DNA of 64,000 nucleotides from Romanomermis culicivorax (lineage: Eukaryota > Nematoda > Enoplea > Mermithida > Mermithidae). The translations under genes and the position numbers were made by a program. The stretch covers positions 1,488,001 to 1,552,000 of the forward strand of contig CAWUHX010000045.1 in the NCBI GenBank assembly GCA_963922205.1, written 5' to 3'. This document shows positions 1-64,000 of the stretch, piece by piece (the stretch's first letter is position 1; every line of letters starts with the position of its first letter). The notes beneath the pieces are model-generated. The model was given only the letters and a program-made list of their open reading frames with translations. It was not told the DNA's origin and did not search any database.

Positions 1-79
1 AGGCTGCTAAAAGTTCTTTATACTTTATATTTAAATTTAATTCATCGTTTTTCCAGAGACCATCGGCTCTGTGAGAATC

Positions 80-523
80 TCAAAAAACGCCCCAGCTGTC
101 ATCAGAAGCATCTGAAAAGATGGTTCGAGAAACAGGGTCTGGAAAAATGTTTCTACCATTCTAGGAATTTAACTGTTTAGACCAAAGTTCAAGTTCTTTT
201 CTGGCTTCATATGAAAGAATAATGTGGTGATTATAATTTTGTTGTTTTAAACCAGAAATCAAGCAAGCCTGCAATTCTCTAGAGAATAGACTAGCACGTA
301 ACAAAGCCTGACTAACTGAATTGAATTCTCCCAATAAACAAGCTGCGACAAGCAGTTTTACAGTATGGTTCTGTAGATGAGAAATACATTGCCCTAAAAT
401 GTCATCAACTTTATCGTGCGGAATTTTTAGTGTTGAAGTTTTGGAAGCTGATGTGACGGAGGCTGCGCCTAATAGCGTTAGAAGCACAAACTGGATCAAA
501 CGATCCTTGATCCTGTTCATCAA
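80..523 (-). pseudogene. RT/RNase H junction of DIRS-like polyprotein, frameshifted
   Basis: The 523-161 frame (120 codons) ends in a stretch containing LSYEARKELELW, which resembles the linker between reverse transcriptase and RNase H in DIRS elements (LS.EAR.EL.WW). It stops at 161. A different frame continues from 157 to 80 and contains IFSDASDDSWGVF, the first catalytic block of an RNase H (D-A-S-D, then W-G). A frameshift near 158-160 therefore separates two parts of one ancestral protein, and a stop at 80-82 ends the second part. This copy cannot encode a working enzyme as it stands. Confidence 0.5.
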
Positions 524-545
524 TTACGCCCACCAATGGGTAGGC

Positions 546-1025
546 TCATTCAACGACAGACTGTTGTAAACAACCAAAATGTTCATCTTTTCTAATAAGC
601 CATTTCTTGTCTCTTCCTAAGAAAGATCTAAGGTCCTCATCTTTAACTGGGGCTAAAGCCACTGGGGAATCTGGAATCAACATTTTCGAGTAACATTCTA
701 AACATAACATAGGATCCTCAAAATAACCTCGTAATTCTGATATAACCACATCCTGGGTCCCACTTGTAAGCAGCAAGCATTCACATTCCAGTTTCAAAGA
801 ATCCGAAAAAGTCAGAATAGCCGCTCCGCTGGAAGATGAAGGAGTAGATCGTGAATATTTGCGATCAACCAAATAGCCGGCTGACATCAGGCTTAAATTG
901 TCATCCAAAACTAAAGGGTTATTGGAATGAGGCAGAGGCTCCTTTAGAAGGGAATGCATAGAAGCAGAGTCCAGCTGAACTGAGCCATTATCTCGAACCA
1001 TCAAAGGTGGTTCCGGATTTGTCAT
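546..1025 (-). pseudogene. gag-like ORF of the DIRS-like element
   Basis: A 159-codon open frame lies between the gag-like start (1327) and the RNase H segment, in the order expected for gag. It has a Ser-rich stretch near residues 58-66, a Cys-containing middle part and a basic GRDKKW segment, and no enzymatic motif. I do not recognise a domain. Its place in the element is the only reason to call it gag. The spacing to the RT/RH piece is 22 bp, far too short to hold a full reverse transcriptase, so an internal deletion is likely. Confidence 0.35.
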
Positions 1026-1069
1026 AGGTTCGAAGGAACCTTGTTGTAAATTGTTGGAAGGAAAAACCT

Positions 1070-1327
1070 CTAAGGAGGAACCTTCAATAATTGGTTCAAT
1101 GGAACCTGAGCCTGAGAAGAATCGTTCTCGTCAATTAAAGAAGCTAAGTGTCAATAATCCAATGACAAATTTGCAGTAGAACCGCAAATGGTTGAAGAAC
1201 TTCCGGAATCGGTCGATTTAGACGAACTGGATGACGATTTGCACCTGGAACAACGTCGATGAGCTGATCCATGATGAACGACACTGCAGCTATGGTGGCT
1301 CGAAAGAGTACCATGCAAAGATGACAT
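1070..1327 (-). pseudogene. N-terminal gag-like fragment, Ser/His-rich, with in-frame stop
   Basis: An ATG at 1327-1325 opens a frame that begins with a Ser/His-rich leader, then a Cys/Arg pair and a run of serines. DIRS-type gag proteins often have such low-complexity Ser-rich N termini. A TGA interrupts the frame after about 60 codons and a TAG ends it at 1070-1072. The start lies four bases from the LTR-like sequence, which supports its being the first ORF of the element. Confidence 0.35.
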
Positions 1328-1330
1328 ATT

Positions 1331-1990
1331 AACAGTGTAACATACCTGCTAAAGCAGTACTGTAAATATATATACCATACTGTATGTGATAAACATTTAT
1401 TAAATATTATTCATTTTCGTATTTTATCCTCTCAAGGGTGTCTGGGATTCACACCCAAACATTCCTATAAAACTACATGAAGTACTTTATTTTGATCTGT
1501 TCACACCCCGGTAGCCCAATTAAGATGCCCCAATTAATTTGCACAAATGGCAGCTGGTCCCCTAGAGCCTACACTAAACTACACATTCCACAGCTACCGT
1601 AATCCCCCATAAAAATCGTAAACAACACCTGCACACAGTAAAATACGTAGAAGCCCCGCCAGACAGTAGTCTCAAGTGTAACGGTAGCGGGGGCCCCACA
1701 AAACATGTGTATTCAGAGAAACAGATACAGGAAGCATGCACAGAAGCACAGAGGTGTAGCTAAGCCCACCGTAAAAAGCAAGCGAAGCACAAAAAGCATA
1801 CAATACCAGGAAAGCATTAGAAAGGTGTGACTAAGTAAGCAGGAAAAGCAAAGCAGGAAGCGACGATTGGCGGAAGAAGATGGACAGAAGCAGGACCTCC
1901 CGCGACGCCCAGGGAGTGGCCGAAAACATAGTATAAAAAGAGGAGCAAAGCGTGATTTGGTCATTATTGTTGGTTAGAGTTTTTGGATAT
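1331..1990 (-). repeat. LTR-like terminal sequence of the 1-1990 element
   Basis: The reverse complement of this stretch matches 11190-11815 in blocks. The clearest shared block runs CCAGACACCCTTGAGA followed by an AT-rich tract with AATAATATTTAATAAAT and then ACTGTA. A second shared block is a series of GCTT-rich repeats (TGCTTCTTTAGCCACACC in the other copy). The match to a sequence inserted elsewhere identifies it as the terminal repeat of a mobile element. It starts just outside the gag-like ATG. Confidence 0.5.
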
Positions 1991-2017
1991 TTGAATTCGT
2001 CGTTTCATACCGCGCTC

Positions 2018-2032
2018 CCCCCCCCCCCCCCC
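2018..2032. repeat. 15-base C homopolymer
   Basis: An uninterrupted run of C follows CCGCGCT. It marks the outer edge of the LTR-like block and is the kind of sequence where assembly length errors are common. Confidence 0.8.
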
Positions 2033-3169
2033 GTTTTTTATATTTGCAAGCGGCCATTTGTACGAAAGCAACTTAAACCGAGGCCCCGTTCATTATTGTA
2101 AATCGAGACTGCATTTTCGTATTGTCGTATCGACGTCTCAAGCAGCTGTCGATCATTGTAGCCGTATCGCCCCGTAATACCGCCCGCATCCCCGTTCCAT
2201 TATAGCCATCCCCGCCGTAACACCATTGGTTAAAGTAAAGTGCTTCACACAAAATCTGGTCGTTACAACAGAACCGAAAGGCGCTTTGGAACAAACAGAA
2301 CGTGATGACATAGAAAAATAAAAATGAGCTAAAAGTTAGCCAGCTCGAATGAACTATGATAATGGGGAACTTTACCCAGTGTTTAACTTTATTTTAGGCG
2401 GAGCTTTTAATCAAGCTAAGAGTTGGCCAATCGGATGATACATACGCTAGTTAAGTCGAGGCATTTGAAGTAGAATAAATTAAAATCAAACTAATAGAAT
2501 GTAATTTGTTCCTTATTCTTTTAAAAATTTTCAGGTTATTATATTCTAAAACGCTAGAAACTGAATCCCTGCAACAAATATCCCTGAATAGAAACTATGA
2601 AATTAAAGTCCAGAATGATGACTTCAATCTTCATCATCTATAAATGCGAAAGTTCATGTTGGAAACGTTTGAAAAATTCCAAGGCCCGAGAGAAAAAATT
2701 GAGAGAATCGATAAAAAATCTCAATTTTGGGCGAAATACTGACTGTTATTGATTACAAAATGAAACGAGACCAGGTCTTTCGCTTGATAGAAACTGTTGA
2801 CTGTTAATTAGTAAGTGGAAGTAGATATGCTAACGGCCACGCCTGACAGAATCTAATCATTACTATACCCATGATCGGCGCCAAGCGCCGGAAAATTTTT
2901 GACATTTTCACCTTCTATAGATCATCAAAATGCATCTTTTCGGTTTTGAATTCCTTTTGAACCATGATCTTAATAATTTTCCTTTTTAGAACTTGAGTTC
3001 GGGGGAGGGGGCGGCCGCGCCCCACCCCCCTGTGTCCGCCACTGCCATGAAGAAAAAATTTCTGAGTGAGGTCAATATGCCTTGCATCACGTTGCGCTAC
3101 GACCTCGCTGCATAGATCATTTCAAAATGAAATCCAAAAATAAATTCTTTGATCTAACATCACTCTCAT
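2033..3169. other. Intergenic stretch without a recognisable gene
   Basis: No convincing ORF is present. At 2998-3030 there is a GC-rich palindromic tract (G-run, GCGGCCGC, C-run) resembling the GC-rich core of the small hAT-like element at 17017-17172. It may be one end of a related element, but I cannot define both termini. Confidence 0.4.
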
Positions 3170-3565
3170 ATTATTTAGGCAACCAGGCACAGCGGGATTG
3201 CCGGTTGTTGAAGACAAATTCTTTAAAAAGTCATCAAGCTCCTTGAGAATAGATCTCCCAATTTCACTTTAGTCAAAGAAGGATAAATGTATAATTATTT
3301 ATTGGTCACATTTATCTTGATGACGTATTAAAATAATGCACAAAAACTAAAAAACTATTAAATTCTGCTGAGATGAGAATTAAAGCAACCGGAAATAATG
3401 CCACACCGCACTGTGAGATACATTTTTGCTCCGTTATACTGACACGACCAGAAGAATCTAATTCATGTAACAACAATGATTACGAAATTGATATTCTTTA
3501 CATACATTATATCAGTTGTATAATCATAAGTACCTTAACTGATGGAATTTAGGTGATGAATGAAA
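3170..3565. repeat. Dispersed repeat, second copy at about 37655-38034
   Basis: This segment aligns by eye with 37655-38034. Shared blocks include ATCTTGATG..GTATTA.AATAATGCA.AAAACT, a variable middle, and TCATGTAACAA..ATGATTA near the end. In the second copy the sequence runs directly into the 5' end of a Helitron-like fragment (TCATAG at 38035). Here it is interrupted at a TA by the mariner element. The shared sequence was therefore already a repeat before the mariner landed. Confidence 0.6.
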
Positions 3566-3733
3566 TACAGGGTGGCCCACTTATCTATTTCCAATTTAAA
3601 TTTGTTACAAAATTCGAAGTTTTTGTGCAAACACGACAAAACTTTCACAGAATGTAAAGTAAACATAGAAATTTTATCAGTAAAAGTGTAATCATTTTAT
3701 CTTGTGTATTGGAAAAATTACGTAACTTTGTTC

Positions 3734-4381
3734 ATGGCCTACTCAATTTTGGAACGTGCAAAAGTTGCTGCGTGGTTTGAGTGGACTGGAAGTGTTACTA
3801 TGGTCCAAAGAAAGTTTCGAACTGAATTCCGATATGATGCACCAACAGCCCCTAGCATTCGTAAATGGCACAAGCTTTTAATTGAAACTGGATCAGTTTG
3901 TGACGTGAAAAGGAAGAGGAGTCGATCAGCCAGCTCTGTCGAAAATTCCCATCGTGTGCAGGAACATTTCACAGAAGACCCCCATTCTTCTACTCGACGT
4001 GCTTCAAATTCATTAGGAATTAGTCGAACGACTATTCAAAGGATTTTAAAAGATTTAAAATGGCACCCCTATAAGATTCAAGTGGTGCAAAAAATTACAG
4101 ATGAGGATAAGGAAAACCGATTAGAATTTGCCCAAGATGAAATCGAACGAATGGATAACAATGAAAATCATTTAGTCAATTTGATGTTTTCAGACGAGGC
4201 ACATTTTCATCTGGATGGTGGTGTTAATAGGCATAACCATCGTTATTGGTCGCCTGTGAATCCTCAGTGGATCACAGAAGAAGGATTGCATTCACCCAAA
4301 ACGACAGTTTGGGCGGCAATTGGGCATCATGGTTTGATTGGTCCATTTTTCTTCGATGAGACTGTTAACAGTGATCGTTAT
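3734..4381 (+). pseudogene. Mariner transposase, N-terminal part (HTH domains and first catalytic Asp)
   Basis: I start at the ATG at 3734; the frame is also open upstream but lacks an earlier ATG. Residues 1-110 hold two helix-turn-helix regions: an N-terminal one with W..FEWTGS, then one with STRRASNSLGISRTTIQRIL, the pattern used to bind the terminal repeats. The first catalytic Asp lies in MFSDEAHFHLDG near residue 157, followed by YWSPVNPQW and KTTVWAAIGHHGLIGPFFF, all conserved in invertebrate mariner relatives. The protein breaks off after the Tyr codon at 4379-4381, exactly where the Helitron-like element begins. The remainder is at 8159. Confidence 0.85.
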
Positions 4382-4879
4382 CATAGGTGGCGCGACAGCG
4401 TCAACCTATAATATACTTGGCCCCCAAATTTCATGTCCCCCCCCCCTTAGAGCCAAAACGGTGAGAGCTAGAACCTTCGGGTTTTTTGCATAATATCGGG
4501 CATAGGGGCAAACTATGGGGTGCCTTTCGTCATTTCGCCTCTATCTGCAAGTGGTGCTCGGTGGGGCCCCAAAAATAGGTAAAAAACGCACTTTTTAAGG
4601 CCCCCCAGTTCCACCATGCCCAGCAATCGGTGTGCCATATCCAACCTCCATACTTCGGCCTAAGCATCTTGGGGGTGTAATCTCAAATGCGAATTTTTCT
4701 TTTTTTGAAATATGGCCTCAATTCAATTATATGGTTGTCCAAAGTCCCGGAAAATGCCAAATTTCCCAATTTTGTTATATAATACTATGGGTTCAAAAAA
4801 ATAATTTTTTGCAGCATAATGCACTACTAATTTTTTAGCAGTTTCAAATAAACCTGTAGCCTTATTGAGATTTTTGGGC

Positions 4880-6250
4880 TGCAAGGGTTTTCGACCATTG
4901 GGAATTTGATGGATGGGGTCACTTTACACAAAAAATTATCCCGGGTGTAAACAAGCGTATTTCCGTGATTTTTCAGTGGAGGGAGTTTTCGACCGCGAAG
5001 AATTCAATAGACGTCCTCACTTTACACGAAAAATTATCCCCGGTGTAAACAAGCGTATTTCCGTGATTTTTCAGTGGAGGGAGTTTTCGACCGCGGGGAA
5101 TTCAATAGACATCCTCACTTTACACGAAAAATTATCCCGGGTGTAAACAAGCGTATTTCCGTGATTTTTCAGTGGAGGGAGTTTTCGACCGCGGGGAATT
5201 CAATAGACGTCCTCACTTTACACGAAAAATTATCCCGGGTGTAAACAAGCGTATTTCCGTGATTTTTCAGTGGAGGGAGTTTTCGACCGCGGGGAATTCA
5301 ATAGACGTCCTCACTTTACACGAAAAATTATCCCGGGTGTAAACAAGCGTATTTCCGTGATTTTTCAGTGGAGGGAGTTTTCGACCGCGGGGAATTCAAT
5401 AGACGTCCTCACTTTACACGAAAAATTATCCCGGGTGTAAACAAGTATATTTCCGTGATTTTTCAGTGGAGGGAGTTTTCGACCGCGGGGAATTCAATAG
5501 ACGCCCTTAATTTACACGAAAAATTATCCCGGGTGTAAACAAGCGTATTTCCCTGATTTTTCAGTGGTGGGAGTTTTCGACTGCGGGGAATTCGATAGAC
5601 GTCCTCACTTTACACAAATGAATTATCCACGGTGTAAACAAGCGTACTGCTGTAATTTTTTTGTGGACGGGATTTTCGACCACGAGGAATTCAATGAATG
5701 CGATCACTTTACACCAAAATTTATCCAGTGTGTAAACAAACGTATTTTCGTGATTTTTTGCTGGAAGGGGTTTTCGACCACAGGGAATTTGATAAATGCG
5801 ATCACTTTACACAAAAAGTTATTCCGGTTGTAAACAAACGTATTTGCGTGATTTCCTGGTGGGCGGGGTTTTCGATCACAGAGAATTTGATGAATGCAAT
5901 CATCTTACAAAAAAAACTACCGCGGGTGTAAACAAGCGTCTTCGTGATTTTTATGGAAGGGGTTTTCGACTGCGGGGAATTCAATGGATGTGTCACTTTA
6001 CATAAAAAATTATAAGTATGTTTTCGTGAGTTGTATGTGGGAGGGGTGTTCGACCACTGGGAATTTAATGAAAGTGATCACTTTACACACAAATTCATAT
6101 TGAGTGTAAACAAATGTATTTCTGCGATTTTCGAGGGAAGATGTTTCTCACCATGGGAAATTTAATGGACGGAGTCAGTTTACACGTGTAAACAAATGTA
6201 TTTCTGCGATTTTTTTGGTTGAAGGATTCTAAACCATGAGGAATTCAATA
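4880..6250. repeat. 98-bp tandem satellite array, first copy
   Basis: Units recur every 98 bp in the middle of the array (GACCGCG at 4991, 5089, 5187, 5285 and on). Each has the order TTTTCGACC, GGGAATTCAATAGACG, CACTTTACAC, AAAATTATCCC, GGTGTAAACAAGCGTATTT, CGTGATTTTT. About six central units (4980-5570) are nearly identical, while those toward 6250 diverge and lose bases. This is the pattern of ongoing homogenisation in the centre of an array. The satellite sits wholly inside the Helitron-like element. Confidence 0.9.
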
Positions 6251-6448
6251 GATATGGTCACCTTTCAGTATCTTTACAACGTTTTTAAAGTAATATGCGG
6301 TTTACACATCTTTTACTTTTGCCGGAGGTGAGAATTTGTTGCTTCAAGTTTTTTTATTGTTTTTTTGAAGCGCAGATGACCAAATTTAAAACTTCAATGT
6401 GCTTCTATGAAGGTTTTCGTGCATGGTTGAGGCCCACTAAAAAGAGGT

Positions 6449-6655
6449 GAACTAGTTTATTAGAAAATGCCCCGATGGGGCAGAAAAAAGGAGAATATAC
6501 TTGCTTCGACAGTTGCCATGGTAGAAAAAGAAGTGGACTAGATTTTTGAGAACTTGGGTCAAAGTTGGGAAAAATTCACTTCCTTTACATTGGATTTTCA
6601 TTCTTTCTCAAAAAAATTGTCTATGTCTGTGAAAAAGTATATTCTGCAGCTGAGT
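6449..6655 (-). repeat. Inverted copy of the Helitron-like 3' end, with the terminal hairpin
   Basis: This stretch is the reverse complement of about 7945-8157, with nearly all bases matching. Read on the minus strand it ends with a short hairpin (TGCCCC-AT-CGGGGCA), then TTTTCTAATAAACTAG. A GC-rich hairpin about 10 bases before CTRR is the hallmark of a Helitron 3' end. The arm at 8157 lacks this hairpin (15-20 bases are missing), so this inverted arm is the better-preserved terminus. The arrangement suggests two Helitron ends fused in opposite orientation. Confidence 0.7.
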
Positions 6656-7944
6656 GCATCAACACACCTTCCAACCAACCATGTGCATCTCTGAAATTTT
6701 TAGGAGGGTACAGGCGTGGACCTTGATCTTTTAGCATTTTGTGGGACAAAAAATTCAATAAAGGTTGACCAAAAAATTTTTTGCATAACAAATTTTCCAG
6801 TTCCAAAACCCTTGTGGAAGTTTGTACCCCCATGTCCCCTCTCACACATGTTTGCTTCCAACTGTGTTAAACATTTTTACTGAATTTGGTGTCAACAAAA
6901 GGAATCATGTGGGAAAGTGGCTTATAAAATCCCATTCAGCTTTTTTAGAAAAAGAGCTACAGCACAAAGTCTTCTAAGAACTAAATTGATTGTGCAAGAT
7001 ACGTTTCATTCACTCATTTTATATGAAATATCGCATAGAATTCACTCCGTAAGTTCTACCGATTGCAAGCTACAAACAAATTTATTCTCTTCTATTTAAC
7101 TATTGAACAAAATAGCATCATTCACAGTTTTTGAGAGCATCATTCACAGATTTAAACTGAAATTTGCAGAAAAAGCGCTTTTTGCGGGATTGCAAATGGG
7201 AAGCAATTTCACCCATTTTTGTCGCTCCAATCTTGCTTTCAAAAAAGTCGTACTGTTGCCGTGGGAGTGCGAGTAGAGTCCGGGAGAACCGGGTAGGTGA
7301 TTTCGCGCACACTCCTAATATAGGCAGGCCTAAGTCAGGTGCATTTTTGTATGCTTTACTCTGTTCTCCCATTTGCAGATCAGTGCCCAATCACTGTAAC
7401 CAAATTCCAGTTGCACTAAAGGGGTCTGAGCTCAAGCTCATGGTAATCTCGAACAAAAAGGCCACTCAGTTTGATCTCAAGTTCGGTATAATTTTAATGT
7501 CATCCGGTTCATAATGAGCTCAATGTCGAGATTATCCCCAGCTCGAGCTGTTGGATTGCACTAAAATTTTCGCATAATTTTCTCATCTCTAAAGCAAATA
7601 AATATAAAAATTTCTGCAATTCCCAAACCCGAACTTAAACCTCAGTTTTAGTTAATCCTGAAGTGAGTATGATTTGTGCATTGGAAGAAAATAATTTGGA
7701 CATTGTGAATAGCTTAAACTCAAGATCATCAATTTAATCCCGATGTTGAAATTATCTTCATGTTGGGTTAGTGCAACGAACCTCAGGTTCCTTTATAGTT
7801 CTGAAAATGACTATAATATGCCTCCCTCACTATTTCTCAGCTGGTGTGAAAGGCAGGAGTTTTGAATTGGTCGGGAGTTAGAATGCTATCGGTTTACCAT
7901 TTCTTTACACTTGAAGTCAGGTGCATATAATTTTCATATAGGAA
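6656..7944. other. Interior of the Helitron-like element, no supported gene
   Basis: The segment matches 12070-13305 of the second copy. Open frames occur on both strands around 7118-7514 and again near 12549-12921, but substitutions and indels between the copies are spread over all codon positions and no known domain is visible. Shared short modules include CGAGCTC/GAGCTCGAG-like blocks and the CTATAATATGCCTCCCTCA block near 7810. Confidence 0.5.
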
Positions 7945-8157
7945 AAGTTTACTGTAGTTGATGCCAGTTGAAGGACAAAATGCACGTGCTGCAGAATATA
8001 CTTTTTCACAGACATAGACAATTTTTTTTGAGAAAGAATGAAAATCCAATATAAAGGAAGTGAATTTTTCCCAACTTTGACCCAAGTTCTCAAAAATCTA
8101 GTCCACTTCTTTTTCTACCATGGCAACTGTCGAAGCAAGTATATTCTAATAAACTAG
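7945..8157 (+). repeat. 3' terminal arm of the Helitron-like element
   Basis: It is the inverted partner of 6449-6655 and ends TAATAAACTAG|T at the junction with the transposase. The hairpin expected just before the end is deleted. This may have left the copy unable to terminate rolling-circle replication normally. Confidence 0.7.
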
Positions 8158-8158
8158 T

Positions 8159-8560
8159 TTGGACATGCTTCAGCATCAATTTTATCCTGAGTTATTAGAG
8201 CGACAGCTAGAAGATTCCATTATTTTTATGCATGATGGTGCTCCTCCTCATTGGGGTCGCTCTGTTCGCAATTGGTTAAACCAAAAGTTCCCACAATGTT
8301 GGATTGGTCGCGGTTCGCCTAATATGTCATGGCCGCCAAGATCCCCTGATTTGATGCCTTGCGATTTTTTTCTCTGGGGTTTCATTAAGGCTAAAGTTTA
8401 TACCACTCGTCCTGCTAACATTCAGGAGCTTAAGGATCGAATTATTGCTGCTTTCAGTGAGGTTACTTATGAAATGCGTGTGAAAGTCTTATTGGAATAT
8501 AAAGAACGTTTGTACAAAATTATTGAAAATCATGGTGCTCATGTTGAAACGCGTGGTTGA
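8159..8560 (+). pseudogene. Mariner transposase, C-terminal part (second and third catalytic Asp)
   Basis: The frame begins with the codons for LDMLQ at the Helitron junction. FMHDGAPPHW carries the second catalytic Asp and SPDLMPCDFFLWG the third, with 37 residues between them, which makes the triad DD37D. The C terminus ends at a TGA after residues in AHVETRG. It is the continuation of the protein starting at 3734 and no frameshift is visible within it. The insertion alone therefore seems to have inactivated the gene. Confidence 0.85.
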
Positions 8561-8711
8561 ACGCATAGTGGTGCTCTTATCATGAAATTTTTTTTCGAAT
8601 AAAAACTTGGATGTATGAAGCTTGTTTGTGAGAAGTTTCGTGGTCACATCACAAAAATTGCCAAATCTATATAAAAAATAAATTGGAAATAGATAAGTGG
8701 GCCACCCTGTA

Positions 8712-9017
8712 TATGGATCGAAACACCTTAGAAAATTAGCATATCTTTATTTGAAAGAGCAGTTGACTTAGCATACCAGTTTTTTAGTTTGCATCACACT
8801 TGCATACCCATTGTTGGGAGTAAATTTCGATTTTGCTCAATATCCCAAACAGTAAAAAATTTGAATGTTTGTTCGAAGATCCTGTTGAAAAGTTTTCGAG
8901 CATCAAAGGCTCATCCGCGGACACCTTTTGACGCTTTTTCAGTCTGAAAAGCATTTATCTACATTCTGAGTCTAATTGTGATTTATTATTCTTTCAGATT
9001 TTATGATCCAACCGACA
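8712..9017. repeat. Dispersed repeat, second copy at about 43330-43690
   Basis: Both copies share CAGTTTTTTAGTTTGCATCACACTTGCATAC, a TATCCCAAACA block, and AAAAGCATTTATCTA..TGAGTCTAAT near the end. No coding potential is seen. Confidence 0.55.
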
Positions 9018-9019
9018 TA

Positions 9020-9423
9020 CACTACCAGGCCAAACTAAACCTCAAAAATTCGCGTCTGGGACGCGTCCAGGTCACGTCCGGAACATGTCTATTTCGGCAG
9101 CACAAAGAGAACTTTCATCTTTCTTAAAAATTGACATTCATGCAATAACTGTCAATCATGGTTTTTCCATAATGTGTAGTAGATATGCACTTTTTTTGAT
9201 CTACAGTATGACAACAGTTGACTTTCGTTTATATCTGGTAAATAATGTGTGCTTTCTATAGGGAGGTAAGAAGGAAGCATCAGCAAAATTCTCTGGCTTT
9301 GTGTGACACAAGCACATGGCCTATCAATTTTATTGTCGGTAGAATGTGCTTTTCATGTGCTGGGTGCGTCCCCGACGTGTCCTGGACGCGACCAGCATAG
9401 ACCGTTAGTTTTGCCTGGTAGTG
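9020..9423. mobile_element. 404-bp MITE with CACTACCAGGC termini and TA target sites
   Basis: The element begins CACTACCAGGC and ends GCCTGGTAGTG, with TA on both sides (9018-9019, 9424-9425). A second copy in the opposite orientation is at 62638-63049. The two share a central block with TCAACTGTTGTCATAC and GTGCTTGTGTCACACAAAGCC when aligned. There is no ORF. The TA target suggests mobilisation by a Tc1/mariner-type transposase. Confidence 0.85.
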
Positions 9424-9799
9424 TATTGGCTCCAATCATAGGTTCTATCTGCAAATAGTGCTCGGTGGGGCTCCAAAAACATGAAAAAAACACACTTTTT
9501 GAGGCCCCCAAGTTCCACCATGCCCAGCAATGGGTATGCCATATCCAACCCCCATACTTCGACCTAAGCATCTTGGGGGGTGCAATCTCAAATGCGATTT
9601 TTATTTTTTCTTAAATGAAATATGAATATGAATATGGCCCCAATTCAATTATATGGTTGTCCAAAGTCCTGAGAACTGCGATTTGGCAATTTCGTTATAT
9701 AAACTTAACGGCTTCAAAAAAATTCTTTTTTGCAGCATTATGCACTATGGTGCCCGAATTTTTTATTCAGTTCCAATTGAACCAGTAGCATCATTGGGA

Positions 9800-11030
9800 T
9801 TTTTGGGGTGTAACTGTTTTCAATCATGGAGAATTCAATGGACGAGGTCACTTTACACAAAAAATCATCATTGATGTAAATGAAGGTACTCCTGTCAATT
9901 TTTGGAGGAAGGGGTTTTCGACCATTGGGAATTCAATTGACGCAGTCACTTTACACGAAAATTATTTCGGGTGTGAACCAGTGTATTTTTCTAATTTTTT
10001 GATGGAAGGGGTTTTTGACTGAAGCGAATTCAATGGATGCGGTCATTTTACACAAAAAAAATCATTATTAATGTAAATGGAGGTACTTCCATGACTTTTG
10101 GGAGGGAAGGGTTTTTGACCATCGGGAATTCGATGGAAGTGGTCATTCTACACGAAAAATTATCTTGGGTGTACACAAGCCTGGTTTTGTGATAATTTGG
10201 GGCAAAGAGTTTTGAACCACGGGGAATTCAATGAATGCAGTCACTTTATACAAAAAAAATTATTGTGGGTGTAAACAAGCGCATTTGCATGATTTTTTGG
10301 TGGAAGGGGTTTTCCACCATTGGGAATTCAATGGACGCGGTCATTTACACAAAAATTCTCTGGGATGTAAACAAGTGTATTTTGGTGATAATTTTGAGGA
10401 AGGAGTTTTCGATCATTAAGAATTTAATGAATGCGATCACTTTACACAAAAAAATTATCCCAGGTGTAACCAAGCGTATTTTAGTGATTTCTTGGCGGAA
10501 AGGGTTTTCGACCAAAGAGAATTCAATGGATGCGGTCACTTTACACACAAAAAAATCATCATTAATATAAATGGAGGTACTCCCATGACTTTTTGAAAGA
10601 AAGGGTTTTCGACCATTGGGAATTCGATGGAAGCATTCATTCTACACGAAAAATTATCTCGGGTGTACACAAGCGTGTTTTTGTGATAATTTTGGGCAAA
10701 GAGTTTTGAACCACCGGGAATTCAATGAATGTGGTCACTTAACATAAAAAAATTATCCCCGGTGTGAACAAGCGTATTTTCGTGATTTTGTGTGGAAGGG
10801 GTTTTCGACCACGGGGTAGTTATTGAATGTGATCACTTTACACACGAAATTGTATTGAGTGTATATAAAAATTTTCTGCGATTTTTGGAGAAAGAGGTTT
10901 CTTACATGAGAAATTCCATGGTCGTAGTCAGTTCACACAAAAAAATTTCTGTGTGTAAACCGAGGTGTTTCTACCGTTTTTTGGCTTAACAACTTCTTGA
11001 TCATGTGATATTCGATGGAAATGGTCACTT
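9800..11030. repeat. Roughly 97-100-bp tandem satellite array, second copy, diverged
   Basis: The units are recognisably the same as at 4880-6250 (TTTTCGACCA.., GGGAATTCAATG, CACTTTACAC, AAAATTAT, GTGTAAACAAG). Here every unit differs from its neighbours and lengths vary by a few bases. The copy looks older, or has not been homogenised. Some units resemble alternate ones better than adjacent ones (for example the TTAATGTAAATGGAGGTAC type at about 10070 and 10563), hinting at a higher-order repeat. Confidence 0.85.
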
Positions 11031-11189
11031 TACGCTATGTTTACAACATGTTTTAAGTTCTATGTAGTTTGCACATCTTGTACATTCACCAAATGTGAGA
11101 ATTCGTAGCTTTAAGATTGTTTTTTATTGTTTCTTTGACGTGAAGATGAGGGAATTTAAAACCTTAATGTGCTGCTACGTGTAATGAAA

Positions 11190-11815
11190 AGATTTCTAAG
11201 TGTACTTTTACTTGGTCCCAAACGATGGCAATAATGACAATGAGTAATAAACGAAAGATCTGTCGACGATATAAAATATGCTTTTTGCTTCACAACACTT
11301 TCACTAACCAATCGCTGCTTCGCTTACCTGTTTCTGCTTACTGTATGCTTCTTTAGCCACACCTTTTGCTTTAATTTACTCTTAATTTCCACGCTTACAT
11401 GCCTTTAATCTACAGTATGCCTTGCCGCACCTATATGTTTTTAGTTTTTCATGTTTTTCAGCTTTCCATGCATTCCTCTTAAATCTTCTGTCTGGGTCAG
11501 GGTTTCTGTATTTTCTACATGGGCAGGTGTGTTTACGCGTCTGGGGCGATTTATTGTACTTACGGAATGTATATATTCATGTGCACTATGAGGGCCAGGT
11601 GCCAATGTGCAAATAATTATGTATGTCTTTAATTGAGTCAATGGGGTGTGGGACAATCAAAACAGAGTGCTTCACATAAATTTATGGGAATGTTTGGATG
11701 TGAATTCCAGACACCCTTGAGATGATAGATTATAATATTAATTTATATTTAATAATAAATATCATGTACTGTACAATCTGTATTTACATTAATGCATTAG
11801 CATGTACATTACATA
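11190..11815 (+). mobile_element. LTR-like insertion inside the second Helitron-like copy
   Basis: Comparison with the first copy shows about 625 bp of extra sequence between GTGCTGCTACG and GGAACGTTTTC. The extra sequence matches the reverse complement of 1331-1990 in order: GCTT-rich blocks first, then CCAGACACCCTTGAGATGATAGATTATAATATTAATTT. It looks like a solo terminal repeat of the element at 1-1990. Exact ends and target duplication could not be fixed by eye. Confidence 0.55.
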
Positions 11816-13305
11816 GGAACGTTTTCAAGCATGGCTGAGGTATACTAAAAAGAGGTGGACTAGTTTGTTAGAAAATGTCCTGATAGGGCAGAAAAAAAGA
11901 ATATATACTTGCTTGGATAGTTGCCAAACTAGAAAAAGAAGTGGACTAGATTTTTGAGAACTTGGGTTAAAGTTGGAAAAAATTCATATTCATTATACTG
12001 GATTTTCATTCTTTTTCAAAAAAAAATTTTCCATTTCTGTGAAGAAGTATATTCTGTAGCTGAGTGCATCAACACACTTTCCAAACAAGCATGTGCATTT
12101 CCGAAATTTTGAGTAGAGTACAGGGGACCTTGGTTTTTTGGCTTTTTTGAGGCAAAAAATTGAACAAAACAAATTTTCAAGTTTAAAAGCCCTTGGGATA
12201 GTTTTTAACCCCCAAGTCCTACCTCACACATGTGTGCTCAAAGCTGTGTTGAGCTTTTTTACTGAATTTGATGTCAACAAAAGGAATTAACTGTGGGAAA
12301 GTGGCACATAAAATCCCACTCAGCTTTTTAGGAAAAAAGCTACAGCGCAAAGTCTTCTAAGAACTAAATCGATTGTGCACGTTTTATTCACTCATTTTAT
12401 ATAACAAATCATATAGAATCAACTCCGTAAATTCTACTGATTACAAGCTATAAACAAATTTATTTTTCTCTATTTAACTATTGAACAAAATAGAATCATT
12501 CACAGTTTTTGGATTTAAACTGAAATTTGCAGAAGGAGCGCAAGCATTTTGTGGGATGGCAGACGGGAAGCTTATTCACGCATCCCTGTCGCTCCTGTCC
12601 TGCCTTCAAAAAAGTCGTACTGTTGCCATGGGAGTGTGAGTATAGTGGGGAAGAACCGGGTACGGGATTTGGCGCACACCCCTAATATAGGCACAGCTGA
12701 ACCAGGAGCATATTTGAATGCTTTACCCTGTTATCCCAATTGCAAATCGGTGCCCAATGACTGTAACCAAGCCCACTTGTACTAAAGGGGTCTAAGATCG
12801 AGCTCAAGATAATCCCGAACAAAAAGGCGACTCGGTTTGATCTCAAGTTTGAAATAATTTGAATGTCATTAGGACTATAACGAGCTCGATGTCGAGATAA
12901 TCCCCCAGCTCGAGCTGTCAAGCAGCACTAACAGTTCACATAATTTTCTTATCCCTAGAGCAAAATATATATAAAGATTTGTGCAATTCCCAAACTCGAA
13001 CTTTTAAACCTCAGTATTAGTTAATCCTGAAGTGAGTATAGTTTGCGCACTGGAAGAAAATAATTTAACAGCTCAAACTCAGGATCATCAATTTGATATA
13101 ACAGCTCAAACTCAGGATCATCAATTTAATCCCGATGTTGTGATTATCTTCATGTTGGGTTAGTGCAACCAATCTCAGGTTTCTTGACAGTTCTGAAAAT
13201 GACTATAATATGCCTCCCTCACCATTTTTCAGCTAGTGTGAGAGGCAGAAGTTCTGAATCGGTCGGGAGTTAGAATACAATTGGTTTACCATTTCTTTAC
13301 ATTTG

Positions 13306-13681
13306 CAGGTATTATTAAATCTACGTGACTTGAAACAAAGTCTGAGCGAAACTGGACAACTGTTCAAACGATATTCAAGTTCAAAACTCAAATCTATCTA
13401 AATTATCTAAATTATAGCGCGCTTGTCTATCCGAAAATATGAGCTTGTTGATCAGTTTCATTAAATCATGATTTTGAAATTATTTCTCACCATAGCTACG
13501 GATTCCGTATCTCATCATATTGAATATATTCAACGTTGTAGACACTGTTAGTCATACACACATACTCATGAGAAGCTGCGATATAACTGCCAGCACCAGT
13601 AAATTGTGCCAAACGTTAGTAATCACTGAAGAAATCTGAGAAAATTGAAATTTTGATTGTCCGCCGCTCTATTGTTCTATA
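13306..13681. other. Spacer between the Helitron-like copy and the receptor gene
   Basis: No ORF, repeat or RNA gene is apparent. This would be the 3' flank of the minus-strand receptor gene, so any polyadenylation signal should lie here. No clear AATAAA on the minus strand was identified. Confidence 0.4.
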
Positions 13682-13977
13682 TTATACGTCTAGCGACAAA
13701 TCTTGGGATCCAGAAGAAGGTTTGCTAATTGATTGGGACGGTTTCGACGGAATGACTGACTTTCTGGTTTTTGAAACGGGCACTGTGGATTGTTTCCTGG
13801 CCGTTGTCAGCAGCGCCGCGCTGGTTGCTGAAGTTGCCACTGCCGCTGAGGGGCTTTTTGACGCCGAAAACGGAGCGTAGGTCGACGACTTTTTTAAATT
13901 TTGACTCCTTTTCGAACCGCCGAAAACCGAATTGTCCGACTTGGATTTGGAATTGGAATTTTTCTGCTCCGCGGCTA
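13682..13977 (-). CDS. Receptor exon 13: Ser/Lys-rich cytoplasmic tail and stop codon
   Basis: After TGTGCAG| the frame gives about 98 residues of low-complexity Ser, Lys, Ala and Thr sequence (for example SNSKSKSDNSVFGGSKRS) ending LSLDV and TAA at 13682-13684. The phase matches exon 12. The composition suggests a disordered tail with many potential phosphorylation sites. Another frame on the same strand is also open, but only this one continues exon 12. Confidence 0.7.
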
Positions 13978-16900
13978 CTGCACACAAATACGTTATTATG
14001 TAAAAAAATTTCGGACTAAAAAATCAAGAAGTATGCTGACTAGTAGCATATTTTATCAGCAAATTTTATCAGAACACGGCAACACTCGATATTTCTCAAA
14101 ATGTGTAATGAAAGCAACATATCACAATCTTTTTTCAGCGTCAAAAATACCTAGTAGTTCAAAATCCACAGGTTCATTGACTTTCTTGGCGTGGAAGTAG
14201 TAAATGTTTTGCGTGCATTTTTCGGCAGATTTCAGGACCATCTACAAATCTCGATGGAGTATGCGTTGAAATCTCATTTAATGGCCAAGCGCTCCCGAAC
14301 TTGGACTTGATAGGCATGAAGAACTTTTGCTTTATCACTAGCTTTGAAATGAAAATTCGCCAGTTCAGGCTGCGAAAGAAGAGGTAGCATATTCAATTTT
14401 TGTCGGTGGAACATTTGACACCTTTATATACCACAAAGTGTGTATAAAAAATATAGTCTGTTTTTCTTGAAATGTTTCTAAATAATGAAAGTGGAAAGCA
14501 AATTGTATTTCAGATTTTCACGATGTGTGCTAAACATATCATATAGGACTGGACACTTGTAAACATACTGATATTACCTTTAACAATTTTTCCAGTGAGA
14601 AATTTTACAGTAAGATATCTATGTTAATAATATGACGACAGTGCTGACTTGTGTTCGCTTTTCAATTTGGAAGCATTTTATTAAAAACTATAGACAGACT
14701 TTGTTAATTGGGCACTAAAGGCACAAATTGACTGAAGTTTTAAAACAGAACCTGTAGCAGACTACAGCTAGTAACCAAATCCTGAGCTATTTAGAGTTCA
14801 ACGACCTCTCCTTGCACCACATTTACTGTAAGTAGTGTTCCCTTAAAAATTAGTCATCGCATTTTGGAAAAGAGTTCTGTGTTACAGTGGTTAAGGTTCA
14901 AAAGCGCAGCGGTGCTCTCTATACCCTAATGCTAAAAGGTTTAAAAGCGCAGCCAATGGTGGAAAAGTGTTTCAAAAGCGCAGCTAGGTAAATTTTCATA
15001 TGCTACGTGCTTCATGAAAGAATGTTATTGAATTTTCATTGACTTGACGAAGTAACCTAAAGCTACACAGTTTAAAGTAAAGTAGTAAAGTAAAGTAAAG
15101 TAAATTTTACGTTTAAAAAAATTTTTAACTTTTTAGTAAAACTACACAGTTTTTAAATATCAAACAGAAATGAACGCAATCTCATTAACGCATAAAAAAA
15201 TTCCAAAAAAATAGATAAATGTATAATAGGCGAATTGAACTTTGACTGCCTTTTCGATCTGAATTTCTGAAAACTCAGTCACTAAAATGTTGTGGCAATA
15301 CTGTGAGCACCTTAAAATGAATTTAGGCGAAGCACATTATGCTATAAATCATTCTCTAAAAGCGCGTCTGATTTCATATGCAAATCCATTGTTTCTGCCC
15401 TTTCTTTTGCGTCTCATTATTCTCCATTTTTCTGAGCAAACACGGAGAAGTTTTTGGTTAAAATTTTATGACATTCTATGCAAAAACTATGTTTTTAAAG
15501 CCTGTAAAAAGTAATGAAAAATATCATCCAAAAAAGGCGGCCTCGGGACATCTCTTACAGTTCAGTTTCGAGATGAACAGAAATCAGAATTTCATAAGCT
15601 TCCACATATGTTTAATGAAGTCAATAAGTCTATAAGTGGCCCTGTTTCACGAACGGAGGTTCAGAACAAACAGAAGACAAAAGAGGCTTATTATATATTT
15701 GCTGCGCTCTTGAAACACTTGCTTCGCTTTTGAAGTTTCCGGCTGCTCTTTTGAAATAGGCTGCGCTTTTGAACCGGCTGCTCTTTTGAACCGACTGCGC
15801 TTTTTATTCCCAACCGTTACACTAGTCTCACTGTAGACATGCTTATCTTAAGATTTTCTTAGTTATACGTTCCATAGATTTTAATTTCGAGTACCTACCT
15901 TCTTCCTGAATTGACTTGGCCAAGGCCGCCAAACAAGTCGCCACGAGGGCCATTTGGACGTGGCCGTTCGCTCGGGTATTGAAACAGCCTAACCGGGCGG
16001 CTCGGACGTACTTCAAAACGGCTAGAAAATTGACTCGTCGCCTTTCGACGTATATTTGCCGACAAATAATCAAGGCGGCTATGGCGGCTGACCTTTCCAC
16101 GCTACAGCTGTCATGAATGAGGACTCCGGGCCATTTGGCTCCCCTTTTTTGCTGATAAGTTTCGATCGTGCAACATAGTTCGGTAATTTGGAAACTACTC
16201 GTGTATGGCGGAACTTGGTTGATTGGCCAAACAAGTACGTGGATTACTGTAACCTAAATTATTGAATATTCTTTCCAAATGAGTATTGGGAAGAAAACTG
16301 ATGCTCATACAAATATAAGACAACGTGCGTACGCGGCCGTCTTTTTTCTCAAATCGACTCCAGCAGTTAGGACTACAAATTGAAAAAAGAAAATATTGGC
16401 TTAAGATGCACGCAGTCATCAACCTCCGAATTTCGTTGCACGTTTTTGCGTTTCGAGAGGCTCATTTGAAAACGAATAAAATATCGATCAGCAGCTGTAA
16501 ATCCTATCTTTGGCGTCTTATAACTTTTCTGTTGGAATTAATGCTCAGCATTGTCAATCGTTTATGACTAATCTAATTCTCGAGTAGAATTTATAGCTGA
16601 GAAAGATGCTTAATTGCAGTAGTGCATGTGAAAGCACATGGTGTTTAAACAACACTTCCTGACGTTCTAAACTACAGTTTTTTCACACTGTAGGATCAAA
16701 CTCTAATGCAATGGGAAAAATTCACCCCTAGTCCGGGCTTTTGGCGTAAAGTTAGACAATTCCGGTTACATGGTGAATTCTATCGGCCCAATTGGGGCTT
16801 CTACGGAATCCAGACGTTAGTTAACGAAATTAAACAAACGAGAAACGATAAATGGTAGGAAGGCAGCAGACGTCCTACAACTTTAACAATACCTCAAAAT

Positions 16901-19900
16901 TGCGTTGGGCATGTAAACGATTGAATCAAGAAAAAATTAATTGTGGTATCGCGATTAATTTTATAGACGTTTGAAATTGATTATTGCTGCTAAATGAAGG
17001 CATTGTAAATCATAACCAGGGCCGTGCACAAGGGGGGTGGGGGGCGGCCGCCCCCCCCCCCCCATTGAGGCAACATGCACACCGTATATCCGCGTAAAAT
17101 CAACATTTTCTGGGGCTATTCAGTAAAAAAATCTAGTCCGCCCCCCATGAAAAAGTCCTGCGCACGGCCCTGATCACAACTATTGTAGAGATTCTTTATC
17201 GTGTTTCAATAAATTTCTGTTGACGATAACTGACATAATTTGAAAAACATACAGACCGAAAATCATGTTCTAATCTCAAGTATTACTCATTCTACACTCC
17301 AAAAAGCCCAGGAGAGTTTTTTGTATTTTGAAACGAGCAAAGATTGTTCATTCATACTTTTCATACTTACTATGCATCTGAAAATTCTTAGCCCCCATTC
17401 ACTTCTCAATTAGTTGGCATAAATCATATTTATGAATCATACTAGATGAACTCGAGTCTTTAAATTCAGACAGATCTCCTGAGCCATACAACGTGAAAAA
17501 CCATAAAACGTACGTTTCAATGGGGGAAAATGATACTCTGGTCAAAAGAATGTAAAACTGGTAATTTTTATGCAAAAATTTTTTTGACGATTTTATTAGC
17601 ACATAGAAAAATAACGCATATTTTTCGAGTTCAAGAGTAATACTTCAAACTAAAGTCAAAAATTCTACCTAAAAAACGGGAAAATAGCAGTCCGAAATTT
17701 CGTTGCCGAAATTCAATATTTTTATAGTTTTCAATCACATTGACGTGGATGAAAATACTATTCTTGAATCAGAATCTTGAAATTTCTCTTCAGAATGAAC
17801 ATAAACAACATACCAGTCCGAACGTCTTCACGGAACCTTTTTTGACTTGGAATTTGATCGTATAGATTGCGTACTTATCGAACTTTAGAACGCTCACAGT
17901 TCGAATGCGTACCATGATGCAGAAACGCTGCTCATTTAATTCGCGGCTGCCGTTTGCCATGCGGCAAATATAGGCGTCAATCAGGGTTTTACTGCCGGCT
18001 TCGAAGTCTCCGATCCACAGCACGGTGCCGATCTTGGAAGTAGCATAGTTGACGAAAAATTTAAATTTAAACCATAATATAAAACATAAGAAGTTGAACA
18101 CAGAATTTCTCGAATCACTAATAATCATTGGCGACAGCTTCTTGATAGTTGTCAGACAACAATATAGGAAATACGAGGGGCATTACCCCTCAAAAAAGCC
18201 CGAAAAAACATTTATTACTGTGGCAAAAATGGTGTAACAGATGGTCAAATTTTTTGGAAAATGATGTGGGAGAAGTAATTCAGTGCATTTTACGCAGCAA
18301 CTTATAACACTTTCGTGTTATATAGGATTTAAAAATAGAGTGGCTTAAGCCCGAGCTCGAGATTTCCTCAACCGCAAAACATAAAACCTCGGTTTCAGCG
18401 GTTTCGTTAACGTCTAGATCATCCCGAGCTCGAGATTATCTCGACGTCGGGATCAGCTTGGGCTCAAAGCCGAGCTCGAGATGTCGGATTTCATTAAAAT
18501 TTTTTATTTTATCCTGATTCTGACGTCAGTTTCAGCCACACACAAAATTTAATCTTCCTATCGAGCAGGTTCAAGCCCGAGATTTTTTGTTTTGTTTTTT
18601 TATCGTCAATTATTAAAAATAAATTTTTGCGTTATCGATGGATAAATCGACATATTGAACGTGAACGAATTTTTGTGGATTGGACGAATCAGCTAGATTT
18701 TATGAATGCTGCCGAACTATAATTTTTCAACTTGATTCCAACGTACAAATGATGAAAGAATCAATAAAAGTAAGAAGAATAGTACAAAGAAAATATCAAA
18801 TTTTCGGCCACATTTTCAGCACATTTCATTCTGCCTCGTCCGGCCGTTAGTTTTTCATCCAGAACGAGCATCTGGATTCATGTTTTATATTTTTTCAACG
18901 GTATTTTCTAAACAGACACCCCATTTTGCATTTTTCTTCTGTTCTGCAGTTTTTGTAAAATATGTCCCGCGTACGTGTTTGAATGAATGACGTACTACAT
19001 TTTACGTATTTTTGCTATGGTCGAAATTAACTTGAGCTGAAGCTTAAACCTCAGGTTCACCCAGTTTTTTCCCCGACCTTCTTTCCATATTTGAGGAAAG
19101 ACCTTAAAAATTTTTTCCATTAATGACATTTTTTTGCATCGTGTGAAAAAAATTGCGCAACTTTTTGCTAAATTTAGTATATTTTGCATTATTCCAGCAC
19201 TCCGAAAAACTTGATCATATTTTATAGAAACATTAATAAAAGTAATGGATGAGGATAATGACGATGAATGAGTATAATGATGGTGGTGATCCTAAATAAT
19301 CGTTAATTTGGGAAATAAATGTTGTGATAGACACTCATTCTTTCTCTGATCGATAAATCTAAATTTTTAATTAAAAAGGCTTCGTCAAGAGTCACCAAAA
19401 GTTGTTCCACTTTTGTGGAAGAACCCTAAAAATTTTTTCAACATTCTCAAAATTTTTTCCACAAGTAGGGTCATTTACGGGGAAAAAACAATGGGTTCAG
19501 CTAATCCAGAGCTCGAACTTTTTAGAGAATTTCAAAAAAGATGAAACCAACGTCGTGCTCGGCTGAAACTCAGTTTCAAGCACTTCATACTGACGTCGGG
19601 GTGATCCTCAGTTTCAATTAGTGAAACCGGCCCCAGAAGTATAAGGATGTAAAATACGACATGAAAGATTGGTTCTAAAAATCGGAGCATTTTTCAAATT
19701 TAATTTCTCCGATGAATCATTATTTGCTTCCATATAAGAGAAGCATACAAAAGTGAAATAGATTCATACGTACATGCGGTTTTACATCATGCTGAAAGAC
19801 GTACTGCATAAGGATGATTACTGTAAAGCTAGTCAGACATCCATCAATTCGATTATATTGCTGCACTGTGTGCAGTGTGAAATGCATTAGACTGCTAGAT

Positions 19901-22900
19901 ACAGAAAAGCTGGTATTCACTACTGCAGATGGTAGGCAACATTAGAAACCAAAGTACAGTCTGTTTAGACGAAATTCTCGTAAATTGGGAAATAAAAAAA
20001 TCAGTATTGTATAGTATACCACACATTTCGCTAAACCGGTATTATTCATTATTATTAACTACAGTAAACCTTATTTTATCAATACACATTCATAAAAAAT
20101 AAACTCTTGCAGTCAACATTTCGTTTTGTTGTGTTTATTATTTTGCATAACTTTGTGATGTGATTGTTGCCCATAAAGGCCGGTAATATTTAGCGTTCGC
20201 TTTGTTGATAAATAAAAAGTTGTTCTACCAGGCAGGTCTCCCACATCGGCATGCTATTTTCAATTATCGACTGGAGTCACCATACCGGCCGAGTACCTGA
20301 GGCCTTTTTCAGCCATCCGAACTGGTCTCCCGCTGCCCCCACCACCTACCCTCCTTTCCCATCAATGCATCTTTCAATTGTCATCAGAAGATTTTACTAC
20401 AGAAGAGGTTTTACTGTAGAATTTATACTCAGAAGGTGTAAGGTTGGATGAAAAAACATTACAAACTACCTTATCAGACACGACCAACTCCCAAAAGCGA
20501 GCAAAATCGGGCGGTTTTGGCAGAACGGCTATAATCAAAGGCTTCATTTTCCAATCTAGCATTCGGCTGATGTTCATGGTGACGACCTTGGCATGGACGT
20601 AACAAGGAATGTTCAAATATTGTGTTTTACTCAGTGGGTCTCTGCGTGAGCCTTTCGGATCGGGTTCACACGGCCCCAAATTTTTCTGGACATATTCTTT
20701 AGCATTTTCGTAATCAGAAATGGGAACCATCAAATGCTGCGACAATACGAACAGTGCTTCTCCATTCAAAATCAAATTGCGATTTTTAGGGTCCGATTCG
20801 ATCAAGGTTTTTTCCAGTTCTGGTAGTCGTAGCCTTTCTCCTTTCAATCCTTAGAAAATCTTGTTTAAAATTTACCATAAATTGTTATCCAATAGAGTTG
20901 ATCAAACAGATGAAAGAACATAAATCGAATTTTTAAAAGTGTTTAAAAATGACACAAACATGAACTTCAAAATTAGTTGAGATTACTTTTCTGTAAGAAT
21001 GATAGAACTAATAAAACGCCTTTTGGAATAAAAAGTTCTCTTTGAATGACTGTCATTAATTTTTTATCTTCCCAGTTGTCAAGCTTACTCTGTCTTCGTG
21101 TATACACTGAGACAATGACCACAGATACTGCTACAGCTGCGACAACTGAAAGACCACCGATTGTGCCATACAAAATCACACTGTTCGGTGGATTGTCTGA
21201 AAAAGTTGAGGAGTTGTATGGTTGCATTGTAGGATGTAAAATTGAACAAAGAGTGCAAAATATCTCGAATACCAGAATCTAATGACAATGGTCCAAAATC
21301 TAAAAAAGGAGCAGCACCATCAAGGGAAATGGTATAGTTAATTTTGGATTATTAGTGTTTACTTTCTATGACTTTGACGTATTCAGATTTGATGTTCAGT
21401 GGCAAGCCTATAGATAAATAAAAATATTTTCATTGAAAATGTCCATGAATTCCAAACTTACAACTTTTGTGCAAATGGCCAACCACTGTGCCCTCTACTC
21501 TGTGTTCGGAGAAAGGACTGCACGTTCTGTACACAACTTCGGCTTGGCAGGTGTACTCACCAGCTGCAACCACAGGAATTTGGCGTAAACTCATTTCTCC
21601 AACCTAAGAAGTTTTTTGCAGTAGAAACAATTTCATCAACAGTCACATCATGAAAACAAAAAGATGCTGAAACTGTAGAATGTTTGGCATGTCTCACTTT
21701 TTATGATGACAGATATATGCTTTGCATCATGCATGCACATAGGGAATAGCAGGGTAAACCCTACCAGAAAATTTTTTACTATACGCTTGATTTCATTAGG
21801 CACCACCTTAGTGTTGCTGAGAATTCAGGTTTCAGGGACTTGATTGAAAAATTGAGTAGGGGATAATGAGTCATAGAACTAGAAGTTAGGCATATTAAAT
21901 CAAAGTGCTGCTGGGTTTTCTCAACAAATTTTAGGTCGTGAAATTTGATAAAAAAACTGACTTGGAAGCAATATGACAATTTGAAAAATCGACTGAAATT
22001 AATTATCAGTAAAAATGCTTCAAGTGAAATTTCTTTCACTACTGATTTATGGTGCAATAAACAAGTGTTGTAGTGTGTTTTCGCCGATTCGTAGGAGTTT
22101 TTCAAAAGTTTGTCGATTATTCAAAGACGCATGCAGGCTCGAAGTGGAGTGAGCTACGCCGACCACCAAAGGGCGTCTTACTGTAGTTCAGTTCCAGTAC
22201 ACGTGTGGTGAGTGCTCTCTTTATTATTAGTGTGTCCCTGTGCCTTTCGCATTATCTTTCTCAGCACGCAGGACTCTTCCTATTTCTTGCCCACACACTG
22301 GTTTTGTACGTAAGTGTGTTATTTTTGTGTTAGGTAAAAGTATCAGGAGAAAGTTCTCCTCTTTTGAGTTAGCTCTTTGGGAATTCAAATTAGGAAACCA
22401 ACGGTTTTCTAATTTGGGTTAAACTTTTGTGGGGTTTAAGTACATTAAGTAATTAGTTAATCGGGTAAGCACGGGTGTTGGAAACACCTGCATTAACGAT
22501 GATCCCTGGACCCAACTCCTGCCTGCTTTCATCCAAAGGCCCCGACTTATTTTTATGAATACAACACAAGAAGGCTTAATAGGATAAGAGAGTTTTTGCA
22601 TCATGAATATTGAATATGTACAGAAACCTAATGGGTCATTTATACTTGCTTTTTTCGGTGGAATGGAACAAAACAGAATGCAATCGACACAACGTTACCA
22701 AATGAGAGGGAAATTTTCGTTCTGTTCGGTTCGGTCGGAGGTTACCATTGGTGATTTTCTAGAAAATTGCAGTTATCCTCTCCGATCGAAAGTTGATTCT
22801 CAGGCTGAACATTTCAAGCTGTTTGCGATCAGTTCCGTTCCATTCCGCCGAAAAAAGCAAGTAAAAATGACCCTTAACTTGCTAATGTAAAACGTATCTG

Positions 22901-25900
22901 AACGAAAAGCGGATATCTCATGACATTGATCCAGTTCAATGGTGGCAAATCGACAAAGAAATGTACCCAAAACTTTGGTGAAACTTGAGGGGCGTTACTT
23001 CAGAGCACCAGCTATGGGTGTGCTCTCATACAGCTATTTAGTGGTGAGAGAATAATCTTTCAGCCATTACCAAATCATATTTCAGGCAAATCAGTAGAGA
23101 AGCTGTCATTTTTGAATATGATTTCATTTAATTGTTCAGATAAAAAAATAGATTTTGTATGCAAAGGATCAATTCTGTCATTAAATAAAGTTTTTATTGC
23201 ATAACTGCATCAGCATTATTTTTATTGCCGGATGGAGTTGTTCATTCTCCTGATCTGATACCTTATTTTTAAGACTGTGCGGATAATTATGAAAACCGTA
23301 AAATTCATCCTCAAAATCCTGGTTTCAGTTTCCGTTTTCCAATTTTGAGTTTCACCGTTTCAGTTTCAGTTTTTATTTTAGAAAAAATGACGGTTTTCAT
23401 GGTTTTGGTATCAAATTACCAAGCATAGCAAACTGTATCATACTAGTTTATTAGAAAATGCCCTGATTGGGAAAAAAACCTGATTAGAAAGATGTTAAGC
23501 TAGAAAACAACAGTTTTACTCACTAAAATTATGAAAATTTTTGTAAAACTATTAGATTTTACTGAAAAATGTTAAATTTCTTGAGAAAGTTGATACTGTC
23601 TAGTGCATCAGCTGTTGACTATAGTGTATCAAATGGTTGGTTTGTCCTGCATTCTTGGAAAAAATTTTTAAAACCGTCACAGGGTAATAGAATTTAACCA
23701 TCTGATGGTTTTACTCATTTTATTATAAAAATTTTTGTTTGGAACACACTTTTCACATATTCGGGACAGGCTTTTTGATGATCCCCTATACTTGAGCCTT
23801 GTTTTCGGGACACTTTTTTCACTGTTTTGGGACATGATTTTTGCTTATTTGGGACACAGTTTCCTACAAATGCATAGAAAATCGTGTCCCGAAACAGTGT
23901 AAGGCGTGTCTCGAACTTGCAAAAGTTGTGTCCAAAACAATAATTTTTCTGAAAATTACATGAAAAAATGAGTAAAACTGTTTGATTGTTATAGTCTGTT
24001 TTTCTTGAAATGCCTCCAAATTATGAATGTGGAAAGCAAGTAGTATTTCAGGTTTTTACGATTTTCTGATAAACAGTATATAATAGAGCAATGGAAATTT
24101 GCAAGCATACTGAACTAACCTTTAACAATTTTTCCAGTAAAAAATTTTACAGTAAGAGCTCTATGTAAGCGATTTTGACGACGATACTGATTTGTGCCAC
24201 TTTTCTATTTGGAAGCATTTTATAAAAAACAGACTATAGAATCTAAGAGTTGCATTAAACTTTTTTGGGGCAGCCATTGCGTCATCAATTTTAATGTCCC
24301 AGTCAGCCGTGGTATATTGACGTAAAATTTTACCGGTTGAAGCTTTGGGCATACTTTCTGCATCGAAGTCGAATTTTACATGTGGAAGCTTCAAGCGTAC
24401 TTTCTACATGGAAGTCAATTTCACCCATTGAAGCTTTGAGTGCACTGCTTGCATTGAAGTCAAATTTAACACATTAAAGCTTCAGGCATACTTTTTAGGC
24501 CTCCCTGTATCGCCCCTCACATTTAATGAAATTTGGATCATATTACATTGTCGACTATGCTCTCTACACCTCTTGTATTGCCCACCATGCTATGCAAATT
24601 CGGATCATCAGCTATACTTTTTACATTCACTCTATCATTCAGCACAGTTAAGGCGGCATACTTGGATGTACATGTTTTGTACAGGGGTATCTTTTGTGTA
24701 GTCCCTGTTTGGGCCAACATATCTACTGGTGCTTAAAAAGGCTTGGCCCATGATTACAGAAAAAAATGATGGTAGATGAAACTTATTCTGCCCCGGGCCT
24801 TTTAAGTTTCGTATGAAAAGCATGTTTGTATTTCATATTTCGTATGAAAAACATGTTTGTGGAGCTATCTTTTTGTATTTTAGCTCGCCCACTCCCACCC
24901 TTTGGTTGAAAAGTCTGAAAACCCTCATCTCTGGAAAATTATTGCCATGCATGTCGTCTCAGACGTCTCATTAGTAAAGAAGAGAAAACTCACTGTAGAA
25001 TTCAGTTCACCAATGATCGCATGCAAAGCCTTCAACGACACTCGCAAATATTTCAGTTGGAACGCTTCATAATTTTGAATAATGCAAGAAAAGTGTGGAC
25101 TTGCAGTATTGGGAGCGCATTCAGTTCCATCCGGAAGCGACAATGTCAGCACGGGGTTTTCTAATAAAAAAAGTACCTTGGCAATGATGAAATATACTAA
25201 CATACTTTATCCATTTGCTATTTCTTATCGTTAGGACAAAGTTGCAATTTCAGTATATCACCTTGATATTTAATATTTGTTAAGCATTTCATAGTACTAA
25301 TAGTTCTAAACACTGCTTTCTGTCTAAATATCCACTGAATAATTTATAAAATTTTTCATTATTTAAATCATACTACCATATTACATTCTATGTTCAAGTT
25401 TGTAAGTTAGAGAAATTAAAAGTTGCATCAGACATGAGTCTTATTGACCCTATATGTAAGGACTTCAGCCTCATAACTCGAAAGGTCGAATTCAGCAATG
25501 TAAAGTAGGAAATGGAAAATTTTGAATTTTTCATGTATTTCGACAAAGAAATGGCACTAGAGAAAGCACAGGCCTAGATTTTTCAGCAATTCGTAATAAT
25601 ACTTACCTAGTGACACAACGTAGAAGTACGTCTTAATGATCTCATGCTGGTCGACAGTAGTACGGGCGCTCAATTTTGTTTTGAAATATTTTTTCGTGTT
25701 TTCATGCACATCGAATGGTAAGAAATCCTGACAATTCAGGTTTCTGGTCCAGATGGGCTTCATTTGATCGATGATTTTTTCTTCTACAACGATTATGCTC
25801 CGGATATCACTACCACAAGTTATCTGGATTTTCGTCTCAGGCGTCATGTATATGGTTGACCCAAGGGCGATTTTCCGACCTTTTTCATTACGGAACATGA

Positions 25901-28900
25901 TAAGGTGTGAGTCTAAACTTATGAAAATTTATAAGTGGTTTTCATTATGTAGTATAGTAGAAGGTTCTCACTATCGCAGTTTGTGTATTCCATTGATGAA
26001 GTCATTATACTTTCAAGGTTCCTGCCATGAGCTGCGCATGGGGAACCGACAATCTTGTTATCTGTCGTGCAAGTGGTCAGTCGGTGAATGCCACATTCAT
26101 TTGGGGTGGGTGACGTACATGAATGTAATCCTGACTTTCGGACAATGCAGAATTTTCCTTCGCAAGTATCACTTTTCTGGCAAGACGAATGATGATCTGC
26201 ACCTTAAATAAAGGAATTTGAAGCAATATTCCTCAAAACGCTGTTTCCAATTCAGCTCAATTTAGAAATATTGGAATGCGTCCAGTCGGCGCATAGTCAA
26301 AAGGTGGTAGAAAACATGTGTGGTTTCACAAATAAGGTTATCAATGGATAATTTCTATCCTTCTAAATTTTTAACACAAGGCTCCCGCTGAAACATGTAA
26401 ATTTGAGAGTAGACACCATATTCAATAGAACAGTAAATGTTTTCCCAAACTTATGAAGAGCTTCAAAAATATATTTTTTTTATTTTATGTTTTTATTACA
26501 TTCATTTATTAATTCTTCCTTCCTATCCTTCTATTTTTCTTTTTTCATTTATATTTTTTTATATCTTCATTTTCATTTTTATTTAATTTTTATTTTCATT
26601 TTTAGCAACGAAGTCCAAAACATAACAAAACGAATGTTTTTTTACAGATGGGAAAATTCAGCTTAAAACAAGTTCAAGCAAAAATTATGCAAGTTTTTTA
26701 GTAGGGAAAAGAATGAAAATAGTGGTACTTATGCACTTTAGCGACCCATTTTTCCGAGTTCATTACCTTGTAGGGTATATACAGCAACGTACGCTAGCTG
26801 GGTTTTCAACGTGTAAGGAAACGCGCAAGTTTACCTCTCTGCATCTAAAAAATCTTTTTGGTACTGTAAGTATCAATGTGTAAACTCTGATGTATAAACC
26901 AGTAACTGCAGAAAAAGCAACCATTCATGTAGCGGTCTAGACAGTTCGGATTCAGCGCCAGAAATTTCAGCGCTGAATCCGAACTGTCTAGCTGAATCCG
27001 AACAAATAACAAAAAGGCTGGTGCTGACCATTTCAGCGCGAGCCTTTTTGTTATTTGAAAATTGAGATGGACCTTGGTGCTCAGACTGATTTGTTCCTCC
27101 TCAATCCCTGGAGTCAGAGGCATACATGCACAGCAATGAAATTCTGCTGCGAGTCAGTCAGGATAGAAGGGGTAGAATAGAATTTTTTCGTTCTTGATGA
27201 AAAAAAGGTCTTCTTACATTTAAGCATCGTATTCTCCAACATATATCAGACAGATATGTGAAATTTAACTTTTTAAAGTTTTGCTCTTACCTCTTTGGAA
27301 TCAAATATCTTTTGTTTAGAAAAATTGTTGAACTACAGCATCATTTCCATTTTTATGACGACTTTCTTTTCTCTCAGGCTCATTTTCCTTCGTCATTTTC
27401 TCAATCATTGCTGGGAAAGTCAAATCTGCTGGTGGTCAGCTGGGGGTCAATCAAAATCTGCTGGGGGTCAAAACACTCAAACCCCCCTGTGCATGTATGG
27501 TCAAAGGAAGAAGGTAAAATTGGTAGGAGTTTTGGTTTGATGGAGAGATAGCCAGGATTCGACCTTTGTGGTAATGTGATCCGTATGCTCCGGCTAACCT
27601 TTCTGAGGTTGGGGGATATAAATATGTATAAATCAATAAATGTAGAAAAAATCACCCATTCTTGTACCAGTCTAGGAAAGTTCTGCTTCAGTGCAATGGG
27701 CGCCAAGCCGTTTCGGCACTGACCATTTCGGCGCCTGATAATTTTAAGTGCAAAAACAAAATAATAAAAAATTAGTCTTTACTTCCCCTGTCGTCTTTTG
27801 AGGTTGTAGTCCTTGTGTGAAATAGTATATAAAAGAAAGATTAAAATGCAGTGCTAACAAGAGAAGGAAAAAGCAGAGGCGGGAAAAGAGTTGCAAAGAC
27901 AGGAAAAGACGTTTTTGACTGAAAATGTCGAAAGTGATGCTACAGAAACACACGCATAAAGTACAACAAACAAACAAATTGTCAATTATAGTATTTTTTC
28001 TTGAATTGATTCTAAGTTACGAGAAAGGGAAGCAAGTACTGACTCTTGAGATTTTCAGCCAAGCCGTATATCACATAGTACTAGAAACCTGTGAGCGTAC
28101 TTAACTATCCTAAAGCGATTTTTTGAAAAAAAATTCATAGTTAAAATTTTGTGTAAACGATTTCAGCGACAATGCTAATTTTTGTCAATTTTCACCTTAC
28201 AAGCATTTCATAAAAAGCAGACTAAAGGTAATGCAGTTTTACTTCCACATGGAAAAAATATCAGGCAAGACAAATTATAATCATGGATTTATATTAAAGT
28301 TTTGTCTGTCGTTTTTCGACAAGAATACAAATAAGAAGGAATGAGGTGAAAAAAAACTAAAGAAAACGGAAGAAAAAATTTAACAAAAGAAAAATTGGCG
28401 CAGAAGCTGCTGGCGCCGATCACTGTTTTTTCCACAAATGAGCCTAATGGTGGAAAAAATGTTCACAATATGGAAAAACTTTTCAGGATCTTTTCACAAA
28501 TGTGGAAGAATTTTTATGACTCTTGACAAAGTCTTTTTAATTGAAAATTTAGATTTATGGAGCAGGGAAAGAATGAAGGTCTATCATAAGATTTCTTTCC
28601 CAAATCAACAGCAATTTAGGATCACCATTATCATTATACTTATTCATCGTCATTATCCTCATCATGACTTTCATTGATGTCTCTATAAATAATAAGTCCT
28701 TGAAGTGTTTCGGAACGCTGGAATGTGCAGCAAAAAAATTTCGGAATTTTTGAACATAATGCATGTTGAAATTTTTCCCAGGTCTTTCCACGAGAGGAGG
28801 CCAGGTGAAAAAAAACTGGCGCCAATATGGCTGGCGTGTTTGTGTGAACCGGCGAATGCAGAAAAAGCTCAACCTTTGTACACTACGTGAAGACGCCCAT

Positions 28901-30329
28901 CAGGAGGGGACGCCAAGGCGAAACATTGTTCCCTTACTTTGGGGCAGTCATCTTCACGTAAATATCAGTTTACACTGTCGTATTCTTCGTGTATACATGC
29001 ACGTCGTATGTACAGCCTACCTTGCCCATACCACGTAAATTCAACAGCGGAAAAATTAGAATTCGTTATACCGTTGCTACAGTAAGAGTGAAATAAAATA
29101 TATTTCGGTTAATTACATAATCTCAGCAAAGAAGCAACATAGAGATGCGATATTTAAATTTCACTGGTGTGTACATTTCAATATCATAGTTTACTGTAGT
29201 CCAAAATTCCAAACACCCCTATAATAGTTACGGAACTTTTCAGAGCGAGTTCCCTCATTTGGCGTGAATCAGGCTACGTTTTGCTGAAGTTTATCTCACG
29301 AAACATAGATTTTCTGATCGGAAAAAGAATGCTGATTCTGAATCTACTTTTGCTTTTTTCCGCTGCGTAGTATTTTTAGACCTATCTGTTCCGGGGTAAG
29401 AACTATTCATCTATCGCTTGAATCGACGTCATACCTATAAGCTGTATAAACCTTACACGTTAAAAAACGGAAAAAATTCAAGTTTCACTGAAGTGCAAAG
29501 ATGCCCAAATTTCTACCAATTTTTTTACCAAAATCAACTGCTTCAACTCCAAAATCGTAAAATAGCCTTAGCTTTAGCCTAAACCTAAACTTAAGCCCAA
29601 TCCTAAGCCATGCTGAAGCTCAAGCCTACGCCTAGGCCTAAGTCTAAGCCTATAATTAAGCCTGAGCTTGAGCTAACATGACCTAAGGTAAATGGTGTTC
29701 TTGTTCGTTGATGTTAATTTTATTAAAAAGTAACGTATACTTTTTGTATTGAAATCGGTCAATACTCAGCAGAATCCCACGCTTTCAGGAATCGCTTCCG
29801 CCAGTTAAGAATGTAGAAGAAAAATGATCAGTGTCGAAAGAATAATTTAGCCGCAAAATAAGTTGAACTTTGCTTACACAAATGGTATTCGAAGCTTTTC
29901 GCTGTCCATTGTTCACGGGCCATGACGCATTTATATTGGCCGAGTCTGAAATGCTCATCCACTCGAACGGTGAATTTTGTGACATGGGAGCCAATCCTGT
30001 ATTTGGTTGAATTGATGCGAGTACCGTTCAACATCAAATCCACAGTGACCGCCGACTCGTTACATTTAGTCATGGCGCAGATGCATAGAACGTCGACCGT
30101 CGATCTGTAATGAACCATGTCCGCTTCGCCTCCGTATGCGTCGTATACTTTCAGTGTCGTTTCTTCTGATGTTACTGAAATGGAAAATACTGCCGGTTTA
30201 CGTCAAAACAAGTTCGGTTAGTGATCGACCATTCAACTCACCTTGTTCAGTTATGGTCAATATCAGCATCAAAAGGTAAGTCGGCTTCGGCATGACGAGA
30301 GCGACTGAACTAACCGACCGCACGGCCAT
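13682..30329 (-). CDS. Receptor-type pseudo-tyrosine-phosphatase with Ig-like ectodomain (13 exons)
   Basis: Exons, in transcript order: 30329-30242, 30174-29878, 26202-25972, 25912-25607, 25160-24994, 21603-21462, 21407-21363, 21299-21273, 21196-21089, 20849-20470, 18032-17814, 16151-15899, 13977-13682. They sum to 2559 bp, exactly 853 codons with the stop, and every junction keeps frame with GT..AG introns. The protein has a signal peptide, Ig-like domains (YKC and GEYTC motifs), a Cys-rich exon, one transmembrane helix, a divergent PTP domain and a Ser/Lys-rich tail. By analogy it would sit in the plasma membrane and bind a ligand. The catalytic motif is altered, so it probably binds rather than hydrolyses phosphotyrosine. 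Introns of 54-76 bp alternate with introns of 1-4 kb full of transposon debris. An exon for the missing WPD loop could be overlooked. Confidence 0.8.
14454..14700. mobile_element. TAGTCTG-ended MITE, copy 1
   Basis: The left end TAGTCTGTTTTTCTTGAAATG and a near-inverted right end (CATTTTATTAAAAACTATAGACAGACT) enclose about 245 bp. The sequence is closely related to 23992-24236 (shared TAACAATTTTTCCAGT, TTTTACAGTAAGA, TTGGAAGCATTTTAT). It lies in the last intron of the receptor gene. Confidence 0.75.
14883..15826. mobile_element. Element with inverted clusters of TTCAAAAGCGCAGC motifs
   Basis: Three copies of AAAAGCGCAGC lie at 14900-14990 and four or five inverted copies (GCTGCGCTTTTGAA or GCTGCTCTTTTGAA) at 15697-15806. 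Both clusters begin at a similar outer sequence (GTTACAGTGGTTAAGGTTCAAAAG on the left; on the right, inverted, GTAACGGTTGGGAATAAAAAG). Multiple subterminal repeats in inverted orientation are typical transposase-binding sites of non-autonomous DNA elements. There is no ORF between them. The superfamily is unknown. Confidence 0.55.
15066..15106. repeat. TAAAG-type microsatellite
   Basis: A short array of TAAAG units (AAAGTAAAGTAGTAAAGTAAAGTAAAGTAAA) lies inside the inverted-cluster element. Confidence 0.75.
15899..16151 (-). CDS. Receptor exon 12: PTP signature region with Cys replaced by Asp
   Basis: Between TATCAG| and G|GTAGGT the exon reads GVLIHDSCSVERSAAIAAL, which aligns with VVVHCSAGVGRTGTFIAL of active PTPs. 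His and Arg are kept, but the catalytic Cys position is Asp (codon at 16110-16112) and the invariant glycines of the P-loop are Ser and Glu. The rest (LIICRQIY..., ALVATCLAALAKSI) follows the two C-terminal helices. Asp at this position is known in D2 pseudophosphatase domains of some vertebrate receptor PTPs. The exon is markedly GC-richer than its surroundings. Confidence 0.8.
16152..17016. other. Receptor intron 11, right part, without a recognised exon
   Basis: I searched the minus strand here for the WPD-loop segment that would link exon 11 to exon 12 and did not find a convincing one. A weak candidate near 16310-16380 has a TTTGTAG acceptor and an open stretch, but it lacks a WPD or WPE motif. 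No mobile element was recognised. Confidence 0.4.
17017..17172. mobile_element. 156-bp hAT-like MITE
   Basis: The ends are CAGGGCCGTGC and GCACGGCCCTG. They are flanked by ATCATAAC and ATCACAAC, an 8-bp duplication with one mismatch. Both CAGGG-type ends and 8-bp duplications are characteristic of hAT elements. The interior is a G-run/C-run palindrome around GCGGCCGC. There is no coding sequence. Confidence 0.8.
17814..18032 (-). CDS. Receptor exon 11: middle of the PTP-like domain
   Basis: Seventy-three codons in phase 0 between TTCCAAG| and CTG|GTATGTT. IGTVLWIGDFEAGSK matches the strand following the FW..V motif in PTPs (V..IV.L..F.EG). RIRTVSVLKFDKYAIYTIKF resembles the strands before the WPD loop (tL.v.......R.V.hf.f). 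The 2.4-kb intron upstream contains no identified mobile element except diverged repeats. Confidence 0.7.
18033..19059. other. Intron 10 with a diverged AGCTCGAGAT module
   Basis: Three copies of GAGCTCGAGAT lie at 18352-18485, with flanks resembling the Helitron-like interiors at 7425-7580 and 12790-12960. The fragment is probably an old copy of that interior. The remainder has no gene or recognised element. Confidence 0.4.
19060..19460. repeat. Dispersed repeat, inverted partner of about 28430-28840
   Basis: Read in reverse complement, 28430-28840 shows the same order: GTGGAAGAA, GACTCTTGACAAAG/ACGAAG, AATTGAAAATTTAGAT, GGATCACCATTATCATTATACT. Both copies are in introns of the receptor gene, in opposite orientation and about 9 kb apart, so the pre-mRNA could fold between them. 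Confidence 0.6.
19461..20469. other. Receptor intron 10, left of exon 10, no identified feature
   Basis: The segment contains further diverged CAGTTTCA/GAGCTCGA-like words near 19500-19630 but no ORF with a recognisable domain and no clear element boundary. Confidence 0.35.
20470..20849 (-). CDS. Receptor exon 10: N-terminal half of the PTP-like domain
   Basis: About 126 residues from CTAAG| to AAG|GTAGTT. The second half follows the PTP scaffold: YLNIPCYVHAKVVTMNI corresponds to the KNRY..I..YDH.RV.L region, LIIAVLPKPPDFARFWELV to the ATQGP...T..DFW..V region. The phosphotyrosine-recognition KNRY motif is replaced (SKTQY) and QGP is lost, so substrate recognition is not canonical. Confidence 0.75.
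21089..21196 (-). CDS. Receptor exon 9: transmembrane helix
   Basis: After TTTTTCAG| the exon reads DNPPNSV and then a roughly 25-residue hydrophobic helix (ILYGTIGGLSVVAAVAVSV and on) followed by YTRRQ, a positive-inside stop-transfer signal. The donor is A|GTAAGC. This fixes the topology: exons 1-8 outside, exons 10-13 in the cytoplasm. Confidence 0.8.
21273..21299 (-). CDS. Receptor exon 8: 27-bp microexon
   Basis: Nine codons' worth of sequence (FGPLSLDS plus split codons) between TTTTTTAG| and G|GTATTC. It is required to bring exon 7 into frame with the transmembrane exon, and the phases fit exactly. It is too short to be convincing on its own, so this is the least certain exon; the alternative is read-through in another frame followed by a frameshift. 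Confidence 0.5.
21363..21407 (-). CDS. Receptor exon 7: 45-bp microexon
   Basis: Fifteen codons (LPLNIKSEYVKVIE plus split codons) lie between CTATAG| and A|GTAAAC. Both neighbouring introns are about 54-63 bp. The phases fit exons 6 and 8. It belongs to the juxtamembrane stalk. Confidence 0.6.
21462..21603 (-). CDS. Receptor exon 6: Ig-like domain, second half
   Basis: The exon lies between TTCTTAG| and T|GTAAG. AAGEYTCQAEV is a textbook Ig F-strand (D/A-x-G-x-Y-x-C). It is separated from exon 5 by an intron of about 3.4 kb that holds two MITEs, a Helitron end and dispersed repeats. Confidence 0.75.
22085..22600 (+). repeat. Dispersed repeat, inverted partner of about 34170-34670
   Basis: The reverse complement of 34170-34670 matches in order: GCGTCTTACTGTAG, GAGTGCTCTCT/GAGCTCTGTCG, TTATTATTAGTGT, TCTCCTCTTTTG, GGGAATTCAAATTAGGAAAC, GGTTTAAGTAC, GGGTGTTGG..AACAC, GATCCCTGGACCCAAC. 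The roughly 500-bp unit has no ORF and could be a solo LTR or SINE-like element. Confidence 0.65.
22632..22873. mobile_element. 242-bp MITE with about 40-bp inverted termini
   Basis: The left end (GGGTCATTTATACTTGCTTT and on to GGTGGAATGGAAC) is the near-perfect inverted complement of the right end (GTTCCATTCCGCCG.. to ..AAAATGACCC). GGG-starting termini suggest the PIF/Harbinger group, but the three flanking bases do not form a clean duplication. It lies in receptor intron 5. Confidence 0.75.
23443..23700 (-). mobile_element. Helitron-like 3'-end fragment
   Basis: Starting at CTAG (23443), the sequence CTAGTTTATTAGAAAATGCCCTGATTGGG is the same terminus as at 6449 with a decayed hairpin. After about 35 bp it diverges from the other copies. 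It is therefore a related but distinct subfamily or an old fragment. Confidence 0.55.
23992..24236. mobile_element. TAGTCTG-ended MITE, copy 2 (best preserved)
   Basis: It begins TAGTCTGTTTTT and ends AAAAAACAGACTA, flanked by TA on both sides. Copies at 14454 and 27988 share the internal order. The length is about 245 bp and there is no ORF. The TA target points to a Tc1/mariner-type source. It lies in receptor intron 5. Confidence 0.85.
24336..24500. repeat. Tandem repeat of about 52 bp, three units
   Basis: GAAGCTT recurs with GCATACTTTCT or GCGTACTTTCTACAT, then GAAGTC and AATTT, at about 52-bp spacing (24340, 24388, 24438, 24478). The units differ by 15-25 percent by eye. Confidence 0.6.
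24994..25160 (-). CDS. Receptor exon 5: Ig-like domain, first half
   Basis: The acceptor is TTATTAG| and the donor ACA|GTGAG in phase 0. It encodes a proline-leading strand (ENPVLTLSLPDGTEC), then FSCIIQNYEAF, which carries the first core Cys of an Ig domain completed in the next exon, and ends in the sequon NST. Confidence 0.7.
25607..25912 (-). CDS. Receptor exon 4: Ig-like segment
   Basis: About 102 residues starting after GTTTAG| and ending at G|GTAAG. KIQITCGSD resembles the B-strand Cys of an Ig domain. A later stretch YFYVVSL resembles the final strand but lacks the partner Cys, so the fold may use the other Cys (LNCQDF). The segment is rich in Lys and Ile, as in divergent invertebrate Ig domains. 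Confidence 0.65.
25972..26202 (-). CDS. Receptor exon 3: Cys-rich extracellular segment
   Basis: About 77 residues with nine cysteines (SCQ, TCEGKFC, SCTS, ECG, TCTT, PCAA, NCD), a density typical of a disulphide-bonded module such as an EGF- or insulin-receptor-like Cys-rich repeat. I cannot assign it to a family. The acceptor is TTAAG| and the donor A|GTGAGA. The downstream intron is only 59 bp. Confidence 0.7.
26465..26600. repeat. T-rich low-complexity tract
   Basis: A run of TTTTAT, TTCATT and TCTTCCTTCC words, over 70 percent T. It is intronic and no other feature is visible. Confidence 0.7.
26937..26991. repeat. Perfect hairpin, 22-bp stem, 11-base loop
   Basis: 26937-26958 is the exact inverted complement of 26970-26991. 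The stem starts CTAGACAGTTCGGATTCAGC. It lies 11 bp from a second perfect hairpin at 27003-27057. Confidence 0.9.
27003..27057. repeat. Perfect hairpin, 17-bp stem, 21-base loop
   Basis: CAAATAACAAAAAGGCT at 27003-27019 pairs exactly with AGCCTTTTTGTTATTTG at 27041-27057. The loop (GGTGCTGACCATTTCAGCGCG) resembles the loop region of a related sequence at about 27690-27740, which has GGCACTGACCATTTCGGCGCC. Confidence 0.9.
27545..27612 (-). ncRNA. tRNA-like or SINE-like Pol III promoter sequence
   Basis: On the minus strand TTAGCCGGAGCATACGG resembles an A box, and GGTCGAATCC, about 25 bases further on, resembles a B box with one base missing (GGTTCGAATCC). The spacing suits a tRNA-derived sequence. 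I cannot fold acceptor and anticodon stems, so a functional tRNA is unlikely; a SINE or pseudo-tRNA is more probable. Confidence 0.3.
27988..28224. mobile_element. TAGTCTG-ended MITE, copy 3 (diverged)
   Basis: The right end reads AAAAAGCAGACTA and the left TATAGTATTTTTTCTTGAATTG, with the internal GAAAGGGAAGCAAGTA and AAGCATTTCATAAAAAG blocks of the family. It lies in receptor intron 2. Confidence 0.65.
28430..28840. repeat. Dispersed repeat, inverted partner of about 19060-19460
   Basis: See the partner for the shared blocks. This copy contains several GTGGAA / TTCCAC words and ends near CTTTCCACGAGAGG. It lies in receptor intron 2. Confidence 0.6.
29565..29677. repeat. Degenerate hexamer array of TTAGGC (GCCTAA) type
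   Basis: About 19 consecutive six-base units read GCCTTA GCTTTA GCCTAA and on, with one phase slip, through CCTAGG CCTAAG TCTAAG to about 29677. The consensus GCCTAA is the complement of TTAGGC, the telomere repeat of many nematodes. It lies about 200 bp downstream of receptor exon 2 in intron 2. It could be an interstitial telomere remnant or an unrelated hexamer minisatellite. Confidence 0.6.
29878..30174 (-). CDS. Receptor exon 2: first Ig-like domain
   Basis: The exon is bounded by TTTCAG| and T|GTAAGC and contributes about 99 residues. Cysteines in LCIC and LGQYKC are placed like the two core cysteines of an Ig fold, the latter in the usual D/G-x-Y-x-C setting. Two N-glycosylation sequons (NES, NGT) fit an extracellular location. 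The phase-1 boundaries on both sides are typical of Ig-domain exons. Confidence 0.75.
30242..30329 (-). CDS. Receptor exon 1: start codon and signal peptide
   Basis: The ATG at 30329-30327 is followed within 29 codons by a second in-frame Met and a hydrophobic stretch TYLLMLILTI ending in TEQ, a good signal peptide. The donor is G|GTGAG, leaving one base for the next exon. I chose the upstream ATG because it is in frame; the second Met (13th codon) would give a more typical signal peptide and may be the real start. Confidence 0.7.
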
Positions 30330-33047
30330 CGTATTATTTCGTAAGTGGCACCCAATTTTGTAAACTAATACATAACGGTTTGGAAGTAGACTTGTGTAAA
30401 TTAGATATAGCTGTTTTTAGTGACATTCACGCTTCCTTTTGTACAATTTCATCTGATTTGAAGAAACTTCGTGAATGAAAATTACGAATTCTCAATTGGT
30501 ACACCATATCAACCTTATTTTTTATTGGTTCAGAGATATACCAAAACATTATCCGATCAATAGGGATTAATAATTAATAATTATCCGATTAGATTATTAT
30601 CCGATGAGGATGATGATATTGTGGATTTTTAAAAAGGTTAGTCATATAAAAGAAGCAATGTCATTTGTCACTCACTTGCGTGTCCAATTGTACATGTCAA
30701 GGGAAACCTTACTCCCCTGATAAAAGTTTTTATTTTTATCATTTATCTCTCTATCTGTATATATTACCTCATTATGCACTGCAGTGTTGGCTTCCTGCTA
30801 GCACCGAGCTAGAATTTTCATCATTCTATTTTCACACTTTCCACCGTGATAAGTTCTCAGATTATTTGTCTATAAATGTAGTTCAAATATGCGCATGTGC
30901 GCAGTATTCATCTAAAAACGCGGAATAGGCAGGAAGAGGATCGAATAGAAAAAAGCCCACCTAATGAAATGACAGTTGAGTTTTAAAACTAAAAAGTGAG
31001 CCCAGTTGAGTTTATTTGTGTTTCGTTTGTTCTCTGTTACTTGGGGTACTACTAAATTGTGATAGTTCGAATTAACGGTGTCGGCCAGGCACATAACATA
31101 ACTAGTTCATGCCTGACAACACATTTCTCCAATCATAGTGGTATAGCACAGAATGAATCAGTTTTCTAGTCTCGTCCCACTTTCAATGTTGTACTGTCTA
31201 CCAACGTTGTTTAAAACATCAAATTCCTAATTGGCTGAAAAGTAGGCGGAGCTTGACTTTGAAGAATGGTTGATTTTATGTTTGGCAACATCAGTAGGAT
31301 GTTTTTGTGTGATTTTTATCAACAGAATTTTTGTTTTCGAGCAATATGGATTTTTGGCAGCCGAAAATTTTGTTTTTTTCGTCATTTCATTCAAAAAAGT
31401 TTCTTGAATCAATTTTTTGGCTTTTGATTGTAATGAAATTCTGGTTTAGGTAATAAAATGTGCTGATTCGTATAGTTCTGACTCTTTAGATTGAATTTCA
31501 CTCCAAACTATGGTACATAACTTTTTCATTTTGATGTCCTACAACATCAACAGGAAACGTGAATTTTTTTATATTCTCGATAGTATTGAATTTGTTTTTG
31601 TTATGCAGCTTTTTTCAGATTTTAGTGATTTCCTGATACATTACTCTTGCAAGATTGAACACAAAGTAGATTCAAGTAAAAATAGTTATCAGTCCTTCTA
31701 ATTGAGAGATTATATTGAACAGATTGCTCGCTAGGAGAAGTGCACGATACCATTGAACCACACAAGCAAAAATATCGAAATTTAGTATTCTTCAGTATAA
31801 GTTAGAGTTGTTGGAATAAGCAGACAAGAACTAAATGTTGTTTGTTGTCAATTTCAAATACTCTCTCATGCCACTCTAACAACGTCTATTTCCATTTTCT
31901 GATACTTTCCATTCTCAATGAACAAGTCTCTAGTGCTCAATTTTATGATATTGCACCACTTTTTTGGGAAGTAGTTGAAATCGATTTTCAGCACCCATCC
32001 AGTGAGCAATTTCATCACCTAATCCATCTTAAAAGGCATGAATTTTAGGTATTCTCTCTGCTTCAAGGGAAAAATCCTGTTTTACAATTTACTTTTCCGA
32101 GAGTTGATTAATCAGCAATAAGGGAAAAATTACATACAAACTAAAATCCAACTGGTGCGTTACATTTATGTAGAAAATACATACTGGGCACATAAAAATG
32201 TTGCATTTGAAAATTGGCGCAATTTTCAGTAGTGCTACAAATGAAATTATAACATATGGCTACTAAAAATCGCCATAGTATGTTGCTAACCGGACTGCAT
32301 AGTCATGCTTTTACAAGGTATATGCACAAAAAAGTATATAGTTTTGCCTTCAAACATTCTTGATAAATTGTTGATCGAAAATATCAGAGTCGTTTATTCC
32401 CATTGATGTTCTACAACATCAAATGACCACTGGTTAGCAGAGGTGTTTTTCTTCAAACTTTTTATATTTTAATGTCAATATGAGTCCCTGCAATCAATTT
32501 TTTGAGTGGAAAAATTTTTCTCTTCACATTTCATAATTCGGGAAAGAAAGGGAGTGAGAAACTTGATGCTCAAATTGAAGTTTACGGAAAAAGATTTTCA
32601 ACCTGAAGTTTTGCAGACAAAAGTTCCACAGGCCAAACCATGATGCTTCAACAAATGGAGGAAAAAGAGATGCTTTAGCTACAAAAAGAATGAAGAAAGA
32701 GAAGTGACATTTCTCATATGAATCCAGAAAAGACCAATACATATTTTCGCAACTTTTTCTAATCTTTTGTCTAATTAGATCTTTTTGCTAAAATACGATG
32801 CTGAATATCATCCCAACCAAGAAAATACGAAATCTTTATGTTTACCCAATCTTTATGGCACAAAAAAAAATAATGCATCGGGAATGTACTCTCCACTTAA
32901 CATACAAATTAACAAAAAAAATTCCGTCGAGCTTAATGAATTTTGCAAGTGAAAGTTATCACCGATTTTGTGACATTGCAAGGAGCTTCGTATACCATTG
33001 CCAAATTCTGAGTTCTTACTGTAGTTTCTAGACCTTCCTACTGTGGC
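30330..33047. other. Upstream region of the receptor gene, no gene supported
   Basis: The receptor promoter should lie here, probably within a few hundred bases of 30330; no TATA or initiator was recognised. Two copies of TGATGT.CTACAACATCAA occur at about 31531 and 32403. The rest is AT-rich sequence without domains or repeats I can place. Confidence 0.4.
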
Positions 33048-33272
33048 ATACCTGTAAGACCTCCGACCAGTTGGGGGGGGGGGGGGTAGGAAAAAGTCGA
33101 AATTTTTCCCAAAAAAGCCAAAAAAACATACACTTTTTTGAAAATTTTTTTAATTTTTTCCAAACTGGGGGGGGGGGGGGGGTTGGGGGGGGGGGAAATA
33201 ATTTTGGGTATAGGGTTGGCCGAGTTGGGGGGGGGGTCCCCCCCCCCAACCCCCGCCCCCAAGTACAGGTAT
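33048..33272. mobile_element. MITE-like unit with G-run and C-run core
   Basis: The ends are ATACCTGTA and TACAGGTAT. Inside lie G-runs at 33074-33086 and 33167-33196 and a G/C-run inversion around 33227-33248 (TTGGGGGGGGGGTCCCCCCCCCCAA). The interior AAAAAGTCGAAATTTTTCCC to CAAACTGG resembles nothing else here. Open frames across it are artefacts of homopolymers. Four guanine tracts could form a quadruplex. Confidence 0.6.
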
Positions 33273-34169
33273 GTACTGTGGTTTATACGCCCTAATCATT
33301 TTTTGTTCCAATTATTTCCAACTTTCTTTTTTTGTTCCTACATCATCACATCATCTATTTTCCACCTACACTTTCTTTAGACAATAATTTCTTGCTAATT
33401 AAAACCAGAAATAACGATTTTACTTTTTCTTAGAATTAGAATCAGAGTTCTAGGAATTAGCTCAAATTCTGAGAATTGGGGCACAAAGTTCGACAAAAAT
33501 ACAAAAAAAGCATACAAAAGCCTCCGATTCACGTGCTCACTCAAGAAAGTATAAAAAGATTAGCTCAACACGGTTTTGCCAGTCCTTTCGTCAGTTCTAA
33601 ATTTGTCAGTCATCAGTTTATCAGTCCGTCAGTCACTTGTCAGCTCCACAGGAGTGTGAGCATTCGATCTAATTTGCATATTCGTTGTCAGTATTTTATT
33701 TATATTATGTTATTGTTATATATATATTTTCTTAATTATATTATATGGTTGATAGTGCCTATTGAGTCTATCACATACTACTATGCTTACCTGCTGATAA
33801 TTCCGTTGTGACGTCAGCAATCGTTGTCCTCTTCACGTCCCCAAATCCTATTCTCTCTTTTACCATATTCCTGAAAGAGATTAGGTTACAGTATGCAGCT
33901 GAACACATTCTGAATTACAGTACTCATAACCATAAGTTATTCTTGCATTCATAAGCTTCAAAACATAAAAATATACAACCCCATTAACCACTTCAGACCA
34001 TCAATAAAGTTGTTTACAATAAAAGAGAGACGTGGTGTTGAACCTTGACCCCAAAATAAATGTCTGGTATTAATATCACCCATCAACTGGTGAATCACGT
34101 GCAGGATATATAAAGTGATCTTTACTACCCGTTTTTTGCTATACCTCAATCATATCTGAAATTATCTGC
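33273..34169. other. Spacer with a low-confidence ORF at 33476-33811
   Basis: The plus-strand frame 33476-33811 gives 111 residues with a basic start and a hydrophobic C-terminal half with one or two possible membrane segments. It has no ATG I trust, no homology I recognise, and lies in AT-rich sequence. I regard it as probably non-coding. Confidence 0.25.
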
Positions 34170-34670
34170 ACCCTCATTTTGTTGTATTTGAAAAATGGGT
34201 CAGGGCTTTGGATGAAGGTAGGCAGGGGTTGGGTCCAGGGATCATCCTTAATGCACGTGTTGCCAACACCCATACTTATCTGAAAACTGAACTTCTTAAA
34301 GTACTTAAACCCCACCTTCAGTTTCCTAATTTGAATTCCCAATGAGTTAATCCAAAAGAGGAGAACTTTGTCCTAATAATTTTACCTTCGAAAATAAGAC
34401 ACTTATGTATAGAAACAATGCATAGGTGAAAGTATAAGGAAAGAGCCCCACGTGCTGGGAAATACAATGAAACGCACAGGGATGCACACTAGTAGGCCAA
34501 AAGTACACTAATAATAATACACGACAGAGCTCACTGCACGCCTACTGAATCTGAGCTACAGTAAGACGCCCATCAATGGTCCCTGTCGCTCGCTCCAATA
34601 TGAACCTGCATATGTCTTCGAAAAATTGACAAACTATTACGAAAAATCATTAAACTCGGCGGAAACACAC
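34170..34670 (-). repeat. Dispersed repeat, inverted partner of 22085-22600
   Basis: This copy reads in reverse orientation with the same block order, ending CTACAGTAAGACGCCCATCAATGGTC. A third, shorter relative may lie at 43180-43330 (CCTACAGTAAAC..AAACTATTCTGAAA.. GGAAACACACTACAGCAATT). Confidence 0.65.
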
Positions 34671-35458
34671 TACAACAATTTTTAGATCTAATACGGTTAA
34701 AACATTTTCTTCAACAGCCCAGAAAGAAAAGACAACTGAGCATTTACTACCATTCGCAAGTTTTTCTCACAAATTGGGTAGTCTTGATGGAGCTGGAGAG
34801 ACTGTTACAAAGGTTTCCTGCTCCAAAACTGTAATTTTTAAACTAATCGTTAAAAAACTGTAGCTTAATTTGCACTAATCATCTTAGGATGATAAAAATC
34901 TCGAAATAATCAGTTTTCCTGTAAAATAAACTGCCATATTGCCACCTGATATCGCTGATATTTAGGGGATTCGCCCATATTATTTATTAGTAAATAATAA
35001 AATTTCTGTAGAACTGAAACGAACGAAATAGTATGCTTTCTAGTAATACTCCATTTTGAAAAGATAGATACAGGGAGAAATTTTCAGCAAAGATAGTCCT
35101 ACTTAGGGGTCGGGGATCGGCTTCCTCCAAAAGACTTGCTAGCTGAGCTACATCTTGAACTACAGCTTAACTCTACGTTTTTATATTATGTTAACCTCTA
35201 AACGTATCGAAAAAGCTAAGCTGCAGCTCACCTTTCTCGACATGGCTCAACTTCCTTAACTTCGTGTATGTGGATTTGTTTTTTGGTGCCGTTCTATATC
35301 GATTTTATCCACTCAATTTGTTATCGGTTGTTTCGGGTTGTTTATATTTTTCTGGTTGGAGGTGAAAAATATCAACTTTAAAACAGTTGATACCAGAAAC
35401 ACACTCCATGTAAAGTATACGCAATGCACCACATGACTTGAACTCATTGAGAAAGGGT

Positions 35459-36340
35459 TTTGTGTAGGAGTTAAGCTTTCAAGATGTGATTTCTGAGAGA
35501 TTCGACCTGCTGTTCCATTGACCTGTTGAAAATTAATAATATCTGAAAATGATATATTTTGATTAGTCTCACACGTTTAGCATCTAGACAACATTCATTT
35601 CGCATAAAAGTCAAAAGTAGCATAGCTACAGTACTCCAACATTTTGAATTCACAGTTTTTGACATTTTTCAGTCGGTACACGTGTTTCGAAATATTTTAG
35701 AAAAGGCGTTACTTTGTAGCCAAATATTTATTACATGCAGATGACAATGTAAATATTCATTACATGCAGAAGACAACTATATTCAGATATGAAAAAGAAT
35801 CATCAATCCCTAACTTTACGCTTTCATGCTATTTTAAAATGTCAAGAAGTACGTCAAAATGAAACGAAAAACTCATTTAGAGCCTAACTCGGACACTTTC
35901 CCATGAGATGCTGCAGAATTTTATCTCTTCATTTTTGTAGCCAGTAATATCCAACATATTGAGACAAAATTTCAATCAGATAAATGTACCGTTTTGGGAG
36001 CTGTATGTGTTTGCACATTCCAAACATTTGGTACAAAAATGCTGATTACTTTCACCAAACATGCCATCAATGAGATGCAGAAAAAATTGAAAACGTTCAG
36101 ACTAAACGAATAAAAAGAAAAGATGTCATTCAAATCACTGGTAAAACTTCGTAGAGCAAAGCAACAGGATGATTCAGAAGGGATGCAACAAAATTTGCGC
36201 TCTTCAGGAATTTGATTGAAAAAGTCGAAGCTGCAAGTTCAATGTTACAAATTAAAGTGTCCGCTCTATGACTCTGGCCTTTGTTATAAGCTATGAGAAA
36301 GTGCTCTATAGTTGGAGGCATGCTGTTTGACACCACATGA
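35459..36340. repeat. Dispersed repeat related to 63390-64000
   Basis: Shared blocks include TAGCTACAGTA.CC, TTTAGAAAAG.C.T, ATTCATTACA.GCAGAAGACA and AGCTGCAGGCTTTGTTCCTTCATTTCTGTAG-like words. No ORF was recognised. Confidence 0.5.
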
Positions 36341-36639
36341 AATCATCCCGACAAAGATAGACCAAATGATAGTAGATTGCAGTGCTTTCCAATGCAGCAA
36401 AGGGCATCTGAATAATTCCTGTGGTTTTTCTGTTAATGAATTTTAAATAAACAATCGATTTCTGAAATTTATTCAAAATTTTTTAAGTTTTCGATTTTTC
36501 ATTTGAGGCACTTTGTTCAACAACCATCAAGCTTACATCAATGAAAATTTATTGGGACTTCGAGCCACAGTTTTCTTCTTATGTATTAGGCAATGAAGCA
36601 ATCACTAAAGTATAGAAATATATAATTCCGTGGGATCAT

Positions 36640-37140
36640 TTGTGAAGGTGCTCGAGAGTGCCCCCAAACAGAATTTTTAATTTTTTTGCTTTTAGTTTTT
36701 GACAATTTGAACTTTTTTGCGTTGTGTAAAATTTTCATTTTCGAAACAATTTGAAACAAAAGAGTAGTACATCAAACTATAGTCCGTTAATTCTAAAGTA
36801 CAGATAGTAAATGTATCACAAGAGGTAGACAACATGCCCACCTGGAAAATGCAATGACTTCTGAGCAATTTTCATAAGTATGCCTTCTTCAGAGCTGTGC
36901 AGCTCCTAAGCCAGTGCAAACATTTTAGTGAAACTAACCATAACAGAAAAAATGCATGACCTTTAAAATATTAAACTAAGGTTCTGCGGCATCCGATGGG
37001 AAAGTGCTCGGAAGTGTCCATAAACAAAATTTTTCTAATTTTAATGGCTCATATTTGACACTTTAAACTTTCTTAAAAATTGTATGTGGAATAATATACA
37101 GTCAAGATTACACCAAAAGATAGATTATTCCCTCCTGTGC
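36640..37140. repeat. Imperfect tandem duplication, about 370-bp offset
   Basis: Blocks GTGCTCGAGAGTGCCCCCAAACA and GTGCTCGGAAGTGTCCATAAACA, each followed by a similar AATTTTT..TTTGACA.TTTGAACTTT..TT stretch, lie about 370 bp apart (36649 and 37005). Confidence 0.5.
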
Positions 37141-37654
37141 ATTATGAATAAACATTCATCTAATAAAATCACCATAATGCGGACAAATATCGCTTGGCTA
37201 GCAAGACCACTGAAAAATTCCAAAATTACATCAATTTTCAAACTTTGGCATACTGTAGTGATATGAATTTTTGTTTAGAAGCAAAATCAATGACACCACG
37301 AAACTCAGCGCACGAAACTACCAAGAATATCTCATTTTGAGATGAGATTAATTTTCAGCTTATCCTAGGGAGAGTAGAACTTCTCAGAAATTGGATCTTA
37401 AATGCTTCAATGACAATGTATGACACACAGCTGCAGCTTAAGCTGTAACTTAACTGAAGCTCAGGTATCTTTGATGAAACCCCGCCCAGGATGTCAAATG
37501 ACTGTGGTGTTTGGAAGCCACTGCAAAGCATGGTCATGAATGAATCTTCAACATGAAGAAAATATTTCTAAGCGAGATCAATAAGCCTTGTGTTTCAAAA
37601 TAAATAGAATACAAGAACAAATATTTATTTGGACCACTCTAATACGATCTATGT

Positions 37655-38034
37655 GATCAGCCGCAGCTGGATCACAGACATTGAAGACAATTCCTAAAAA
37701 CTCATCAGGCTCTTTAAGAACAGGAAGGATAACGGTAGAATTATGTATGTCGCATTCATCTTGATGGCATATTATAATAATGCATAAAAACTGAAAAAAA
37801 CTAACAAATTATGTTGATATGGGAATAACAGCAATTAGTAAATCATACCACAGCTGACAATACTGGGAGATAAATTTTTCCTCTGGTTACGCGACGAATA
37901 ATCTGATTCATGTAACAATGATGATTAATAATGATTAAATGTTATTCCTCTGATGAACAACGCATATGAAGTTTACATTGAAGATAATTATGATTCCAAT
38001 GAACGGCACACCATTTATTAGAAGGCACCGTTTA
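37655..38034. repeat. Dispersed repeat, partner of 3170-3565
   Basis: It shares the order of blocks described for 3170-3565 and adds the right end missing there, ATTCCAATGAACGGCACACC to TTTA, where a Helitron-like 5' end begins. Confidence 0.6.
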
Positions 38035-38330
38035 TCATAGATGGTGCAATGGCATCACATATAATATACTTGGCCCCAAAATTGGATGCCCCTAGAGCCA
38101 AGATGACAAGAGCTAGAGCCTTTAGGTTTTTTCATAATTTCGGGCATATGAGCAAACTATGGGGTGCCTTTTGTCATTTCGCCTCTATCTGCAAGTGGTG
38201 CTCGTTGGGGCCCCAAAAACATGCAGAACAGCACACTTTTTAAGGACCCCCAGTCCTACCATGCCCTACAATGGATGTGCCATATCCAAGCTCCATACTT
38301 CAGCCTAAGCATCCTAAGCATCAAAAATGA
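38035..38330 (+). mobile_element. Helitron-like 5'-end fragment, third copy
   Basis: It begins TCATAGATGGTGC after an A, then ATAATATACTTGGCCCC, GAGCTAGA, CAAACTATGGGGTGCC, TTTCGCCTCTATCTGCAAGTGGTGCTC, matching 4381-4680 closely. It ends near CCTAAGCATC with no satellite array. It is a 5' remnant of the same family. Confidence 0.7.
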
Positions 38331-38731
38331 TTTTTGATGGCTGCCAGTGTGCTGTTGGACCCTTGATGATTCATAATCTTTGCACCGTGAAATTGACGAA
38401 GTGTCATGTCAGCTAACAAAGAGGGTAAAACAAGCTACTTTAGGTCTTTGGTCTGGGGGTACAAGATTCTGTCCTCCGTGAAGAAAACCATTGGCTGCCT
38501 TGTGGTGCCTAAGTTTTGAAGAGAATCTATGATTTTGACAATGGTGGGGTCAGAGGCTTGTGCGAGCTGAATCTCTGCCTGCTTAGCAATTGAGATGGCT
38601 TCAACAGTAGGCAGCTGAAACTTGGCAGCTGCAATTGTGGTGCAGTGGGTGTGGCTTGATCAGCCAGTTGCTTTGATGTGGCATGGGTGACAACGTTTAT
38701 GTTAGCAGTGTTCTAAAGAAGTGGTGGTATC

Positions 38732-39378
38732 CTAACCAATGAAATATTGGTTATCACAGGTCGGCCTCCAGTATCCTGCCAGCTGTGTGAAAGGGGGGCG
38801 GAAAATTTTGTTGGCCAATTCTATGGTGTTCATGACATGTGGCTTCTGATGATCATCTTTCCTCAACAAGAAATGGGCACAAGCCTTATCTTTACCTTTA
38901 ACATATTCAACTTTATAAGCGTAATCTTGTAAGTTGATGGCTAGTCGTTGTACTTGGGAATCACAGTGTTTTTCATCCTTGAGCCATTCAAGGGGCTTGT
39001 GGTCTGTGCAAACAATAACTTCTTGGCCATAGACGTATGGCAATACATACAAAATCTGTAAACAATGGCAAGACATTCACACTCTGTCAAGCTGTATTGG
39101 GATTCAGTGTCCGTAAGGATGTGGCTGTTGTACATGATAGCCCATTTGTCTTCTCCACTTTCTTGGTACAATATCACACCAATGGCTATTGTGCTTGCAT
39201 TGGTTTGATAAATAAACTGAGCTTTCCCATCATGAAAGGGGTAGTGGTCTTTCTTGATACCTTCGAATGCTTTTTGATGGTCATGGCAGAGTAAGGCATA
39301 TAATGAACTTGATAACATGGCTAATTGGGCAATGAAACGCTTGCACTTTGTCCAGATCAGTGGTGATTCCTTCCGCAC
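38732..39378 (-). pseudogene. Gypsy RNase H region, frameshifted
   Basis: The upstream frame (39378-38941) contains FIYQTNASTIAIGVILYQ, where the first catalytic Asp of RNase H (normally TDAS) is Asn, and SQYSLTECECLAIVY with the catalytic Glu. The downstream frame (39076-38732) has VCTDHKPLEWL and VEYVKGKDKACAHFL, the usual end of the domain (normally ...ADALSR). The two frames overlap, showing a frameshift around 38950-39070. Confidence 0.8.
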
Positions 39379-39512
39379 TGATTAGGTGTCCTAAAAATTT
39401 TACTTGCAGCAGTAGGAATTCACACTTATCAGGTCCTGCATCAAGTTGGTGGTGCAGAGGGCATCAAATATTATTTGTAGATGTTGCAAATGTTCATCTA
39501 ATGAGAATACGA

Positions 39513-40002
39513 TAAAGTCTTCAATATAGATGAGGCACATTTTCCAAATATAGGGGCATAATATTCTTTCCATTAGTCTTTCAAATACTGCTGGTGCATT
39601 CTTTAACCTGAATGGTAAAACTTTAAATCAGAACAAGCCTTCCTGGTAGATGAAGGTTGTTTTGTGGCAGGAATCATGGTCAAGAGATACCTGCCAGTAT
39701 CCAGCTATTAGATCGAGCATCATAAAAGATTTTGCTTCTCCCATAATGTCCAAGTAATTGTCTATCCATGAAATTAAAAAGTGATCACATGGGGTTATTT
39801 CATTGATGCTGCGATAGTCAATGATGGGACACCAGGCTTTCTTTTTTACCAAGAAGAGGGGTGTGGCCCATGGTGAGTGGAATGGTTTGATAAAGTTGTT
39901 GTCGAGCATTTCTTGGATATGGCAGCATTCAAGTGGTTGTTGCTCCATATAATAATGGTGTGATATGGGTTTTGCAGTGCCAGTGTCAAGGCGAACAGTC
40001 AA
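39513..40002 (-). pseudogene. Gypsy reverse transcriptase fragment
   Basis: The 40002-39628 frame contains [22 protein letters not shown] and [13 protein letters not shown] (motif A, LDL..GYWQ). After a stop, a further segment reads LIYIEDFIVFS at about 39510-39530; the normal YxDD active site is YIED here (codons 39517-39528). Loss of the first Asp would abolish polymerase activity. Confidence 0.8.
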
Positions 40003-40657
40003 TTACATTGGTTTGTCACCAGGCAGACTGAAGACATCTCAGTTGTGCCCAAGCATACCAAGGGCTTTGGCCTTTTGGACTGCAGTGATGAACATTTTTC
40101 AGTCATTTTGTTAAGAGAGAATTTAAGCTTTTGTTTCTTTGTATGGTGTGGCAGCAATTTATCCAGCCTGGTGGTGTTTGTGGTTGGTAAAATCGTGGTC
40201 AGAAGTGGCAACTGAAACGTGGTTATGGCTGTCCGGCTTTTGAACAGCCACGGACTCCAATGTGTGTTTTGTGATGGCAACTAATGGATTTGGGCCAAGT
40301 TTGATACTATTTGGCATGTTGTTAATGAACCATAAAGGGCATTTACCATTGGTAACATTGATGATAGCCATTGCAATGGAAAACTCTGTTGGGGCTTGAT
40401 TTTGGTCAAGGGGTTGAGCAATGAAGTCCTGAATCAAGGCGTTTGTCAAGGGTAAAATGTTGCTGGTGACCTGTTGATGGCAATTTGGGGAGATTGTGGC
40501 TGAGGCTTGGGCGACTAGGAAAATTGGTTTGGCAAGCTCCATGACTTTCATGTGCCATGTGAAGAAATAGTGTGGGTTAGGTGGGGAAACTGATCTGATT
40601 TTTCTGCTTCAATTTCTTAGGTCTGGCTGAAAGTATCAGATTTATCATCACAAATGC

Positions 40658-41305
40658 TCACTGTATCTTCTTCAGGATTTCTTCTAAAACGTTATGGCAG
40701 GTGGTGGTAAGGGATGGTTTAGTCAACAGTTTGATTGCCACAATGACTTTGAATGGCAGTTTCATGTTTTGGAATTCAATATAATCATCTTTGAAGTTGA
40801 GGACTGCATGGATGTTGGGATGCACTAAGAAATTGGTGCCAATAATACATTGATCATTGCTATCGTTGTTGAGGATTACACATTTGATCATGTGTTTGCT
40901 GAAAGCAGATTCCATGGTGATGACCATCAGACCATGAGCCATGACAATGGTGCCATCAGCAACTTTAATTTTTCCACAAATTGGCAGGAAAAGGGACTGC
41001 TTGTCAAAAGTGCACTTTACAAGGCTGGACAACAATACTGAACATTGGGCACCTGTGTTGACAAGGGCATATGATTTGATGCTACCCATCTTCACAGGGA
41101 TTTGAAAGGGGCAAGTTGAGGCATATTTTTTCACAAAAGATTTTGTTGTCAGCATAAGGTTGTCAATTTTGCAAACTGAAGAGCAAATGTGGCAGGGATC
41201 ATCTGCAGTGTGGGCCCTAGTGGGCCAAGAAAAGATCCCAGGGCTAACAATAGAAGTAGCAGTAATGAATTCTTTGGATGGCATAACCAAATTGGCAGTG
41301 GACAT
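40658..41305 (-). pseudogene. Gypsy aspartic protease region
   Basis: A 215-codon frame with the retropepsin layout. The active-site triad, normally DTG, is NTG (VNTGAQCSVL, codons 41051-41059). The flap-to-C-terminal part has CGKIKVADGTIVMAHG and IIGTNFLVHP (normally LLG.DFL). The same arrangement with an intact DTG occurs in the element at 47098-48570, so the Asn is a mutation in this copy. Upstream Cys/His residues (CHICSSVC) may belong to nucleocapsid. Confidence 0.75.
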
Positions 41306-41717
41306 TTGTTGACTTTAGCCAGGTGCATCCAAGGTGTTAGCCATGGGGACGGCTGAACTCATTGGTAGCACTGGCAAGGTGAGCAGCACTTCAGATAACT
41401 GCGAGCTGGCGGGGAGTGAGTTCCTAGGCATAGTCCTAGGCGTCAGTGGCACATTATAGTGGATGTGTTGCTCCCAAAGGGTGGTGTAATTGTAGTAGGG
41501 GTAAATGGCAAATGTTCTGAACAATATTATTATTAGGAGAAAAATGGTTACCTTGATTATAATATCCTAGTGAGCTGTGGGAATAATTGGCTCCTCTTGT
41601 GCTGGGTCCACCACATTGTGGTTTCCACTCACATTGGCCATGAATATTGTTTGAATTTGTTCGGAAGTCCACTGTGAGTGGTGGCAATGCATTATAATTG
41701 GGTCTATGCTGATCATT

Positions 41718-41915
41718 TCATTGGTTTCTTTGAGTGTTTTCATGTTTGAGACAGACACAATCCTCGGTGTTGTGTGTACAGGATTTGTAGGCATTGCACG
41801 AAAGGCTGGTTGGCTGATTTTGTGAGAAATGCATGTGGTCTCTACTGGTGGAGTGGTCAAACATACATGAACATAGTACCCTGGCCGCCCCCCTGGCAAA
41901 AAAATCGTCAAACAC
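41718..41915 (-). pseudogene. Gypsy gag nucleocapsid fragment
   Basis: The frame contains CNAYKSCTHNTEDC, a C-x5-C-x-H-x4-C zinc-knuckle variant identical in spacing to the one in the neighbouring retrotransposon (CTYHGQCKHDSSEC). The fragment is interrupted on its 5' side by GC-rich foreign sequence at about 41876-42080. Confidence 0.6.
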
Positions 41916-42080
41916 CCCCCTGAACTTTTTCCAAGACAGGTTTTTTGATGATTTTTGTGCATATTTTGTATGAAAAACAGGCTTTCAGAACTTTTTTTTT
42001 GCTCACCCACCCCCTTGCCCCCTGGAAAAAAGTCCATGGACCCCCCCTGGAAAAATTTTGCGGTGCACGTCTGCCGTCAA
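41876..42080. mobile_element. Small C-rich insertion in the gypsy gag
   Basis: A block beginning CCCTGGCCGCCCCCCTGGCAAAA and ending CCCCCCTGGAAAAATTTTGCGG-like sequence interrupts the gag frame. The CCCCCTGG-AAAA motif occurs several times on both sides. It resembles a MITE, but I could not define inverted ends or a duplication. Confidence 0.35.
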
Positions 42081-42147
42081 ATGGATTGCATCATTGATCA
42101 TGGGGTTGTGAATTGTTGTGGTTAGGTGTGTTCCACAGGGTTTTAGG

Positions 42148-42318
42148 AAAATTCGTCCCCAACAATTCATCCCTGACAATTTGTCCCCGACAATTGGTAC
42201 CCATGAAAATTTGTCAGTGCACAACTTGTCCCTGGGAAAACTTGTCCCAAACAACTTGCCCCTGGGAATATTTGTCCACGAACAATTGATCCCCACAAAA
42301 ATTCATCCCCAGAATTTT
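42148..42318. repeat. Minisatellite of ACAATTTGTCCCC-type units
   Basis: About ten units of 14-18 bp with the core TTGTCCC or TTCATCCC, separated by CAACAATT, CTGACAA, GGGAAAA and similar. Units vary in length and sequence. Confidence 0.75.
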
Positions 42319-42339
42319 TTAAAGAAAAAAATGTGAAAA

Positions 42340-43012
42340 ATGCTATCCATTCAATTAAATCTTGAATTAAATTTAAATTAAATTTTGAATTAAAATCCAA
42401 ATTATATTTTAAATTAAATTCTAAATTAAATTTTAAAATTAAATTTTAAAATTAAATTTCAGAACTAAATTTTAAATTAAAATTTAGATTAAATTTTAGA
42501 TTAAATTTTAGATTAAATTTTAAATTAAATTTTTAAATTGAATTTTAAAATTAAATTCTAAATTAAACTTCAAGGTCAAATTTCGAATTAAATTTAATTA
42601 TATTTTAAATTAAATTTTAAATTAAATTTTAAATTAAATTTTAAATTAAATTTTAAATTAAATTTTAAATTAAATTTTAAATTGAATTTTAAATTAAATT
42701 TTAAATTAAATTTGAATTAAATTTTAAATTAAATTTTAAATTAAATTTTCAACTGAATTTTAAATAATTTCAAATTAAGTTTTAAATTAAATTTCAAATA
42801 AAATTTTAAATAGAATTTTGAAAAAAAAATTGAATTATATTTTTGATTAAATTCTGAATTAAATTTTAAATTTAAATTTTAATCTTAAGTTTTAAATTTA
42901 AATTTTAAATTTAAATTTAGATTTTAAATTTAGATTTTCAATTTAAATTTAAATTTTAAATTTAAATTTTAAATTTAAATTTAAATTTTAAATTTAAATT
43001 TTAAAAAAAAGA
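42340..43012. repeat. AT satellite, 12-bp palindromic unit TTAAATTTTAAA
   Basis: The core at 42600-42760 repeats TTAAATTTTAAA with few errors; both flanks are degenerate versions (AAATTTAAATTTT). Each unit is nearly self-complementary, so the array can form long hairpins or cruciforms. Confidence 0.85.
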
Positions 43013-43179
43013 AAGCAAAAGAAAAAGCAAAAGAATACAATTATGCAATGATGACTAGTAAAAAAATATGAAGAGAAGGCAGAGTTATACAAGGTTTTGC
43101 CCGTTCTGGGAAATGACAAAAAGGGAGTGCAGGGCGAAACTGCAGACCAATAGGAATAATACTAATAATAAAAAACTCA

Positions 43180-43690
43180 CGCGCATGCCTGCCAAATCTA
43201 ATTCCTACAGTAAACAGCCTTAAATGGTCTGCTACACTCAATCCAACATTTTCGAAAATGACAAACTATTCTGAAATTGTACAAAATTGGTAGGAAACAC
43301 ACTACAGCAATTGAAAAGAGCTATTAATTTAACAGATCAGTTTTTTAGTTTGCATCACACTTGCATACTCATTGTTGTATGGAGTCAATTTCAATTTTTT
43401 TGATAAATATCCCAAACAATCAGAAATTCGAATCTTAGTTCAAATGGCTCGCTAAGAAAGTTTTTGATCATTTAAGACTCTTGACAAAATACTTCATTTT
43501 CCCAAGTGACACATAGACAAAAGGATGCTTAGGCATTTGCAGACACTTTTTCCGCAAATTGACCTAGCAGATAGACCAACTACTTAAGAGGAAATGGTGT
43601 CCATGTGCATTGCAGCTTTTTGGATTTGAAAAGCATTTATCTAAATGTTGAGTCTAATTTTGATTTACTATGAATACTTTGATTTTATGA
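43180..43690. repeat. Dispersed repeats related to 34550-34690 and 8712-9017
   Basis: 43180-43330 shares blocks with the end of the 34170-34670 repeat, and 43330-43690 aligns with 8712-9017. The two families are adjacent here, which may mean that both are parts of one longer element. Confidence 0.5.
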
Positions 43691-44339
43691 TTCATGAACA
43701 TTAGATTATTAGCTTTGTGGCTACTTTTGACAAATTTTGGATTTTCCATCATTGGGGTGATAACTTTTCTAAATGACACTGAAAGCAACTGTAAGTTCAT
43801 GTTTCAATTGCCCAATTAAATAAATAATTAGTTTTGTTTGACCCAACTTTTTGGTGCTGGCAGTTCAGGAAACAAATGGACTAGAAAGACAAAATTTTTA
43901 GAATTTTCGGTTCATTGGGCGATCCTAAACTTGGCCACGATTTTAAACTATTTCAATTTTCTCTACTGAAATTCGACAATCGTCCCTACTCAACAAAGTA
44001 TGGTGTCATAAATCAGTCAATATAGCCAATATTCTGATACCACCTGACGCACCACTATGGGAGCACCCTGCAGCCAAATCACCATGCCTGTCGACCTGGA
44101 AAGAGTAACTGGATATATTGTTCAGCTTCACAAATTGACAACTGTCTGACACCAAAGAACTGTTGAATGCCATCAAAAACAATTTGATGTTCCTTGGTAC
44201 TGAAGCCATCTGACAGTTAAACCATTAACCAATGATGAGCCAAATTAACACCATGATGTTGGACAAGTTGTACAAAGCAATATTCAAAATGTTCGAGCAG
44301 ATGATAGTAGTACCTCTGGGGCCTTCAGGGCCCTACCCA
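43691..44339. other. Stretch with no supported gene
   Basis: Short open frames are present on both strands but carry no domain, start context or repeat relation I can support. Confidence 0.35.
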
Positions 44340-44715
44340 CGTATTTTCCAAAAACTTGATGTTTACTTTTCATCTTGCCTGCCCTGTTTCTTAGTGCATA
44401 TCAAACTAGTTCTTGTATACAAAACTCACATAGACAAACTGATGAAGTATAGTCTCTACCTCTTGCCTTTTTTAAAAATAGATTTCTCCGAAAACTTGAT
44501 ATTTACTTTTCAGCTCGCATACATGTGTGCTTTGTTTTTTCTTAGTGCACTGTAAACTAGTTGTGGTATATAAATCTCACACAGGCACATTGATGAAATA
44601 TAGTTGATCTTACCTCTATCGAAACATTTCCAGTGTGCATTAAAACTTGCTTGCTACAGTGTGGATGGTAGTATCCATGCACATAGACAAGTTGATGAAA
44701 TAAAAAAGTAAACAA
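44340..44715. repeat. Tandem repeat of about 150 bp, three diverged units
   Basis: Blocks AAAACTTGAT.TTTACTTTTCA, TTAGTGCA, AAACTAGTT.T.GTATA and CACA.AGACAAACTGATGAA recur at about 140-150-bp spacing (44354, 44493, 44630 region). Confidence 0.6.
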
Positions 44716-45714
44716 ATGTTGTTTTTCAATGACAAAACTTTTTTAGGAACTGAAGAAACTGGTTCAGCGAAATCCAAACTTTTCTATGTGTGGATTGGCC
44801 AGTCAGTGTATACATAGAATGATAAAAAAAGAAACTCCTTTAAGTAAATTTGCTCAAGCAGACAGCTAACACATAGACAAAAAGGACTATAAAAGCTCTT
44901 AAACACTGCCAGAGAATCATTTTGATTTTTATCCGTGTGTCTCTTTTTGAAAATGGGTGATTCTGATGTTAGTGATTCCTATTTATTCGACTTAAATGTG
45001 GACGATTCATTTCTGGATTGGATTCTCCATCCAGCTGACGATACCTGGGGCATTTAGAAGATGCTGAAAATGAAGATCGACAGGGGACTCTACCTAGTGC
45101 TGATGAAGGCACTTCAGTGTTACTTGACAATAGCGACAATTCATCAGACTGGGAAATTACAACTGTGGATGAATATATCGCATCAGCTGAAGGCAAATCC
45201 AATCAACAGGGTGGTAGTGTCAAATATTCACCAGAACACTTTTACTATATGGGCGAAAGTGCAGAACAAAGAGCAAAGTTATTCCGAACAAGTGGGCAGA
45301 CGCGACAGTTCTTTTTGAGGAACATTGATCAATGCAACAATTTATACCAACAGCTATCTGAAATTTTTGATCACGGGATTGATCAAATGACGACTGATAT
45401 ACACAAGGATGATTTGGTCGAAGCAGCTTTTTACCATGCTAACCTCGACAATCCTATTCTCATACATTTTTGAAATCACATCAACTTTAACCAAAGCATC
45501 ATGATGGATTTATTCCAGCGTGTCATCCAATCAAATCAGCAAATAACTTTGGAAGATCTAGCAGCAGCTATCAAGCTGGTGACAGTAAAGAAATTACAAG
45601 GTGCCAGTTCCCACAACAAACGGGGATTTTTTACTAAGGACGAGTTTTTATATGGCAGAAAAAGTGGATGCTTTGTACATATAAACAATCAATATACCCC
45701 ATGCCTCCTGAGAG

Positions 45715-46288
45715 TGTCGTGCGTGAAAAATAAAAGACGACGGAAATTTAAGCTGTGTAGCTTGACAATTTATCCCGCGTTTTAGGAAGAGACGTACGGA
45801 ACGTAGAAGAGCGTGCGGAACGCTAGAAACGAAACACTCGGAGTGTTTAACGAAATTAATGCAACGATAATCGTACGCAGGAGATTGACGGGCTCGTAGA
45901 GAGCGCTATGTCAATTTATCCAGGGATCTTCGCTCAGGTCGTCAAAGGTTTTCGGATGCTGGAACTCAGGCCGTGCAATCTTAACCCCTTCGGAGTTTCA
46001 CTCGCTTACTCAAACTATTTTCCAAATAGTTTGACTTAACCTAGAACACATTTTCTTCACACGATTTACTAATGTACAAGTCGCTGCCTCACACTCTCCA
46101 GACAAACAAGAAAACAGGACCGTCTGGCTACAGTACAACAAAACTCTAATGAAAAACATTTTCACAATTTCTTCATGTCGTAGCCACGCCTCTCCGCAGG
46201 TCTTGTCACGATCTTTCTTCTTCGAACTTGCCGATCTTTTCTCAAACGCAACACGACCTTTACAAATACGCTGAATCGCTCCACAACA
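45715..46288 (-). repeat. 3' LTR of the gag-protease retrotransposon
   Basis: The LTR is 574 bp and nearly identical to 50182-50758. Compared with the 5' LTR it lacks a few bases near its plus-strand start (AATAAAAGACG versus AATAAGAATAGACG). Confidence 0.92.
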
Positions 46289-46303
46289 CTCCTCCCCCTT
46301 TCC
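46289..46303 (-). promoter_or_regulatory. Polypurine tract
   Basis: On the minus strand GGAAAGGGGGAGGAG abuts the first base of the 3' LTR, the position where plus-strand DNA synthesis is primed in LTR retrotransposons. Confidence 0.8.
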
Positions 46304-46504
46304 ATGTAAATCACCTTAAGCGATTCGAATTTTCTCTCTTCGGGAACGAGCGTTTTTTTCAGATGCAGAGGATCTTTCTTTCTTTGGCGGACCTTTTCAT
46401 TGGACTTCGGCAGCGATCAGATACTTTGAAACAACGGCGGCATTTTTTTCGTATATGGAACAAAATTTTTCTTCTATGGAATGTATCGCCAAGGGTAAAT
46501 TTCG

Positions 46505-46625
46505 AGGGGAAGGACCAGAGTCTTTATTTTGATGACCGGAGTCTTTATTCTGATGACCGGAGTCTTTAGCCGCGGAGGCGTCAGTGTTTCAGAACGGAAT
46601 CTTTAGCCACGGAGGCGTCAGATTG
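46505..46625. repeat. Short minisatellite in the retrotransposon interior
   Basis: GGAGTCTTTATTCTGATGACC-like units of 21 bp repeat three times, followed by two diverged units containing CTTTAGCC.CGGAGGCGTCAG. Confidence 0.7.
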
Positions 46626-47097
46626 GAAAGTTTGCAGCGGATGCAAGCTTTAAGTTTCGTAGAGAAACATATATAAAGCTTCTGGCGAAGTCTTTGAAAC
46701 TCGAAATTTGAAAGGTATTGAGCGGATCAATACCAAACTGTAGAAGAAATCTCGGTGATACGGATGAGACGTAGAAAAATTTGAAAGGTTTACGATGTCG
46801 TGGTTTCTTTCCCGCCCAGTAGATTACGCGAAAGCATGTTTCGAAAGGGAGATTTTATCGCAGCTCGCAAATCGGCCATACCCTACCTTTAGTCTGTGAA
46901 AGACTGTTATAGGTTAGTTCAAAACGATCAAAATGTTGAAAAGGAAACGGAAAACGGAATATATAAAAAACGAATGGATTTCAAAGTAGAAAATAAATAT
47001 TTTACGAATGATACAAAATTTGGTCTCAATGCAGTAGCGCATGACTAGTCAGTTGTGGAGGACCACTGACTTGCGCGTTAAAAATTTTGAATGCTGT

Positions 47098-48570
47098 TCA
47101 AGGCAAATACGGTTTTATTCGCGAAAGCAAAATTTTCTGAGATTGTCCAGTGTCAATTGTGCTAACCTTTTTTGCAATTTTGGAATTCCTTTTATCGCAT
47201 TCAGCAATGTCTAGAGGAATTCGCCTCTGTCGTACCATTGGTCTCTGTTTGATCGGATATTCGCAATTTTCTTTTCCGAAGTTCACGGGTTGAACTATAA
47301 CGCTTTTGAAGCTTTCGTTTGTGAAAGGGAAGATTTTCCCATTTACCCACATTTGACAATTTGGTTCTATGTAGCATGAGGAGATATTCAGAATCAGTAG
47401 CGATCTGTCGATTTTCACGATTTGCGTTTGACTATGTCCCCTAGAAGTATTTGAAAATACTTCATCGTAGGGCGCTTTTTCGATTGGTTTCAAAACTAGA
47501 TTTAGTTCTTGTTGAACATCTCCGATTCTGATGAAATTTTCGGGAAAGTTTATTACGGCTCGAACACTCGGATGCACTAGGAAATCGGTTCCTAGGAGGC
47601 ATTGCTCTCCTGCAGTAGGTAGAATCCAGCATCGTACTAGATGCGTTCCGAAAGATGAACTGATTTTGAAGATTATCGGACCTCTGGCATCGACGATAGG
47701 GCTGTCGGCTACTTTTATCTGCGCAGATGTTTCTAACGTATCATAGTCAATCCCCAAAGAGCGTTGAGCTAGATATGAGGAAATGACTGAACATTGAGCA
47801 CCAGTATCGATTAACGCTTTCGTTTTGGTTTTTCCGATTTCGGCATCGATATGAAAAGCTCGAGTAGGAGCGTATAAGCTCAGAAGTTTGATGTCTTTTT
47901 GTGAACATTCTTCGATTCGACACACACTAGATCTCACGATCCACGGTTCAGTAGGTTTTTCCATGGTGAAATCTGTGATTCTGGGAGCAACGAAGAAGTT
48001 TGTAGCTTTAGACGTTTCAGTCGGTTCAAGCATATTGGCTGTACTAGTCGTCGGCTTCATCGGAACAAAAGGTTTAGGTGAGTTAAACACCATTTTGGTT
48101 TCTGATGACAAAACTTGTTGCGAAGATTTCGGAGAAGTTAGCTGAGTCTGTATAGACTGTGAGTTGTTCATCGGATAGTAGTAATGCTTTTCGATTATTT
48201 TTTCTTGTCCGGATCCGGAATTGCAAAGAGAAATGTTTGCCACATCTCTCTGATAATTTCGATTATCGCGATTGAAAAATTGGTTATTTCGGTCAAAATT
48301 TTGATTCTGATTGAGGGTGTAGTTACGTGTATTTTGTTGAAAACGAGGACGCCAATTATGGTTATTTTGCCATTGATGATTCGGTTGCTGTTGCCGAGGC
48401 TGAGAAGCCTGTGGTTTCAATTGATAGCATTCGGAGCTGTCGTGCTTACACTGACCATGATAGGTGCAATATTTCACCGGTCGTTCATGTGATTGATTTC
48501 GTTGGAAATGACGATTTTGAGAGAAATCCCGTATAGGAATGTTTTCTCTATTCCGGAAATTCGGACTCAT
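47098..48570 (-). CDS. Nucleocapsid zinc knuckle and aspartic protease
   Basis: A 490-codon open frame. Residues 30-48 hold the zinc knuckle (C35, C41, H43, C48), in an Asn/Gln/Arg-rich context typical of nucleocapsid. Around residues 250-260 ALIDTGAQCSVIS carries the intact DTG of a retropepsin, and QCLLGTDFLVHP follows near residue 325. The frame ends PYLP shortly after the protease, with no polymerase after it. It follows the gag pieces with frame changes at 48570-48610. It was probably made as part of a gag-pro polyprotein; whether the frame changes are programmed or mutations is unknown. Confidence 0.8.
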   Translation of the reverse strand: MSPNFRNRENIPIRDFSQNRHFQRNQSHERPVKYCTYHGQCKHDSSECYQLKPQASQPRQQQPNHQWQNNHNWRPRFQQNTRNYTLNQNQNFDRNNQFFNRDNRNYQRDVANISLCNSGSGQEKIIEKHYYYPMNNSQSIQTQLTSPKSSQQVLSSETKMVFNSPKPFVPMKPTTSTANMLEPTETSKATNFFVAPRITDFTMEKPTEPWIVRSSVCRIEECSQKDIKLLSLYAPTRAFHIDAEIGKTKTKALIDTGAQCSVISSYLAQRSLGIDYDTLETSAQIKVADSPIVDARGPIIFKISSSFGTHLVRCWILPTAGEQCLLGTDFLVHPSVRAVINFPENFIRIGDVQQELNLVLKPIEKAPYDEVFSNTSRGHSQTQIVKIDRSLLILNISSCYIEPNCQMWVNGKIFPFTNESFKSVIVQPVNFGKENCEYPIKQRPMVRQRRIPLDIAECDKRNSKIAKKVSTIDTGQSQKILLSRIKPYLP

Positions 48571-48607
48571 CCCGCGATCAAATCGCGATCTTCGATTTTC
48601 GAAATTG

Positions 48608-50106
48608 TTAGCGTTTTGTGAATTTTTCTCGGATTCTGAATTTTTCTAGGACTCGTTTTACGCTTTCCTCGAACTCTTTAGTCTTCATTAGAGTCGAATT
48701 TTCTTGAAATCGGACAGTAATTCGCTGTCTAGAGTCATCTCTGTTTCGGGATTGAGAGTTATCTCTGAAATGAGGTTTCGAATCATCTCTGAAACGCGAC
48801 TGAGCTGGTTGCTCTTCTGACAGATTTTCGAGTTTGTTAACCAGTATAGGTTGTTCTACTCTCACAGTCGACTGTTTATTCCCTCGCTGGATTTTCTGAA
48901 CTTTCGCGACGGCTATAGCTAAGTCAGTGATCATTTCTAGAGTACTCCCGTCAATCGAGACTCTGTAAATTTCCGGCATTTTCCAAAGAAAAGTTGTGAT
49001 AACTTTTCTATGGCGATACTGAGCGCTTTTTATAGTACAGTAGATGTACGTAGGTGCCGATTCGATTTAAGAAAGCTGACGGATCTTCGGTTTCGAAAGG
49101 AGCGATGGACTGGAGCTCGCATTGGAGCGTATCTTGGTCGCAATTCGGTGCATTCATACACATCAGAATCTGTTTCACTTCATCGTAGGATCGGACATCT
49201 CGTATGGTGTTCAGAGCACCATCACAAGTCAAGCGACGCAACATGTGAAGTTTCACATATTCAGAGGCATTGAGGCCAAACTCGCTTTTCGAGCGCGATG
49301 AAGAATTTCAACACTTGTTGATTTCGGGTCGAATTATCTAATTTTTGCGGCGCTATCTTTTTACAGATAGTCTTAATTCTCATTTCGTCATCGGCGAAAG
49401 ATCTATGCACCTGAGAAGGTGGGATAGACGGAAAATTTATCTGAGAGTTTAGCGCATTTAGCGCGTTAGAGCGGTCAAAGGTTTGTGTCGGGATGATTAG
49501 ATCATCATCGTCGTCGATTATACCACGAAAACTAAGCTGACTTTTTCGATCGCTAGTGATGTTTTTCAGTTTATTTGATTTCAGAGACTGAGCGTAAGAG
49601 CTCCTAGGTCTCGCGATATTTTTGATTTCGGGAACATTCGGTTTGGATAGCTCTTCTTTCTGAGCTCTCATCGCTTCAATTTCAGTTTTAAACTCATCGA
49701 GAAGTTTTCGTTGTTGAGTCACGATAGTCACCATTTCGCTTAACACGTTAGTAGCATCGCCACGAAAATTTATCATTTCGGCATCACATTTTTGCATTAT
49801 GTCGCTATATGCGTCATTATCGAAGATTTTTCGAGTTTCGGTCTCTTTCGGTTTCGGTTTTAGGAAGTTGAATTTTCGATTTTCGACGATTTTCGGAGAT
49901 AGAGATCATGAAGTTTTTCGCGTTTTTAGCGGAACGGACGTTTCTGGTAAGTCGAAATTACGCTTATCTGCTTCGTAGAGAAGCAGTAGATTCGCGTTTT
50001 CGCAGTCGGAATTTTCGATTTCTAGTTTAGTGGGATTCGCTAGTTTCTTATAGAAACCTTTTTCGTAACCGAGCACAGTAGAGCAACGTGTGCAGTTTTC
50101 CTCCAT
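48608..50106 (-). pseudogene. gag region of the LTR retrotransposon, in several frames
   Basis: Pieces in order are 50106-49906 (66 codons with ATG, Cys-rich start ENCTRC), 49797-49261 (coiled-coil-like, then capsid-like), 49256-49008 (continuing, with LQSIAPFETEDPSAFLNRI) and 48979-48608 (Arg/Asp/Ser-rich, then basic). The third and fourth pieces are in different frames from the first two, and a stop separates the first two. The central pieces look like a gypsy capsid in composition and in the helix-rich pattern. I cannot assign an accurate domain. Confidence 0.6.
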
Positions 50107-50159
50107 TTTTCGGATTTTCGATTTTCCGCAAATTTCAGCATTTCCTCAACCTTTAGACA

Positions 50160-50181
50160 AGCTGGTACAGTCACCAAATTA
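50160..50181 (-). other. Probable tRNA primer-binding site
   Basis: On the minus strand, two or three bases after the 5' LTR end, the sequence is AATTTGGTGACTGTACC. TGG-starting sequences at this position pair with the 3' end of a tRNA (CCA) in LTR elements. The match to a specific tRNA is not determined. Confidence 0.5.
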
Positions 50182-50758
50182 TGTCGTGCGTGAAAAATAA
50201 GAATAGACGACGGAACGCAAAGCTGTGTAGCTTGACGATTTATCGCGCGTTTTAGGAAGAGACGTACGGAATGTAGAAGAGCGTGCGGAACGCTAGAAAC
50301 AAAACACTCGGAGTGTTTAACGAAATTAACGCATCGATAATCGTACGCAGGAGATTGACGGGCTCGTAGAGAGCGCTGTGTCAATTTATCCAGGGATCTT
50401 CGCTCAGGTCGTCAAAGGTTTTCGGATGCTGAAACTCGGGCCGTGCAATCTTAACCGCTTCGGAGTTTCACTCGCTTACTCAAACTATTTTCCAAATAGT
50501 TTGACTTAACCTAGAACACACTTTCTTCACACGATTTACTAATGTACAAGTCGCCGCCTCACACTCTCCAGACAAACAAGAAAACATGACCGTCTGGCTA
50601 CAGTACAACAAAACTCTAATGAAAAACATTTTCACAATTTCTTCAAGTCGTAGCCACGCCTCTCCGCGGGTCTTGTCACGATCTTTCTTCTTCGAACTTG
50701 CCGATCTTTTCTCAAACGCAACACGAACTTTACAAATACGCCGAATCGCTCCACAACA
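50182..50758 (-). repeat. 5' LTR of the gag-protease retrotransposon
   Basis: The LTR is 577 bp and begins TGTCGTGCG and ends CCACAACA on the plus strand. It should contain the promoter for the minus-strand transcript. No TATA box stands out. Confidence 0.92.
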
Positions 50759-53700
50759 AGAGCCATTGTCACAGCCATAGCCCGACTCAACAAAGATGAT
50801 CCAGCATATCAGTATGACAGTATTCGTCAAGGAGATTCTGACTGTCATACGTTGCAAAAACAAAAAGCTATGGAGCTGATGAATGAAGCTGGTTTATCCA
50901 ACCATCAAGGCCCATGTGGCAACGAGGAGCTCAAAAAGATTCAAGATGTTTTGCCTGACTACAAAATCAAGCTGTTTAGCAAGGAGCACTATTGCGCCAT
51001 CATCTTTGAAGGTGAGTTTGTATTTTGCTTCTTTTACATAATGCAACTTTTGAATCATTTAGGGAATAATGATGCTGAAAAAGTTATTCACATGTACTAT
51101 CATGATCAGCACTACACCATCATTAGCTCTATGCCTGGATTTTTCTCTCGATCATATTGGTGCGAACTCTGCAATATCACCTACAACTCTGAATATGATC
51201 ATCAATGTATCAACAAGTGCACTCCCTGTTACCATTGTACACCTTGCAAGCAGGTCGAAAATATAATTTGTGAGGAATGCAACTGCTACTTCAACAGCAT
51301 ATTTTGCTACAACAACCATTTACGGGAGTATGATGTCACTTCTACCGGGACCAAAACAAAGCGTACAAAGACTGTCTCAATTTGTGACAAGATTCACCGA
51401 TGCAAGTCATGCAAGAGACAGGAGTGTAAAAGTAGTTTATCAAAACATAGGTGTGGTTACACCAAATGCTGGATTTGTAAGCAGGAGTCTTGATAAAACG
51501 TAAGAGTTGGCAATTTACCATCAGATAAGCATTTCTTTTATCTCTTGCTTATAGGTCACCAATGCAACATGCAAAGGATTGATGTTGAAGATGATTCTGA
51601 CACTGAGGGAGAAGAGCAGTCAGTAGACCTAGACTCCTGCAACAGAGACCATCTGTTGGACGATCAGGCTGCATTTGCTAAATCGAAATCAAAACTGGAA
51701 AAGCTGGAAATCATCCCACGTTTTGTTTTCTTTGATTTTGAGACCACTCAAGAGCATGTATTAAGGACGACTTAGCTTGATGAAGAGCTGGAGCATGTGC
51801 CCAATTTATGTATAGCACATGTAATATGTGATACATGTCAAAATCAGGCTTCTCATACTGTGTGTTATCGATGCGGACCGAGAAAACAAACATTCATTTG
51901 AGAGGATTGCTTGGACAAACTTTGTAGATTTCTGTTCAACTCATCCAATAAAAATACAACTGCAATAGCTCATAACGCCAAGGGCTTTGATTCACAATTC
52001 CTTTTACGATATTTGCATAAAGAAGGCATTGCTCCAAAAGTTGTCAAAAAAGGTGAGATTAGATATTAATTATATAAATGACTAAATACATTGCTTTTTC
52101 ATGATTGAACATCATTTCCCTGACAGTCGACAGCATCAAAGTTATTAATTCGTTCAATTTTCTGCCTATGCCACTCAGCTCTTTACCAAGAGCACTTGGA
52201 ATTGATGAACTCTGTAAAGGCTACTTTCCACACTTGTTCAACAGACAGGAAAACTGGAATTACATTGGAAAATGACCTGATGTGCATTTTTATTGACCAG
52301 ACACGATGAAGGGGGAAAGTCATGACAAATTTATTGGATAGTATTATCAGCAAACAGAAAAGGTTAGTTGATATAAAATTATAATTGTACAATAACTTGA
52401 CATTATCACTATCTTTAGGTGTTCAATTTCCAAGAAGAGCTAATCAAATATTGCGAAAATGATGTAGATGTGCTTGTCAAAGCCTGCCTCAAGTTTCGAA
52501 ACATATTCATGTGTGAAACAACTGTGGATCTATTCGAAAAATCCCTCACCATTGCTGGAGCATGCAATAGAGTGTATTGTAAGAAAAGAAGTTTGGGTCA
52601 GTTTTTTAAAGAAAGATACGATAGGTTTAGTACACATAATGGATGCTACAGCAAAGACAAACAATCTGTAAAGGCCATTACATGGCTTCAGTGGTTGAAT
52701 GTGAAAAACAACCTGCATATCCAACATGCTTTGAATGGTAAGGAAGTTTGGGTCAGTTCTTACAAGGTAGATGGAATTGATGGGGAACAATTTACGAGTT
52801 TTATGGATGCTACTGGCATGGCTGTCCTAAATGCATGAAGCAGAAGAACCATCTCATAGCCGATCAAGTTTCAACTGCCTGGGATGCCTACATGAGAACA
52901 ATGGCACGTCGACAACATCTAAAACAACTATGATATCAGCTCACTGAGCTTTGGGAATGGGAGCTTGATATCTTGCTTGCAAAAAATCTTGAGATGGCTG
53001 AATTTTTCAAGAAATCAGCACCAGTAGAACCCTTGAATAGGAGAGATGGTAAGATCTTTTTGTGTCATGTGTTTCTTTTTTAAGTTTCACTCTTGTAGCT
53101 TTCTACGGTGGTCGTACAAATGCCATAAAGCTGTACCACAGGATTGAGGAAACAGAAAGGATAAATTACATGGATTTCTGTAGTTTGTACCCATACACGA
53201 ACAAGTATGGTGTATATCCAATTGGACATCCATTGCTAATTACCGAAAACTTCAAAGATATCAATGAAAAACCATACGAAGGCTTGATCAAGTGCCTCAT
53301 TTTACCATTGCAAGATCTCTATCACCCTGTTTTACCTTATTGTTCAGATGGTAAATTAACATTTCCATTATGTCTACAATGCACTGATTTACAGCTGCCC
53401 AAGTGTACACATTCGAATGAAGAGGATCGAGCCTTGCTGGGAACATGGGTAACAATGGAACTTTACAAAGCTCTAGATAAAGGCTACAAGGTAATATTTA
53501 ATAAGCTGATGTGAGCTCTGTTTAACCAAGAACCAATTTCAGGTTTTAAAAGTCTTTGAAGTTTGGCATTAGGAAGCTGTGGATAGATATGATCAAATTT
53601 CCAATCCGGATGGTGGTTAGATATGATCAAATTTCCAATCCAGATGGCAGTTTATTCACCAGCTACGTGAATACTTTTATGAAAATGAAGATGGTAAAAC

Positions 53701-54479
53701 AAACATTAAGTCATATTTTATATATACATTATTGTGATTTGTAGGAAGCGGAAGGCTGGCCGGCACATTGTAACAATGACACCTCTAGGCAGGCATACTT
53801 GAGCAATATAGAGGAGCGTGAAGGAATTAGGCTGGACAGAACAGAAATTGAAAAAAATCCAGGCAAAGGAGCTTTGGCAAAGCTGATGCTATATTCGTTT
53901 TGGGGCAAAGTAAGAATTTTCAAAACTGTAAACATGGTTCTTATAATCTGTCATAATCTGGACCTGTTTTATATTTTGACACAGATAGTGTCATTTATTT
54001 GTCAAACATTAGTGATACCAATGAATAGTAAGTACCAATTGGATGGTCTTTGGGCGAAATGAGGGATGAGTTAAAGAATTATGGCCAGGGATCTTACATT
54101 ACAGAATTTATCAGTTGTGGTCCAAAGAACTTCTCCTACTGTGTATATAGTACAAAGGATGAGAAACTGCATTTCGTAACAAAAGTTTGTGGTATTTCAT
54201 TAAACCAAAATGTAGCGAAGCAAGTAAACTTTGAAAGTTTAAAACAAATGGTAAAATCGTCCATTATATCTAATAATACAGAAGAAATTAATGTTGTAAC
54301 TGAAAGAATTGATAGAAAATGGGACAATACTGTTGTAACTAGACATGTACAAAAAAAATTTAGAGTTGTATATGATAAACGCATTATTGTAAAAGATTTT
54401 ACAACTGTACCTTATGGATGGAAAGTATAAATATTGATGTGTTAATTTGCTTATTCATTTGTTCTATATGCTTAATAAA

Positions 54480-55037
54480 ATGGCTACTTTTAACTTCGCT
54501 TGGAGGCATCCTTTCAATGGTATTGTTTCAGCTCCTACCAAATCAGGAAAAACTGAGTTTGTGAAAAAACTAATCTTGTTTGCCAAACAAATGATTGAAC
54601 TAGTACCAATGAGAATCATATGGTGTTATACTGAATGGTAGAATACTTACACTGATTTGCAAAACAAATGTAGCAATGTTTCTTTCATCGAAGGATTACC
54701 ATCTATGCAGGTTCTGAAAAGCTTCAAACAACAGCCTCAATTATTAGTTCTGGATGACATGATGCAGGACATGAAAACTGACAAGAGGCTCAATGAGTTG
54801 CTTAGATGGAAGCTTCTGAATTCTACTGACCTATGCTTGCTAACTATGCCAAATGTTAATCTTCCCCAATGTTCTCCATCAATGAGTATATGTTATGAAA
54901 ATTTGGATGTATTTGATGTTTTCTTTACTTTAGAACAATCCACAACACAATCAAATTCATTTATTCATCAAATCATTTGCTTCTTTCTGGCTGTTCTTGA
55001 TTTCTTTAACAACTTTTTTTATCTCATCGATCAATGA
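54480..55037 (+). pseudogene. Polinton packaging ATPase (FtsK/A32-like) with one in-frame stop
   Basis: The ATG at 54480 opens a frame of about 185 codons. WRHPFNGIVSAPTKSGKTEF carries the Walker A motif (54531-54554). QLLVLDDMM carries Walker B with two acidic residues (54753-54758), and LLTMPNVNLPQC resembles the sensor region that follows. One TAG at 54639-54641 interrupts it after the strand ending WCYTE. Apart from that stop the frame continues unbroken, so this gene is far less decayed than PolB. Packaging ATPases of this group pump DNA into capsids. Confidence 0.8.
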
Positions 55038-55130
55038 GAAAAATCGAAATCACTGATTTTGATTTAGCAGAAATTCTTGATCATTTTTGATGATCATTAC
55101 TCTGTTTGGTTCGGCGTAAATAAATGTTTT

Positions 55131-55370
55131 TCATCCAATGTCAAATTTGTTTTCACCATTCTCAATCAATGCCGCATTAATTTGCTCAAATTTGTTGCAT
55201 AGAATGTCAAGTTGAGGCATGATTAAATTCACACCATTTTTTGTTGGAATAACCTCAGCTGGTGTATCTTCATCCTCTAGTAAATGACAATGTCTTATTC
55301 CAATTGAGGGATAGGTATTGCATGTAGAAATAAGCACAAAAATTTCATCACCAAGATCAAAATATTTCAT
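55131..55370 (-). CDS. Small PC4/p15-like protein, uninterrupted
   Basis: An ATG at 55370 opens a 79-codon frame ending at 55131. Its layout matches the C-terminal domain of transcriptional coactivator PC4 (p15): a first strand KYFDLGDEIFVLI, then SIGIRHCHLLED (PC4: ...I.IR.y...), VIPTKNGVNLIMPQLDIL (PC4: P.kKGisL...qw..L) and a final helix FEQINAALIE. PC4 binds single-stranded DNA as a dimer and works in transcription and repair. It is convergent with the Polinton ATPase, 93 bp from its end, and shows no stop or frameshift, unlike its neighbours. It may be Polinton cargo or a host fragment. The PC4 call is by motif memory, not by search. Confidence 0.55.
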   Translation of the reverse strand: MKYFDLGDEIFVLISTCNTYPSIGIRHCHLLEDEDTPAEVIPTKNGVNLIMPQLDILCNKFEQINAALIENGENKFDIG

Positions 55371-55743
55371 GATAGATATCTCAACTGGATAGAACTTCGG
55401 CTGTAAAAGTGAGGACCCTTAACCTAAACATGCTTTTATGCGGACCTCTGGCATAACATCACCAAAGCAAATTGATGAAGTCATGCACCTTTAACATTAC
55501 ATCAGAAATATTTTACTGGAAAATGAACACAAATCAAACAACTGCAAGATTTAAGATTCACTTTGTGATGTATTGCATAAAAATATTTACTATTCCATCT
55601 TCTGAATACAGGGTCATATAAAAGAAGTTAGTAGAAAAATATTTGGATAGTAACATCATGAACTAGTTTCTCCTGAAAAATCATGAAATATAGTGAAAAT
55701 GAGGACAATCTTCAAAGCTTGGTGTTCATCTGACAACTACCTT

Positions 55744-56712
55744 TCTTGTGAAAACTAGTTTGAATATATGACGTGGCCTACATGCAGTTTTTAGTGTTAA
55801 AATAAGCTTCACATAAAGCACTTCTTTCTTGATCACTGATTGAATTGCACTTAAATCTGCATTTGTCATTGCATCTGTTCTTTGGTGCTTTCTTTTCGAC
55901 GACTTTTCCATGAGTGCCAATGTATTCTAAACCCTTTGAGCCGCAATTTTTGCGAACAGCCTTCTTAGATTCCTCAGGTTTCCTTATGCGCCAGCGCGAT
56001 CCACATGGTCACTCATCATCTTCTGTTTTTGTCTGATCAGCCAATGCTTAAAATTGTTAGATTGTCATAATTTGATAGGTTGAATGCCACAAAAGAAGCT
56101 CACTTTCATTAATTGGACCATGAGTCCCGCTTGACTCCTCGCTTTCGGAATCTGATGGATGAAATGAAGAATCAGAGTCTCGTTTTCGTTGTTTTAGCGG
56201 ACTCCGCACCATACTGCATGGGTTTTTCCCAACCATCGACACGCTGTCTATAATATAAAAATTACAGTTAGAATAAGTTGTTTTGTTTAGAAAAAATAAT
56301 AATTACTTTCAATGTGGTTTTCTGACGAGGGTCTACGTCAACTTGTACAATGTCTTGACCACTAAGATCATTTTTTGTTAATTGCATTGCCATTCGATAA
56401 TGGGACATTTGTGACATTAAATGAAGTTATTTAAAACATTGGATTAATGAAAGGTATGATAATATGTAGATACTTGAATTCCTGACAACTGTTATCAAAA
56501 GTTCATTGTCTGAATCCGTTTTATCATCACAGTTGTCCATATTCTGTGCTTCATCTGGTGAGAAAAATAAGAGCTTTCATAAGAAATTAACACATAGTAA
56601 GAATATTTTTTCACTTGCAGTATCTAACACTTTGACTCCATCTGAATCTTGATTTTCAATATCGCTGCTGGCTCTGACAATACGGGCCATACATTCGTCA
56701 ACAGAGAACATC
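55744..56712 (-). pseudogene. Multi-exon Cys/Lys-rich gene of transposon-associated type, decayed
   Basis: A plausible chain on the minus strand runs: 56712-56610 (MMFSVDECMARIVRASSDIE and an acidic stretch), about 56556-56470, about 56389-56309 (QDIVQVDVDPRQKTTLK then a donor), about 56248-56060 (KQRKRDSDSSFHPSDSESEE), and about 56000-55744. The last contains GLEYIGTHGKVVEKK and RCNDKCRFKCNSISDQERSALCEAYF. The GxxY...GK.V..K...C...C..KC....S...R..L pattern resembles a widespread uncharacterised invertebrate ORF usually linked to mobile elements. A TAG interrupts the last piece. Exon limits are approximate. Confidence 0.4.
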
Positions 56713-57381
56713 ATAATTAATTGCTTTAAAAAGGTCTAAAAATGTTGTTGGATTAAATACACATCAAAAAATGTAAACAGTGTCTAAAAGTTTATTATAA
56801 TATAATACAACAGTTTGGCTAAGTGTTAACTATTACAATATCGTAAATACCAAAAGTGACTATCTGGTAGATAGACTTTTTTGGTTCGTAATCATAAAGG
56901 GTCTACGTCAACTTGTACAATAAATGCCAAAAGTGACTATCTGGTAGTTGGTCACTTTTGGTTATTATAAATTTCAGGGAGAGAAAGATAGTCATTTAGC
57001 ACAGCAATTATCTTCAGCAGTGTTAAATATACATAGATAGGCACTTCTGGCAAACAAAAAGATGACTTTGGAGCATCTTAATCTGCTAAAAAGTCGATTT
57101 TGAAAAAAGTGTAGTTAGTCACTTCTGGCTCTAAGCCCTCGATTTGGATTCAAGCAAACAACAGGCATAAAAAATATTTAGATTACAACATCATGAACCG
57201 GTTTCTTCAAAAGCAATGAAAAATTGAATGCTCATACTGATTTTCAGGTCTTCCTCGAAATATAAATACATTATTTTATATTGATTGATGATGATTCCTG
57301 CAGCTTTTCAGATATTTATACAGAAAGTTTGAAGCAATAGTAAGCTCTCAAGTAGAGATACTCACACTGTGAAATGAAGCA

Positions 57382-57726
57382 TTGATGTTTCTATTATTAG
57401 TAACTTTGATTTCTGAGGTGCATGCACCTATAGCACCAATGGGCCGATATTTTTGGAATAGAGCTGCTCAGAAAATGAAAGCTGGATACAACGAAGAAGC
57501 TGAAGATAAGAATCAGCTCATGAACCTGCAAGCAGATCAGTGCTATGTGGGGTTTTGGATTTTCACATTGGAACTCAAGGATTGGATGATTGAAGAAGAT
57601 GCAGTGCCCACATCAGATATCATCGACTCATCATGGCATTCAACATTTAACAAAGAACATTGGTACTTAATATCATCGGAAACTGAAGAAAATCAGAATA
57701 TACTCATCAACATGGAGGTTCAGTAA
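57382..57726 (+). CDS. Hypothetical protein with a possible signal peptide
   Basis: An open frame of 114 codons starts with a hydrophobic stretch (MFLLLVTLISEVHA) that could be a signal peptide, followed by a soluble part rich in Trp, Asn and Glu (RYFWNRAAQKM, LKDWMIEEDAVP, DSSWHSTFN). It ends at TAA 57724-57726. The codon use looks like coding sequence, with few AT-only codons compared with the flanks. I know no family match. It could also be an exon of a Polinton capsid-type gene. Confidence 0.35.
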   Translation: MMFLLLVTLISEVHAPIAPMGRYFWNRAAQKMKAGYNEEAEDKNQLMNLQADQCYVGFWIFTLELKDWMIEEDAVPTSDIIDSSWHSTFNKEHWYLISSETEENQNILINMEVQ

Positions 57727-58303
57727 TGCTGTATTATGCTACACTAAAAGTAATTGAACCTATTGGAATAACAACTCAACATTCATTGTTTAATTTTCTT
57801 GATCTGTGATATTAATAAGAAATGCTCCAGTAATATATCATTGATTCTTCATTCCATTTTTGCCAAGATAGAACTTGTGTGATAAAAACTGTTGTATTAT
57901 TTTATGTAAGTATTGCTGGCTACATGTGAATACCAATCTTTATATTATGTTGTATTTCATGAAGTATTTTTACAGGCTGGTAAAAAATTAAACAAGCCAA
58001 TGTCAGACATACAAGTCTTGCAAAGTAAACACTGTCCTTCTTACCCATTCATTCTCTAACTCCTCAGTATGCATGTATAATTGGTAGACAGGAAAACCAG
58101 ATTTCTCTCAGAAAACCATCTGAATCGTAGAAATTTCCTAGTGCTTGGATCCCTGTCTGTGTGGCAAAGAGGTAGATTTGTATTTATTTATTTTATTTGT
58201 TCAATGGTAAGAGCCGAAGATTTGCTCCATGTAAGTTTTCTGTTTTTAGTTTCCTAACATGGAGAACTTCACTTTTCATGATGTACTGAAAGTCGAATTT
58301 ATG
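57727..58303. other. Spacer without a recognised feature
   Basis: AT-rich, no ORF of note, no repeat recognised apart from short T-rich tracts. Confidence 0.35.
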
Positions 58304-59470
58304 TCATTGATGTGATTTCAATAAGATAATGCAATCTAAAGATAAACTTTTGCTTAAAACTGAGCTACATTTTTGGAAGATAAATTTAATTTTGGTTAAA
58401 TTTTGATGGAAAACTGATGGGAATGTTGAGATTTTTGTTGGAAAATGTACAATTTGATGAGGTTTTTTCAGAAAATGTAGAATTTGAAGTAAATTTTTTG
58501 AATTTTTGGATTTTTGGTTGATTTTTGCTGAAAATGTTGAGATTCTCATTGCAAAATTTTGAGATTTTAACTGAATTTCAAAAAGAGATTTGAATTTTAA
58601 GTGATTTTTGATGAAAAATGTAGAATTTCAGCCGAATTTTTGTTAATTTTTGATGGAAAACTAAGGGTTCAGTGATTTTAAACAAAGAAATTCGAATTTA
58701 AAACAAATTTTTATAGAAAAATTGAATCTTAAGTTAACTTTTCATGGTAAATGTTGAAATTTTTTGCCCAAAAATGTATAATTCGAACTAAATTTTTGCA
58801 AATAATTGAATTTTTGGTTGATTTTCATGAAAAAATTGACATCTATGTCAAAAATGATGATTTTGAACCAAATTTTTGGAAAATAGTTCAACTTTAGGTA
58901 ATTTTTAACATTGATATTGAGATTTTGTTAGAAAATATTGAAAATTTTTGGTGCTTTTTGATTTAAAAAATCGAAATTTTCATCAAAAATGCTGAATTTG
59001 AACTGAATTTTTGCATAATATTTGAATTTTTACTTAATTTTCGAGGAAAAACTGAAGATTTGAGTAATTTTCAACAAAGAAATTCGAATTTGAAACACAT
59101 CTTCCAAGAATAATTGAATTTTGAATTGATTTTTCGACAAAATTTTTAAATTTTGAACTAAATTCCTGAAAAATTTGAATTTTAAGTGGGCCTTGATGAA
59201 TATTGTTGAGATTTTTGTCGAAAAATGTAGAATTTGAACTAAATTTATGAAAATATTTTGAATTTTGAGTGATTTGTGATGAATAATGTAGAAAAATTTG
59301 TCAAAAATATTAAATTTGAACCAAATTTTTGGTAATAATTCTATATTTGGTTGATTTTTGCTGGAAATGTTGAGATTTTCATCTAAAAGTGCTGAATTTG
59401 AGCTGAATTTTTCGAAAATTTCTGAATTTTTGTCAATTTCTGATGGAAAACTAAGCACTGAGTGATTTAT
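58304..59470. repeat. Degenerate array of 60-90-bp units
   Basis: Phrases such as GAAAATGTTGAGATTTT, AAAATGTAGAATTTGAACTAAATTTTTG and TTTGAATTTT..GGTGATTTTTGATG recur roughly 15 times in a similar order with variable spacing. This is an old tandem array built from A/T-rich words around GAATTT and GATTTT. Minus-strand frames through it are Phe/Ile/Ser/Lys-rich artefacts. Confidence 0.7.
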
Positions 59471-59639
59471 AAGTAAGAAAATTGAATTTGGAACTCTGGG
59501 AAAAACAAATTTTTCAAGAAAAATACATTTTCAACCCTGTGCATCGATGCTTTTCTGACTTCTTAGCAGCTGTACATGCCAAATGCATCTTGATATATCC
59601 TTTATTGTCAAAGTCATTGCCCTTGCAACAGCAAGAGTA

Positions 59640-59825
59640 GCTCTTGTGCCAGCTAACTTCAGCAGCAAAAATTTGTTGCAGGTACCTCAACAGAAACAAC
59701 AGCTATCCCAGCAGCAATGACTTGCCCGAACTTCCTCAGCAGCAATAGCTACATCTGAAGCAATGACTTGTACTGCTACCTCAGCAGCAGCAGCTACCCA
59801 AGCAACAACAGCTACCTCAGCAGCA
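59640..59825. repeat. CAG/CAA-rich degenerate microsatellite
   Basis: AGCAGCAATGACTTG, CTACCTCAGCAGCAG and CAAGCAACAACAGCTACC are imperfect repeats of CAGCAG-type triplets spanning about 185 bp. Confidence 0.7.
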
Positions 59826-61288
59826 GAGAAATGGAAAATGGAAAAAAAGAGAGAAAAAAAATAAAAGGAAGCTTAGAGAAGATTTAGGCAGAATACTCTA
59901 TTTACTCGACTCTGGGAAAATATGACTCTTGGGGATCGACTGTGGGGAAAATCTGGCACCAGGGGATTAATTAAAGCTTATGGGTGTTACGGGACTCACA
60001 AGGCGATAATTTACACACAGGAATCATTAATTTAATCACACGTGGGGCAATCCCGACCTACAGTAATTAAGTTATTACTCAAATGTGGTGCTATCTGGGC
60101 TGGCGTTAAAACTCGAATATAAGGGCCTATTCCGACCTAAGGGGCAGTGTACCTGCTTACGGGCGTATCTGACTTACATGAGGGCAAAAGATCATCCTAA
60201 GGGTCAGTAATCCCACTTTGAATGCGAATCAGCAGACCTGAGAGAGGTTACCCCACTCAAGTGGCGATTCTCATGATCTGAGAGAGGTTTCCCCACTCAA
60301 ACCGAAATTTACCTAGTTGAAAGAGGTATCTCCACTCAAAAGGGTAAAAGATTTGTTCCCAAGGACTGTGAAGTCAGACTTAAGGACGATTTTCCAGCCT
60401 CGCCATGTCACATTAACTGAATTTGGGAGCCATGTCACATTAGCTGAATTGGTGATCAGTCACATTGATGGGAAAACCCATACCATATCCCATAGGAAAT
60501 ATGGCCATGACACTGTAGGTGACATGCTGTGACCCCGTGGGGTGGCTCCGTTGATATATTCAGTTCAGGACCCTAACCCAGCTGGTACCACCACAGGTAA
60601 ACCTATGGTGTACCTCCGCCTTGTCCTTGGGTTATGCTGTAGAATAATGGACAACGCGGCCGGGTCAGGGGTGCCAATCTCTAGTCCTCATTCATTGGGA
60701 ATGAGGGACGGTGCCATTCGCGGAATGGCGTACTGTAGGGGACCCAATTGTTAACCTGAATCCCCTTATTGGCCCTGACCTTAAGGGTCTGAGGGCTTTC
60801 TCAACTGAGGGTACTTCCAAGGGAAACTAGCTTAAGGGAGACTCCCACAAATATAACCTCAACAATAATAACCCCTGAGAACACTCACTAAATCCTCTTC
60901 TCAAAGTACTCGGCGCTGGGCGATGGGTTCTGGGGTCAAAGCATGGGTCCTACGGATGGCGGTGAGCGGGTACAGGAATCCGGAGTGATTCGGCGTAAGC
61001 GGTAATGCGGCTGCCGTTCGGCAGGCGGGGATATCAAGCATTTCCTGGGGAAGGGCAACAGGGGTTCTCGATCAACAGCAACGGGTGGTGGACTCCAATC
61101 GTTGGGTTACTGTAGCAGGCCACGTAAAGAAGACCAGAGGCGAGAATATGCAAATTTTATTCAACGAGCGGCAAACGCAGTTGAAAATATAAAAATATAA
61201 TAATAACGACGAACGGCGAACGCAAGACGCAGGCTAAAAACACAAAAACCAGTTAGGCCCAAAAAAGAGTGACAAACTAATGAAACAT
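59826..61288. other. GC-richer block without a clear gene
   Basis: Base composition shifts: 60240-61150 is close to 50 percent GC, unlike its surroundings. It has Gly/Pro/Arg-rich short frames at 60317-60532 and 60542-60754, neither with a recognisable domain. AATAAT and AATATAA motifs and TACTGTAG words (60733, 61109) occur. It may be an untranslated or terminal part of a mobile element that continues into the hairpin array. Confidence 0.4.
60238..60345. repeat. Three imperfect tandem units with GAGAGAGGTTTCCCCACTCAA
   Basis: The phrase TGA.AGAGGT..C.CCACTCAA occurs at about 60240, 60279 and 60318, about 39 bp apart, with variable spacers. Earlier CCGACCTA.GG.. words (60053, 60134) may be more diverged members. 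Confidence 0.65.
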
Positions 61289-61579
61289 GCCCTTTTAAAG
61301 GGCTCCATAAACTATAGTATGCCTTGGGTGGAGTTAGCACTCCCCCAAGCTAACTTCTGCAGTGGGAATCGCTGCAGAAGATGCCTATGGCCACATAGAC
61401 ATTTTCCAGTTCACAACGTTAAGCATTGGGGCGAGTTTTCACTCTCCATGCTTAACATAGGAACGTCAACTAGTGAGAATTTCAAACTAGTCGTTTCACG
61501 TTGTGAAATGTCGCTAGTTTTTACTGATAAGAGGTGCACGTTGTGCTCCAATTACAGGGATGAGCTCGGAGAGCTTATC
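61289..61579. other. Run of about eight consecutive stem-loops
   Basis: Successive inverted repeats: 61289-61303 (GCCCTTT/AAAGGGC), 61321-61350 (TTGGGtGGAG / CTCCCCCAA), 61354-61380 (CTTCTGCAG / CTGCAGAAG, perfect), 61382-61400 (CTATG/CATAG), 61418-61456 (GTTAAGCAT / ATGCTTAAC, perfect), 61469-61491 (ACTAGT twice), 61492-61510 (TTTCAC/GTGAAA), 61531-61549 (weak), 61559-61579 (GATgAGCTC / GAGCTtATC). Gaps between them are only a few to about 20 bases. The function is unknown. Confidence 0.75.
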
Positions 61580-62007
61580 TCTAACGGAAATTCTTGACTA
61601 GGGGGTACATACCGTAGTCTATGTGTGCGATAGAAAATAATAAATCGAAACGGAAATAAAATGTGCGCAAATGAAACAGAGATGAAACATAAAAGTATAC
61701 ACATAAATTGCATGTAAAAATTATAAAAACGAAACGTACACTTAATGTAAATTACTGTAACACAAAACGTAACGAAAAACATAATGAAAAATTGTGATTT
61801 GAATCACGTGATGTTCAACGAAATTCGTCAGCACGTGACACAGTAATCCGATTTACTCTAATGTGTTATCACCTATCTTACAAATTAAAAATATTCTTGT
61901 CTCATAGTTTGGTTCATGTCCACCTATTGTGTCTGTCCAAAATCAGCCTGCTTGTATCAAATTCTAGGAAAGAATAACATAAAAATTTCTTTTTTGATGT
62001 AGAAAAG
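61580..62007. other. Spacer without a recognised feature
   Basis: AT-rich; contains CACGTGA words in near-inverted arrangement (61805-61840, AATCACGTGATG and CAGCACGTGACAC). No gene is supported. Confidence 0.35.
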
Positions 62008-63190
62008 AAGGCGGATTCATACTTCATCTGGCATCTGAAAAAAGTCTATTTTTAGATTTTTCATCCGGCAAATCGTCCGGCAATCCAGCACCAGATGACA
62101 TCATTTCTTTCCTTTTCCCACACTGCTGTCTCATTTTTTTGCAGGAAGACTGGAATTTTGCCTGATGGGAAGAGTAGAAACAGTTTGTACTTTTCCGGAT
62201 GTGGGAAAGCATATTTTGTATGTAATTTCATTTGAAGTGTGTGTTTGATTGATTTTTGCATATACAATGTATGCGAGAGATATCGATTTTTTAAGTTGAG
62301 GCAAAATTTTGTGTTTTTAATCATGGCGTTCATTTAATTTTTGATTTCTGAGTATTTTGTATGTTTTTTTTTGTTCTTGAAAGCAATGTGCAGGGTAGTC
62401 ATATAAAGACTTTTTTCTAGGCGTAATTATAGTTTAGTCATATATTATTATACGCCTATGAAAGACTTTGACAAATTTCTCTTCAATAAATGGTACAAAA
62501 TTGCTAGATCAAGCATGTTTTCTTGGTCCGACATCGTAATAATTACGAGTAGACCTGGAAAATAATATTATATATATTTTTTATACTCAATTTCTCCTGA
62601 AACAAAATATTGCACAGATTCAAAGTATTTTAACGTACACTACCAGGCAAAACTAACCGTCTATGCTGGTCGCGTCGGGAACGCACCCAGGGCACGAAAA
62701 GCATACTATACTGACAATAAAATTGACAGGCCATGTGCTTGTGTCACACAAAGCCAAAGAATTTTACTGATGCTTCCTCCTTACCTCCCTATAGAAAGCA
62801 CACATTATTTACCAGATATAAACGAAAGGTCAACTGTTGTCATACTGTAGGTCAAAACAAAGGGCATATCCACTACATGTTATGAAGTTATTGCATGAAT
62901 GTCAATTACTAAGGAAGATGAAAGTTATTGCATGAATGTCAATTACTAAGAAAGATGAAAGTTTTCTTTGTGCTGCCGAAAAGGATGCGTTCCGCGTTCC
63001 AGACGCATCCCAGAATGCGAATTTTGAGGGTTAGTCCCGCCTGGTAGTGTAGTAAAAGCAAGAATAAATTTTCATCCGTCCCATCTGGCAACTCGCCGGA
63101 AGCCAAATTGCCGGATGCCTGACACTGAATGCCGGAAGCTAAAAATAACTTGCCGGACGCCAGATGCCGGATGAAGTATGAATCCGCCTT
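62008..63190. mobile_element. TIR element with a nested MITE
   Basis: It starts AAGGCGGATTCATACTTCATC at 62008 and ends with the inverse complement (GATGAAGTATGAATCCGCCTT) at 63190, 21 bp exactly matching. AAG flanks both sides (62005-62007, 63191-63193), possibly a 3-bp duplication. Both ends carry several CCGGCA/TGCCGG words (62060-62090, 63100-63175) as subterminal repeats. Without the nested MITE (62638-63049) it is about 770 bp. No transposase is present. The superfamily is unclear. Confidence 0.8.
62638..63049. mobile_element. 412-bp MITE with CACTACCAGGC termini, second copy
   Basis: It begins CACTACCAGGC and ends GCCTGGTAGTG with TA on both sides. Orientation is opposite to the copy at 9020. 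A 36-bp segment (AAAGTTATTGCATGAATGTC and on) is tandemly duplicated around 62884-62950. It lies inside the 62008-63190 element, so it is younger. Confidence 0.85.
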
Positions 63191-63193
63191 AAG

Positions 63194-64000
63194 TTTCCCA
63201 ATGAGCCCAGCCATCGTCGATAAACCTAAAGGGAGAGAAAATATATCAGAGTAGCACATTCAATTTTATGAACTGAGAATCACACATCAAACACACACAT
63301 GCGTATAATGCAAACAACATTAAGAAAATCTTAAAGCACCTAAAACATCATAATTATTAGTGAATCGGGAAAAATTTCACCAGTCGTCATCATCGCTTGA
63401 ATTTGAATTTTTATTAGCTAACAAAATTCCTCGATCCATGGTAATATTGAGGCGCTTTTTGCTAGGATCTTCTTTCAAAGTCGATTTTACAGCTCCCAAG
63501 CTATGCAACTTCCATTCGAGTTCTTAAAATAGAAGAGTCTGGACTCGAGATCAATTTGGTACAAATCACGACTAATTGAAAACCATTTTTTTCGAAAACC
63601 TTTGACGTAGTTTGTGAGAAGTTCAACCTTCTTGACCATTATAAGTTAAAAATTAATTGTGCCAAAAAATCGGATAAATCGTTTAGTTTTAGATGTCGAG
63701 TTTCGATCCAGATTTTACTTAGCATAAATGAAAAAATTCGAGTATAGCTACAGTATCCTAAACTTCGGAATTCTGTAATTTCCCAACAATTATCAAGGTT
63801 TAGAAAAGACATAAATTAGTAAAGCATTCATTACACGCAGAAGACATTTTTCTATAACTTGGTATGGAACAATTTTCCTAACCCCATCATTTATAGTTTA
63901 TAAGCCTGTTTAAAGTTTCAAAAAGGTAGAAAAAACGGCACCTTTCATAGGAAGCTGCAGGCTTTGTTCCTTCATTTCTGTAGGCACTGTCAAACATATT
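63194..64000. repeat. Window end: spacer, then a dispersed repeat related to 35459-36340
   Basis: 63390-64000 shares blocks with 35540-35960 (TAGCTACAGTA, TTAGAAAAG, CATTCATTACA.GCAGAAGAC, TTCCTTCATTTCTGTAG-like). No gene was recognised before the window ends. Confidence 0.45.

What the first reader, a model, noticed from the sequence alone, without database searches (positions are those of the whole stretch)
13682..30329. A complete 13-exon receptor pseudophosphatase can be read from raw sequence
Independent GT-AG boundaries on the minus strand give intron phases that fit at every one of 12 junctions, and the total is exactly 853 codons. The architecture (signal peptide, Ig-like, Cys-rich module, Ig-like, helix, PTP-like, Ser/Lys tail) is coherent. 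An Ig-PTP receptor with this Cys-rich module may be lineage-specific.
Basis: partly seen in the sequence, partly recalled or inferred. Interest (0 to 1): 0.75.

Follow-up and report, generated by a model that had tools for sequence, protein, structure and literature searches.

The report
Split gene for dead-phosphatase membrane receptor

Summary
Partly confirmed. On the minus strand, ten exons (E1-E10, 30329-15899) join in phase at 9 of 9 junctions with GT-AG ends, giving 702 open codons. Joining E8-E9-E10 raises the Pfam Y_phosphatase score to 59.6 bits (35.5 without E9; E10 and E8 alone 26.2 and 12.3), support independent of phase. A hydrophobic transmembrane-like segment lies at 361-379. 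The catalytic Cys is Asp (HDSCSVERSA) and WPD is WPI, so it should be inactive. PTPRZ shows the same Cys-to-Asp change at 521-570 of its chain.

Not supported: "complete", "exactly 853 codons", Ser/Lys tail. After E10, the direct joint, 62 one-exon and 4925 two-exon routes all fit the phases. The last region looks coding, but in another frame (codon score +0.209 against -0.020). The "Cys-rich module" has 4 Cys in 158 residues. Ig-like segments are plausible from motifs; Pfam and single-exon models do not confirm them. Likeliest role, inferred: non-catalytic docking receptor. No genome, relative or transcript was at hand.

The parts
30242..30329 (-). E1: start codon and signal-peptide-like segment (residues 1-29)
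   Evidence: hydropathy 1.66 over residues 9-27; no signal-peptide predictor was run
29878..30174 (-). E2: first Ig-like segment (residues 30-128), GQYKC motif at 108
   Evidence: no Pfam Ig match
25607..25912 (-). E3: second ectodomain segment (129-230), 2 Cys; fold unknown
24994..25160 (-). E4: first half of third segment (231-286)
21462..21603 (-). E5: second half of third, Ig-like segment (287-333), GEYTC motif at 301
   Evidence: codon test did not favour this frame
21363..21407 (-). E6: 45-nt exon (334-348), phase 1-1; by its phases the frame also fits without it
21089..21196 (-). E7: transmembrane-like segment (361-379, mean hydropathy 2.56) followed by YTRRQR
20470..20849 (-). E8: juxtamembrane region and start of PTP domain, KTQY (459) where KNRY is expected
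17814..18032 (-). E9: middle of PTP domain
   Evidence: 59.6 bits with E9, 35.5 without
15899..16253 (-). E10: end of PTP domain, WPINQVP at 593 and HDSCSVERSA at 631
14151..14241 (-). candidate tail exon MVLKSAEKC...DFELL; codon score 0.209 over 30 codons; unproven
14274..14341 (-). candidate alternative last exon ASDKAKVLHAYQVQVRERLAIK*, in phase with E10; unproven
13725..13977 (-). probable last coding region in frame ...KFQFQIQVGQFGFRRF...VETVPIN*; exact acceptor unknown

Best explanation
A real, split animal gene encodes a type I membrane protein: signal peptide, ectodomain of about 320 residues with two to three Ig-like segments, one transmembrane helix, a juxtamembrane stretch of about 75 residues and a single PTP-fold domain, followed by a tail of unknown exon structure. 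Shown here from sequence: the exon chain E1-E10, PTP homology across E8-E10, loss of the nucleophile (Cys to Asp) and of the general acid (Asp to Ile), one PTP match in the part read. Inferred: the protein reaches the surface, binds a ligand by its Ig-like part, has no phosphatase activity, and uses the PTP fold (net charge +16) as a docking platform that holds phosphorylated or acidic partners away from active phosphatases, in the manner proposed for the receptor pseudophosphatase PTPRU.
For: Phase and GT-AG at 9 of 9 junctions, 702 open codons. PF00102 at 2.1e-15 over profile 12-223 of 234; putting E9 between E8 and E10 adds 24 bits. Solved-structure search: 11 matches at E up to 0.01, all PTPs, best PTPRZ 7e-07. 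HDSCSVERSA against HCSAGVGRTG and WPI against WPD. PTPRZ carries VHDEHGG at the aligned place of its second domain (alignment of -1.5 bits; second domain by position 521-570 of 618). Transmembrane-like segment. Codon scores. Net charge +16 over 456-702. PTPRU as an inactive receptor that binds substrates of related phosphatases (PMC7320164, abstract and passages).
Against: No transcript, no homologue, no genome (relatives of E10 sought in viral and prokaryote contigs, none). No Pfam Ig match. Asp and Glu in the phosphate loop should weaken phosphotyrosine binding, so the decoy role would have to use another surface. E5 fails and E3, E4 barely pass the codon test. The tail is unresolved.
Confidence: 0.6

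Rival explanations
1. One reading: 13 exons, 853 codons, Ser/Lys-rich tail.
For: Phase-compatible paths exist, and 13682-14023 is open for 113 codons. The region is G+C-rich: 1 of 702 overlapping non-exon windows reaches its value. A first scorer that let multi-exon paths end only at 13682 ranked one 853-codon path (15846-15719 plus 15310-15283) 4th of 5073.
Against: Thousands of other paths fit the phases. The Ser/Lys frame has GC1/2/3 of 0.37/0.58/0.51 against 0.48/0.38/0.51 for E1-E10; the other frame has 0.54/0.35/0.60 and codon score +0.209 against -0.020. When paths may end at any stop, 182 of the 200 best end at 13725 and 8 at 13682, and the best 853-codon path ranks 2079 of 397,827. 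A genuinely Ser/Ala/Thr/Pro-rich tail would also show a high GC2, so this is not proof. 113-codon frames are not rare here: 37 in the window, 4.75 on average in shuffles.
Confidence: 0.1
2. Inhibitor of an active receptor phosphatase: the dead domain caps the active site of an active partner, like the second domain of RPTP gamma in its head-to-toe dimer.
For: The head-to-toe model was proposed for RPTP gamma/zeta (PMC2638020, passages), and the zeta second domain has the same Cys-to-Asp change.
Against: In that model an electropositive active site meets an electronegative second domain, whereas this domain has net charge +16. The sequence matches the first domain of PTPRZ better than the second (15.3 against -1.5 bits).
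Confidence: 0.12
3. Decaying gene (pseudogene) whose loss of catalytic residues and messy 3' end are signs of decay.
For: The stretch 14369-14151 has coding-like pieces in different frames with stops between.
Against: 702 codons over ten exons are free of stops, with splice sites kept and coding-type codon bias in most exons.
Confidence: 0.13
4. Two separate genes, an Ig-like membrane protein and a cytosolic PTP-like protein, joined by mistake.
For: The E7-E8 joint rests on phase and consensus only; the Pfam evidence covers E8-E10.
Against: E7 ends with basic residues after the hydrophobic segment and a GTAAG donor, and E8 continues in the matching phase; the intron between them is 239 nt.
Confidence: 0.05

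Closest known systems
PTPRU (R2B receptor pseudophosphatase)
   Same: membrane receptor with an inactive membrane-proximal PTP domain, proposed to compete for substrates (PMC7320164, abstract and passages)
   Different: PTPRU keeps its catalytic Cys and has two PTP domains; its subgroup has MAM, Ig and FN3 domains (PMC10815196, passages); here Cys is Asp and one PTP domain is seen
Second PTP domain (D2) of PTPRZ, subgroup R5
   Same: His-Asp in place of His-Cys in the PTP loop; the like change in PTPRG D2 is recalled, and the PTPRG paper I looked into (PMC3447766, passages) did not speak of it
   Different: a second domain beside an active one, with a carbonic-anhydrase-like ectodomain (abstract in listing); the new domain aligns better to D1, so the change looks convergent
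IA-2/PTPRN (R8 pseudophosphatases)
   Same: receptor with an inactive PTP domain (R8 named a pseudophosphatase group in PMC2638020, passages); single domain (recalled)
   Different: IA-2 keeps Cys and has no Ig-like ectodomain (both recalled)
LAR-type R2A receptors and C. elegans CLR-1
   Same: Ig-like domains in a receptor with a PTP fold (PMC10815196; PMC5942785; passages)
   Different: they also have FN3 domains and a first domain that is active or predicted active; no FN3 was matched here
EGG-4/EGG-5 of C. elegans
   Same: invertebrate pseudophosphatases (reference titles and listings)
   Different: not receptors and acting on MBK-2 (partly recalled)

Membership tests
Classical protein tyrosine phosphatase fold (PF00102) | profile match over the domain | tested here: met
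   2.1e-15, 57.4 bits, cut-off 20.9, profile 12-223/234
Active classical PTP | HCxxGxxR[ST] phosphate loop with catalytic Cys | tested here: not met
   HDSCSVERSA: Cys is Asp, both Gly replaced, Arg kept
Active classical PTP | WPD-loop Asp | tested here: not met
   WPI
Active classical PTP | KNRY phosphotyrosine loop | tested here: inconclusive
   KTQY at 459 lies just before the profile match; aligned by eye, Lys and Tyr kept
Receptor-type PTP | signal peptide, ectodomain, one transmembrane helix, cytoplasmic PTP domain | tested here: met
   hydropathy only and order of exons; no dedicated predictor was run
Receptor-type PTP with Ig domains | Ig-fold ectodomain | tested here: inconclusive
   no Pfam Ig match at E up to 10; E2 model all-beta but pLDDT 51.5, Ig receptors 2vsd and 4ety at ranks 8 and 16 but no match at E<=0.001; E3 model pLDDT 38.8
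Human RPTP subgroups R1-R8 | subgroup ectodomain and number of PTP domains | tested here: inconclusive
   no FN3, MAM or carbonic-anhydrase match and one PTP match in the 702-residue model; subgroups without such domains are not excluded by this, and subgroup make-up is partly recalled
Pseudophosphatase | no phosphatase activity | not testable with these tools
   inferred from sequence only

The most novel reading that the evidence does not exclude
A receptor class outside the human R1-R8 subgroups: an Ig-only ectodomain with a single, wholly inactive PTP domain whose nucleophile has turned to Asp independently of the PTPRZ second domain, working as a non-catalytic phospho-signalling receptor in its lineage.
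Probability: 0.3. Interest if true: 0.45.

Novelty: new member of a known kind. Interest (0 to 1): 0.27.

Why it matters
In the human receptors that I saw described, inactive PTP domains mostly sit beside an active one. A receptor that has only a dead domain, with Cys replaced by Asp, would be a clean natural case for asking what the PTP fold does without catalysis. The case also shows that phase agreement alone does not fix an exon chain: it held for a tail that codon statistics contradict.

Tried and rejected
Relatives: E10 protein in viral contigs (3 pattern matches, none confirmed) and genome contigs (38, none confirmed); neither collection is of eukaryotes. Whole genome: not held. RNA families at gathering threshold and tRNAs in the window: none, so no clue to the organism. 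Solved structures for the ectodomain: none at E up to 10. Pfam on candidate tail pieces: nothing near a cut-off. Missing exons: 145 stop-free stretches of 25 or more codons in the nine introns; the twelve best by codon score were read by eye and none looked like an Ig or PTP piece; the other 133 were not read. Paralogues in the window: tblastn at E up to 10 gave the gene's own exons and one 17-residue match at E 4.2. Head-to-toe inhibition was considered and lowered because of the +16 charge. Papers: 8 searches; one search returned nothing. No Ig-only, single-domain receptor pseudophosphatase stood out in the titles and abstract beginnings listed, which is weak evidence: most subscription papers are not held, and the only organism terms were nematode(s), Caenorhabditis elegans and invertebrate. 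Papers looked into, by passages only: PMC2638020, PMC7320164, PMC8269279, PMC5942785, PMC3447766, PMC10815196; PMC3447766 did not help.

Full report
What was claimed.

The core is there. From the ATG at 30329, ten exons to 15899 join with GT-AG ends and matching phases at 9 of 9 junctions, giving 702 codons without a stop. Phase agreement is weak evidence alone, so I looked for independent support. The Pfam Y_phosphatase profile gives 26.2 bits for the E10 reading frame alone and 12.3 for E8 alone and does not find E9, but 59.6 bits for E8-E9-E10 joined, 35.5 with E9 left out, 35.2 for E9-E10 and 24.4 for E8-E9. The joined match runs over profile positions 12-223 of 234. Two of the nine junctions, E8-E9 and E9-E10, are thus supported by homology. 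The others rest on phase, splice consensus (6 of 10 exon ends with GTRAG within 30 nt, 0 of 5000 random draws as many, with the caveat that ends were chosen partly by consensus) and codon bias (chosen frame best in 9 of 10 exons, leave-one-out; E5 fails, E3 and E4 pass narrowly).

Architecture. Residues 9-27 and 361-379 are hydrophobic (1.66 and 2.56 on the Kyte-Doolittle scale), the second followed by YTRRQR: I take them as a signal peptide and a transmembrane helix. E2, E3, E6 and E7 begin and end in phase 1, as does the pair E4+E5, the pattern usual for extracellular modules (recalled). E2 and E5 hold GQYKC and GEYTC, with a Cys about 50 residues before, as in Ig domains (motif recalled). 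But Pfam finds no Ig family at E up to 10, and single-exon models are poor: E2 all-beta, pLDDT 51.5, pTM 0.41, with 1005 Foldseek matches at E<=10 and none at E<=0.001; the 50 listed are mixed, mostly beta folds, lectins first, with Ig receptors 2vsd and 4ety at ranks 8 and 16. E3: pLDDT 38.8, pTM 0.28, not searched. Ig-like is plausible, not shown. The Cys-rich label does not fit: 11 Cys in 323 ectodomain residues, 4 in the 158 of E3+E4.

Pseudophosphatase. Against PTPRZ the signature HCSAGVGRTG reads HDSCSVERSA and WPD reads WPI. The nucleophile and the general acid are both gone; the Arg is kept. KTQY at 459 stands where KNRY is expected, by eye. The PTPRZ chain 6j6u also shows VHDEHGG in its second half (521-570 of 618), aligned to the same place in a weak match of -1.5 bits, so Cys to Asp occurs naturally in a PTP fold. 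The new domain matches the first PTPRZ domain better than the second (15.3 against -1.5 bits), which suggests an independent change.

The tail. 73 two-exon paths give 853 codons. The last region is G+C-rich like an exon (1 of 702 overlapping non-exon windows as rich), but the Ser/Lys frame has GC1/2/3 of 0.37/0.58/0.51 and codon score -0.020, while the frame ending at 13725 has 0.54/0.35/0.60 and +0.209; E1-E10 together have 0.48/0.38/0.51. Two simple scorers were trained on E1-E10. The first let multi-exon paths end only at 13682 and ranked an 853-codon path 4th of 5073. The second let paths end at any stop: 182 of its best 200 end at 13725 and 8 at 13682, and its best 853-codon path ranks 2079 of 397,827. 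Both are trained on one gene and the second has an exon penalty set by hand, so I use them for the frame only, not for exact exons. A third ending, ASDKAKVLHAYQVQVRERLAIK*, is also in phase (rank 238).

Function. With no catalysis expected, the inferred role is docking. PTPRU, an inactive receptor, binds substrates of related phosphatases and is proposed to compete for them (PMC7320164, abstract and passages). The head-to-toe inhibition model of RPTP gamma (PMC2638020, passages) sets an electronegative partner surface against an electropositive active site; this domain has net charge +16, which speaks for binding acidic or phosphorylated partners instead. No step of this was tested.

Novelty. 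A receptor pseudophosphatase is a known kind. An ectodomain with no FN3, MAM or carbonic-anhydrase match and a single PTP domain fits none of the human subgroups as I recall them, but eukaryote proteomes could not be searched, so lineage-specificity is open.

Noticed in passing
   Followed up: yes
14452-14688, 23990-24230, 27984-28227: A repeat of about 240 bp in three copies, two in introns and one beyond E10 (66-81% identical), with inverted ends: looks like a small DNA transposon.
   Followed up: partly
22060-22569 with 34177-34683; 19191-19493 with 28421-28724: Two inverted pairs, 71% and 81% identical.
   Followed up: no
3692-4411 and 8153-8560: Transposase pieces of Tc/mariner type: PF01498 at 7e-08 for the first; the second had no Pfam match at E<=0.01 and is judged by eye.
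   Followed up: no
38941-40002 and 47098-48645: Retroelement pieces: RNase H (9.7e-14), a reverse transcriptase match below its cut-off (19 against 29.6 bits) and an aspartic protease (4.3e-11).
   Followed up: no
50654-55037: Possible Polinton-like element (by eye): DNA polymerase B match in 53053-53514 (PF03175, 1.4e-12), with open frames before and after it.
   Followed up: no
about 29560-29715: Degenerate repeat resembling TTAGGC units in intron 2, seen by eye.
   Followed up: no
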